Of a stretch of 64,000 nt of DNA, positions 1 through 64,000 are shown piece by piece (position 1 is the first letter of the stretch; each line of letters begins with the position of its first letter). The notes beneath the pieces were generated by a model. The model ran no database searches. It was not told the DNA's origin and was given only the letters and a program-made list of their open reading frames with translations. Source of the stretch: Branchiostoma floridae (Eukaryota > Chordata > Leptocardii > Amphioxiformes > Branchiostomatidae); contig NC_049989.1 in the NCBI RefSeq assembly GCF_000003815.2, positions 19,008,743 to 19,072,742 on the forward strand, read 5' to 3'. The position numbers and the translations under genes were made by a program.

Positions 1-275
1 ATTGACACCACGGTTTAGGATTCCGACTATTTCCTATTCTTTTCAGAGTTGTAATAAAAAATAATTTTTTGTCCCTGTGAGACTTAGTGCACCAGTAGAC
101 GAGAGGGTGGAGAAGGAATTGCACACCTTAATATCATTTATCATCCATCATAAAAAGTCATGTGCAAGCCAGGCAAACAGGTTGCCGAACCCACCAGCAA
201 GTGCCTGTTTGCCTTCCTATCTGTTGAAAAATCGACAGGAGAATCAGAATAAAAACAAACACCAAAGTCCTGTAC

Positions 276-3200
276 CTCCTCGCTGCTAGAGTTCCCGTCC
301 ACCTCCATGGACTCTGCAGGTTTCTCCAGGATCTCAGGAGGCAGTTTGGAGATGAGGTCCTCCAGAGGTACTTCACTCTCCTGCTGAAGGAGCGCAACCT
401 GCAGGTGGCAACGTGGTCTTCTGGTTAGGGTTGTTGTCTTAGAATCTAAGGGTTCTGGGTTTAAATCCCTAGCAGGCACGAAGTTGTGCCCTTGGAAAAG
501 GCACTATACACCTATTTCCTCACAAAAATGAATGCCTAGCCTTAGTAAGGGACGTCGTCTAAGATGAGACGTGAAGCGAATGGCCTGTGTTTGGCCAGAG
601 CCACACCTTCAGCATGTTAATGATCTCTCCTTCATATAGAAAAGAATAGAATATTTGTACCCATCTCGTTGTGAAAGGATTCAAAACAACAGCTTTCACA
701 TCCGCAGCTTGTACTTTATCATCATCGATTCTCCTCATTATGAGCTACAGCAAGCTTCTTCTCCAGAACTGCTTGTCATTTATTGCTGAGAGAAGTTCAT
801 GTCCTTCTAGCTTACTTTCTGTTTTATTTAACTATTTATTAATCTCAAGACAAGTGGGTAGCCCCTACATCTTATTGAGAGTTGATTTCCAAGGGGTCCC
901 ACTATACATGGTTTCAATTAGTTTCTTCATGTCTAAAGGCAGTTTACTAGTATGCAAAACAAAGAAACGAACCTCTTCATCCACATCCCCCTGATCATCA
1001 GCCTCCTCCTCCTGGTCCAGAGTCTCCTCATCATCACTCTCATCATCAGGGTGGAACTCTTCATCTAAACATGGACAGATAACATGGTTGTGAGAACTCG
1101 GAAAAAATAGTAGCAGTAGTAACAGTAGTATCCATTATTTGATTATACAGCTGCTGGATTCCCTGACACGGATAGGCAGCACTCGGCTAGTCTAGATCTC
1201 AAACCAGTTTATCAAGAATTAATTCAGTGAACAGTTGAACTCATTCTTCCACTGTTAATGGCAGAGAAAACAGTATACTATGTACAGTATTTACAGGTTT
1301 GTTTTATCAGGGAAATTCTCCTACCCTTTTTGACGAGTACAATAAACAGTGGACAATGGTTTCACACAACACCATTAGGACTATAACCCTTTCCAGCATA
1401 ATGTGCACACCGACTGGCCTGGTATCTTCTTGGTCCAGAGGTAGCTGTAGCTTTTAGCAAGTGTGTTTTCAAGGAGGCAGAGCCTATAAAACAATCCAAT
1501 ATAGAAAAGGAAACATCCCACTCACCCTCTCCAAGCCCTGTGTCCCTCCCAGGACTGGAGGCTGCTGACCCCTGTAGTGAGGAGTCCTCCTTCAGCCCCT
1601 GGGTCAGCCAGGACGAGTATTTCTCCGTCTGGTCCACGATAAAGTTTAGCTGGAGATCCAACGCCTTTTTACGCTGCTCCTCCAACCGTGAATGCTGCTT
1701 ATATTGCACAACCTGCAAGTACAGAGAGGAGATAACTGGTAATCAAATTCAGAAACATAAATTGTACCTTTGTTTTATTCTGTCTGGCCCTTACCTTCTT
1801 TCCCTCATCACCTAAAAATGCGGCCACCACACCAATTTGGGTTTTTCGTGAATAAAAAAAGCTCAAACAAAAAAACTAGCTGAACAGTAAAAACACATCT
1901 TCTCAGTAGTGCAAAATGTTAAAAGGCAAACATCAACAGCATTCTTCGTTAGAATAAAACTATTTTTCAGTTATTATTCATAAAAAACTCTGACAACCCA
2001 AAGTAAATATGATGTCAGCATTTAACACTTAAAGTTTAACTTCTCATACATAATAGGACAACAGTGTGAAAGTGGATGCTAAAACTGCTACAGTCCAATG
2101 CATTTTAATAGCTGATACATATAACTTTATAAAAACAGGGACTTGTTGCATGCTCCATTGCTGCTAATGACATGGTGAAGTCAGTGGCAGAAGCAAAGTA
2201 TGCATGGATCTGGCCACATTCTGATAGAGCAACATCTGTAGAGACTTGCCCATGTGGGAAAATGTGGCTTTTAGCAGAATGATACAAATTGTTTCCTGTT
2301 GACACATTTTGTTATTAAAAATGCATACTTCATTCCACAAAAAAGATGGAAACTTAGCAAGTCTGAAAACGTAGGTGTTCAAAAAATCAAATCAGTACCA
2401 TTTTTGATTTGAGATCCTTTTGAAAACATGGGTCTCCTGCATAAGGTACCTTAAGGTAACTTAACTAAATCTTATTTTCAATCCGCTATACCGTAGGTAT
2501 GGAATGAAGTTTTGAACAGTTCATCTTTTCTTAAGGTGGCTGGAGTGAAAAGTGCTGAATTTCCTCATAAGCAAATACTGGTCTTTCTCATTCTTATTTC
2601 ATTCATCGAAGCCTACATACCTTGTCCTCTACATGTTTCGTTACCTAGCCCAATGACTGTCTCAAGATGATTAAATTTTCTTCTTCAAGACTGGCTTACT
2701 TTTTCAATGTTAGCCCAGAAAGCCTTGATCTCCTTGGCCATGTTAGAAGCTATTCTCCTGAGACGCAGGGCCTCCTCCTTCTCAGCTCGGACCTCCTTAG
2801 CTTTCCTCTCCTGGTGGAACCGAACAACTGCTCGGGCAAGCTGAAATAAGGAATAAAACATCAAGCTGTTGAAATATACCTCGTAACCAGGGCCAATGTT
2901 ATTTTGTACACCAAGAAATAAGATCTGGAGGCCAATTGACAGTCACAAGTTCTTTTATTTCATTCCATATCATTTTACTACGGTAAAAATCACACTTGGG
3001 ATACGGTCTGTTTTGCGGGTGGCCCTGGACACATACATAACTCAAACAACATATATATATTGGTCTTAGAGTATGTCAGAAAAATTAAGACTTAACATCC
3101 TACATCTGTATTGTTTCTGGGCCTAAAGGAACACAATTAGGGTCGTCAGCAAAACACAGGGATGTTATCAGATTCTTGACAATTAAATAACATGCCAAGA

Positions 3201-6200
3201 TGCTAGATTTTCTGACAGCTTCTCTGTTTTATTAATTAAAAAAATCCTGTATCCTCTGACAGGATCCACATCAGAAGACGAGAAACTTCTGCATGGGTTT
3301 TTAAAAGGAAAACGTTTTTCTCTCCCTCAATACGACCAGGAAGAAATATGATAATTCAGCTGGCCTGTTCTGAGGGAGTTCTTATACCTACAAAACTTGT
3401 TATAACAATGACAGAATTCTAGGCCCTATAGGTGCATCATTTTTTCAGGCCTTGCATTCAGTAGGTCATTAGCTTCATACTCGGCTGAATCATACCAAAG
3501 ACTTTAAAATGGTACATGCTGCTTTCTCTGCTTTGCACCCAGCATTTGGTAAAGAGTATGGCAGTTGAACAGACACACACTCCACCAACTGCACTCCACT
3601 ACCAATGGACTACCCCCAATGTAGTGATGTCACAAACTTGTGTGGTCCAAAGGCTTTGGAACGGAGATGGGGTTGTAATAGTTACCATGTATAGTGCTGG
3701 AGGACTTTAACTTCATTTCTGGGGGCTAGCCACAAACTCTGCAGAATGGAGTATCACAAAGCCTGGACAAGGAGACTTGGCATTTTTAAAAACTGATTTG
3801 TTCAATGCAGGGCCATTTCACCACTTCTAGGTAATGAACTAAGATGATGGATGGTGGAAATCATTAAGTACAGTGGAATCCGCTTTATTGTATCGCCTAT
3901 TTGTCTGGGCATTTTATCCAATTATCCGGCCTATTCTAGAGTCCGAAGTTGGCTATATGACCAGCTTTAGCGGCATTGGTTGGGGAGGGGTGTAGTTTTG
4001 AAAACCAATACGCAAACATAACACACACAGACACTCATAGAGGTTACCACTCTAACGATACGGAACTCCGTTTACAAAACTTTAATCATATGTTCCGATA
4101 CTGTGCGATTTCTGTGAGATGCTTGATCTTATAAAGAGTTCAAATCAGTGGCTAAATGCACATGTGGAAAAGTACGCTTGACTCGCACAGCCGTGCGTCG
4201 GCAATTTGGCGGCATACCAAAACAAAGACGAACATGGCTCCGCTCGTATGCCGGAGAATATGACGTTACTTTCATAATTTTAAGTTAAAACAACGGTATT
4301 GGAGAGTGATAAACTCTTGACCTTCTTGTCTACAACTTGTGTCCACAAATTACTCTGAAATTTCCGTCTTTCGCGGTGGAAGACGGAAAAAATTCACGTT
4401 CAAAACATTTAAAATGGCGGCGCGTGGGTTGAGATATCCCGCCATTCAATGCGCAAGATAGGTCATTGCGAAATCACTCCTGTTGCATTACGTGCGTTGT
4501 TGTAAATCTACGCAGCGCAGCCGAAATCAGCTCAATTAATGAGACAGTGGATATGAAAAAACACATTTTTGTAGGGTAAACCAAGTTTAGACGTTGTCTG
4601 AAGGGGAAATATGAACTCAAAAGCGTGTTGACGTTCCCATGACGTTCGCCCATCATACCTTGCGGCAACCTAACAAAATGGCGCCTAACTCCAAATGTTC
4701 GCACGCTAGCACAGCGCTATCGGCTAGATTTTCTGTGGAATGTAACTTTCTTACGGTCCTTTACATGGCTTTACACCTTTATACATACATTTACTAGTTA
4801 CCTTTGGACTCATTTTGTAAGTTTTAGGGCATATTTTCCCATTTTTAATTTGTGTGACCTGACGTAATTCTATCCAAAAACCCGAAGTTTGAGACCGTGG
4901 GTTATCCAATTCTGCGATGTTCTAAACAATAGAATGAATGGCAAATGTTTTGGGATTTCGTAATTCTATCCAATTACCCGAATTATCCAAAAAGGCGTAA
5001 TACGAATAATTGGAATCCACTGTACTAGGAGACAGTTGTTTGAAGGGCTTGAAGATTGTATACAGGAGAACAGTTGAATGTCATTGAGGGAGTTCCATAG
5101 CTTGGTAGTTTTAAAAGCCCACCTTTTTCGCAGCCGCCATCTTCCACTTCCTCTCCTGCGCGAAGTCGGTGGCGAGCCACTGCATCTCCTCCAGCAGGTA
5201 GTCCCAGTGTGCCTTGGGGCGGGGCGGCTCCTGCACCTTGGGCAGGCGGCGCTGGGACCACAGGCCCTCTTTTCTCAGCTCTGCTACCCTCTGTTGTACT
5301 GCAGCTTCCTAAGGAGACACATGAAACTATCATCAATACAACAATCTCTATTGTCACTTCAAGTCTACCCTCTGTTAAAGATCAGAAATGTAGCACTGGT
5401 CACTTTGAATTTCAGGGAGTTCAAACTTTTTGTTTTCGAATCATCAATAAAGCTAGTATGATATACTTCCCTGTGCTGATATACAAGGTAAAAAGTTAGC
5501 TGTATACAAGTGAGCCATGTCCTTTAAATAGAACATAATTTTATACTGTCTTTGGAACAACCGTTCAAAGAAACCTGAGGCGAGAAATCTGCATATACCT
5601 GGATGATTAGCTTAGTTTAAAAACAGGTTTTGTACAGATTTGACCCAATTTCAAAAGAAGTTTCTTCTCTGTCCTGAAAATGAAAACCCTGAGTAAAGGT
5701 AGTCAAAACAAGAATTTGTATGACTGACCTGTTTTGCCCTTTCGACGATCTCCTCCTGTGATCCGATGGTGGTGTCGTACACGTGTGAGATGGAATGCTG
5801 GTGGCGCGTCTGCAGCCTCTGACTGGACGTCGGGGAGAGCGGAGACTTGGTGCACTTGGCGACGACGGCGGCAGAGGTCGCTGACGTGGGCATCATCGTG
5901 GACACGCTCAGAGGTTTGGGTAAGTCCTTTGGTTGTTGTGGCGTTTGGAACGCTGAAAAGAGCACAGAAGCTGAGCCGAAGGGAGAAATGAAATTAAGTA
6001 AAAGAAGAACAAAAGCATTTTTCCAGATACTCTTTGTAATGTTAAGTATGCCCGTTACATGTTATTGGTGAACATATATTTGTAAAAACAAAAGTTCCCT
6101 TTTCACTGGTGATGTAGCAACCTTTTGAAATAACCAAATCTACTTGTTTGTGCTAGTTGGATTGGTCAATTTTGTTTCCAAACAGTGCGAGCAATTTATG

Positions 6201-9200
6201 TCTACAGTACAATTATATGCGGGGACAAGAGAAAAACTTATATACATTGGCTAACAAAAAACAAAAACATTTTAACAAAGGTGAGCTATGACATAAGTAA
6301 AAAAGAATGATTGAAAGATACAGAATACATAATGGAATCAGGTCTTTCTTGGAAAATTGTCTGCACTTCTAGTATCATTCTGGAAACAAACCCAGCAGAA
6401 ATAAATGTATAAACAGCAATATTTTGAGGGGATGCTTATAAGAGACCACAATAGCAATGTGGTCCTTAGGCAGAGGCAGTCGCTACTAGTGAATAGCTTT
6501 GAAAGAGGACTGTATGCAGGTTGGATTAAGATAGACATGGAAATCTAATCTCCCAGCAGATCCTACAGTTAAGGGGTGTAGCTGGCCTAGGAGTGCTCAT
6601 TGGCTAACATTCCTGGGTTAGCTACACTCCTTTGGGAGCCAATGAACACTCCTAGTCCAACTATACTCCTTTGTCAGTTTTTGATACTGCCTTATGCCAC
6701 CGTAGGATCTGCTTGAAGATAAATGAAAACCAGAGTTCTGCTTGGAGACAAATGAAAAGCAGAGTTTGCCTTACTTGGAGGTTGAGGCTCTGACATAGTC
6801 CTCTGCACCATGCCAGGTGGGGTCTGTGGCACGGTCTGGGGGAGGGTGGCAGGCTGTGGCTGGCTCAACTGGTGCTGCAGAGGGGGGTGCGTCGGCAGGG
6901 GCTGGGGAGGGGGGCTGTGCAGGGGGGTGGTGTTAGGTACGGCAGGACCGAAGGGGGAGGGGTAGGGAGGGGGCTGCTGTTGGGTAGTGAAGGGGGTAGG
7001 CTGCTGCTGTTGGGCTGCTACTAGACCTCCTGGAAACAGAAAAAAGAATGATAAATTATTGTCTTGTGTCATCTTATCAAGTCTATTCCAAATCAACAAG
7101 ATATTTGATTACAGTTGTGCAATGTGAGCTTTGTTCCAAACATAAAAGAAATGCCTTGAATTTTCAGTCTAGACCAACATCAGATGTCACATTCACTGCG
7201 CTAACTTTTCAGAAATTGGAAGCATGATTGAAGTATGGAACGTCAGCGCAACGAAAGCAGACATCGAAAGTTGGCAAGATCAACTGAAAATTCATAGAAC
7301 TTTGTTTTGGAACAAGGCTTAAATTTGACTTTGGACTCTACTAACACAAATGAACTTTCATTCAAATATTTGTAACAATTGTTTTTTTTTTCAAGTTGAA
7401 AAATACAACACCTCGGAATATAAAAAAATTCAAGCTAAAAATTTGAATGCATTTGAATGGCAAGTACGTTGGAAGTAATCTCAAAGCAGGTCTGGTTGCA
7501 TAAGATAGTATCAAAAGCTTGCAGAGGAGTAACGACGGCTTAGAAGTGTGTCAGACAGACACCTTTTAGCTGACTTCACTCCTTGGCCAGTTTGGTAAGT
7601 TATCGTATGCCATTGTAGGATCTGCTTGGAGATTACATAGCAAGATGTGGAGCAACTAAGTCTCAGATTTGATATTGGATAGATGTATCTACCTTGCATG
7701 GAGCTCATGAGCTGCTGCTGCAGTGCCTGGTTCTGTGGGTGGAACACCATCCCGTGGCGCCCGCCGGGCGGTCGGCTCGGCTCTGCCCCCGCCTGCACCT
7801 GCTGCCGCCGGAACGCCTCGATCTCCAGGTTGTTGGCGTTCGTCGCCACCGGCATTCCCGCATGGAGTTCTACGTGCGACTGTGCTTGCTGCTGTTGTTG
7901 CTGTGCGGGTGAAAAAACACTTTAGGTTAGCCTTTCTACTCGTCATTTTCTAAACCGACCAACGGCTCACGACTTGGCGACTACACATAGCCTGGGACCC
8001 AGCCTTGCTAGAGCATTGCTGTCTCGCCAACAAGGCTGGATCCCATGCTAGCCTACTACGTATGCGGACGGCAACGGGGTTAACGACAGCGCTAGAGCTA
8101 CAGCACGATCCACTTGTCTGCCAGGCTACAGCATGCGGGAGGGCGGGACTAGGATGGAAGCGAGAGGCCTGGGAGGGGGGGGGGGGGACACGGACGGACA
8201 TGTGTGCATCGACTACGGTACGTCTGCTTGGTGTGGCAACGGCACAAAATATCTACTGCAAAACTGCGCTTTACCGGCAGTTAAAAGTGGAAAATTTAGA
8301 AAAGCTGCAATTTTAGAGGCTGAATTGCCTTTTGGTGAGATGCATCCAGTAAATGATATGGCATCCAATTTATACTGGTTTTGTGGTTAGACAACAGGGC
8401 GAAGGTAAAAGAAAACTGCAGCAGTTTCATTTCCTGTTTTATTTCTTTTTCTGCAGCATTCTGCTCTCATATAGTATCTGTTGTGTGCATTTCATCCTGG
8501 CCAATATTTCTAATTCCTCAATGGAAGCGGGGATAGATATAACAGGAACTTTGACACAACGTTTTTTTAATACTTTTAATCCTTTCCAATCCTTTGCCAC
8601 AAGAAAGTAGTGGCCATCAATGTTTTACTTTGCATCCGTTTAGTAAATGTTGCCAAAACTTATTGCGAGAATTTTGCAGGTACACCGAGAAAGAAAAAGC
8701 ATTTTGTGCATAGGACTCAATTTGATCAATATATCACCTTGACTCCTTTTTGTGTCAGTGCAAACAGGTTTTGCAGATAACTGAAAGAAACAGAAGTTGG
8801 TCAACCAACTGGTTTAGTTTTGTAAACAGTCATTTGTTTCAGAAATGCACTGCCTTTCCTCAGTAACTACAGTGAAAAAGAGCGAGGTATTTTGTGCCGT
8901 GCGCATCGGACATGAAAAGAAGTGTTGATTATCCATTATTAACCTGCTGCTGTTGTTGACTGAGCTGAGAGATCGCCGTGACCTCGGGAGGCAGTTGGGT
9001 GGAGATGGCCACCGGCGTGCAGACCGGGATGTTACTGCCGCTCGTCGTCATTACTTTTACCTGGCGGAGAGAAGTCCTACATTCAGAACACACGCCAGAG
9101 ACAGAGAGAACCAACGCCCGCCCCCCTCCCCTCCCCTCATATAAAAAACAATGGTCACTTTTAGCTTGGGAAAGGCACTTGAAAGCAGTCTAAAACTCTA

Positions 9201-12200
9201 ACTGCAACTGATATTTCAAATTTGAATGGTTTAAGGGGAGTAACGATTCTAGACTTTGGCTTTAAATACTTCATGCATATCAAGTTACTCCGTATGCACT
9301 TTTGAAAATTACATTAGGGGGAATATTGGTCCTTGAGTTTCTACACTCTGATATCTTCTCTGGCACGAAACAATGCATGCATATGGGTTATGCAATTTGG
9401 TGTGCTCCTGTTGTCAAAAGTGAATATATATTTTTAGAAAGATACACAGATATTCAGGGAAGTTGATTTTTCGAAAAGTGTGAAAGCTTTCCTACATCAT
9501 TCACACACAAGTTTTGAGTAGACTTCACACATTTTGAAGTTTGGACAACAGCTTTTCCGATTAAAAGTGACCATTGCAGACCAGTATGAAAGCTTTAGTT
9601 GCTCTCTATGCGTTCAAACCACGATGCAGCTGCCAAGACAGAACCACAAGAATGTGTAAATCATACAGAAAAGGGAAAATATTTCAGTGACAGCTTTGCC
9701 CATGCATGCAGAAACTGCAGTACTATCACACAAAGCTAGATGGCTCTCCTAAGTGAAAGACAAAAAGTGGAATGCATCAATGGAAAACGTGGATGATGGT
9801 ATGCACCTGTGTGAATGGAACATTTGAGGGTCTACTTGAGGGTCTAGGCGTTGTTTTCTGAAAGCAAAATGTACTAATGTCAGGAGGCGGCAATTGCAGT
9901 AGGACTAGCATATCCAGTGGCAGAAACCGGCCAAGTTACTTAGCATAAGACCAATGCACTAAGTTTTGTTCAGAGAGCAGAAGGAGCCTTAACTGTTCAA
10001 AATATGTCAAAAGCTAAAAAAAACTTAACCAAACAGAATTCAACACTGATTTCCAAAACATGGAAAAGTTGGACTCATCAAATTATCAACTCTACGGAAG
10101 GTGTCTTTGTCAAGGATTTGAAGGAATGGACAAATAGCATTTGAAAAGTTGGGTAAGTCCAACTTTTCTTGTATTGGAAATTGGAAAACGCAGATGCTAT
10201 TTGTATGGATTGTAGATAGAGAACCAGCCATCATAGAGTTTTAGCACAACTATAAGCATTCTGAAATGTTTTGTTCACTATTAGGTTCACTTTTTCATTT
10301 GTAATGGATAAAAGGTATATACAGCAGTTTTAAATATTGAGCCCTGCCTAAATAACCATTTCTATTCACAATGATCTTGTTTTAGATAAACTTAATCGGC
10401 GGACAAGCATTTTTGTTACTACACACTACACTGCAGAGTAATAATAGCCGTGAAGACAAACATCAATGACAAACATTACTGCATGCATCCAAAGGGAAAA
10501 TCATCAACAAAGTATGTATCAATTGTCTAATTTGTCTATCTCACAAGCAATGCAAAATACATAAGCATAGCAACTATTTAATTTGAGCTACTTTAGTTTT
10601 TAAACCAGTTCAAAGCTGAAGAAATTTCAGACCCTAGTCAATGCAAGCAAAGTTAGTAATGCTTTTGTAGGCAATCATACAAAAAAAAGCCTCACCAGTA
10701 TTGTAAGCTTGAGAAGACTAAACAAATCAAAGACGTAACTTGACAGAAAAGCGAGAAAGAAACAATCTAAATTGCATGACACATAGATAGTTAGGACGTA
10801 CCTGTAAAATTCTTTCAAGAGTTAGTGGTGAGAGCAGTTCTGATGGATGATTTCTTTGTTAATTAGTAGCAGCAAAGCAAACGAGCTCACCTCATCGTTA
10901 ATTCTCTGTTCCTTTGGTTCTTCTTCCTCGTCGTCATCTAAGTTGTGTTGCTTGAGGAACTTAAGTAGACTGGGCGCGCCCCGTTTCTTAAAGGCAAGGT
11001 AGTCCATCATGATCTGGCCGTTCTGAAGGAAGAAAAGTTCCGTCAACCGCTCGTTGTGTAAGTCCTTGATCTGGTTCAATTCCTTGCTGTGGTGCTCGAC
11101 TAAGAGTTTCCGATAGTGTGCCGCTTCGGGAGTTTGCGGAGGTTTTTCTTCCAACCTTCTCAGCGACTGCTTCTTGACAGGGATGGGGCTTGTGTGTGGG
11201 CTCGGGGTAGTTCGTATCGGACTGGTTTGGCTAACTACTGGGTTCATGACGTATCCGCTGGCTATCGGACTTGTCCTGTTCATATCGTACGAAGCTCTGG
11301 TCGGGCTGTAGGAGGGTCTCCGCTGTTCGACTTGTCCCATTTGACGCATCCCCATCCCAGGAAGTCCGTGTCCCAACCCGGTCGGGCTCGCCAGCGGCGG
11401 TATGTTCCCCCGCGTGGGGCTCTGTCCGTGGTGGTGGATCGTACCACCCGTCTGCTGCTGCGGGGGGTACCCCATGGCCACGCGCTGCATCTCCTGCTCA
11501 GAATAAGTCTTTCTGAACTCCTGAAACATGAAGTGGCCGCTGCCCGAGGGGCTGACACTCAGCTGGCGCATGGGGGAGTGCATCCCCTGCTGTATGCCTT
11601 GTTCCAAAGGGAAGCCTCGCGTTGGACTCAACGGCATTCCCATCGAGCCCATCATCTGTGTTGTAGCCATTTGGGGATTCCCTCTTTGCAGGTGCATGGG
11701 ACTCGTTTGTTGCTGCTGTGGCGGTGGGAGGCCGGTGGGGGAGGGGCTTGAGGCCGGAAGGAAGCCCGGCGAGCCGGCGGGGTCGAACCGGCGCGTAACC
11801 AAGGGCGACGTGGCCGGGCTCTGGAACGAGGGCGAAGTGGTGGGGCGGCTCATGGGCATGCTGAGAGTTGTCATGGGCATCCCCATGGTGTTCATCGGCA
11901 CCTGCAAATTCACGTGGGATCTTTGTTATTCCCTAATCATTGCAGGGCTGTACATACTTTTTTTTTCTGTTCTGTTACATGTGATTGTGAGTGACACTGA
12001 CAGTACCAAGTCTGTCTTTTTTTTACCTTGCTCAGTTGCAAATTATTTTTGGCAACATCAAAAATATTTTGTTGCAAAAAGGTATTCTTCTTTTCTCCAG
12101 ATTACTTCAGTATGGCAAGAGCTCTCTAGTGTAAGTAGTCTGTACTATCTATTAGATTGTAGTATCTATTGTGCATTTCATCATAGTCAATTAATAACTT

Positions 12201-12553
12201 TTCAGGTGGTAGTAAGCAAACTTGTTATCACAATTTTAGCATTGCTTATAAATATCCAATAAACCAAAGCTCACCTGCATGTGCCCCGCGGGGGAGGGGC
12301 GTGCCGCCTGCCCCTGGGGCAGGGGAGACACCGGCCCCATCCCCTGCACCGCCCCCGGGTGGCTGTTGGCAGCCATCATGTAATGCTGGAGGGGGCTCTG
12401 CGGGTGTTGGAAGGAGGGGGACTGTGGCGGGAGCTGCTCGGGAGCCATCTCGCCCGGCCCGGGGAAGCCTCCCTCCCCTCCTCCCGGGCCGTCCTGCGAC
12501 TTGCCCCGCCGGAGCTGGCCCTGCGGATCGGTCACGCTGCCCCGCCGCATCAT
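276..12553 (-). CDS. EP400: E1A-binding protein p400 (EP400), N-terminal part, runs off left edge
   Basis: EP400 is the scaffold and SNF2-type ATPase of the TIP60/NuA4 complex, which exchanges H2A.Z in nuclear chromatin. Eleven coding exons, all with AG/GT borders and matching phases: 12553-12275, 11901-10891, 9060-8944, 7900-7693, 7029-6775, 5952-5729, 5308-5123, 2840-2700, 1712-1526, 1064-973, 398-276 (941 codons, frame open leftward). The start at 12553 (MMRRGSV) is preceded in frame by TAG at 12590-12592. Residues 1-430 are Ser/Pro/Gln-rich with many SP and TSP motifs; SGGTIHHHG and LEEKPPQTPE resemble vertebrate EP400. Residues about 380-430 hold AELFFLQ-like and MMDYLAFKK motifs, then an acidic run to INDE. 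Exon 3 encodes TPVAISTQLPPEV. Exons 7-8 encode the HSA domain (HWDYLLEEMQW, TDFAQERKWKMAAAKK), which in the family binds actin and Arp4. Exon 10 is Asp/Glu-rich. The ATPase lies outside. The exon 10 donor (GTTCGT) is weak. Identification is very secure; exon borders are read by eye. Confidence 0.95.
405..640 (+). repeat. tRNA-derived SINE beside EP400 exon 11
   Basis: The head resembles a tRNA gene: an A-box-like stretch with ggttagggttg at 423-433, and a B box matching GWTYRANNC (gtttaaatc) at about 459-467. It is followed by a typical SINE body containing cccttggaaaaggcac and ctatttcctcac. It lies on the plus strand, antisense to EP400, and begins about 5-10 bases upstream (in gene sense) of the exon 11 acceptor at 399-400. 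It is not a functional tRNA gene: no acceptor stem closes around it. Confidence 0.75.
3871..5022. mobile_element. Nonautonomous Tc1/mariner- or pogo-like DNA element in EP400 intron 7
   Basis: The element is flanked by TA on both sides (3869-3870 and 5023-5024). It starts cagtggaatcc and ends with the inverted form ggaatccactg. Degenerate copies of ccaattatccg-type sequence lie just inside both ends. It is about 1.15 kb and holds no transposase reading frame that I can see. The interior carries AAAATGGCGG at 4411-4420, similar to the motifs upstream of EP400. TIR and TA duplication fit the pogo/Tigger branch; the family assignment is inference. Confidence 0.65.
6571..6671. repeat. Short inverted-repeat element in EP400 intron 5
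   Basis: Arms at 6571-6605 and 6637-6671 are inverted copies of each other with few mismatches; the inner 19 bases (ctaggagtgctcattggct) pair with one mismatch. Sequence just downstream (6663-6720) is directly repeated with changes at 7577-7635 in intron 4, both ending gtaggatctgcttg. This suggests a small MITE family with two copies in this gene. Confidence 0.6.
7991..8045. repeat. Imperfect hairpin in EP400 intron 3
   Basis: Arms cctgggacccagccttg (7991-8007) and caaggctggatccca (8031-8045) are complementary with a small mismatch, around a loop of about 23 bases. tagcc and its complement flank the arms. It may be a remnant of a small inverted-repeat transposon. A run of more than ten G residues lies nearby at about 8175-8187. 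Confidence 0.5.
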
Positions 12554-13214
12554 CCTAGGGGGACGGCCGGGGGGCTGCCCGACGGAACCCTACACACCCT
12601 GCCGGGGAAAATAAACACGTACAATTTACCGATCATACTGCCAGTTAACGAGCTGAGATGTTAGCATCGTTGTCATGACTCGATCGGGATATTTTATTGA
12701 ATTCTGGCGACGCAGAGAAGTGAGCGCCTGAATTTCATGCATTTCATGATTAGCGCCAAAGTCGACCACGCCAAGATGGCGGACACCTGCGACGGACGAA
12801 AATTGTCAATTTTGGTCGGAATTTGACAAGAAAGGTGTCATAGGATTCGTAACATATGACTTTACGATGGATATGTGGACAAAAAGTGATAATTATTTTT
12901 CTGGCGAATTTTGCGGCCCGTTCTTTGTTAGCCACAATGCATTGCGCGCCGCCATTTTCAAAAGGAAAAGCCGACCCTTACCTCGATTTTCTATCCGCAG
13001 AAATCCATCTGTGAGGATGCCATCCACGGATCACTTCCCTCAATCCAATCGGAGAATACTCCGAAGATTTATTTTCTGGTGTTTTTTCGTGTTCTCAGGC
13101 AGTTTTAAGTGTCCAAAACACAACCATTTTGGGCGATTACTTCCGCCTAGCAAATCTGATGACAAAATGGCGGGTCTATCACTTTGCCGTGCTGCGCTTG
13201 CGCGCATAAATTAA
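12554..13214 (-). promoter_or_regulatory. Putative EP400 promoter and 5' UTR region with YY1-like motifs
   Basis: This is the stretch just upstream of the EP400 start codon. No TATA box is evident. Three matches to the YY1 core (AANATGGCGG or its complement) occur at 12773-12782, 12949-12958 and 13164-13173. A tag-type acceptor at about 12590 could join an upstream noncoding exon to the coding exon, which would fit an initial untranslated exon, but I cannot confirm it. The transcription start cannot be placed. Confidence 0.4.
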
Positions 13215-14380
13215 CCTCGCTATCACATTTGCTTCAAGACTAAGCACCGATGTAACGAATCCTCTGATTGGTTGACTGGTGTTTTCCTGTCACGGTCTCA
13301 CAGCGTCCCCTGGCGATATATAGTAAAATCGCAACTAGTTTTTATTTTATTCCTTTGTGATGTGACCTTTGTTTTCCTCGTAAATATCACATGCAGACGT
13401 CATCGCGTTACCTTTTACGGACAAAGGGCAACTGCAAATAGCGGCAACAATAAGTTAACAATGTTTCCATGTGGAAAGGACACGCCTAGTTACCAACTGA
13501 CGTCAGTTTTATATTGTGACAATTGTCTTTCCCACTTGAAGTTGAAGCCTGATATGAAATATTAAACCAATACATTATACAAAGCTGCGTTGACTACGAT
13601 TCGTCAGAAAATGAATTTGAAGCTTTTCTGAAGATGTACAATTGACATAATTATGTATAAATTGAATATATTTATTTCAAATTAAACAAACAAATAAATC
13701 TAGCCATTGGAATTGAATATCACTTCAAGATTATCTGATAGATACAGATACAGGTCTAAGTTACATCTTAAGGTTTTATTCTTAGTTTGGCTGTTCTTTC
13801 CTGTGACATAAGTTAGCAAAGTACCGAAAGTAGTAAATTCTTGCAGTTGAGATGGTCAGAAATCCTGTCCCAGACAAAAGAAAAAAATATTTCCACAAAA
13901 CTGTAAAAGAAGCTGCACAAAATTCCATTAAACCACAACTATGATATAAAGGCTTATTGGAATGTATTTTGTTTTGGTATGTATCAAACCATTTCTAATT
14001 TATTAAGTTCCGGTTCATGTGCTCTTGTGCTCGGAATTTCATGATTCTAGTATTGATCTTTGTTCTGTTCAACCAAGGAGCTTTTTCATCATGCTCACCT
14101 AAAGATCAATTCTAACTCCAGGTGTATGATCTTAAGCCAAGAAAACTGAATAAGTTGAATTAAATCACTATATAGACGTTCAGTGGGTGTACCAACCGGG
14201 GCTCACATGAGAATGACTGGGAGGGGAAGTCCCTTGACTCCATGCAGTGCATTAGTACCACCTAGCGAAATTTATATGAACAGCAGCTGCATCGTTTAAA
14301 AAGAGTTGGAACGTTCTGTGAAGTGGATAGATTTGAAGTTCAAAATAACAAACACTCACCACAGACACACTCTGGTCTTT
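13215..14380. other. Intergenic stretch between EP400 and the next gene
   Basis: I see no exon, RNA gene or structured repeat here. There is an inverted CCAAT box (gattggttg) near 13265 and AT-rich low-complexity sequence. Open frames present are short and have no recognisable protein character. Confidence 0.4.
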
Positions 14381-14389
14381 CAATTCACT

Positions 14390-14395
14390 TTTATT
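14390..14395 (-). promoter_or_regulatory. Candidate poly(A) signal for the 193-aa gene
   Basis: AATAAA on the minus strand, about 420 bases past the stop codon. A second AATAAA at 14758-14763 (minus) lies only 50 bases past the stop and could be used instead. Confidence 0.35.
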
Positions 14396-14813
14396 ACTAA
14401 AATATATATCATACAGTTTATCATGCTTACTTTATGCAAAGTAGTTTGAAAGTGCCCTAAAAAGTTACAGAGGCCTCACTGACTTGATTTTGTAGATGAT
14501 ACCCTCTGGAGTATACAAATGAAAAAAAACAACACTTTTTTTGGGAAGAACTCTAATATCTGTTAATTAGATGATTGCCTGTCCATATCAAGTTTCATGT
14601 GAAATTTTGCAGTCTTTTGATGAAGGTCTCATTGGGCTGAAATTAAAGAAAAGAAAGTGTTTCTTTAAATAAATCATTGAATGTCATTACAGAAACAACA
14701 CAGACAAATGTCAATTACCCAAAAGTAGGGCAATCTCCAGGTTGGGAGCCTACATTATTTATTAAAAAATACATCTTCATCAGTTTCATGCCATGAAGTT
14801 GCTACTTTTACTT

Positions 14814-16698
14814 TTAGAGAGACTGGGCAAAATTTTTATCGATCTGAAAGAAAATTTACACAATTTATAGATTCTGGAATTGCATTTCACAATTTGTCTT
14901 GATTAAAAATGATCACTATTCAAATATAATTGTACAAAGTGGATTAGAAGAAAGATAAAGTAAAGATGTTTTACCACTACTCTAGCCACAGGTACTTCCT
15001 CCTCCTCCTCCTCCCTGTAGCGATGATATAATCAAATGTCAGCAGGTGGGATACAAGTAACAAACTGGGACCATTGCCATCTACATTTGTACATGTATTA
15101 CAAATTTAAAAGAAATTACAATCATCATGAAAAAAATTACAATCATCATCAGTCAAAAACAGACAGAATTTTTTTTCATTACATCCTCACTAAGCTATAG
15201 ATATGAAGGAGGTTAAAAAAAGGTGATTTTTAACCTCCTTGAGATGACCTACCTGAGAGGACTGTTGTCATCATGATCATCATCACTGCTGATGTCATCA
15301 CTATCCCATGATTCCACACTGAAGTTCTTCCGTTGGAGTGCAGACACCTGGAAAAGGTCAAATGTTAATGTTTGCATAGAGACTGTAACCCCTTCCAGTA
15401 GTGTGGAGATGGAAGGATGCCTTTTGGTGTGCAAGTCAGTGAGTGATAATGAGATGAATTCAGACTGACAAGATCCCAATCAAACCCATATATCTGTCAC
15501 AGGGGAGATTGGAATCCATGGGAATCTGGCACTCTCCTTGGAAACATTGGAATTCCAATCTCTCGAATCCAATATACCCCAGGAGAGGTTGGAATCTTAT
15601 CAGAACTCTACTAGAATTTCAGTCTCCCTGTGAGAATCCGGACTTATTATATAAGTTAAAATATCATGGTATTTTCTAATGGCTGGGCTTCTGAGTGGCT
15701 GTCAGAGAAGGCCCTCCTACTCTTGTAAGGAAACATCATGATCTTTCACCCGTGATCTCGTTGGAGATTTTTCTGTACCTGTTGGAGGAAGCCTTTCACC
15801 ATGGAGTGGTCGTAATCCCGGACAGCAACTTCACTCAACCCTTTCCTCCATCTCGCCTGGCGACTACTGGGTCAAAGTGATCAATTTAGATCAGTTGCAC
15901 AGGTCATAACCATCATCATTCATTGTCACAGGTGATATAGTTACTAGTACAGTTTTGTTAAGGAAAAAAGAGAAATAGTTACAAGCTACACAAATTGAAA
16001 ATACTTTAAAATTGCCTGAAGCATTACTATTAAACTTGTCAGGTCAGAGCAGCAGAATAGTACTGAGCAGAGCAGAGCAGAGTAAAGCAAAGCACAGAGT
16101 AATAACAACAGATATGATCCGGCAAAAAGCCGTTACTATAGAGAGTAGAGTAGAGTGGTTTCAGCCAGGAAGGAGCTTTTTACTCCACTTTTGGCCGCTC
16201 TACTGTCATTGTATATTATTTGGAAACCGTGTCAGACGTCTCAGATAGCATCCACTATCTTTCGTCAGTGACAAATATTTGATCTTCTTTCACATGGGGT
16301 TACATTCACACTATCTCTGTTAGTTACGTTGAACAAATAAAATTGACAGCTTGAAATGCCAAAAAAAACCTCCTGAGCTGATTTCGTTTCCTTGGCACTC
16401 CTGACAGATTGGACTGCAGCTCCAGCGGGTCACTTCTGGACCCGTCTTCGCTTTCACTTCTCACGGTTTCTTCCTCCACGGGACTTTCTTTTCTTCTTCT
16501 CTTCTTCTTGGGAGTACTGCCAGCGCTGCTACAGCTACTACCAGGCTCTGGGTGACTCGGTTTATAGTCTCTATCTTTTGGCTTTGGTTTTTCTTGAGTC
16601 TCTTCTTCGCTAGAGTCGCTAGAACCGCTCGAAGTCGTGTAGACACTTGATGAGATGGGCGACGGAGACTTCTTTCTCGGTGATCTTCTAACTTCCAT
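14814..16698 (-). CDS. Unrecognised Ser-rich, charged, probably nuclear protein (193 aa, five exons)
   Basis: Five exons assemble in one frame: 16698-16370, 15866-15779, 15347-15253, 15014-14975, 14843-14814 (TAA at 14816-14814). The protein starts MEVRRSPRKKSPSP. It is rich in Ser, Lys, Arg and Glu, has a basic cluster PKKKRRRKES typical of a nuclear localisation signal, a central RWRKGLSEVAVRDYDHSMV segment, an acidic SWDSDDISSDDDHDD stretch, a poly-Glu run and the C-terminus DKNFAQSL. I do not recognise the family. Splice support is good: acceptors cccag, ttccag, ctacag and ctttcag, and phases agree at every junction. The exon 1 donor (AGGAG/GTTTTT) is weak. Exon 2 has a CAGTAG double acceptor (start 15866 or 15863), which would add or drop one Ser. 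It is divergent from NOC4L, 460 bp apart. Confidence 0.72.
15206..15240 (-). repeat. Perfect 14-bp hairpin next to a splice donor
   Basis: aaggaggttaaaaa (15206-15219) and its exact complement (15227-15240) enclose a 7-base loop. In gene sense it starts about 11 bases after the exon 3 donor (15252-15251) of the 193-aa gene. Confidence 0.6.
15497..15634. repeat. Small terminal-inverted-repeat element in intron 2 of the 193-aa gene
   Basis: The left end tcacaggggagattggaatc matches the complement of the right end gaatttcagtctccctgtga with a few changes. Related ggaatc-containing units recur inside. No coding capacity. Confidence 0.5.
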
Positions 16699-17158
16699 GC
16701 TTCCGCATTTGATCTAGAATCTCCGCTTCTGTCTTGGAGTTAACGGGAAGATTATTCAGCTAGTCTATTTTGTCGCTGATTTCCTTACTGTTGTCCTAGA
16801 CGTGGTCTAAGCTTCAAGAAAGTCCCATCTCCTTGTGCGATTCAGGATTCTTCTTGTTGCTACAAGTTTAACCTTTGACCCAAAGAAAAATTAGGCTGCC
16901 TATAGTATATAACATTATGCCTGTTTAGATATATCAATTATTAGAATACAATTACAAACATTTGTCATGCATTTTGCAGCTGTATAGTAACCTGACGATT
17001 AACATTTTATTATTTTGTTCAATATTTGATCCTTTGGGGAATATTCAGCAAGGATTTGCTAATAAAGTGAAGACTCAATCTAGGGATATCATTAGACAGC
17101 TAATTTTTCCGAGGACCGCACATGTGCGCACAGGTGAGAGGAGAAGAAACAGACGAAC
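16699..17158. promoter_or_regulatory. Bidirectional promoter between the 193-aa gene and NOC4L
   Basis: The two start codons are 460 bp apart on opposite strands, so both promoters must share this interval unless unseen upstream exons exist. No TATA box stands out. The stretch before the NOC4L start (about 17090-17158) is the likely 5' UTR. Confidence 0.5.
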
Positions 17159-20100
17159 ATGTCTGCAGACGACGCGAACCCCAGAGCCATAGCTGAGGAC
17201 ATCAAGAGGAAAACTAAGGAGGTTCTACAGAGCAGAGAACATGCCAACAACATCACAGATATTCTAGAGACGGCACAGGTTCGTTTGGTCGCTCCGATTC
17301 TGTGAAAAACGGTCGAACTTGTGATGCCCCCCTCCCCAAACTTCTAAATGTTTTTCTCCTGTCCTGATGGAAGTTTAGAATTTCTTTCTTTGCCGTGTGT
17401 AAGCCTGTTAGACCGACATGAAAGTGTTGTTAATACCGGCACAGTCTTACGTCTTGTAGCTGATCATTTTTCTAAGCCGCGATTGTGATTTCTAGGTACG
17501 TAATTAGATCCCACCCCGTAAAAATTCACCGGAGCACAGTGATAGACCCCGTCGGGCGGGGTACCTCCCAGTCCCGAGGAGTTTTCGCGAAGCTCACGAT
17601 GGGCTGGTACCAGGCAGGTTTGAGACCTGCTATAGAAGAATGGCATTTCAGAAACTTCAAGTACTGAGGAAAGAGACATGTAGATCTGATGATAGATGTA
17701 AAAATAGCATAGCATCATATATTTGACTATTTTGTAAACGATTGAAGTAGTGTAGCATAACTCAAGGCATAACTTAAATGTTAGTTCTGTCTCTCCCATT
17801 GGCACTGTAATTTTAACAGTGTAACAATTCTTTACAGAAACGTTTCATATAACTACTGCATTTTTAGTCCATATGGGCAAGAACGTGCAAATAAAAATCA
17901 ATATCATTCTATCCCCCAGTCTGATGAAGATGATAATAGAACTTTGTTTTGTCCCACTGTCACCGTAATGATACTTAATACTATAAAAACGTTTTATGTA
18001 ACTAAGTTGCATTTAGTCCATATGGGCAAGAATGTGCAAGAGGCCACATCTAGTGAAATGATAGATGTTAAACAAGGATAACAACAACAGCAAATAAAAA
18101 TCATCATCATTCTACCACCAGTCTGATGAAGATGTGGTGACGGCCGCCAGCCTCTCAGCTCTGCAGAAAATCTTCAGCACCCTGCTGGGGAGGAAGGAGG
18201 TGTACAGGGGCAAGCTGAAGGGGTCGGATGGTACGGAACAGATTGTTTGTTTGTTTGTTTCCATAATGTAAACAGTAAACATGTACATCCAGATCATACT
18301 GTATCACGTACAGGGGCAAGCTGAAGGGTGCGGATGGTATGGGACAGTTTTGTTTGTTTGTGTTTGTTTACTAAATAGTAAGCCACCTGTAGCCAGTTTA
18401 GGCATAACACTCCTGGTCCATGTGTGTGCTTGTAAATCTTGTTGCAATTTCTACTTGCAATTTCTACTGCAAATTTTAATGAAGTCCTTTACTCCACTTT
18501 TTGGCACTCCCAGATTAAGTTTAGATCAAAACAGAGCATATTCAGATTTGAGAAGTACAAGGTACATTGTCTAATATCAAATAGATTCAACTTCTCCTTG
18601 CTATTTAGTATTTTAAAATCAATGGGTGATGAGTGTATGAATATTTTCTTTCAATCTAGGTACAATGGTTATATATTGGTCACATATCAACAATGATAAG
18701 AATACTAATTGGGAATAAACAATGATTTCTGTCAAACATTGTTCCATCAGAAGAGCTCGCTGACCCAAAGAAGCAGTACAGCCGTTGGCTGGGACAGTGT
18801 TACATAGACGCACTGGAGATTCTGCTGCACAGACTGGCTCATCATGACAACTCAGACATTAAGGTATGGAACATACATGTGGTATTTTGAGCTCTGTCAT
18901 CACTACAGTGCCTAACAGCCTTCCTGATATATCATCATCATCATCATCCGGGCGTGCTGGTTGCACGGATGGCCATGACTCTCCTCCTGCATCCTTCCCT
19001 ATCCTCCATAGCCTTGGGCAGTTCTTCAGCCGAGCAGCCAGTATCTTCACAAATTTGACGTACATATTTGTGTGGTCTTCCTTTGCTTGTATGACCATGT
19101 TTGGGAGTCCACAGCAGAACGTATGTATAGCTAGCACAGTGTTCGTTTCCATTTGCATATAAAGCCACTCAATTGTGCAGTTGCTATACATGTATAGCAG
19201 GAGGCTAGTCTGGTATGTTTAACTTTTATTCCCTTTTTCTTAAGTGCTGAGTGCTGAGCAAAGAAGCTGTGTTTACCATGTTATAAAAGTCTTTGCTTTT
19301 GAACCTTTGACCTGTTGATGTAAATATGTGCAACATATTAGAATCAATACATCTCCAGTGGGTTAATTAGAAGACACAATTGCCACAAATTCTTGAACAG
19401 TACCCTTGACCATTGTTAATTCCTATCCCCAGGAGTTAGCCCTACTGGCCCTGTTGAAGTTGGTATCAGCTGAGGGGAAACACCCGACCTCCAAGTCTGG
19501 GGGAGACCAGTCCAACTTCCCTCTCAGGCTCTTCCAGGTTAGTGAACCTGAAGTCAAAATTTACATTGTTATGTGAAATCTAGAGTGAATTTCCAGTCCC
19601 TTATAAGTATGTTCATTTCTTTCAAAAAGTTAAATGTATGATACACTTGTTTTGTGTTAACTTTGTCCTATATGTCTTATTTGTATCATGTTTAGTTAAG
19701 CACTGATTTTGGCGGTTCCATCATATTTTAAGTCAATAAAAAATTAGAAAAAAGACTATATATAGTATAATGTGTATTATTGTTTTATGTGAGAAGGAGC
19801 TTGGTAATATCAAATACAACAGATAAAAATGTATCACATACAGTAACTAACTAATTGTCCTTGTTATAAGGAAAACATGTCTGTGATTTTCTCCCCCTAG
19901 CTCATCATTGACAAGCTCATGTCAAGCGAGGCAGACCAGAGCACTGTGATTGGTCGGTTCCAGGACTACTTTCAGTACGATGACATCAGACTGTTCACCT
20001 TCGTATCACTCCACAAGAACCTCAGGACTGTCACCAAGGAGTTCACACGGGTTAGTGCCTTGAATTCCAAACATAGTCACTTACTTCTGTCTTGCGTTAC

Positions 20101-23100
20101 AAGCTTTCTGCCATCAAGAAATCAGAACCATAGCATGTCAAGGTCAAAAGATGTAGTACCAAGGTCACATACCAAGGGGCCCAAAATTGACCTTGACCTT
20201 TGTCTTCCCAACACCTACCCACATACCAAATATCATTGTAATCCATTCAGAGGTTCTTGAGTTATGCTGACCACAAATATCCGGAAACGCAAACAGACAC
20301 ACAGACAGACAGACACACCCAAAACTGTATCTCCATTTTTCATGGGGATAATTGATATTGCAGCTTGAATCTTGAGTTTAGTCTAACATTACCCTTTTCT
20401 CCCTGCCAGCAACCCCCTGACACGTACCTGCATAACGTGCACACCCTGCTGACTCAGGTACAGATGCCGGGGGAGGGGGGTGATCTCAGCAATCTGTATG
20501 TGTCACCTACAGGTAGGGTGATATCTGTCAATCAATCAATCAATCAATCAATCAATTTTGTTTCTGAAGACTGGTATGTCATTGTCATCACCATTATACG
20601 ATACACACAATGGTCCTTTTCAGACAACTTATAGTGTTACATTTAACCAACAAGATGGGATTTGAAATTCTAAGTTTTTTTTCTAAAATTTTACCGAGGT
20701 ATACAATCAGATTTTCATTGCTTGTTTCTTAGTCTTAAGCCTGCAGCAGGGTAAAGTACCGAGTCAGTCAGTCACTTCATTATCATTTTATTTTCTTTCC
20801 TCAGACCCAGAAGCAGAGTGCAGACCCAAACAGCTAAAGGTCAGGGTTTTTATATCTAGAACAAGGTGGTTTCCTGTAATATATCTACTTGTAATGAGTT
20901 CTAATGGTTCAATACCCTTCTATTTCTGTTTATAGACACAATATGCTGAAGCTACATAATGATTGTAACTGCCGTTTTAGATTCAATAATCAAGTTGACA
21001 TTCTTGTTTTCTTTATATAGGAGCAAAGAAGAGCATTCACAAATGCCTGGTTGAGTTTCTTGAAAAACAAGGTAAGTTTAAAATGGCTTTCAAGATCTAG
21101 TATTGAGTCATCTGCTATAATTCACTGTTGACCTTGAGCCTTACTGTAAAGGTCACATACCGGTATCTGGTATTGCTGTTCCTCCCACAGCTGCTCAGTA
21201 GCCAGCAGCCTGTACAGACAGGTGCTGTTAACTCTGACCTTGATGTGACCAATATTGCTGTTCCTCCCACAGCTGCCCAGAAGCCTGTACAGACAGGTAC
21301 TGACATGACCTTGACTTTGCTGTCCAATGTCTAATATTGCTGTTCCTCCCACAGCTGCCCAGAAGCCTGTACAGACAGGTGCTGTTAACTCTGACCTTGA
21401 TGTGTCTAATATTGCTGTTCCTCCCACAGCTGCCTAGCAGCCTGTACAGACAGGTACTGCCATGACTTTGACTTTGCTGTCCCATGTCTAACATTGCTGT
21501 TCCTCCCACAGCTGCCCAGCAGCCTGTACGTACATGTATGTAGAGACAGTTGCTGTTAACTCTGACCTTGTGACAAATTGCTGTTCCTCCCACAGCTGCC
21601 CAGCAGCCTGTACAGACAGGTGCTGTTGACGTTAGACCAGGCTGTCATCCCCCTCATGTCCAGCCCCAAACTGCTCATCGACTTCCTGACTCAGTCATAC
21701 AACGTTGGTGAGTCTCAGCTTCACAAAACTGACAAACTACTTTCTGGGTTGACATTTTGGTTCTGAACTGAATTGAACTGAAGCTGTGAAAACTGTTGAC
21801 TGGTTGTATTCAGTTATTGATAAATTTGGTGGGCTCTTCATTTTTTTGAGGTTTGGCTACTCTTAACGACAGAAACCACAGTGACTGCATAATGTTTTAT
21901 TTTTACTGAATTAGGAACATTACATCAAACAACAGCATGCATAGAAATGTGTGGAATTGTTTGTTGAATTGTGTTTTGCCTTCTTCATTACAGGCGGAGC
22001 TATCAGTCTTCTGGCACTGAACGGACTGTTTACACTCATCTACAAGCACAACTTGTAAGTGGGAGTATAAGAGGGGGGTCATGAGTCACAGTAATACACC
22101 AGTTCTGTACACTGAAACTGGTACAGACAAACTGTGTTATTCTAAATCAACAGGCCCCATATACTTGGGGATCGGTATGGTTAGGTTAAATGTATGGGTT
22201 AAATGCCTCCCTGGCAAACAAAGAAAATGGACAAAATGGAAAACCCAATAGATAAGCCTAAAAGACAAAAAAACAGCTGCAGCCATACCTCTGCTTGGAA
22301 AGTACATGTAGTACAAAGGCAATAAATAAATAAATAAATACAAAGGCAGAGCTTAACCAAAGTGCAAAGAAAGCTAGCTGAGTTTACAGTGTTTGACATT
22401 TTTTCTGCTCAGCACTAATCTATGAGAAAGCATATAAGGGTAAAACATACACGTGACTACCAATGTCTGGTCCATATGGCATTAGTGCCACCTACCTGTT
22501 TTATCTCAAAATGCTTTGATGATGATGTTTTCATTCTATAGTGTGCCACAGCTTGTGCTACAGCTACAAGTCAGTTTTCAGCTCGAAATACTTTTTCTAC
22601 ACACCTGAACAGTCGCAGGTAACATTGGAAATTACCTGCACCAGACAAAATTTACCTGCACCAATTAGAATTTATAGGCAGTATTGATCATACTAAAATC
22701 TGTTCAGAAACCATTGCCATTATATCTTTAATTTATACTTCATCTGGAGGTAACAGTCAATACTGCTAGTAAAAGTCCACATTATGAAACATTATATATG
22801 TAAACCCAGATACATGGACCATTATGGTAGTGCAGGTTAGATGCAAGTAGACATTAGTAATACCTGCACCAACCTGCCCTGTATGTAGAGAATGCTGGTT
22901 TTTCACATGCCACTGATGATGTCCTGTTTGTTGTGTTTGTAACAGGGACTACCCAGACTTCTTCAGGAAGCTGTACGCCCTGTTTGAGCCGTCCGTGTTC
23001 CATGTGAAGTACACGGCGAGATTCTTCCACCTGGCTGATGTGTTCCTCACATCCACGTAAGGACACTTGTACTGTGTTTTGTATTCATTTGTGTTTTACT

Positions 23101-26002
23101 GGCTGTACAGGGCATGTGGTGGGCGTGTGTGCAGGGGGTGCTTTTTGAGTTCACGATGTTCCAGGACAAGTACTTGTCACAATTCTTCCATCTGGCTGTC
23201 AACATCTCTACCCCACATCCACTTAACAGGTCTTAAAGGGGGTGAAGTCTGTCATCTCCTCTATTTTATGATCTTTAGGATGTTTAACTTTCCTTTCCAG
23301 CCACATCCCAGCCTACCTGGCAGCAGCCTTCATCAAACGGTTATCCAGACTGTCCCTGTCGGCTCCCGTCTCATGTAAGTGTGGAAAAATGGTGCACTGG
23401 GAAGTGCCCTCCATTTCTATGGGTGTGTGTTCAACTACGGTACCATACTCTTTTTCAAATGCTGAGTACTGAACAGAGAATGCAGTTTGTATTTTTTTTT
23501 AATTCGTTGGTACGACTATGCTCCAGAGATTGAACACACAACCTGCATTACTCATTTGGCCATTACACCGGAAAGGATTGGTTAGAAATGGCAAAATGAT
23601 TAAAATGGTAAAATGGTAGGAAACTCTGAATACAATATTTTGCACTTGTGGAATGTATACTGGCTAAAGACCGATACATACCTAAAATGTGTCATACATG
23701 CATCTTATATTACTTATTTCAATTAGCTCTCCAAATGGTCCTGGTGTTCATCTCCAACCTCCTGAGGAGACACCCCAACTGTCAGGTCCTGGTGCACAGG
23801 AGCAGTGGGGAAGGTGGGTTTTCACTTTGATTTATTTTCTGCTAGTCCATCAGCTATCAAAAATAGTGATGTTGTCAAATACCGGATCACATTTCCATTC
23901 CGGGCCTTGGTCAAGCTGTTTGTGGGAATAACAATGAAACTGTATAATTTAGAAATACACACAAATCATGCTCATGACCACTTTTGTCAGCATTTTGTGC
24001 ATTTTGTTGCTGTCTATAATTATAATTGTCCAGGTACTAATTTGGAAATTGTTCAACAATGCTATGGTCTGATTTCTGTGCTTTTTCTTTGACTTCGAAT
24101 CAGACAGTGATTGGCTTCAATCTAAGGAAAATGACAGCTAAAGATCAGTCCAAGTTTTAGTCGTACAGCTTTCATTTGTCTTTGAATAAGATAATTGTAA
24201 CCCTTTTTTAGGACTTGGTTCCGACCCCTATGACGAGAGTGAGCCTGACCCAGCCAAGTGCAAGGCCATGGACAGTTCTCTCTGGGAGGTTAAGGTAAGA
24301 GGAGTTCATGTAACCCATTACAATATGTTACCTAGTATTGTAACTGTAGAGAACACAGCATACAGTTGTATTCTTCAAGGACTGTGCCTCTAAACCTGTT
24401 GTACTGAAATGTTCTAAAGAAACATTACAAGAAATTTCAAGGATCATTACAACTCCTTAATATAATGCAATATTCCTTTACTTGTCCTGTAAAACACAAA
24501 CAATTTACAATGTTTACAAGCTTATTACAACTTAGTCAACACTCAAGGCGTGACAAATTTTGTATTTGGCAGTGCTTAAGCAATATCTATCTTGAAATTT
24601 TCACGGCACAATACTTCTCTTTACCTCCTACCACAAAATGAAATAGTCTGGATAGGTAATGTACAGTGAGTAATTCTTCCTCTCCATGTCGCCCCCCTCC
24701 CACTCCAGTCTTTCCAGCACCATTTCCACCCTGACGTATCCCAGGCTGCATTGCTGCTAGGAAAGCCGCTGGCACCTCTGGAAGAAGACCTGTCTCAACA
24801 CCTGGAGCTGTGCACTAGTGAGGTGGGGCACGATTTTCTCTGCTTCTTTTGGTTAAGGCTACAGTAGGGGTGAGGGGGTGGGTACCGGTACAGTCCTGTT
24901 GGGTAAGCCGCTGGCACCTCTGGAGGCAGACCTGTCCAGGATCTGGAGCTGTGCACTAGTGAGGTGGGGCACGATTTTGTCTGGTTCTTTTGTTTTAGGC
25001 TACAGGCATTTGACTTGAATGCATAAAGATTAGGGGTGGGTACCGGTACAGAAAATTCAGGTCCAGGTACAGTCCTGGTCCATAGGATCAGGTCTAGGTC
25101 CGGACTTGAACCTGAACGTAATAATCTGTAGAAAGTTGTGAATGGGTGATATCAAAAGAATGGTCCAAAGGATTCTGTTTGGTGAAGTTAAGCTGACATC
25201 CACTGGCATTCTAAAATCCTATCTTCATGAAAAAAACACTTAGTCTATTTATAACTTTGACTGTAGACATGGGTACTGTAGATGTTGCTCTAGTTCTTTT
25301 CTTGGACCTGTAATCCCCCAAACACGTAAACACCTGTAAACAATTTGTTAATTTCTAATCGTTCAAACATCCAGTCCATTGATTTTTGTCATGTCCGGTT
25401 TGTCGGCAGATGTTCCAGACAGCATCCACAATTCATCATTCTTTAGTGACTGAGAATTAGATGAGATGACATGTAGTGCATACTATGAAAGTATGCACGG
25501 TTGCTTGCTGTATTTTGCATTACACAATGCTGCACACCAAGATGTCTAACCCACTGTTGTAGCCAGCCCCCATCCTTATGTCCTTTGACGGAATTTTACA
25601 GCTGGGGACGGAAAAAAAATTTGCTCATTCTATCCTCTGTGAGCAAAATCTAACCCTCAAAATGCAGGAAATAGCGTTTCAGAGGGTCTAGGCTTAAAAA
25701 TTTTCCTTGGGAGCATGCCCCCGGACCCCTTTAGGAACGCTGCGCCAAAGCCATTCAAAATTGAATGGACAAAAAATGATTTCTGGCTGGCTACAACCCT
25801 GGTCTAACCTTCCTCAACTTGCTCAAGAATAATCTCCCCTTTCTTCTTTACCCAGATGTTTGAGAAGGATCTCACCACAAAGTCTGACCAGGTCCCACTG
25901 GAGTTCCATGTACCAAAAGGACTGTTCGGGCCTAAAGACCAGTTCCACAACATCTGGGACACAGAGCCACCAACTAAGAAACATAAAACTGTCACTTCTT
26001 AA
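17159..26002 (+). CDS. NOC4L: Nucleolar complex protein 4 homologue (NOC4L), complete
   Basis: NOC4 pairs with NOP14 in the nucleolar small-subunit processome, needed for 40S assembly. Sixteen exons: 17159-17278, 18122-18230, 18751-18863, 19433-19537, 19901-20050, 20410-20512, 20805-20839, 21021-21071, 21596-21707, 21994-22054, 22946-23056, 23301-23374, 23727-23813, 24212-24294, 24709-24822, 25856-26002 (stop). All phases agree, giving 524 aa against about 516 in human. The CBF/Noc4 domain spans roughly exons 8-14: NAWLSFLKNK, LLALNGLFTLIYKHNLDYP, FRKLYALFEPSVFHVKY, ARFFHLADVFL, SNLLRRHPNCQVLVHR, SDPYDESEPDP, then SSLWEVKSFQHHFHPDVSQAA and MFEKDL. The N-terminus MSADDANPRAIAED was chosen as the first ATG in the exon. 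Exons 2, 9 and 15 have partial tandem copies in the flanking introns. Identification is very secure; the 35-nt exon 7 is the least certain exon. Confidence 0.95.
17836..18121 (+). repeat. Tandem duplication covering the NOC4L exon 2 acceptor
   Basis: The sequence from about 17836 to 17945 recurs at about 17985-18135: both contain catatgggcaagaa, aataaaaatcat/atcatt, and an acceptor followed by tctgatgaagatg. The downstream copy is the true exon 2 start (18122). The upstream copy has an intact cccccag acceptor at about 17920 but loses the exon after some 13 bases. The downstream copy also holds about 67 extra bases. Confidence 0.75.
18203..18345 (+). repeat. Duplication of the NOC4L exon 2 donor end
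   Basis: The last 28 bases of exon 2 plus the donor and start of intron 2 (from tacaggggcaagctgaag at 18203) recur 106 bases downstream at 18309, including ggatggta and a gtttgtttg tract. The copy has one frame-shifting change just before its donor-like ggatg/gtatgg. Confidence 0.75.
18944..19191 (-). mobile_element. 3' end of a non-LTR retrotransposon (LINE) in NOC4L intron 3
   Basis: The minus-strand translation contains LLWTPKHGHTSKGRPHKYV, EDTGCSAEELPKAMEDRE and VMAIRATSTPG, the usual C-terminal tail after reverse transcriptase in many LINE elements (GRP...EDTG...L..AM.DR...W...V...RA.STR). It ends in a (atg/cat)n tract at 18930-18948, as expected of a LINE 3' tail. Only the last 75 or so codons remain. 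It is antisense to NOC4L. Confidence 0.65.
20120..20355 (+). repeat. Probable interspersed repeat in NOC4L intron 5
   Basis: Contains ccaaggtcac, ttgaccttgacctttgtc, tatcattgtaatccattcag, a cagacacacagacagacagac tract and tctccatttttcatggggat. I judge it a dispersed repeat from its style (a recurring sentence of this kind is common in invertebrate introns). It carries several TGACCTT nuclear-receptor half-sites. Copy number cannot be checked here. Confidence 0.45.
20526..20558 (+). repeat. (TCAA)n microsatellite
   Basis: About seven units of tcaa in NOC4L intron 6, 14 bases after the exon 6 donor. Confidence 0.85.
21165..21595 (+). repeat. Tandem array of NOC4L exon 9 acceptor copies
   Basis: Five copies of attgctgttcctcccacag plus about 25-43 bases of exon 9 precede the true exon 9 (starts 21596). 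Acceptor AGs end at 21190, 21272, 21354, 21429 and 21511, the true one at 21595: spacing 82, 82, 75, 82, 84. Tails alternate between gtgctgttaactctgacc (like the exon) and gtactgacatgacc, giving a 157-bp higher-order unit. In copies 2-4 the acceptor is followed by exactly 24 bases and then a GT, so each could act as an in-frame 24-nt exon (LPRSLYRQ or LPSSLYRQ). Copy 5 is diverged. Confidence 0.9.
24878..25051 (+). repeat. Duplication of the NOC4L exon 15 donor end
   Basis: The second half of exon 15 with its donor and intron start (aagccgctggcacctctgga through ctagtgag/gtggggcacgatttt) recurs 141 bases downstream (about 24904-24990). The unit ends in gggtgggtaccggtacag at 24878-24893 and again near 25035-25051. 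The copy has no AG acceptor directly in front. Confidence 0.85.
25552..25801. mobile_element. hAT-type MITE in NOC4L intron 15
   Basis: An 8-bp direct repeat gtctaacc flanks the element exactly (25544-25551 and 25802-25809), diagnostic of hAT-superfamily insertion. Terminal inverted repeats are cactgttgtagccagcc on the left and the complement of ggctggctacaaccctg on the right. It is 250 bp without coding capacity. Its interior (ggagcatgcccccggaccc and flanks) is related in inverse orientation to 62870-62950. The right end is 54 bases before exon 16. Confidence 0.8.
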
Positions 26003-26086
26003 AAGATAATGTAAAGTAGAATCTTGTGTCTGTAAAAGAAAACTCTTTATTCATTGATGAAGATTAGACATCTAGGTAATAAGATA

Positions 26087-26153
26087 TGCCAAAAAGCAGT
26101 TACTTAAGCAACTGGATATCATATCCAGTTGCTTGAGTAACTGCTTTTTGGCA
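26087..26153. repeat. Near-perfect 33-bp-arm palindrome in the NOC4L 3' UTR
   Basis: Arms 26087-26119 and 26121-26153 pair around a single base at 26120, with one mismatch. A direct repeat aaaactctttattc lies at 26039-26052 and 26153-26166. Since it sits between the NOC4L stop and its AATAAA, the transcript should fold into a long stem here. Confidence 0.85.
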
Positions 26154-26194
26154 AAACTCTTTATTCTTTAGCCATCCTTTTGTAATGTAACTTC

Positions 26195-26200
26195 AATAAA
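26195..26200 (+). promoter_or_regulatory. NOC4L poly(A) signal
   Basis: AATAAA 193 bases after the NOC4L stop codon, within a short AT-rich stretch; it is the first canonical signal after the stop. Confidence 0.6.
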
Positions 26201-27210
26201 TATTATAAAGGATACACCATTTCCTGTCTTTTTTTCATCTCCTTTGCGCAAAGGAACCAAACACCAAAGAGCAACATGCCAAATACAAAAATGTATACCA
26301 CATGTGAACGAGCAGTGATCAATAAGTCCTCGGCCTCACCCAGAAATGATAAGCACAACTCAGATTTTGAAGCACAGATGTCTTGGCATTAGAAGTTACG
26401 TTATTCCTTCATAGAAGAAGAGATTTATTGCATGACAATTGTACACGGTACAAGGTAAGGCAACATCTATTACACAAAGTACAAAATAGAGGTATAGAAT
26501 AAATCCTAATATCCTGATTCCTATAACAAAAAGGGCTAGCATAAGTCTTTGATATAGAAATGTTACAATCAAGTAGGGCTAATCGGTATTTAGAAAAAGG
26601 CCAGAGCCATACCTTCCCCTGTAAGTAGGCCAAGCATGGTGTATTTTTATATAACTGCTGCCAATTATGCATCATCTCAGTAGGAAGCACCAATTTGGTG
26701 AAAGACTCCCCACCCGAGTCACAGCAGGTGTCTCTGAAGTGGGCGTTCAATTAACGTTAGTGTTTGGGGATGGTGTATGTGAAGAGAGCTGCAGCAATTC
26801 ATGGTTGACCCAATTACATATAGTTTCAATCATATCAAATGGCAAGACTTCGGTCATAGCAGTAACTACTTCCTTGCGAAGGTTGCCTTTGTCGGGAACG
26901 AAAAGTATCATATAAAAGACACCCAACTACACAAGACGTAAAAGATCGAGAATAGTCGTGGCAATTATCAGTGTATATTCATACGTATACATCTAATTTT
27001 CGTCTCCACAAACAGCCCGACCGGGCCCCGCTTTTAATGCATCTTTGATGTTAAAAGCAGCTGCTGCAGGCGGTGTGGGTTTATCGTTGAAAAGCCACCA
27101 AACTCGTCCAGTGTGCTGTAACGATGATGCGTACATGTGTGCGATGAAAGAATAACGATGTCATTTTGTACTGGTTTGAAAGTGAAGAACCATAGAACCG
27201 GAAGGCATAT

Positions 27211-27338
27211 GCATAATCTACTTAGAAATTTTGTAAATTAATTTTCTTTGACGCACCAACACATCTCTATTTTTAGACACTGCGCAGTTGCGTCAAAGGA
27301 AATTAATTTACTAGATTTCTAACTAAAGTAGGTTATGT
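27211..27338. mobile_element. Foldback MITE
   Basis: Left arm 27211-27254 (cataatctactt...tctttgacgca) and right arm 27291-27338 are inverted copies over more than 40 bases with a few differences and one short gap; the core taaattaattttctttgacgca pairs almost fully. The central spacer is about 36 bases. No coding capacity. Confidence 0.65.
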
Positions 27339-27489
27339 CTAAAAGTAGAAGACAAAATTATGCCATCGGCTAAAAGGCAAACTAAACGGTACGTATTTGG
27401 AAACTTGCCGCGTCAGCCGGTTTCAGTACTAGTGTTTAAGTTCTTGAGGGCAGCTTTGCGTAGATTGAGGATGCATGTATTAGGCTTAG

Positions 27490-27672
27490 CGTCCTTCACC
27501 GGCCTCTCTGGGGGCACTAGTGTAAGTTGTTCATGATGTTTAACTGGGAATACGCCGGGAAAGGAAGATTGCCGGGAAAGAAATATATGCCAGGAAGCTC
27601 CCCCAATCCCCCCCCCCCCCCTCCAACCCCAACAACTTACGCCAATGCCCCCGGAGAGGCCGGTGAAGGAGG
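27490..27672. repeat. Inverted repeat with about 26-bp arms
   Basis: gtccttcaccggcctctct and ggggca at about 27490-27516 pair with tgcccccggagaggccggtgaagga at 27645-27671. A C-rich run (about 12 C) lies in the spacer at 27608-27620. Probably another short foldback element. Confidence 0.6.
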
Positions 27673-28017
27673 CTACATTAGGCTGTACTTTCATGAAAGC
27701 TACTCCCATTTCACATATTCAGGACCCTCGCCAGACCAAGGTCGGCACTGTGTTTGGAGTGGCCTGGAATCCACCCCGGAGGTTCTGGCACAAGTTGGCC
27801 GATCTGATTGCATCGAAGTACGATATTATTAAGAATTTTCGACTATGATGACAAATAGGCAGCCCGCCCGGTCATCCCTCTGCCACAGATGTCCTTAAAC
27901 TCCGGATCCTAACCATGGTCTGGAGAAGGCCGGGAGGCCATGGTTGGCCATGTATGACATGGGTAACTCACTAGATGTACATGGCACACAAATATAAATC
28001 AGGCGGCGGGGATTTTG

Positions 28018-28885
28018 GGGACTCCGTTCAGCACTAAGGACGTCACCCCCGGGTTGACAGTTGTTCGGACGGCACCTTTAACATACGCAGACATTTAAGA
28101 CAACATCCGCCAGGCGCTACTTGACCACAGAAACCTCTTTTACATTGTAGATCTAAGATCTCTAATAACTTATTCCACCTGTCCTTTCGGGACTCATTCA
28201 AAGTAGCATGAAAATAGCGGATGAAAGGCACTCCGGATGCTGTCGGAAATGACTGACTCTGTCTTTGGGACCCCTTTTCAGTACCAAGGACGTCACCTGT
28301 GGGTTGGCGATTGGTCGGACGGCCCTTTGGGATACGCAGGTTTTTCAGACAACATCCGCCAGGGGCTACTTGAATACAGAAAACTCTTTAACATTGTAGA
28401 TCCAAGACCTATAATAAGCCTATCCCACCTGTCCTTCGGGAATAATTCACAGTAGTGGATGAAAGGCGCTCCGGATGCTGTCGGAAATGACTAACTCCGT
28501 TTTAGCACCAAGGACGTCACCTTTAACACACGCAGATGTTTCAGACAACATCCACCAGGGACTACTTGGCTGCACTTGGCTGCAAAAAACTCTATTCAGA
28601 CCGGGCCTCTTTGGTCAAGGAGGTAATTTTATTCATGTAAGAAAATAGCAGCAATATAGCAAGAAAATCTGAAAAATACATTGTTAGAACCAAAATTAGT
28701 GACTTACGTGAAAAATACCTCAACAACCGGTTGACATGGAAACCCGAGAATATTGGAAATTTTCCAAACTTTGTAAAAGTGTTGTCATCTACCATCTCCA
28801 CTAACCTATTCCACCTGTCCTCCTGGAATCATTCACAGTAAGGGATGAAAAGTGCGTAATATGCTGTCGGAAATGACTGGCCCAC
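28018..28885. repeat. Large tandem repeat, three copies of about 225-250 bp
   Basis: The anchor aaggacgtcacc occurs at 28036, 28286 and 28510, each followed by cagacaacatcc(g/a)ccagg, ccacctgtcc and gctgtcggaaatgact. The third copy is split: unrelated sequence of about 200 bp (28590-28795) interrupts it before ccacctgtcc resumes near 28810. On the minus strand copy 1 has an open frame with ESRKDRWNKLLEILDLQ, but stops and gaps break it in the other copies, so I do not call a gene. Confidence 0.75.
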
Positions 28886-30720
28886 GTGCGCGTCCTGTAT
28901 CTGTATCTGTATCTATATAGCCGGTATAACCACCCTTTGGCGTAACACACCAGCTTCGCAGGCACGCGGCGCGGCAGCAGCTGGTTATATTACACTGAAC
29001 GACCTGTCACACCTAACTTTTGCACATCTATCTGCAAGCGTCCTGACGTGCCGACTCGTTTTCGAGAATGTGAAATTTCATAGTCATCTGCACACATGTC
29101 TGCGACGCTGATTACATAAAACACTGTAATTCTCCTGTTATCACCCCGGAGTGCTAATACATTATAGCGGAGACAACGCGTTAGAGTCCCATTAATGTTT
29201 CCCTTGATGTGCGTGATGACGGATGTGGGATCTATGGCGAGGATATTGCGTGCTGCTATTTTTATAACCAGGTTACATTTGCCCTACATGTTGGACAAAC
29301 GTCACGAGAAAATACCTCCCGTCCTACACGTGACGCCAGTGACACGTGTCGCGGTACCGATGCTAATGACAGTCTAGAATGCAGGTCAAATCCGGATGTT
29401 GGAGAATTATTTTTCCCAAGCAGTGAGTCTTAATTAAACTGGATTGACATCACATTAAGGCTTGACAATAGAGCTTTTGAGTTAATAGAAGAAAGGTACC
29501 GAGCATAGCAGTGCGTTGGGCCAACGGATTTCAAGAATAGACATGAAATATGTACAATTTTATCAGTTTATTCTCCAATTGAAAGCAACAATAGAGTGAA
29601 GTGAAAGTTGCACGTACTGCTAATCTTGTTGAATGTATAGTAGGTTAGAATTTCACTTCTTAAACATAATGTTACAGAGAGAACATACTCATGAAGATCT
29701 TTGAGAGTTAAGCATCGTAAGCAAGGTTTGGCCACTTATCACAATTAGTTTGACTCCGCCTTTAAATACATGTGGGGCATATGAGAAGCCCAAGACTTGT
29801 ACACAACGTTTTATACAAAAACACTTGACGACCACTGAAGGCACGTTGTACAAAAATGACTACAGATTGGCACGAGTAATCCACGTACGAACACGTTTCC
29901 ACCTCTAGATCTGATTGTGTATGCAGACGACGGAAAAATACATTTTCTCGTTATACCATTGCTTTTCTTATACGTACACCTTCCCAAGTTGTTGGGAAGG
30001 ATCTTTTTAGGCTCCGTAAAAAAGTGTACTTTTCTATCTGTAAATTGAGACGAAAATGAGGGGCACATTATATACATGACTGTATCAATAAATTTACAAG
30101 CATTATAGTGGTCGACGTTCATTGAAACAAGCAAATCACATCCAAAGTCCTATTCTTAAAACTATGATTCCTCACATAGCGTTGGCTGTACTATGTTGAT
30201 ATCTAAAGTCAACCGTTCTTAAGACTCGGTACAAAGAGCTGCATATTGTATCTGTCCAGACCACCGTGAATTGGTTGGTCCAGTGACACATTGGTCCACT
30301 TAGATTTAATTACTCTTCAGCAGTTTGATTGCTCTTTAACAGATAGAATAACATACAGATACAGATTGCACCTACATACAAATACAGACACGAAGTGAAA
30401 TCAAAGACCATACTAAAATATGCACTAAAAACCACCATGATACGTAAAATAGTCCTATCATTCTCTTGAACAACCGCGCGTCAGTGTATCTGTCCAGTCC
30501 ACCATGACGTCTGGTTAAAGTTGGTCCAATTATAAGATATTGGTCCAATGAGATATATACTATTTTAGTAAAGTAGATTCATTCCTCAAGCTTTCGACAT
30601 ATTGCACACTGAAGGCGTCCTTCAGTAAGACATCTGGAGCCGCACAGTTCAAGTTTTGAACCGTTTATTCAGCCTGTCAGTCACTGAGATATTGGTTCAC
30701 TGAGACAGTTTTATCGCTCT

Positions 30721-31815
30721 TCAGCAGATGTTGTCCACCTGATACTTGTCCAGGTGACTCTGGTCCAGGTTTCTGGAGTCTGTGTCCTGTTGCGTCTGCC
30801 CGGGGAGATCCACAGGTCCCGTCAGGAGATCCACAGGCCCCGTCAGGAGATCCACGCCCTGGCTCTGCTTGGTGCTGTCCATGGACACCTGCGTTAGGAT
30901 CGCGCTCGTCAGCTCAAACGTCTCCCGCTGGGGCGTGATCTCCAGAACCATGTTGTGGTTTCGGGAATCTGAGCAGAAAGGTTTGAATAATTTGATTATC
31001 TGGAAACAGCAAATAGAGATATATTTCTACATGTATTTGATTCTAACGGTGACTATACGATTTAAAAACTATAGTTTACTTATTTCCACCGCATTGAATG
31101 GTGTAATTTAGATTTAAATGACTGCCATTGTGATTTCTGTCTATCGTTGCATGATTGATATTGTGATTTCTGTAAGATGATGCGTAATTTAGCCTTTGGC
31201 TGTCGGCCAGTGCCGGGTATTTGCATTTCATGATCCCATTAATGATCCGATGCCAACTTATTTGTCCCTATTTGGCCAAATTCTTCTCTTTTGTCACTCA
31301 GCTGATAGCTTGGAGACTAATTGAAAATAGATACCGTGCAATCTGCCGAGGAAAGCTCTTAGAAGAAAATACCTTTGAATCACGTAAAGAAGGATCTGAA
31401 AATAAGGTACGGTTGAAATTTGGAGACAACGGATCCAAGAATAGGAAGGATGAGTCAAGAATCAGCTACTTTCAAATCTGGTATGGAGGATCTAAGACTG
31501 AGGTGCGTTTGGAATTCGATGAAGGATTGATTTGGAATGAGGAGGATTTAGGAATGAGATAACATATATTTAGGACGAATGATTTACTATTAACTATAGA
31601 CTAAGGAGGAATATTCAGAGGATCTAAGATTCGTTTTATTCAAAACTTTTAAACTCCTTGTTCTGAGAAAACATATCGAAGTCAAAACTACTGAGTACTG
31701 ACTTACCGATGCAGCACATGCAGTTTCCGCTGACACAGCCGATAGCAGAGTGGACGATGATGGCGATAGAGATGAGCACAATCAGGGCCACCAGGACTAC
31801 ACTCACCAATGTCAT
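30721..31815 (-). CDS. Small single-pass membrane protein, 118 aa, unrecognised
   Basis: Two coding exons: 31815-31707 and 30968-30721 (TGA at 30723-30721), joined in phase 1; the first begins three bases into an exon with a strong ctccctccag acceptor at 31819-31820, so a 5' UTR exon lies upstream. The protein starts MTLVSVVLVALIVLISIAII, a hydrophobic segment (about residues 3-25) directly at the N-terminus, followed by a Cys cluster (27, 32, 34, 35; CVSGNCMCC) that could be palmitoylated. A hydrophilic tail of some 80 residues follows, with VDLLTGP twice and a third VDLPG, encoded by an exact-length 21-bp DNA repeat. It ends DKYQVDNIC. No catalytic motif; I do not recognise the family. The Cys-rich tail is probably cytosolic (inference). 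Confidence 0.65.
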
Positions 31816-32757
31816 GGTCTGGAGGGAGAGAGAAGAGATCACTGTTAAGTACCCATGCGTTTGGCAAGCTTAGAAGCTTGGATAGTGAATGCCTGTTACT
31901 GCTAAATCCCGCGGGAACTGGACTAAATCCAGTTATTTTCAGAAAAGGTTTAATCCTGAGTCCTCAGCAGAGCTGTATGCCAGTGGGCAACTATCAAGAG
32001 ATATCCCGGTTTTGACAGAACTGTAAGATGATTAACGCCCCCGTGAAGCATCCGGTGATGTTGTTATAGTATGTCTGTTTCACTGCTGTTTGGCCTGTGG
32101 GTAAGAGAGACACAGCAGAAGGCGCAGCCTTGAGAATGTGACCTTTTACACGTATACAAGGAATACCCGTGTAGCTATACCTTCCACAGCGATGAAAAAG
32201 CATAACAAATGTATCTCGAAACAAGAAGATTAAACGTGGTCATTTTTGTATTGATCATCAACAAAGTAACGCACAGGACGCAGGGGCGATGCGCACTAGA
32301 AACAAGGTAATATCAATATCACCTCTCAAGAAAAAAAGACCAAAAAAAAATTATAACAATAACAACAACAAGCAAATCCTAGCAAACGGTAGCAAATGGT
32401 GTGGGTAGTCCAAGGTGGTTTAGCAGGTTCCAAAGCGAAGGTCATGATGATGTTGACAACGTTGCTAATGTTGACAAATGTTGATAACTCATATGTCCTT
32501 TATATCTGATTTGATTTGATTTATTCGGATGTATAATCATGAGAAATACAACCAGGGCTACCCAACTAGCCGGAGGCTATTATCAAGGGCTATCCCTGGT
32601 AACAATACAATATACAATATACAATAACAGTATTAACGATACAGGTAACTTTGGCTACAGAGGCGATCCGTGTGTACAGCTTGACTAGCAGTCGTACGGA
32701 TAATTTAAACGGAGTCAGTGCAGCTACACCTGCCCGGTTGTCATGTCACTTACGTAC

Positions 32758-32950
32758 CTGGTTGCTGATGCAGAATTGCTCGAGCCCAGAAAAGCCAAAG
32801 CGGAGCACTGCAGCTGCTTTAGCTACACGTTGAGATGCCTGTTTTCAACCGCGACGTACTCTAGCCAATTATTTCTACTGACAACGTACCGATAGAATGG
32901 TTCTGACTCATTACGGTCTGTGCGCTGGTTGGTTGGAGGTTGGTTGCCAT
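32758..32950 (-). other. Possible 5' UTR exon of the small membrane-protein gene
   Basis: A near-ideal minus-strand donor, CAG/GTACGTAAGT, ends an exon at 32758, lying about 940 bases upstream of the coding exon acceptor. The upstream boundary is unknown. A second good minus donor (AACG/GTGAGTC) at 36308 could mark an alternative first exon. Neither is proven. Confidence 0.35.
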
Positions 32951-33639
32951 GGTGACGTGTCGTCAGTCAGACTAATGGTAGCTTTGAAGAGGAAATTTAC
33001 CACGGAACAAAATTCTACATGCTGTTATTTCATATCCCCGTTTTTTATATAATGTTAGATTGACACAAAATGACTTATGGTGGTGTAATTGGTGTAGACT
33101 GACATGAAAGCTGGAGATATCTATATCCATCATGATGATAACGAGTGATGACAGTGAAAAAGGAAGCAAAGTTAACACAGGAAGAATACATGTAGCTGCT
33201 ACGCGTATTTACTCAAGCTAATTGTGAACCTGAGTGATTCTTAAAAGACAAGTCATGTATATACTGCACCCCATGGGCTTCATAAAGGATATTTCCGAAT
33301 AGATTTATGATACAAGAAATATAAGATGCATGACAACATTACAGAGCCAGTAGTGCTGAAACTAAAACATGCAAAGTAAACTCGTAATGATGAAAAAGAA
33401 CGTCATCTTAAATCCAGTAACCCATTTACATTGATTAAAAACACTTTCGTGGAAAAAAAATCACTTCCGTGGAAATAGACGTAATGAGGAATGATATTCG
33501 CCGTACATAAATGTGGCAAATACTACTAAAAGATACAGGTAAAGGAAGTCCAATAGCTTTTTTGAGGCATTAGCTATAGCAGGTTGTTATACACTTAGTC
33601 TAGAGCACGATATTTGAAGGCAGAGCCCATCCTTCATTC

Positions 33640-33800
33640 CACCGTCTTTACCCCCCCCCCCCCAACCGAAGCCAGGCACCCATTTTTACACCAGGGCGGA
33701 GTAAAAAAACATCGCTGGCGTGTCAGCAGGACATTCCGACCCGGGACCTCTGCGATCTGGCCTAAACACCCTAATAATTGCAGCAGGACGCCGAATACAA
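33640..33800 (-). repeat. tRNA-SINE fragment, antisense
   Basis: Read on the minus strand it contains a B-box-like region, then ctccgccctggtgtaaaaat, ggtgcctggcttcggtt and a G-run (a C-run of about 14 on the plus strand at 33650-33663). The body style matches the SINE type seen at 405-640. The 5' part is degenerate. Confidence 0.5.
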
Positions 33801-34324
33801 TAACAATGATAACCTCTATTGCATGTTCATGCCCGTAGGCTAAATGCCTAATTGACCACACGTGGTCTTATAGATGAAAGGGAAGAAACCAAACTTACAC
33901 AGTAATCTTAAACTAGACTAGATGAAAAACAAACTAAAACATTATGTTTTTCTGTAGGAAACATCATTATCGTTAATCGCTGCAGCTGATATTTTCGTCT
34001 GTCTTTTTCAAACACATACTTTTCTTCAAAGTGATGTCAATCAACGATCATCTCTCTGATCACTGTGGAAAAGACACCCCCGTAATTAACAAAATTGCTG
34101 CCAGTCATATTCATAAAAACAGCCGTGACATCAATAATAATTGAATAGCGTGTTTTCCCTTCCATCTTGCCGCGAGAGTGAATTGATGCAGAGGCAATCT
34201 GCTGCCCGCACACAATCATATTTGCGTTGGCTCGCGTCACGCAGACTTAAAATAGACTTAAGCCCTGTGCCTGGACACTTACTGTAGTCTCTTTACGTGA
34301 GGAGAATATGGACTATGTTATGAA

Positions 34325-34786
34325 TTACTCTCTAAGCAGAGCTCGAGGTTAAGGTAGACTCTCACTGCAGTTGGGGCATCGGTGCGGCACTGCGGGGTTC
34401 GTAGATGACTCAGCGAATTTCAGAGATAATGAACTTTCTTCCGTTTTGTGTATTTTATCATCTTCTAAGTCATACTTTTACGTATTAGGCAATATCTAAA
34501 TTATACAAAACATCGCGAAAATAACAAAACCGCCGCAGTGAACGAGCCCCGCAGTGCCGCACTGGTGCCCCAAGATGCAGTGAGAGTCCACCTTTTGGCT
34601 CCGGCTTTTTTTTTGGCCATTTTTTACTCGTTTTTATGGAGCTTTCTATTTTGTACTCTTCCCTGATATCTCGTTAGACCGCCAGACATCAAGAATACGT
34701 TACAAAATAGAAAGCCCGATAAAAACGCATAAAAACGTTTTAAAAAAAAAGCCGGAGTCTAATCTCTAGCTCTTCTTGGAGAGTAA
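34325..34786. mobile_element. Nested foldback element with 7-bp target duplication
   Basis: The direct repeat ttatgaa flanks it at 34318-34324 and 34787-34793. Outer inverted ends: ttactctctaagcagagctc (34325) against the complement of gagctagagatt...agagtaa region ending at 34786. Inside are two further palindromes: 34351-34594, with about 45-bp arms (aaggtagactctcactgcag / its inverse), and 34598-34763, with about 57-bp arms (ctccggcttttttttt and gctttctattttgta with inverses). No coding capacity. Confidence 0.75.
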
Positions 34787-36090
34787 TTATGAAGAATATG
34801 CATCTCTATATTCCTCTCTATCACGACTCACCCACTTTCCGTTTCTCATACAATAAATCATAATGAGTCAGAAGTCGACAGAAACTGCTAATTGACTGTC
34901 CATATACAAGCGAGGATATGGATTCATCAAAACCTTATTCACGATCTATACGAGACATAAAAGAAATGCCATCGCTAAGTATGTGTTATTTTTGTGTTCT
35001 GAGATAGAAAGACAGCAAGGTCTTGTTATTCATAATATATTGCACACGGTTTCTTGTTTCCTGTGTCTCGTGTGCATAAATTTCGCACATCCATGTCAAT
35101 CGGCCCTAAAAAACGTTTTTCTTAGAATTTCCAATTTTAGCAAGCTTTGAGCGCCGGGTAACACGCGCGGATCGTGAACATGGGAACTGACATACAAATC
35201 AGAAAACATGTTAACCTGTTAACGTTCTTGTTCTTGTTCTTGTACTGAATAACACCCCTTATTTTTGTTGGGGCAAACCATCCAGGGTGTAGTGCTGCTG
35301 TTTATTGACCGTTCCTCAGGTGTTGCAACGTGGCTACTATAAAAACCTTGCGGATTCCGCGTATTATAGTAGATATGATAAAACATATAGATATGATAAA
35401 ATATGGAACTCGTACATGTACTACAGAAATTGCAAAAAAAATCTTAAGTTGTCGTTCTGTTTGCCGCTGCACATAAACAATGTTACTTGGATACAAAAAA
35501 CATCTGTTGTACTATGCTACAGTAGTAAATAGTATGCGCGCAAACGTTATATCGTGTTAATGTTTGTTTAATGACTGTTAATATTTTTGTAACGCCTCGG
35601 CCTTTGCATTTCACGAGTACTGCACTTGTTTTGTGATTCATTTTGCAAAACAAGTTGACCTTTTCTGCTGACAAGGTTTTTGTCAAGCACGCGCCGCCGT
35701 CAAAGCTGACGTACGTAGTCATGTCCATGTGACAGACGCACACATTGCTTTGAATTCAAATATAGTCAATTAAAAAGCACGCAAAAGACAACGACATGTA
35801 CTGGTTATTTTTCTGTCACTTTCCGTTACCCTACATGGATTTATAAACAACATTAAGGTACACTTTTCGTTCATTTTTCACATTTACTTTTAACTTGACT
35901 GTTCACACTTGAAACATAGTGTACATTAGCTTGATAGATTTCTAGTTAATATTCCAAATGCCTACTTTTTGAAATTCTAATTTCTTATGGTCAAGATAAG
36001 CCTAACGAAATCTCGCTCTTAGCCTGACTGACTGACCAGCCACTTTGAGCTAGTCAGTAGCAGTGAGATATTAAGTAGCACAGGCCTAGG

Positions 36091-36142
36091 CGTAGTTACG
36101 TAGACTTAGTACCCTACGTAGTTACGTAGACTTAGTACCCTA
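36091..36142 (+). repeat. Two tandem copies of a 26-bp unit
   Basis: cgtagttacgtagacttagt plus acccta occurs at 36091-36116 and immediately again at 36117-36142 without change. Confidence 0.85.
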
Positions 36143-36879
36143 TTCTGTATCGTATGTACATTCACCCACCTAATATTTGTATGTTAGAATATAGTTTATC
36201 TACATGTACTCAGACCACATTCATTCATTTCATGTATTTAGTCTTTCTTCTCTTGCAATTAGCCCCATGGGCATGAATTTGCAATAAAAAATATATCATA
36301 GACTCACCGTTGTTGTTGTTGATGTTGTAGATCGAAGCAAGGTTGCCTGAACCTCCTTAACACCAGTCTGCTGTCTTCTTCGGCAAATGCGATCTTCTCA
36401 CATTGTCTGCCACACCGTCTTATGTGCGCGTAAAACGGGCTTCAGGTGACCAAACCTCCATATATGTAGAACGTATAGTCGGATGCGACAAACCACCTGC
36501 TGAAGCGCGCACGTCACGATACGACTGCGTCCCGGAGCACCGGTCTTCCTTTTTTAATATTTCTATTTTCTTCAGTCGTACTATGCATAATTGTATCCCG
36601 GATGTGAACGAACCGCCATCAGCGTAGCGCGGGCCAATCAGGTGCGCCGCCGGTTGCAACAAGCCGCCTTCCAAGAGTGCTATTTTTAGCTGTGGGCGAT
36701 CTCATAAGTACTGTCGTCTCGCGAAGGGATTTGGCATGGGTAATAGGTATTTTTTTCAATGCAATTGGGAATGAGTACAAATGGAGATGGAAAACAAACT
36801 TTTTGTATTCTTCATTCATTGGTCCATATTTACGCCAGCATTTCGTATTAGTGGGACCGTATCAAAATGCTTTGCGCTT

Positions 36880-36975
36880 GTATATGCAAATGTACATGTA
36901 CATGTACACGTATATGTATATGTGTGTGTATACATATACATGTACATGTATATGTATATCTATATGTATATGATA
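36880..36975. repeat. Alternating purine-pyrimidine tract
   Basis: About 90 bases of tacatg, tatatg and tgtgtg units, strictly alternating for long stretches and self-complementary; able to form cruciform or Z-like structure. Confidence 0.75.
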
Positions 36976-37613
36976 TTTCATTTCGTTTCGGAGCTTTGGA
37001 AGATAAACTCGGCGATGAGCTAAAGGTTTCACAGTAAAACTAACCTTCTTTTATCAATGTGACCTACTTCCAATCGGTGAGCAATAGCAATTGGTTATCA
37101 GCGTGTTGATAATAGTGAATTGCGAGAGAGTAAGAGCGACAGATAGAGAAAGGGAGAGACAGACAGGGGGAAAGAAACAGGGCGGTACGTTGATATTGTA
37201 TCGTCTCAGCAACGTCATCGTCTTTAAATTTTGACAGTGACATTCTCCTCACCATCATATCGGTATAAAACAGCCTATCGTTTTTCGTTGGTACTGTACC
37301 TCAATGACAATGATGCGTTTAAAAGAAGCCAGAACTTATCACAGAAATATACAAACTCAGCAGCATACCTCTGATCAATCACATAGATAGCTATGAGCAT
37401 TAAAAATTAGACTACTGTTATGTTAACTGATGAAAGTCGGTCAAATACTAAACGTACTGGCAAAATGACAAACTGCTTTTCTTTTATCTACACTCCGTTC
37501 AAGAAGTGTGACGAAGGTACGTGGAAACAAGAAGCTACATAAAACATTGCATTCTTGGCGGCTCTTTCAAATCAGTTGGCTGAAAATTCCAAGTAATCTT
37601 CTGCATGCCAACG

Positions 37614-37728
37614 AAGGTCACTTTCAAGACCCGTTCGTGACTGTGTGAGATTTCTGACGTCATTCGGAGAGATTCTCCCATGATCAGCCATGGGATACAG
37701 ATACGCGAACTCTGGGTCGATATAAATA
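37614..37728 (+). promoter_or_regulatory. Core promoter of CYP17-like gene 1
   Basis: TATAAATA at 37721-37728 lies 132 bases before the start codon, predicting a transcription start near 37751. A perfect cAMP-response element TGACGTCA lies at 37655-37662, and AAGGTCA (an NR5A/ERR-type half-site with flank CG) at 37614-37620. In vertebrates CYP17A1 is driven by SF-1 (NR5A1) and cAMP; use of these sites here is inference. Confidence 0.5.
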
Positions 37729-37859
37729 CAGGGAGACAGGGACACTATAGTCAAAGTGAACGGCTGGTTCCGTTTTACTTCCACGCAGAGACTTCGTTTA
37801 CACTGCTACGATAGCTGTATACTACATTTAACTCTTAACGAGGACACCCAGTGCTGAAG

Positions 37860-40800
37860 ATGAGTCTACTACAGCTGTACCCCGCCCTGTGTGTGTCCGA
37901 TGTTGTGTGGGTGGTTGCCCTGTTTGCATTGCTGTACGGGCTGGTGTATGCAGGGGAGAGGCGCGACCTGGTCCTGCCGCCCGGCCCGACACCTTTGCCG
38001 ATTATCGGGAACCTGCTGAACATGGTGGGGGCCGATCCGCATATCAGGATGACTCAGATGGCAAAGAAATTTGGAGACGTCTATCAGGTAAATAAAACAA
38101 TGGTTAACTTTGCCATTATGTTTGGTATCATATATAGTTATGTCCACTGTTTACGATTTACGAAAACAACAGTTATCGGGAACCTTCTGAACATGCTGGG
38201 GGCTGCATGACCCTCACATCAGGATGACTCATATGGCAAAGAAGTTTGGAGACTTCTATCAGGTATGTAAAACATTACCAAGGTTGTATTTGTCATTGTG
38301 TAGGGTATCGTATACTCATAGCAATATCAACTGTTAACGATTTACGAAAACAACAGCCATCGGGAATTCGAACCTACTGAACACGGTGGGTGGGTGGTTG
38401 GTGTTTTTTTGGGGTGATTCGCACATTAGGATGGCGAAGGTCCATGTCATGACGTCAATCATGTAAATATAGCATGCACTTTATCATATCGTTGCAGTTG
38501 CCATTATGTACGATATCCTACGTGTATGTGAAGTTAGCTTTTAAACCACTTGTTTGCTTCATTCTATGATGTCTTCAAAGATCGTCAAAGCAGTCTTCGT
38601 GCTTCATTCATATAATAATAAAAACAATATAGTAGTAAAACATTGCCAAATATAGTTGTAATACTACATGGGTTGAGAAACTGTCACGGGGCAATGAAAA
38701 TGTATCCTTGCGCTGAATGTCTCTTCACAAATAACGAGAAACAAGCATGCAGCCAGACAAATCCAAGGTGCAGGGGTATCATTGCTTTGGGCTGCAATCG
38801 TTTGAAGAGCATTGGCGACATTTACCTAGTTGAAGTCCCAATGCAAAACTGACAGCTATCATAACAAGTATGCATGCGTGATCTGTTGATAGATTATCTC
38901 AAATATTTGCCTTTATCTTCAGGTGTGGATCGGTATGGAGAAAGTAATCGTCATCAACGACATTGACCTTGCTAAGGAGGCCCTGGTGAAGAACGGTGAC
39001 GACTTTGCGGGGCGAGCCCACCTCCCCACCACCGACCTGCTGTCCAACAGCGGCATGGGCATCGCCTTCGCAGACTACGGCAGAGGCTGGAGGATCCACA
39101 AGAAACTCACGCACAACTCGCTCAAGGTGAAATGAGCAACGAGTCTACGAAATAGATATCTCGGATCACAGGAGCGTTATCAGTTGATACTTCAAGCCAA
39201 TAACATGCCATGTATATAAATTTTATCACGTGGCATTCAAGCACTTACAGAAGTTGAGACAATTGCCTAGCACCGGTTTGTACATACATCGGTATGTCCA
39301 CCAGGTCCAATGACCAATAGGACCTCCAGACTGCGCAACTCATTCCTACACTATACAATCAGACTGTACAACAAATCAATGACTGGTGCCTAAGTGTTTT
39401 TAATTGTCTATGTACTGTGTATGTCATGCGTACTGTGCATGTTGTCTAGTCGTTGTAAGAATTTACACTGAGTCACATTGTAAGATCAGCGGCATTCAGA
39501 GGTGCTTCTGCTAAGAATAAATCTCTGTAAGGTTGATTTTAATGAATAAAGAAAGAGAAAGAAAGAATAACGGAAAAAAAGGATCGGACATTCATATTCA
39601 TTTTTTATGCTCTATCCGATCGCGAGATCCATCCAAAATCACTACCAGTTCATTTTTACTGTTTACTGTTTACTATTAAAAGAGATAATGCTTTGCTGCA
39701 ATATCCAGTTCTTTGATTAATCTTTGTTCAGCGATCTAAAAAAAAGATTGTCACCTTTGTCCTCTTATCTAACCACCATTGCCTTCACGTTCTCCTGTTA
39801 TCTTTCTGACAAACTCCGTCACTTCTCGCTTCTTAGATGTTTGGGAACGGCATGCAGCAGCTTGAGAGCCGGATCTCAGAGGAAGCCGACTGGCTGTGCT
39901 CCCACACGTAAAAACAGTTGTAACCTCAACTTATTTAACGGCTATTGTTGCAACGCACGTTCTACTGTTAACTTTCTGACAAATTTCTATACCTTCTCGC
40001 TGCGTAGATGTTTGGGAACGGCATGCAGCAGCTTGAGAGCCGGATCTCGGAGGAAGCCGACTGGCTGTGCTCCCACATCGCCGCCTCCGCCGGCCGACCT
40101 CTCGACCCGTACCTGGGGCTGAACGTCGTCATCGGGAACATCATCAGTAGTCTCTGCCTGGGGAAGCGGTACCACCCGGAGGACCCGGAGTTCAGAACCA
40201 TCGTGCGCTACAACGAAGGTCTCGTAGATACGGTCGGCAAGGACGGCCTCATTGACGTGTTCCCCCTGTTGGCGGTAAGTATCTCATCCATACGGTATTG
40301 CTCTTTGCCAATGATTCTAATACCAGCCAGGCTGCCACAGTTGTAGGCTCATTGGTCGCTACGCAAATGCTATAGCTATCAGTGGTAATGCTCTTTTCTT
40401 GATTACTAGAAATTTAAATTACAATGCCTATACGTGTTTAAGTCCTAATAGTATGTGCTTATTTTCTTCTAGAAACTTCCTAACGCCACCGTGAGGAAAA
40501 TGAAGGAGTGCCTTGAGCTGAGGAATAAAGTGCTGTCTAAGAATATCGAGGAACATCGGGTAGGTATTTTCTTTTCTTTTTGCATTCTTGAAAGAATCAT
40601 TTCTCGCCAATGCCCCATGTTATGATAAGCATGTTCTGGTTTATAACGTTAAAGCCTGTAGGAAGCTTCAAGACACTATTGAAAAACTGTTGGTTACAAT
40701 ACGGTCACGTGGCCACAGGTGCAGTGGATCATTGTTATTGAAGAAGGCCGGCATGGTGGTCGAAACATCACTGACTTGCTACCTTGTCCTGAAAAGGTTA

Positions 40801-43145
40801 TGTACGTGACTGGTAACATTTATCATATGGTTAACCATCTCATTGTAGACATGTAAGCGTAGAACCAGTTCAGGCTTTAAAACACAAGTGACAGGTGTTC
40901 TAATTGTTGACGTCATTATACCGTTACCAGGCGACCTACCAGGACGGGAAGATCCGTGATTTGATTGACACGCTGCTGAAGGCCCAGGCCGAGGCGGTGA
41001 TGGCGAGCGGACACAGGGCCCTCCGCCATCTGAGCGACCAGCACATCCTCATCACTGTCAACGACGTGTTCGGGGGAGGGATGGAGACGGCCACCACCAC
41101 CCTGAGGTGGATCCTGCTGTTCCTTGTGCACTACCCCGAGGTAAGGAGAACTTAAGCACCAAAGCAACGCGTTAGATATGAATGGATGCTGAACTTTATT
41201 GATGAACAATCGCATCAGGTACTATGAATGGCAAGCAATAACAACTACTAGTTATCTAGACAGTAGTACTACGAGGCTACATGCATAACAACAAAATATT
41301 ATCGACAACAGTACAATCATGTCTCGTAAGAGCAAAGACATATTTGCAACCCATTGACGAGTGAAAAGGCAGGAGGCAACACTTAGTATACATGCAACAG
41401 CTGATGGATTTTCAATATCCATGGTAATATCTGACGAGTTGTCTTTGTGGGTTCCATTTGGTGTACCTAGCGACTCTTGCTGTTGATGTTGTCCATCCCC
41501 TATACCTAATCCTTGAAATGTAGTCTTCTCCTAGTAACAATTTCGCACTGACAGCTTTCTCAGAGTTCCGTCGAGCAAATCAGTGCATCCCGCTGTGTTT
41601 CGCCACAAGACGGTTTTCCGGGTATGCAATACAAACAAACAAACAAACAAACAAACAGCCACACCTCTGCTTTCTCCCAGGTTCAGGACAGGATCCAGGC
41701 GGAGATGCAGCAGGTCCTGTGCGCGAACGACCCGGTCCGTCTGTCTGACAGGGAGCGGCTGCCGTACCTGGAGGCCACCATCAGAGAGGTGCTCCGGATG
41801 AGACCTGTGGCGCCTCTCGCCATTCCGCATGTCACTATCAGGGATACGTCGTAAGTAGATCGAGTCTAGGTCATTCGACCTCTTAAAACGCTTTGCTCTA
41901 GCTTATCGAATGAAGGGGCACTTTAAATGATTTGTGCCCCAAAGCCAATGCTATTTGATCAATTTGATCATGTCTGATGTTAATTACCAGGCATTATAAT
42001 CCAACGTTCCTGCAACAATATTCGAGTCTTTTTATCTGGATGTGAGACTAAGATTTAAATGTTGCGGGCACGGTTTAACCACTTGCTTAATCAACTTCAA
42101 AGTCTATTATGAAAAAGTTAATGACAATGTGACAACATTAGCTCTTACGGACAAGAGAACTATACATGCCAAGACGCGAGACGTATAGTATCAACAGTAT
42201 GATGTGATAAGATGTCTAGAAATATAATTGTTTCTTGTTCTTTAAACAACTATCCATATTGTGACCTTTTCTCCAGGGTTGGGGACTTCGACGTTCCCCA
42301 GGGAACCCGTGTGATGTTCAACCTGTGGGCCATTCACCATGACGAGCGCCACTGGACAGATCCGGCTACATTCAACCCTGGTGAGAAACATGGTTTTTAT
42401 GGATTTGACTAATGGTAAATTAGCAGACAACATGATGATTGTCTCTTTGTGCTCGTGATCGTTGATTGTCGCAATTTCAAATGATACTAGTATTTATTAC
42501 ATATATGTGTGACATTTCATGAGCAATTGACGATACATAATCTGCAACAAACTAGTGAAACCCTTGTAACAAAACCCCTTCAGACAAGTATAAAATGTCC
42601 TGATGCAATAACACTGTATGTGGAATACTTGATCTTTTCAACTTCAGTTAACCGCTCCCTAATACTCCTCAAATTGTTGCGAATTGACAACAAGAAGCCG
42701 CCGCATATGATACAATTCATACATAGAAAAGTAGCTTCCGTCATTCAATTGGCACATAAAAAGAGTTTTCATCATAAGGTGTTCAAATCATTTACCTGGT
42801 TGCTATTTATGGCAATGACAAAATGGCATTCATGATGAAGCTTTTATGTTGACGTATTCTCCTCTTGTTCTAATTTTGCTATCTCTAGACCGATTCCTCG
42901 ACGCGAAGACGGGCCAGCTCCTTCGCGGCGGCAGCTTCCTGCCGTTCCTGGCCGGCTGTCGCGGCTGTCTGGGGGAGTCCATGGCCAAGGCCGAGCTGTT
43001 CCTCTTCACAGCACGGATCCTCAGGGACTTCCGGCTGGAGCTGCCTGACGGGGTTTCCCCACCCAGTCTGCAGGGGCGGTACGGGGTCGTCATGGCTCCG
43101 GACAGATACGACATCTGCTTCAGACCCAGAGAAGAACAACTATAA
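37860..43145 (+). CDS. CYP17-like cytochrome P450, gene 1 (508 aa)
   Basis: Microsomal clan-2 P450; CYP17 enzymes hydroxylate C21 steroids at C17 and cleave the side chain. The substrate here is unknown. Eight exons: 37860-38087, 38923-39126, 40008-40274, 40473-40559, 40931-41140, 41681-41850, 42277-42380, 42889-43145; phases agree. Start: ATG at 37860. Features: N-terminal membrane anchor (about residues 10-30), hinge [14 protein letters not shown]-helix [11 protein letters not shown]-helix GGGMET (310-315), K-helix EVLR (368-371), [21 protein letters not shown], haem loop [10 protein letters not shown] with Cys450. The RPVAPL.IPH and NLWAIHHDE segments are the closest to CYP17. In the haem loop, Leu replaces the usual Gly/Ser after Phe. 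The 3' ends of exon 1 and 5' end of exon 3 have duplicate copies in introns. A (caaa)n tract precedes exon 6. Confidence 0.93.
38173..38440 (+). repeat. Two intronic copies of the CYP17-like 1 exon 1 end
   Basis: The segment from ttatcgggaacctgctgaac (exon 1, 38002) to the intron part ending aaaacaacag recurs starting at 38173 and, more decayed, at 38357 (spacing 171 and 184). Copy 2 keeps tttggagacttctatcag and a strong donor (CAG/GTATGT, about 38268) but has an inserted base that breaks the frame. Copy 3 has lost its donor. Confidence 0.85.
39770..40078 (+). repeat. Tandem duplication of the CYP17-like 1 exon 3 acceptor end
   Basis: The true exon 3 (from 40008) is preceded 169 bases upstream by a copy starting at 39839 after cttcttag. 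The first 69 bases match with one change, through gctgtgctcccaca, then the copy stops at cac/gtaaaa, a potential donor. Upstream intron sequence (ttctgacaaa...cttctcgct) is copied too. Confidence 0.85.
41633..41657 (+). repeat. (CAAA)n microsatellite
   Basis: About six units of caaa, 23 bases before the exon 6 acceptor of CYP17-like 1, so it sits where the branch point would be expected. Confidence 0.85.
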
Positions 43146-43184
43146 ATAGATGTTAAATCGTACATCTCAATGTACAGAATAATA

Positions 43185-43395
43185 CGAGGGCACTCCAAAA
43201 CGTCATACCATTGGTATGATAACAAGCTCATTTTTTCATCAACTCAGCCGCTCATAAAAATCTGAACAACAAATTTAGCCTCTCAAGAAGATATATCCCT
43301 TTGTGCCCTATACCTTTGTGCCAAATTTCATAATTTTATCTCATCTGAAAAAAAATGAGGTTGTTATCAAATCAATGCTTTTTGAAGGACCCTCG
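43185..43395. mobile_element. Mariner-like MITE in the CYP17-like 1 3' UTR
   Basis: TA at 43183-43184 and 43396-43397 flanks ends cgagggcactccaaaa and the inverse of ttttgaaggaccctcg. The arms remain recognisable for about 55 bases, including gataacaagctcatttttt against its inverse. About 210 bp, no coding capacity. The ends resemble mariner-type termini. Confidence 0.7.
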
Positions 43396-43867
43396 TACCA
43401 TGTATTCTCTTTTTGCTTTACCTTTGCTGGGCAGCCTTGTATATATGTAACGACTATGCAGCGACCGAACCAATCAATGTTAGAAATCAATAATGGTATA
43501 CGTATTTATTTAAGAGTGTGTTGACATATAAATAATTCTAGACTAATATATTTGAGGACAATGACAATGGGTCAATATATGGTGTCATCGCAGTGACTTT
43601 GTCAAAGCCCGCATTTTGAGTTGATAACATTCTGTAAATATAGGTCAAATGCCAAATGAAGTCTTTAAATCTTGTGTAGAGTCAAGTTTGTGGTGGATGC
43701 CTAAATCATGCGTTTTGTTACTGAATGCTGAATATAGGTTGCACTTTGTAAAAACTTACGTACATACATGTATCTATTTGTTTATTCATATTTATCCTAA
43801 TTTATTTATAATTGTTCATACCAATTGTTCATGATGAACCTCCTCTGTTGATAAATATGCCCGGTTT

Positions 43868-43873
43868 AATAAA
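43868..43873 (+). promoter_or_regulatory. Candidate CYP17-like 1 poly(A) signal
   Basis: AATAAA about 720 bases after the stop codon. Confidence 0.4.
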
Positions 43874-44905
43874 TGACATCAAATTTCAATCTGTGATGTC
43901 TCTTCGTCTTGTTTTCCGGGTCAACTGTGTCAATCTATAGGTACAGGATTTATTATAACCTTGATAAAAATTCATTCACCAATGTGTAGTCTTGTGGCAG
44001 AATTTGAAGGCTCCTCCACGTCCCAAGTATCAAGTATAGTACATATAAAGTACATGCAAGTTTGGATAGTTTGTCAGAAACAACAATATGAAAATCGGTT
44101 GACTCAAAACACACGAAAGATAGATACCAACACCTGTAACCTTATATTTGTAACGAGTTTCAAGAATACACATCCGCGTCACAGTGAAAATATCAGGAAG
44201 GTGAATTCCTGTTGAAAAATAACCTTCCAAGTATTAGTTGGCCAAAATCACATATCTAGAAATCACACTGACACTGGTGTCAATATCCGTTTAGACTTCC
44301 CGGACCTAAGATCACTGCAATACATATGTTTCTCTTCGAATCCACGTACCAGATATACCGCTGAAGATTGACACAGCCACAACCATACGACCTTGAAGAT
44401 AAAGTTGGAATTCGAAGATAAATGTCAGGGCTGAGTAGAGTAACATGGCCATTGTACAGATACTCTGATGAGGCCTTTGTGACTGCTGACAAAACTCACT
44501 CAAGCATTACACCCATGCATGTCAAGGGAATTCACTGGACGAAGAATCAAATGATCTATAAGAAATTGTTGTCGGGGTGACCAGACGTCATCCCCCACAA
44601 GGCTACAACGTGTACATCTCATGGATAGCATCAGCTCATTAAATGTCGTCTGATTTTGAAAAAAAAACTATTTTTCCAGCCGGAGATTGTCAATGTCACG
44701 AAAATGTAGTGCTACCAAAATGAACAAAAATGTCGCATGGTAGCCTTGACTGTTCTTGTAGAAGTGATAGTAAGATACATGTAGGCATGACTAGTCAGCG
44801 TGTCCAAGTTTTTTATCCATTTTCTTTGCATATCGCATCAAATTTGGAGTCATCCACGTCAACCACAAACTGTACTTGACATGGCCTTATGGCAGTTCTA
44901 TGCAC

Positions 44906-44986
44906 GGATTTAAGTCTATGGTGTGCGGATTTAAGTCTATGGTGTACAGATTTAAGTCTATGGTGTACGGATTTAAGTCTATGGTG
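44906..44986 (+). repeat. Four tandem copies of a 21-bp unit
   Basis: ggatttaagtctatggtgta(c) units start at 44906, 44927, 44948 and 44969 with one or two changes each. The 21-base length keeps one frame open (GFKSMVY repeated), but nothing else supports a gene. Confidence 0.85.
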
Positions 44987-46204
44987 AATCTAACTCTTGG
45001 ATGGATGCCGTTAGCAAGGATCTGGCAACCTTGGACACTTAGCAGTTCACCATGTTGAAGGCATTGTAAGAAGACAAACTATACTTACATGTACCCATAG
45101 AAGCGAATATTGAAGCCAATTACAACCTACCGTGAAGATTTGATACCAACATTTTCTCGGCAGAAGATCATTTTAAGTGGCCCCACCTTTGCCTCGCCCC
45201 CACCTCAGTCTAGAAATTAAAGATTGCCAGCTTCATGTATTATTCAAATAGAATATGCGTTATAAAGATTTTGACCTCTTAGAGTAGATACATAAAAAAA
45301 TAAATGGGCGGGAAAATTGAAGTTTTCCTAAAACTAAGTCATTGATGACGAGCTAAAGGGTCACAGCTTACGTCAAAGAATTAGACAGTCTTGATCAAAT
45401 GATATCGTGACGCAAGCGTATTACGTCATTGCTGACGTTGAGGGCAAAACAGAAAAATGTTACTGGAATGTAAGAACGTTCTTGTTCGCAGCTACCGTCT
45501 GGCACAATGCCAAACTGTCCTCCCCATGTGTGTGTGGTCTTCACGTATCTCACCACACAAGGTCTTTAAATTACATCAAACACTAGGTAAAGGTTTAGGT
45601 TTCTGAAAGATGACATCCACCGTCTTTCTTTAGAGAAATACATCAAAACGTCCAACTTTCATCATTAATGAATTTGCATATACTTGATTTTCATTTTCTG
45701 CTCATAAATGTTCAAGTACAGCCGCCAATACAAGTGGCGGCATCAGTATAAGTTATGTGAAAAAGATGAAAGACGATGAAAACAAGCTGTGAAAACTGCT
45801 CTGTCCGGAAAATCTGACTTTGTAAGAGACCAACCAGTTGTTTGTTGTATTTTGGGCCATATGTCATTTACCTAGATGACTTACCTTCCAAGCCGTAACT
45901 CCCAGACAGTGCGTGCAAAATTACACGTTTTATTACACGAGACGCACGTCCCTAGAATTAAAAAAGCTCATTACATATGTAGGTCATGAAAATCGAAACC
46001 TCTTCAAATTTTGTTTAGTCTTGATGACATTGAATGATATCATTCAATATATCGTCAGAGTATTACGTCATTGGTTTCGGTCTGACGTTATTATATTTCA
46101 GCCATACCATAGGTATGGTGAAATATATTATATTCGTAATGTTTCTTTCTTTCTTTCTTTCTCCTGTCAAATCTTCAATTCGAATCAACTCCGCCGTTTT
46201 TGAA

Positions 46205-46703
46205 CCGATTGACTTGAAATTTGGCACAAAGGTAGAGTAAGCTAATACCCTTAGGTGTTTTTTTCATTTTTTTCATATCTGCCTTAAAAATGATTTTATT
46301 GAGGTTTTTGTCAATTTTTATGTATATTTTGGGCTCCTGTACCCTGGTATTACAGCCGAATGACATGAAATTTGGTACAGAGGTGCCCTGATCATATGCC
46401 CACCCAGATATCAGAACAGTTGTGGCATACGGTACAACAAAATGCTTAATTTTGCGATTTTTGGCCATTTTTTTACAAAAAAAGCACATTTTTGCCTCCT
46501 GTACCCTCGTTTTACAACCGAATGACCTGAAATTTGGTATAAACGTGCCCTTCAATTATGTGCACATGAATTCAATAACAGTTTTTCAATACAGTACAAC
46601 ATAATGCTTAATATTGCGATTTTATGGCCATTTTTCGACAAAAATTGGACATTTTTGGCTCCTATTCCCTCGTTTTACAACCAAATGACCCGAACTTTGG
46701 TAA
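46205..46703 (+). repeat. Degenerate tandem repeat, about 150-163 bp period
   Basis: The anchor ccgaatgacctgaaatttgg recurs with changes at 46205, 46356, 46518 and 46681. Between anchors, tgcttaattttgcgattttt and ggctcctgtaccctcg recur. The first unit is the most diverged. Confidence 0.8.
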
Positions 46704-47293
46704 AAGTGTGCTCTAGATATTTATCCAAATGACTCATGTGTAATTTTTGGCATGGAACACTTTAAAATGATATAATTGGGAATTTTTGGGGTCATTTTCC
46801 AATGGCCAAAGGGGTCAACGACCTCAAGACCTATTGTTGCATGAGGGAGATGGCTGAAATATGCTGTATTTGCTCTCAAGCAAATGTCGGCCTTTCTAGT
46901 GTTTCTACTACATTCAGAAATGACAATGTCCTCACGACATTGGTCGGAAATTATGACGAAAAGACCTTCTTTACAACAGGTATCACCATCTCTTATTAAA
47001 GAAAAGATGAACTGCTCGAGGATTGTCTATGCTCACAGACTGTCTGGATGTAACCATGACGTTTGCAAAACATCTGTTCAACCTCCCTTTTTCAGACAAG
47101 CCTACAACTATATACAACAAACAGGGATTTTATTACTACAGACAAAATACGATGACGTGCAGGACTGTAATCCAACCTTCGAGCCCTTCTCAGACATGTC
47201 TACGGCCGTACAAGAAACCGAAATGTCTACAATATTGTAACAAATGTCTTCAACCTAGACGATCACTCAGGAAGACTTTCAGACACAACTACC

Positions 47294-47300
47294 TATAAAA
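47294..47300 (+). promoter_or_regulatory. TATA box of CYP17-like gene 2
   Basis: TATAAAA 115 bases before the start codon at 47415, predicting a transcription start near 47325. CRE half-sites TGACG occur upstream (about 47038 and 47153), but no full TGACGTCA as in gene 1. Confidence 0.5.
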
Positions 47301-47414
47301 CTACAATTATGTCTCCAAATAAGTTAAACCTGCAGCTGGTTCTGCAGAAGAAGGATCCCCAGCATCTAACTTCATTCTTCCAAGTGTCTCTACTGACATC
47401 CTAGACCGCCAAAC

Positions 47415-50400
47415 ATGCTGCTGGTACAGTCAGTGCTATCTAACATTCAGTTTGCAGAGTACGCGCTGCTTGGAGCTGTAGTTTTCTTGCTATGTTGGCT
47501 GATGTTTGCTGAGAAGAAGCGGACACAGTTCGCACCCCCCGGCCCTCGGCCCCTGCCGCTCATCGGGAATCTGCTGGACATGGTCGGCGCCGACCCCCAC
47601 ATACGCCTGACGGAGATGGCGGAGACATTCGGTACCGTGTTTCAGGTAGGCTTTATGAAGTACTGTCAGCCATTTAAGAATTACCGAAGACTAATTATGA
47701 TCTACGTAAAATACAAGTCCTGGATTCTATCATTGAAAAAACCCTCATAGATATATCTCAGAAAATATAAGATAAATGTCAAGTGATATGGCGTTATACA
47801 AAGTCATATTTCTTACATTTCATCTCAAATCCAACTGTATTCAACCAACATGAAAAATATTCGAAGTTTTATATGTATACAATTATTATCGCAAAGTTTG
47901 TTTGACGCTAGCTTATTATGTGCATTGGCTATATCCTCCAACATACATGAGCTCTACAATGAACGCAATGCGTTTTCCGTAGGTGAGGTTTGGACGGGAA
48001 CCGGTTGTCGTCATCAACGACATTGACCTTGCTAAGGAGGCCCTGGTGAAGAACGGTGACGACTTTGCGGGGCGAGCCCACCTCCCCACCACCGACCTGC
48101 TGTCCAACAGTGGCATGGGCATCGCCTTCGCAGACTACGGCAGGGGCTGGAGGATCCACAAGAAACTCACGCACAACTCGCTCAAGGTAAGTTTTAGGCT
48201 CCTCCCGAATAATGTTCTATTGGAAGATGCAATACAAAGACAGTTAAGTCACAGAGCTAGGGTGCGCATTTTGCAGTTCACCAAGTTAGACCCAACGCTT
48301 GGCTTGCTGATTCCTCTGGTAAATAAGTTCGCCTATTGATCTTTTTGACATTCACTTCAAAAGACACGTGTAGAGACTTTGTCTACTTCTTGTTTGCCTC
48401 TGTACTAGCTGTATTCTCAAGTGACATCCCCATCCCTATGTGTATGATAAAGAAGAGTTGGCAATGGGCCAATAGCATCTCAGATGTTGATTTTGAAAAA
48501 AAAATGACGTCGCGGTACAACCATAGCATGACAGTGACAGTTGATGGTGGTAACTTATTAATTATATCTAATAGTACGTACTCTGAGATATCCTATCACG
48601 CTTGAGATACACTACATCATTGATAACGAGTCCTAGAGTGATTGCAGCCCCTTTCCTTACATCTTCAGATGTTTGGGCAAGGAATGTTCCAACTGGAAGA
48701 TAAGATAACCACGGAGGCCGACTGGTTATGCGGGTATCTCAAAACCTCCTCGGGAGCCCCCCTCGACCCTTACCTCCCCCTGAACACGGTCGTGGGAAAC
48801 GTCATCAGCTCCATCTGCTTCGGGAAGCGGTTTGAACCGGAGGATGACGAGTTCAGGACGATCATCGGGTACAACGAGGGGCTGGTGGACACGGTGGGCA
48901 AGGACGCCCTCATCGACGTGTTTCCGTGGCTGGCGGTGAGTTGTGGTTTCACGGCGCCCTCTTACGGCTTAAAGCAAGTTGCAACTTGTCCCACTAGTGT
49001 ATTCGCATTAGTCACTAGTCGAAAGACAGGTTTACGCAAAATATAATTTGAAACAAATTCTGTTTGGAAAGCGATACAACCCGTACAAGTGTCCAAACAG
49101 AACCTTCAGTGCATCACCCAATAGAAAAATGTTCAACTTTTTTTAACAGGGCAGTCGTCTTTGGCATTCCACTTTCCTTCAGCAAAATAACTGACAACAA
49201 ATTACTAGATTATAGTTGCTGTATATATGGGACAGTTGCGCGTTTTATTGATTAATCATTAATGCCTTTCCTTATGTAACTACAGAAACTGCCCAACTCC
49301 ACGGTGACGAAGATGAAGCAATGCCTGAAGACCAGAGACAATGTCCTCAACAATAACATCGAAGAGCACAGGGTAAATATTTTCTTCAAACTCATAATCA
49401 TTTTTTTTACCATTGAAGTTTGAAAACTGAAATCTGATCGGTAAAACTTTTGCGGACACATACAGTGAACATTGAACTACAGATTATGCGAGCTTCTACA
49501 GATAAAAATTATGCATACAACCATTTCATACAATTCGTCGTTTATGTGACTTTGTGTCGTTCTCTCTTTTGTGTTTTTGTTGGTGATGTTCGGTTATGGG
49601 ATTACTGGATATCGTATAACTATATCATAAATATAGGTAGCTAAGTATTTTATTGATCATAGCATTTTTCATTGTTTGTATGGTTTCTTTAGGGTTCCTT
49701 TAAGGACGGTCAGCCCCGTGACCTGGTGGACGCCCTCCTGAAGGCCCAGGCCGAGGCGGCTGCTGAGGGAGGACGGAAGGCGCAGCGGTACCTGAGCGAT
49801 GAACACATCCTCACTACTGTTAACGACGTGTTCGGCGGGGGGATGGAGACGTCTACCACCACCCTGCGATGGATCCTGGCGTTCCTACTGCATCATCCGG
49901 AGGTATGTATTTCGTGTAGAAAACTTTTTATATCGCACAAACAGTAAGCCGCCGTACTGCATCATCCGGGGGTATGTATTTCTTTTGTTAAAGTTTTTGT
50001 ATCGTAGAAACAGTAAGGCGCCTCAATTCGTAACACATCAGTTCTGTACGCAGTGTTGTACATTATGCAGAACACAAACAACATAAGGAATTAGTCTATT
50101 TGAGCTGTCACACATCAAGTTGAAACCCTGCTTTTATCGATAAGTGTGTTATAGATTCTTCAGTGGACTCACGTTGTAGCTAGACTCAGTGTTTCATCGC
50201 AATCATATCATAATCAATTTTGCATTAAAGTAATTAACAGACGGCACTGAAGTTCCTACAAGTATATGTCAGTTACCATGGATTGGCAATATTGACTTAC
50301 GAGATCGCAATTTCCTTCCAACGTCGACAGTCAATATCGTATAATATTGTAGCCATTTATTTCGTTTTATCCTTTTTTTCGAAAAGTACATGAAATAATA

Positions 50401-51879
50401 CAAAATAAAGGAATGAAGACAAAGGGACGGCGGACTCAAGTTGTACTTCATTTATTTTATCGCCGCCACTTTTACAAATATTCAAAAATTTATCTTTTTT
50501 ATTTTTCGTTTTATATTTTCCTTCAGGTCCAGAAGCGAATCCAGGCGGAGATGCAGCAGGTCCTGTGCGCGAACGACCCGGTGCGTCTGTCTGACAGGGA
50601 GCGGCTGCCGTACCTGGAGGCCACCATCAGAGAGGTGCTCCGGATGAGACCTGTGGCGCCTCTCGCCATTCCGCATGTCGCTATCAGGGACTCATCGTAA
50701 GGACTTACGCTTATATCTAAAATATCGTACTCTTGACAGGTTTTGCTAAAACTTTCATCGGATTTACCACCAGACTTCCGTTACCATCCCCTGCCAAGTT
50801 GACATTTTCTTGCGATTACGCTTTTTTTACCACTCGATCAGTTCCCTGTTAGCTGCAGCATTCATGAGAACTGCAGCTGCCAGAACGCCGTTCATACCTA
50901 GCAGAAAAAAGCTACTTGTCAAGAGACTACTGTGGAGGCTGTTTCGCCGCTGAACGAATTTTGTCTTCGTCCAAAAACTATAATCATTGACAGCTATGAT
51001 ATTCTCTCTTTTATTTTCCGAAAACTTATTTTCTGTATCGCCCTTTTCTCCAGGGTTGGAGACTTCGACGTTCCCCAGGGAACCCGTGTGATGTTTAACC
51101 TGTGGGCCATTCACCATGACGAGCGGCACTGGACAGATCCAGCTACATTCAACCCAGGTATAGCACAAGACGATAGTAATTTAGATTCTTTATCAACATT
51201 ATATGACGGTTCCAGAAGAGATACAGAGATCGTCTTTACATTTTGTGGTCGTAACGAAACTCCATTGATCACATGCATAGTTGGATATCGACAAACACTG
51301 TCTTATTTTAGGTACAAAAAGCATGTATTTGCCTTCTCTACTTCCTGAGAACGATGTTTTGATTATCTGTTGCGATCAAGTTTGTATCACATGATTCAAA
51401 ACCCAGTATGCTTCGCACGATTCAAAACCAAGTATGCAAAAACGTTCATGACAAGCCGTGGTCTTTGCTGCAACGCCAAGTGTCTCTTGGATGAAAAAAA
51501 AGAGTTAACCTACGTTTCCTTATGTTTAAGTACGTTTTCTTTTAGCAGAGAATATAATTATTACCCAAATCTGCCTTTTGATAATTATCTATGAAACCGC
51601 GACTGATGTTCTCGGCCTTTCTCCTTAGACCGTTTCCTTGACGCGAAGACGGGCCAGCTCCTTCGCGGCGGCAGCTTCCTGCCGTTCCTGGCCGGCTGTC
51701 GCGGCTGTCTGGGGGAATCCATGGCCAAGGCCGAGCTGTTCCTCTTCACAGCACGGATCCTCAGGGACTTCCGGCTGGAGCTGCCTGACGGGGTTTCCCC
51801 GCCCAGTCTGCAGGGGAGGTACGGGGTCGTCATGGCTCCAGACAGATACGACATCTGCTTCAGACCAAGAAACGCCTGA
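47415..51879 (+). CDS. CYP17-like cytochrome P450, gene 2 (507 aa)
   Basis: Tandem paralogue of the P450 gene starting at 37860, with the same eight-exon structure and equal lengths for exons 2-7: 47415-47645, 47983-48186, 48669-48935, 49286-49372, 49693-49902, 50527-50696, 51054-51157, 51629-51879 (TGA). N-terminal anchor [20 protein letters not shown] onward, hinge [14 protein letters not shown]-helix [11 protein letters not shown]-helix [12 protein letters not shown]-helix [25 protein letters not shown], haem loop [10 protein letters not shown] with the same Leu after Phe. Exons 2, 6, 7 and 8 are almost identical in DNA to those of gene 1, whereas exons 1, 3, 4 and 5 are clearly diverged. 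The end of exon 5 has a duplicated donor in the intron. Probably an ER enzyme of steroid-like substrates; substrate unproven. Confidence 0.93.
49888..50020 (+). repeat. Duplication of the CYP17-like 2 exon 5 donor end
   Basis: actgcatcatccggaggtat at the exon 5 end and about 55 bases of intron recur about 71 bases downstream as actgcatcatccgggggtat (donor-like at about 49972), each followed by gtatttc...aaacagtaag. Confidence 0.8.
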
Positions 51880-51987
51880 ATAGGTTTTTCATGCTATTGG
51901 CTCTGTAGTTATTACGTATTGGAAATCATATTCGTAAAATCAACGACATTGACCGGCCCTCTCTAAGATGAATGGCCCACTACCCGT

Positions 51988-52019
51988 GTCACGTGACCGT
52001 AACGCACAATCACGTGACT
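51988..52019. promoter_or_regulatory. Two CACGTG E-boxes after CYP17-like 2
   Basis: GTCACGTGAC at 51988-51997 and TCACGTGACT at 52010-52019, about 110 bases past the stop codon. The first fits the CLEAR/TFEB-type consensus. Function unknown. Confidence 0.35.
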
Positions 52020-52361
52020 CCGGAAATGGGTCAAAGGTGCCTGGAAGTCTGTAACGTCTCCCGTCTCGTTTGTACTGGAGTTGTCAATATCGTGTTAACC
52101 GAAACAGAGGAGCTTGTCGCTCATTTTCTCCGTTAAGCAACAAAGACACATACAACACAATTTATGTGTAGTTATACAAGAAACGTTTAACGAATTTCGC
52201 CAGTAGTATTCATATTCAATTTTACTGTTAGCTGTAGGTTATGCCAACGTCAGAATGAGGAACAAACAAAAGAGTGCATGTCGTAATTCTGCTATACATA
52301 TTCATTATCCATAGTTCAAGTTTGCTGGGACAACGAATGCATTACTTATTTATTTACTTTA

Positions 52362-52556
52362 TAATCATCTTAAATAGTTATGATTATCTTTAGCAACAAC
52401 GATGAAAGTTCATCTAGGTAATGTGTCTCCCAATATAAAAGTTACTCAAGGAGTAGGAAATTAATTTGCTCATTTATATTCTAAATAATCATCTTGATAG
52501 TTATGATTATCTTTAAAGCCACTACGATGAACACTAGACATTCAGGTAGTGAAATG
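52362..52556 (+). repeat. Two copies of a 124-bp-spaced repeat in the CYP17-like 2 3' flank
   Basis: taatcatctt(a/g)...atagttatgattatcttta followed by acgatgaa and aggtagtg/aggtaatg occurs near 52362 and again near 52486. A second, shorter tandem repeat with ttattacatacatctat and gttgctgcatcc lies at about 53050-53140. Confidence 0.7.
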
Positions 52557-53145
52557 TTAGAACGCTAGATTACGGTTACTCTGGCAACGGTCAGATGTTT
52601 CAGGTATCGTCTACTTCATTTGGTCTGTGACTGAATAGGAATCACATTGTGCATCTTTCTTATTATTTATTTCTAATTAATTATTTTTCCTGTTCTACTT
52701 ATTTATTTATTCATATCAAATAATTTGTACATTTCAGAGAAATACTAGTACACAAACGACTGAAGTACGGCATTTTTAAAGTTTAACAATATACTTCTGC
52801 CTTCTTCTGGCAGGTTATACTACTTAAGTTTATGCGAGCAACATTGTGAAGCCATTACCATAACTTTCAAAACTTCATTTCTTTATGGCACAGAACTGTA
52901 AATCTTACATAGGTGAGAACGTTTGCTTCTCATCTATTGTAGATAGTAGAGACTGAGACCAAGACTACTGCAACCAGCCAATACCTCCCTATACTGCCAC
53001 TGTGTCAGTATACATTTTCAATAACCCAATTATCCAAACTAGTCTATTGCAAGACTATTACATACACCTATTAATAATAGTATTATAACAGCTGCTGCAT
53101 CCTTATTACATACATCTATCATAACAGTTGCTGCATCCTCTGGGT

Positions 53146-53151
53146 AATAAA
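53146..53151 (+). promoter_or_regulatory. Candidate CYP17-like 2 poly(A) signal
   Basis: AATAAA about 1.27 kb after the stop. The facing TIMM22 gene has AATAAA on the minus strand at 53355-53350, so the two genes would end tail to tail about 200 bp apart. Confidence 0.35.
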
Positions 53152-53349
53152 ATTACACTTCTGAACTTTATTGTGTCTGGCATTGTTTTCTTCTGCCATT
53201 TTGTATTAGATTCCATAGACTTAATGAGTTACACTCCAATTATCAATTAGCCAAACTTCAAGAGAAAATCATTTTCACTTTGAAGTCAGGGAAACAACTC
53301 TGGTGTTTATGGCAAAACAGAAGAAATAGTGGCAAAAGTCATAATCATT

Positions 53350-53355
53350 TTTATT
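53350..53355 (-). promoter_or_regulatory. Candidate TIMM22 poly(A) signal
   Basis: Minus-strand AATAAA about 480 bases after the TIMM22 stop codon. Confidence 0.4.
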
Positions 53356-53836
53356 GCTGCAAATGGCAACATAGTAGCAACAATACCTTAGTGCATATAC
53401 CACATAAATAATGTATACCAGCCTGCCTAGATAAGCTATCAGCAAGTTTGAACAACTTTCTTCTTATAAACTCAATGAAAATAAAATAGACATAATCATA
53501 ACATCACAATCTTTGAGTATTAGCTTATCAGAATTGACACCAACATCATAACAATATAATAACATCTAACACATTACCTCCTACTACATATAGCTTCCAT
53601 ATTTAAGTCCTCAACTCCTCTTATAATATAGGTGAGAGTATACACCATTTAATCATTCTTACATATACATGTATGAATTTTTCATAAACATATAATTTCA
53701 TTTATGTTAGTCACAATATTTGCATAACAACAACGTTTTCTAATACAATTACCAAAAACAACTTTGCACAAAAGGAGCAGTGTGAAAATGCGATCATGGT
53801 GTTATGGAACAGCTTCAGTCATAACTATTGCGGTCG

Positions 53837-56800
53837 CTATCTGAGGAAGTAGTCGATTGCTGAGGAAAAGGCTGCAAAACCTGCACAGCCTAGGATCCCT
53901 GGTTTTACTCCAGCTGGGAATATAGGAACAAAGAGTAGAGTTAAGACTCATATTCATAATGATAAGCATAACATCATCTTAAACCTTGAGTGTTGAAGTG
54001 AATCAACAACTTAGTTGCTCCTGTTATAGCTTACTACCATTTCAGTGTTAGTCTGTAACATCTATCTCAATCTTTTTGCTTGCTGGATGGACCATGGAGG
54101 ATGGTACCAGGCAACTATTTTCTTACTCTTTATATGGCAAAACACTGATAGGTACATTACTTTATACAGTATGTACTGTTGCAGTTTTTACCTCTCATCC
54201 CGATGGCCCCTCCAACGACACAGCCACTCATGGTCCCATTCTTCCAGTCACTCACTCCTCGGTACTGAGGGGGAAAAGGAAAGAATGCAAGAGGTCACAA
54301 AGACTAGATAACAAAGTTCTGTACACAACTATATACAAAGTACTAGTGTAAGTGATTTCACCTTAACTGATGTTTAGGCGACAAGCTGTCACCTTCCTCA
54401 GGGCAATACTGACTGGTTCTTCTTCACACTGCAGCTTGCTGTCACTCTGAACATTTGGGACCACATTCTTCACAATTCAAACTAAAATGTTGCTGCAATC
54501 TGCTGTAGAGCCAGTCAGTACTGTCTTGGAAGGTGATAGACAGTCACTGAAACATTGGCTGCAAAAATCAAGAAAAATAAAGAAAAACCCAATAAGTCAT
54601 CCAGTGACTCAAACTGATGAAACTACTCACTTCACTTTACTCCACTTTGGTAATCTGGGAGACTAATTGTGCACCTCTGAAGTTCTCTAATGGCTTTGAA
54701 TGTGACTTTAGAAACTGCTTCAGCAATAGAATGAATACTCACAGACTCAATAATACATTCAGTTCCAGCGAACATGGCGCCAATGGCGGCAAAGTTCTTG
54801 GCGTAGGACTTTCCTCGGGTTGCCATCTCACGGAGGACCTCTCGTGCCGAGGGCTGGTAGTCGGCGCCATGTTTGGCCGCGTCAAAGCCAAGGTTAGGGT
54901 CAAGACCAGCGGTGAAGAGACCAAAAGCCCCTCCAAGTACGAAACCTGCGAAAAACAAAACACTGGATTTGAAGATATTCTTCCACAAGACCTCCACTCT
55001 CTGTAGCCTGATTTAATCGCGCTTCTTAGGCCCGTCCTACATTGCCGCGCCCATCCGCAGGGAGGAGGCTACAAGCTCCGGATAGCGGAGTTAGCATTAC
55101 ACAGACCACACTCTCTGGTGGAGTGCTGTTGCTGCAAGTAGTGTGGTGGTCCATTGGTTAGTGACCTTTGTTGGGAGTTTGAATCCTGGCAAGTAATGTA
55201 ATTCATCTGTCATGTACTCTTCTGGAAAGGGTCATACTCATAGTCCTTAGGATGGGATGTTATGCCATGGTCCTCTGTTCATTCAACTTGCCGAAAAGAG
55301 GTGAATGTGGTGATGGTGATGAATGAACCTGTACATACTGTACATAGCATTTGAGCAAAACTGGGTTAAGAACACTTTCCTTTTTCACTTTCATGCACAA
55401 AAACATGTAGATATATAGGTCACAGTGGAATTCACTGATGTGTTATGACCTTTTAATGATCAAATGTGGCCATGTACATGTATATCAATGAATGAATGGT
55501 TCATTAATCAATATCAAATCAAGTGTTAAGTTTTTGAAAAGTTCTAAACTTCGCTGGAATGACAGTTAAGATGAATAACTCAATAAGACACCCGTCAATC
55601 ACAGCATTACTTTTCAACTAATCAGTTAAAACTCATTATAAGCCATTCAAAAGACATGCTTGCGATGTTGATGTGATGGTTTAGGTAATCCATAGTTGGT
55701 GGAAGCATTTTTAAGGGGAGTCAGTGCTGAAAGACTGATGCAATATAAGAGAAACATAAATGCCTGGCATGGTCCTCCCTTGTCAACTGTCACGTAGTAC
55801 TGTTTACATACATATTTGATGACTGAATCACGAACAACCATATCTGTCTGTACATTTTTCACAAAAATGGACATAACTACAAGCAAAAGATGCAACAATA
55901 CATATCTTAGCAGCTATTCTGTCACATTTTCCATTAAGGATGACAATATATAATGACGCCTCTGGACTGATGGGAGGCTGCAATAACAAGTTTCCATGAC
56001 AAGAGGAATTGTGTCAGGGTAACCCGATACTCGACAACGTGTCTTCTCACTGTCAGTAGGAATGGACCACTATCATCGTAGGGATGTCGTCGAATTATAC
56101 AAAACGTAATTGCCCTCTTGTTAGTAAGACATATCGTGCGAAAAGTTTGTCTGCTATTGTAACACTGCTGCTTGGATGTGGCAAACATTTAGTTCAAGTT
56201 TTCTCTCACAGGGTAAAAGCGTTGATGTTTTTGTTGGGTTATTATTTATCATAAACCCCCCAAATGGATGTTCAGTGATTAAAACGATGTGTCCTGCCAG
56301 GCCTGACATTCTTTGCCCTATACAGTACAGTCTGCCTGATGATGTGGCTTCGTAACTACGTAATAAACAGCCTTAAGAGCGAAAGATTAAAAGCATTTCT
56401 TCAGCTTCCATTTTTAGCAGTTTGCCTTCCATAAAAATCACACGGGATGGAGAAAGCAGACCGGGCTCTTGTAGTCACCAGTGGCTTGGAAACAAAACAC
56501 TGCAACATTTGATATGTTGTTATTTTGGTGTTAGGGTTGCTGCCCTTGACTTATTCTGACATAGCTATGGCGCTACGTCCTTATAGCCACCGCAGTGCCA
56601 TAACGGAGTACGCAGCTCCGGGGCGGCCGTGGAATAACTTACGGGAGGGGCCGGCAAGAATGGCCGACCAGTACGTCTACGCGCCCGAGACGCCATCGGC
56701 ACAGCCTGTGGAATATTACTACTACGTGGACGACCAGGAGGGGGTACCTATTGTGGTGATGGAAGGGGAGGATGGATATTATTACGTGACGAAGCCGCCT

Positions 56801-57542
56801 GAAGCGGAGCGACCCCGTCCGCCAACGCCGCCGCCGAGGACCTTCCGACCGAGCCAGTCGCCGTCGCGCTCTCGGCCCAACACGCCGACGCTCCCGTACG
56901 CGTCTCGCTCGCGGCCGAACACTCCGACAGCGGCGCTGACGCCTCGGTCGCGGCCGAACACGCCCAGATCCCGGCCGGGCACTCCGAGAAGACGGACGAT
57001 TTCTGGCGTCGAGCCCTTCATTGAACAGCGGTCCCAAGTTTTCGGAGAATCACGTTCGTACGGATTTAATCACGTCGAGCCGCCCGTGCCGCGGTCACAG
57101 TACAATGTTGAGCCAAGGTCTTACGCCGACCCCATGCCACCTTCGCGAGTTGAAAGAAGACTTGCTGAGGTCCAAAGAAGGTTTTCCGAGGGGCAGAACG
57201 AGTACAAAAGGAGTAAACCCAAAGCCAGACGTGTCCCAAGAAGAAGGGTAAGTTTTTGGGGGTCGATTTTCATTCAAACACGGGATATTTATAGTACTCA
57301 CCGGCGGCGCACGCGAAAACTGTTTTGAAGCCGCAGCTTTCCATCGTGTTCTGGATCAGCAACTCTTCGCGCGTTCTCACCGCTTGCTGAGCCCCGAAAG
57401 GCGTCGCCGGAGGCACCAGCTGATGGGAACGCTTTTCCCCTATTACGAGCTGCGTTAGTCGGGCGAAATCTTGCCCCATCGGCTCCAAATTTTGCCGACC
57501 CTGACCGGAGTCCGTCTCCCCACCCTCCCCCATTTTCGCCAT
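53837..57542 (-). CDS. TIMM22: Mitochondrial inner-membrane translocase TIM22, complete
   Basis: TIM22 forms the channel that inserts carrier proteins into the mitochondrial inner membrane. Four exons: 57542-57302, 54945-54743, 54264-54192, 53913-53837 (TAG), phases consistent, 197 aa against 194 in human. Start: MAKMGEGG at 57542, chosen by homology and because an upstream in-frame Met would give an unusual extension. Family signatures: MESCGFKTVFACAAGFVLGG at residues 67-86, GLFTAGLDPN, SAREVLREM, RGKSYAKNFAAIGAMFAGTE, YRGVSDWKNG, CVVGGAIGMRAG, FAAFSSAIDYFLR. Cys70 and Cys144 match the positions of the disulfide pair of human TIM22. Four hydrophobic helices expected. Intron 1 (2.36 kb) contains coronin exon 1 on the other strand. 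Confidence 0.95.
55130..55335 (+). repeat. Degenerate tRNA-derived SINE in TIMM22 intron 1
   Basis: gtggtggtccattggttag resembles the A-box region and gtttgaatcctggcaa the B-box region of the SINE at 405. The body has ctggaaagggtcatactcat and ends near gtacatactgtacatag. It has diverged more than the copy at 405. Confidence 0.55.
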
Positions 57543-58114
57543 GTGGGAAATACGATATGGGTCAAAGGGCACCGGCTGTAACAATGTTATCCTATTTGTA
57601 GCATGCTTCGCACTAATGATAATATTAGCATAGTTTAACAATTACAGAAATATCTAATACCTTTAGGTTGAATGCTAAATGATTTAAATTGATTCATAGT
57701 AATAATCTTATATTCTTATTTTGACTTATGAATGTAAAGTGTTGGGCGATGGCTTCGAATCTGCGGTAACGTAGCAGCTGCCAGGCTTACTTCCGTCAGT
57801 CCGATGAGAGAGCGCCACCCCGTTTTTCAACCTGCCGGTCCAGCGGAGTGTACCGTAGATAGTTCACCGCGCTTTCTACACTTTCCTTCCAGTCCTTGGC
57901 TTCAGAAGACGGCCCCATGTCGTTCCGAGGTCTCCGCACGAGCAAGTTCCGCCATGTCTTCGGCACGGCGATGAGGAAAGACTCGCACTACGAGGGGATT
58001 CGTGTCACTCGTAACTCCTGGGACTCCACGTTCTGCGCTGTCAACCCAAAATTCTTGGCCATAGTCACCGAGGCCGCGGGCGGCGGCTGCTTCTTAGTCC
58101 TGCCGATCGAAAAG
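56567..58114 (+). CDS. Coronin with long N-terminal extension, first two coding exons
   Basis: Coronins are WD40 beta-propeller proteins that bind F-actin and Arp2/3. Exon 2 (57893-58114) encodes MSFRGLRTSKFRHVFG, DSTFCAVNPKFLAIVTEAAG and GGGCFLVLPIEK, the canonical start of short coronins, closest by eye to the CORO2 type (FLAIVTE). The donor is AAG/GTACGT. Exon 1 (56567-57247) is open throughout and ends AGG/GTAAGT in phase 0; exon 2 begins in phase 0 after cttccttccag, so both join as VPRRR-SLASEDGPMSF. This adds 227 residues: a Tyr-rich acidic part (VEYYYYVDD, DGYYYVTK, residues 47-76), a Pro-rich part, four RSRPNTP/RSRPGTP units (101-107, 114-120, 127-133, 134-140) and a basic end. Exons after the first 74 coronin codons are beyond the window or unrecognised. 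Coronin identity is secure; the joining of exon 1 is inference, and a second promoter starting at MSFRG is possible. Confidence 0.8.
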
Positions 58115-61100
58115 GTACGTAAAAAATCACAAACCGATCCACTCTGTCCTTTTTTTTACGTGCTTGTACGTCGTTTTACATTGTGCGGCCGCCATTCTTT
58201 CATTCTGCCGTACGTGGTGATTTATTATACCATGTCAATATATCCGAACCCCCTCCCCCCGAGCACCCCGGCCCACCGCCGGTAACCCTGACTGTTTGTT
58301 CTAGTGTGGGCTACAGACACTAATATGGCCTGAGATATCAGCTTCTGCCCGCCAGACTGTTTAGAATAGATCCCTGTCATAGCCGAGGCGAGCCAATAAA
58401 ACCCTTCCCGCTCTTTATAAGTCCACAAGGTTCCAAATACTTTGCATTCCACATGCGTTCATTAGACTTAATTAGTTTATTTAGTTCAGAATTACCAGAA
58501 AACCCTGAAACGGGACATCTGATCTCAATAAGTTATGATTGTCACAGGAGTATATATAAAGTTAAGCAGAGGATTCACATGTTCATAACCCGCCCCTCCC
58601 CAAAACCTGTCACAAGATTCCCTCATACTGAACTTTGACCCCACCACTCCCAATAGTTAACTTGAACAACGGGTAGATTGACACGTTTGAAAACTCCAAG
58701 TGTCATGTTCTTACAATTATGATGTTTGGTTACGTGGCAAACTCTTTTGATGCCCCAAACATTCTTTTCCTTAAAAAGGTTTTGTCTATTATTGTAAAGT
58801 ATTGTGTGTCCAGTGTCCACTGTCCCCCAAGTTTCCTGTTTGGCCATTCCTTCCTGGCTAGAAGGACAGGAACTCTGGGATGACTGTACTAAGGGTGGGA
58901 TGTTTTGTAAGGGATATCAGAAGTAAGAAGACAGGAAAAGGAAAATAGGACACTCAGTTAGGAAGAACATAACATATATTCTCATAACAAATAGTCATCA
59001 GTTATTACAAACATCAGAATTTATACGTCAAGTCGTCATGATAATTTTGATGATCAGATTCTGATATTTGCATGTCTCTAAAATGATGGACAGAAGTTTC
59101 TTCTAAGATTCTGATATATTCCTGCTTTACAACTAGAAATAAAGCATATGATATCTTACTTTTATCTTTGAGTTTGCTTGCCATTGTTGACGCAAAGCAC
59201 ACAATGGCGCCACAGTTTGGTAACACTGAACAAGTAGGTAATGCTTTCAGTTGTGCCTTTTTGCCATTCATTGCATATGTGGCAACATGTGTATACCTTG
59301 AATAAATATACAAGTTTTGATAGGCATTTTCATGTTCATTGCATACAGTATAAAATTTAAGTCTCAAAGTCTTTCAAAGTACATGTATTTCAGTAAAGGG
59401 CTATTAGATAACTGTTATCTACTGTGTGTTCATGCCCCTGGGTGTAAAGGTAAGATTTCATTGATTGAAAATCAAGCGGCTTAACTGAAATATGCGAAAG
59501 AGAAACAGCAACAATAATGTATTCAATTTGAAATGCAGAATACACTAGTAAAATTCTACATATGAAAAAAAAAACATGAAAAAATGAATGGACCCATTGA
59601 GATTATTGGTAGAAATTTAGGTAATATATAACAATATGATGTAAATATAGACACTACTTTGTTGGTTTTATGAATGAATATACATATTATGTGTATGCAC
59701 ATTTTTCTATTTACATTGAAATATCATGAATGGATCTTAAAATTCCAATTATAGCTCTCCTTTTCAAAGGTGTAGGGTATCAATGTCAAATTGAGTTGTT
59801 GATAAGATAGCTTTCATTCTTTGTTCAATCCAATCGGCAATAAACTTTTGTCAAAATGAACAGTCACAAAATCATAACAGCCTGAATGCAAGCCTTGCAT
59901 GTTTGACAGCAAGAATAATTGTTTACCGTAAACCCAAGCCAAAAACCAATGAAATACTAAGATCCTGTAACAGATTTGTTTGTATGTTTGTAAAAGCTCA
60001 TTTAATTTGTATGTGTAAATGCCATGATAAGGGGTTAAAGTTATTGTTTAGGTGTGCTCCATTCATTCATCCCTGTCCTGAAACCCTGCCTCTGCAGTCA
60101 GTGGTGCATTTGTAATTCAAATGAGCCTCCTGTTCCATACACTGAGAAATGCCCATATATGGTCAGATGGGTCCCTTCCCTCTCAGGAGTCTCCAGCTGA
60201 CTACATTACACACGGAAGCACCCTCCTTCCTGGCCTGTTTATCTGTCCATTTCAGGCCACGGCGACGGTTTTCAGTTGTCTCTAATTTTCCTGTTGTGAG
60301 ATTCGTGCGCATTTCTTCCTTCAGCGTGCGGATATAAACATGTTTAAAGCGTGATTGGAACCGTGGGTGTGTGATGTATAAATTGGTTGTTTGTCCACAG
60401 GACTGGGATTGAAATGGATTTGGTACAGAATGGCAAAAGATGAGGTATGAATAAAAGCGGTGCTAAATGAGATATAATTTTCAACAGGGGGATAAGATAA
60501 ATTTACATGTCAATAACCATGACTGAAAGCTTAAATCATTGTCATATGCTGACAATTTGGCACAGAATCTAGCATATTTACAATGAAATGTACAGTTTTT
60601 ACCATACACTGATACAGTATTATTATTAGCAAGATGCAAAATACATGCTAGGCCTTGAATTATGCCCTCCTCAAAAATGGTAAACTGAAAGATCTACATT
60701 GTTATTAGTTTGTATAATATTAATAATGATGTAGTCTCAATTATGTTCATGTTTTGTACAGGTCAATGGTTTGATTACAAATACATGAAACATTTTGGTG
60801 TAACCAGGAGAGTGTGTTTTCCACAGACCATTAAACAACCATTTACCAACTCTACTTATGACTCATGCCTTCCACTCAGAGAAGTATAACATGATAACAT
60901 AATAGCAGGACTTGGAATCCTTTTTTCTGTCACTTTCATACATGTACAGTCAGACCTGCCAAAGAAAGCCAAGCAGAGGCAATTAGAGTCTAGTCTATGT
61001 GTACAGATGTACTCTCCAATCAAATTTTGGTGGGAAAAATCGGGACCGTTTCATCTGTTGTTTTTTTTTCGATCGGTTGGAAGGCTGATAAAGAAAATAG

Positions 61101-61769
61101 CTTCCACTTTCCAGTTAGAATTTTTGTTCAGCCTGCTTTCTATTGAAGTTAAAACACTGGTTGTCCTATCTAATGAAGAATAAATGTATTTATTAATATA
61201 GATTATGCACAAAATTAAAGTTTGACATTGAAAGACTAGCGTCCTCGCCTCGTGCATTGCAGTTTACCTTGTTCAACTGTATTGTAATATGTATCACTAG
61301 AGTTTTGGCTAGCTTAAAATTTAAAAAAAATTACAAGATAATCCCTACCTACCAATCATTTTTTTACGGACTGAAACAGGAAGCACAGCATTATTATTCC
61401 TAGGTCTTACCTTGCTAAATGTGGACACAATTATGTTAAAAAAAACTGACAGCCAAAGACCACTGACCTCCTGTTTCTTTCCAAACCTTCCTCTGACATG
61501 TATAATGATAAGTTCTGCCCCAGTCAGTGGACCATGTCCATATAAAATGACTTTACTGTGTGACCAGACAGATTTTAGTTTGGAAACTGTAGACTTGTCA
61601 CAGGTGTACAGGTTGGGATATAAAACATCTGGGTATGCTTGATACAGTTTCAGAACAAAATAGCTGGAGTCTTTCCTATTGAGAAATCTCCTTGGAATCT
61701 GTCACTGTTAAAAGATGGTAAAGCATGATATAAATATATTTTTCTCTCTGTATACTAGTATATAACATT

Positions 61770-61830
61770 ACATGAGAGAGAGTGAGGGAGAGTATATATA
61801 TATATAGAGAGAGAAAAATGGAGAGGGAGA
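61770..61830 (+). repeat. (GA)n / (TA)n microsatellite
   Basis: gagagagagtgagggagag followed by tatatatatata and agagagagaaaa. Confidence 0.85.
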
Positions 61831-62387
61831 GACAGTATTATAAAGTTACATAACAATGGTCTTCACAATCTGCTCACCTAAATGCATCTTTGCATTAAGT
61901 AGCATCTACCACCACTACTAATAGTAATAGTACTAATACATCATGCTACTTTCTTCAAGTAATATACGCTGTATATTACAGTAATATGCACTATGTATTA
62001 CAATTACAGTAGATCCCACTATTTGTTTTCCACATATGAATATATGTATACAAATAATCGTTGTTCCATAATTGTAACTCGCCACATTTATATATGTTTG
62101 CGTTGTTGTCTACATGTATGTCAAACATCTTCACAGACCATTACCCAATGCCAATAAAAACATTCACATTTTAGGACGTCCTTGACAGACATACTAAATA
62201 TCTTGATTCAGTACTACTACTATGAATACGTGTACAATGTAGTACAGCAGCTATCAAATTTCAGAAGAAGTTACCTTTGGCACTTGCTTACCTGTATCTA
62301 TTGATTAAAAGTTAAAATAAAATGTTCGCGCTAGGTCACCTAAATTCTCCCTACCCAACCCTGACCCTGACCCTGTGCTGTAGTACA

Positions 62388-62470
62388 GTAGACACATTTG
62401 TGTCAGTATATAAGAGTAGACACATTTGTGTCAGTTATATAACAGTAGACAGTTGTGTCGGTATATAACA
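62388..62470 (+). repeat. Three copies of a 27-28-bp unit
   Basis: agtagacacatttgtgtcag plus tatataa occurs at about 62388, 62415 and (partial) 62443. Confidence 0.8.
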
Positions 62471-62619
62471 CACAAGTATGCAGACTGAAGGAAACAGGTC
62501 ACCCATTTTCAGGCCCTGTCCGTCTGGGTTACCTGCACTATTTGTATCTCACTAAGTTCGGGCTGACCATATACATGTACAACAAATTTATATCTATAGC
62601 CTATTGGACTCTGTATAGC

Positions 62620-62695
62620 TACAGTCAAACCTGTCTATAGCAGCCACTTAAGGGACTGGTCAAAATTGGCCACTATAGAGAGGTGGCCACTAGTA
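62620..62695 (+). mobile_element. DNA transposon end
   Basis: cagtcaaacctgtctatagc followed by agccacttaagggactggtc and ggccactatagagaggtggc, a sequence style typical of a terminal repeat in DNA transposons of marine invertebrates; a (agt)n tract follows at 62690-62712. A weaker relative (cagtcagacctgcc) is at 60949. Family unassigned. Confidence 0.4.
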
Positions 62696-62774
62696 GTAGT
62701 AGTAGTAGTAGTTAAAGGATTTTTTTAAAGGATGAGTGCACTTTGTATCAAAGGTTTTGCTTGCCTTGAACTCA

Positions 62775-63240
62775 GCGTTCCCGCCAGGTTTTTGAAAGTA
62801 TGTGTCTAAATATTTGGGAGGGGCGTAATGAGCGCCGGAGGCGCGAGACGAGCGCCGCAGGCGCTCGCATTCTAGGGGGGTCCGGGGGCATGGTCCCCCG
62901 GGAAAATTTGGATTTTCAAACCCTCTAGAACACAATTTCCTGCAATTTGAGAGGATAATCATGCACTTGAGATTGGATGTCGGTTGCCTCTTTTACTCCC
63001 ATTTTCAGTTATCGACGACCACCCTCTTCATCAAAATACGTTATATTAAAAACAACTGTAAGCACAGGGAATCAGCCTTCCGTGATCTGGCCCAGGTATT
63101 ATTTGTCCAGACATATCTATATGAAAATTTTGGATTTTTGATGCTTCGAAACAGGGCTCTAGCGGCCTAGCCTGTCCGTCAGCCCGTGAAAAAAATTCTG
63201 CCAATTATTTTCCGTCATTGAAAAAAAAATGTCTAACGTT
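62775..63240. mobile_element. hAT-like element remnants related to 25552-25801
   Basis: gagcgccg/gcgc-rich sequence, then tctaggggggtccgggggca and cccccgggaaaatttgg, match the reverse complement of the interior of the NOC4L intron 15 MITE, as do aaaccctctagaa and tttcctgca. At 63152-63240, cagggctctagcggcctagc then gtccgtca and a poly-A/T-rich end resemble its terminal part. Borders not resolved. Confidence 0.5.
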
Positions 63241-63849
63241 ACCTCGTGCGATCGATGTTGCGCCCTCCCGCATCAAAAATTTTTCCGAGACGATAAAATA
63301 ATGACGCCATCACACTTTGTGTCTTTTTTCTATTTTGCCCGATGATTTTAGTCAAATTTTTTGAATCGGTGGGGTTTTACAAGGCCTTGCCGTCATTTTC
63401 CACGAGCGTGCGTTTGTTCCTGCGACCTCAGGTAACCCCGTTTTCGGCGTGAAATCTTTGGCTGGATTTCTTTTTAAATAGATCAAGAACGTTATACATT
63501 ACTCGAGGAGGACGATCTGCTGCCTCTTTGGCAGTGATCATTGCCGGTGTAACCTTGAAGCAGTAGCCAGAAAGACGGCGCTGCGATCGACGGCCACGGA
63601 GTGCACAGCCGACTCGATCGACGCTTGACAACAATATTGCGGCCCCTTTTCTGCCGCAAATTTTGTCTTTTTGAAATAAAAGAAATTTTGTAAATAAGAA
63701 ATAAAGTGTATAGTTTTGGATTCTTCACTTATTTACCGCGCACCGTTTTTTGTTAGCAGCTAGGGAAGAAACTCAAGTTGCCAGACGACACGGCGGCTAC
63801 CAACGTCACGTGCGCTAATACTCGGTAACTTTTGTTTTTTTTCCGGTGA

Positions 63850-63978
63850 CCAATAACAGAGTGCAACATTACATTTATCAAACGCTGATTGGTTATTAAG
63901 ATGATTGGATTTGGACCTGGTGGCCAATCTAGACTGCTTGGCGCTAGCGGCCTGTTGTCAAAGATACCGACTGCCAAT
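63850..63978. promoter_or_regulatory. Cluster of five CCAAT boxes
   Basis: CCAAT at 63850, 63924 and 63974 on the plus strand and ATTGG at 63888 and 63904, within 130 bp, plus ACGTCACGTG near 63804. This is the pattern of an NF-Y-dependent promoter. The gene it would serve is not in the window. Confidence 0.35.
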
Positions 63979-64000
63979 CAACTGCCCACAGTGTGAGAAC

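Follow-up and report, generated by a model that had tools for sequence, protein, structure and literature searches.

Decoy 3′ splice sites before exon 9 of the lancelet NOC4L gene: a further case of the amphioxus mirages

The NOC4L gene and the repeats in its eighth intron

The window, that is, the whole stretch of 64,000 nt analysed here, contains the NOC4L gene, which was reconstructed as an exon model on the plus strand. Its product matched the Nucleolar complex protein 4 homolog (PDB 7mq8_SU, E 2.2e-106, residues 145–502), a structure that we take to be human, and Noc4 (PDB 6rxt_US, E 1.7e-72, residues 7–501), and it contains a Pfam CBF (CBF/Mak21) domain (E 1.2e-49). The introns of the model measure 181–1033 nt and the internal exons 35–150 nt, a size range that suits exon definition. 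Two tandem P450 genes (37860–43142 and 47418–51876), each of eight exons in the same layout, are also present in the window; the peptides of exons 3 and 2 of the first gene, P450-A, matched Pfam p450 at E 1.1e-8 and 2e-5, respectively. A mir-4899 precursor, belonging to what is presumably a Branchiostoma microRNA family, was matched by Rfam on the minus strand at 3307–3392 (110 bits).

Exon 9 of the model starts at 21596, directly after an AG ending at 21595; the gene, the exon number and the acceptor named in the original prediction are all the same in the model. The exon 9 acceptor is present in six copies between 21172 and 21630, five decoys and the authentic site (a slash marks the end of the exon or exon-like part):

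17159–26002, plus strand: NOC4L gene, 16 coding exons encoding 524 amino acids in one open frame, introns all GT–AG (exon model)
21072–21595, plus strand: intron 8, 524 nt; exon 8 ends at 21071 (exon model)
21172–21221, plus strand: decoy copy 1, AG ending at 21190; exon part with a 7-nt insert; CAG/GT at +31, out of frame
21254–21296, plus strand: decoy copy 2, AG ending at 21272; 24-nt exon part LPRSLYRQ; donor CAG/gtactg, 3.5 bits
21336–21378, plus strand: decoy copy 3, AG ending at 21354; 24-nt exon part LPRSLYRQ; donor CAG/gtgctg, 1.9 bits
21411–21453, plus strand: decoy copy 4, AG ending at 21429; 24-nt exon part LPSSLYRQ; donor CAG/gtactg, 3.5 bits
21493–21535, plus strand: decoy copy 5, AG ending at 21511; CTAAC at −20; donor CAT/gtatgt, 7.2 bits
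21577–21630, plus strand: authentic copy, acceptor AG ending at 21595, start of exon 9
21596–21707, plus strand: exon 9, 112 nt, donor TTG/gtgagt (exon model)

The 54-nt blocks that start at the six listed positions are spaced at 82, 82, 75, 82 and 84 bp, within the predicted 75–84 bp, and the AG coordinates agree with the prediction in all six cases. Each unit consists of some 30–40 intron bases with a polypyrimidine tract and AG, followed by 24 to about 43 exon-like bases. The last 19 intron nucleotides, including the AG, were identical in all six copies and absent from the rest of the window, which bears out the predicted conservation of the tract and AG. Over the 54 nt, the copies were 63–96% identical to copy 3. 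Copies 2–4 and the authentic copy have the first 24 exon bases in common apart from a few substitutions, and in type A tails a weaker resemblance to exon 9 continues, by eye, to about base 43. Two tail types alternate along the array, as had been predicted, and a 157-bp dimer is present at 21202–21358 and again at 21359–21515 (nine differences, 94% identity). A GT follows exactly 24 nt after the AG in four of the five decoys, namely copies 2, 3 and 4 (CAG/GT) and copy 5 (CAT/GTATGT), where it lies inside a 14-nt insert and the 24-nt part (21512–21535) reads LPSSLYVH; the original prediction had counted three. The 24-nt parts are in phase 0 with exons 8 and 9, as it had proposed. Exon 9 itself also has CAG/GT at +24.

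In 15 runs with first-order Markov resamples of the gene, no local pair reached 36 bits, compared with up to 368 bits for pairs within the array. When the genome (513 Mb) was searched, the array was found at one place only. A mobile element carrying the array was rejected, given this single place and the lack of a match in the plasmid collection. An open frame of 138 amino acids runs across the array on the minus strand (21231–21644). It had no Pfam match, antisense coding was rejected, and the frame is probably a by-product of the repeats.

Minisatellite-like tandem duplications of exon–intron boundaries are described in amphioxus under the name of mirages, from Adh3, globin, TnC and PGBD5 (PMC3087553, PMC3902484). 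The NOC4L array is likewise a tandem, minisatellite-like repeat, with six copies at 75–84 bp, and its unit spans an exon–intron boundary of the gene (21595/21596). The intact authentic boundary forms the outer edge of the array; the decoys are intronic (21172–21535), with AG in five of five and GT at +24 in four. That the genome is that of a cephalochordate can be inferred from two globin loci in the same genome, which have the published B. floridae anatomy and unit lengths; the mir-4899 match was considered alongside them. The array is a newly found case within this described class. Its unit would straddle the boundary by happenstance, and growth probably proceeded by tandem duplication first and then by duplication of the 82+75-bp dimer. 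The first decoy AG lies 119 nt from the donor of intron 8; that distance was probably the ancestral length of the intron, which the array would have brought to its present 524 nt.

False copies generated from haplotypes or misjoined reads would produce a similar picture, and one globin mirage was apparently assembled aberrantly in the genome draft, according to PMC3087553. However, the NOC4L copies differ from one another, as their 63–96% identity to copy 3 illustrates, they occur at a single place in 513 Mb, and seven junctions in the window have the same anatomy. We regard an assembly artefact as extremely improbable.

Splice signals and the choice of acceptor

Splice sites were scored with a matrix derived from 29 local introns. 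On this matrix, the decoy acceptors scored 9.6–10.6 bits and the authentic exon 9 acceptor 9.6 bits, but the matrix discriminates poorly, with authentic acceptors spanning −4.0 to 16.7 bits. Eleven of the 377 intronic AGs of NOC4L reached the authentic score minus half a bit: the five decoys and six unrelated AGs. Because these six score equally, the acceptor score alone says little. A branch-point-like CTAAT or CTAAC lies at −20 in copies 3–5 and is lacking from the authentic copy, whose branch-point-like motifs are TTAAC at −36 and CTGAC at −30. Since copies 3–5 have the closer motif and their acceptor scores are alike, none of the intronic signals measured gives the authentic site an advantage. 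Under a nearest-AG rule, the first decoy, at 119 nt, would be preferred, which argues against silence of the decoys.

On the downstream side, the +24 donors of copies 2–4 scored 1.9–3.5 bits, less than any of the 29 authentic local donors (4.8–12.4 bits), while the 7.2 bits of the copy 5 donor fall within the authentic range. The exon 9 donor, 112 nt downstream of its acceptor, scored 6.8 bits on the matrix that includes it. Behind each of the five inner acceptors lie 24–31 nt and then, in most cases, a weak donor. Only the authentic acceptor leads into a complete exon whose donor, 112 nt on, could be used. For this reason, exon 8 is most likely spliced to this outermost acceptor, with pairing across the exon presumably selecting the outer copy. 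Judged on these signals, the decoys are most likely silent, passed over in favour of the outer copy by exon definition. Our best explanation, to which we assign a probability of roughly 0.88, regards the array as one of the amphioxus mirages, with a minisatellite lying over the boundary and decoys that are most likely bypassed in this way.

Some decoys, chiefly copy 5, might instead be used as in-frame 24-nt microexons in part of the transcripts, giving length variants of NOC4L. The 24-nt distance from AG to GT in four of five decoys, in phase 0 with both neighbouring exons, would suit such use, and the alternative, an extension of exon 9 from a decoy without the 24-nt donor, meets a stop in all five. 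Copy 5, with an acceptor of 9.6 bits and a donor within the authentic range, is the most credible candidate microexon, judging by its splice-site scores, and was outside the three copies singled out originally. Against this stand the donors of copies 2–4, weaker than any authentic local donor, and the length of the putative exons, 24 nt being short for exon definition.

Published mirages are also reported to leave the mRNA unchanged. Many copies in the globin mirages carry AG or GT, and Adh3 data together with globin RT-PCR suggest that regular splicing is undisturbed (PMC3087553); the same paper cites Canestro et al. (2002) for undisturbed splicing at the Adh3 mirages of B. floridae and B. 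lanceolatum. PMC3902484 suggests that the PGBD5 splice-site repeats, of 60 and 108 bp, cause no aberrant mRNA, and says the same of the TnC splice-site duplications. We consider microexon use unlikely, and regulated microexons were not favoured as the main reading, the donors of copies 2–4 being weak. The original prediction had left two outcomes, decoys ignored or length variants; the undisturbed published mirages, the weak donors of copies 2–4 and the stops favour the first and disfavour the second. Recursive (ratchet) splicing was rejected: every copy reads AG/CTG, so that splicing to it would not re-create a donor there.

The identity of the 19-nt core in all six copies could hint at constraint. 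It is conceivable that the decoys were co-opted, for example as sinks for splicing factors or as enhancers for exon 9, and the complete identity of the core while the flanks diverge would fit this. Recent duplication or gene conversion explains the identity equally well, however, and selection on the decoys was rejected: none of the nine dimer differences falls in the 38 core positions of 157, for which the chance, calculated by hand, is about 0.08, not significant within the dimer. We give co-option almost no credence.

Mirages have also been proposed as a source of new introns, and the array could be an intron-gain precursor, in which an inner copy becomes an exon and the intervening repeats a new intron, as a model and its figure legend in PMC3087553 propose for amphioxus globin genes. 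The CAG/GT at +24 of exon 9 fits the notion of a proto-splice site in PMC3443670. Yet the NOC4L model contains no new intron between AGGT sites, and exon 9 is single, ordinary and in frame. We hold this proposal to be very unlikely as an account of the array; it describes an evolutionary outcome that is compatible with a bypassed mirage and is not an alternative to it.

Boundary duplications elsewhere in the window and genome

Self-comparison of the window by self-BLAST, with a minimum score of 50 bits and separations of 20–600 bp, gave ten clusters, seven of them within NOC4L and the two P450 gene models. Besides the array, duplications were found at the following junctions:

17838–18134, plus strand: NOC4L exon 2 acceptor (18121/18122), repeated upstream at 17887–17932; mirage-like
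18202–18381, plus strand: NOC4L exon 2 donor (18230), repeated downstream at 18308–18381; mirage-like
22996–23226, plus strand: NOC4L exon 11 end (donor 23056) with 4 intron bases, copy at 23157–23226
24754–25005, plus strand: NOC4L exon 15 donor (24822), repeated at 24896–25005, 88% identity; mirage-like
38002–38390, plus strand: P450-A exon 1 donor (38087), first of the two tandem P450 genes; mirage-like
39786–40077, plus strand: P450-A exon 3 acceptor (40008), 91% identity; mirage-like
49886–50022, plus strand: P450-B exon 5 donor (49902), second P450 gene, 69-bp unit; mirage-like

The first of these clusters includes a pair, 17838–17890 and 17987–18039, that is itself intronic. The exon 11 pair (22996–23060 and 23157–23226), which is not one of the seven clusters, scored 37 bits at 71% identity and has lost the GT in the copy; it is possibly a degenerate mirage. 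Each of the three P450 duplications was found in one paralogue only, at different junctions, which suggests a fast turnover of such duplications. A lower-scoring intronic pair in NOC4L is a 19-bp repeat at 24875 and 25033, and TRF found four wholly intronic arrays of period 4–20 bp in the three genes (18442–18472, 20528–20556, 22624–22674 and 41631–41657). Local tandem duplications are also present outside the three gene models, at 28015–28878, 46326–46714 and 52342–52531. The original prediction was sound on gene, exon, frame and geometry, but its treatment of the array as singular did not stand, since the array falls into a class already described and is not the only one of its kind in the window.

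All seven clusters within the gene models span a splice site, where random placement over the 18.6-kb gene span would give 1.6, a count that holds for units of at least 45 bp, self-BLAST clusters missing short periods. With random placement, the probability of all seven lying at junctions was 1.3e-5, or 1.0e-4 without the array given at the outset. For units not wholly exonic, the corresponding values were 2.9e-5 and 2.0e-4. This enrichment weakens if boundary copies stay recognisable for longer, their authentic copy being held by selection. Weighting recognisability twofold, threefold and fourfold raised P to 7.7e-4, 3.9e-3 and 0.01 for all seven, and to 3.1e-3, 0.011 and 0.026 without the given array. 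The strength of the junction enrichment depends on the time for which copies at boundaries remain recognisable.

When counted per probe, 7 of the 58 splice sites of the three genes carried a duplication versus 23 of 210 intronic probes (P 0.48), with low-complexity intronic probes dropped and the intronic copies of the mirages taken as controls. Outside the clusters, 2 of 182 intronic probes matched; the exon 11 copy and the 19-bp repeat each account for one.

We extended the comparison to 100 kb on each side (L002–L021), in a 264-kb piece with 12,333 bases of N, where some clusters were read by eye. Boundary duplications were recognised by eye at a UBE2-like acceptor, an EP400-like donor and two coronin-like acceptors. 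The names of these flank genes, and of an APPBP2-like one, are presumptive. Three of seven flank peptides matched Pfam: WD40_4 (2e-15) exceeded the curated cut-off, and UQ_con (1.4e-5) and TPR_12 (4.4e-6) fell short of it. Among the four without a Pfam match were the EP400-like and the first coronin-like peptides. The APPBP2-like exon, source of the TPR_12 match, is repeated, but its copies share no single clean intron–exon boundary, and it was rejected as a boundary duplication. The right flank also has repeated exons that, by eye, resemble EGF domains.

Across the 200 kb of flanks, tandem duplications were not enriched in splice-like motifs. Acceptors of at least 8 bits were present in 7 of 32 clusters against 8.9 expected (P 0.84), and the other four threshold settings of the permutation test also gave P of at least 0.7, after 10 of 51 clusters, the NOC4L array among them, had been dropped for low complexity or length. 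The flank result is evidence against a general junction bias. Within the window, the same motif proxy at 8 bits scored acceptors in one of nine clusters and donors in two, though six of the nine span a known junction. Because so few score, we judged the proxy too weak and underpowered. On balance, we put forward only tentatively, and as somewhat improbable, the idea that short tandem duplications in lancelets preferentially hit splice junctions, through a process linked to the junction itself or to transcription and splicing, which would make mirages a pervasive form of variation.

A globin search of the same genome gave nine matches, and four of the nine loci had local tandem duplications of at least 50 bits. 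In locus L030 (1034–1504), four acceptor copies, spaced at 154, 158 and 158 bp, run into a globin exon, so that three decoys accompany the last copy. In locus L026 (1724–1881), a donor is duplicated at 157 bp. Further local tandem duplications lie near globin exons in L025 (1076–1390) and L029 (1751–1947). In BflGb6, repeats of 150–160 bp comprise the intron end and the start of exon 2, with haplotypes of six and three units, and in BflGb9 a repeat of 157 bp covers the 3′ boundary of exon 2 (PMC3087553). The unit lengths of L030 and L026 agree with these, which provides a positive control for the duplication method and, in our view, identifies the genome as that of Branchiostoma, most likely B. 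floridae.

Significance and relation to known systems

The new point is the density of mirages in three genes; no wider mirage survey was recognised among the titles listed by literature searches. The NOC4L array amounts to a natural competition experiment, in which six acceptors with near-identical intronic cores, differing mostly downstream, share one intron, with matched donor duplications in neighbouring introns. It could reveal to what extent the exon context prevails over the strength and nearness of an acceptor. If the genome-wide density matched that in the three genes, an extrapolation, lancelets would hold thousands of such tests, and they would offer a live test of whether boundary duplications yield introns. 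Were the junction bias true, mirages would be a standing supply of tandem splice sites for splice-site choice and intron gain.

Tandem splice sites have been placed in competition before. Reed and Maniatis, in 1986, reportedly found that duplicated β-globin splice sites compete in vitro and that exon context decides; their constructs were engineered, whereas the NOC4L array is a natural series. Intron gain by tandem genomic duplication also places extra AG and GT signals within a gene, but in the system of PMC3443670, the duplicated segments are exonic and contain AGGT, and a new intron results, whereas in NOC4L the duplication covers a boundary that already existed, and the model shows no new intron.

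The closer likenesses are within amphioxus. PGBD5 and TnC share with the array tandem repeats over splice sites, in different genes and with different unit lengths (PMC3902484). The Adh3 mirages are likewise minisatellites over exon–intron boundaries, with units of 10–72 bp and reported somatic instability (PMC3087553). In BflGb6, the intron end and exon start are repeated, and in BflGb9 the exon end and intron start, in both cases as units of 150–160 bp, compared with 75–84 bp in NOC4L (PMC3087553). Unlike the globin mirages, the NOC4L array has two alternating tail types and a duplicated dimer, but like them it consists of tandem boundary copies that keep their AG or GT (PMC3087553).
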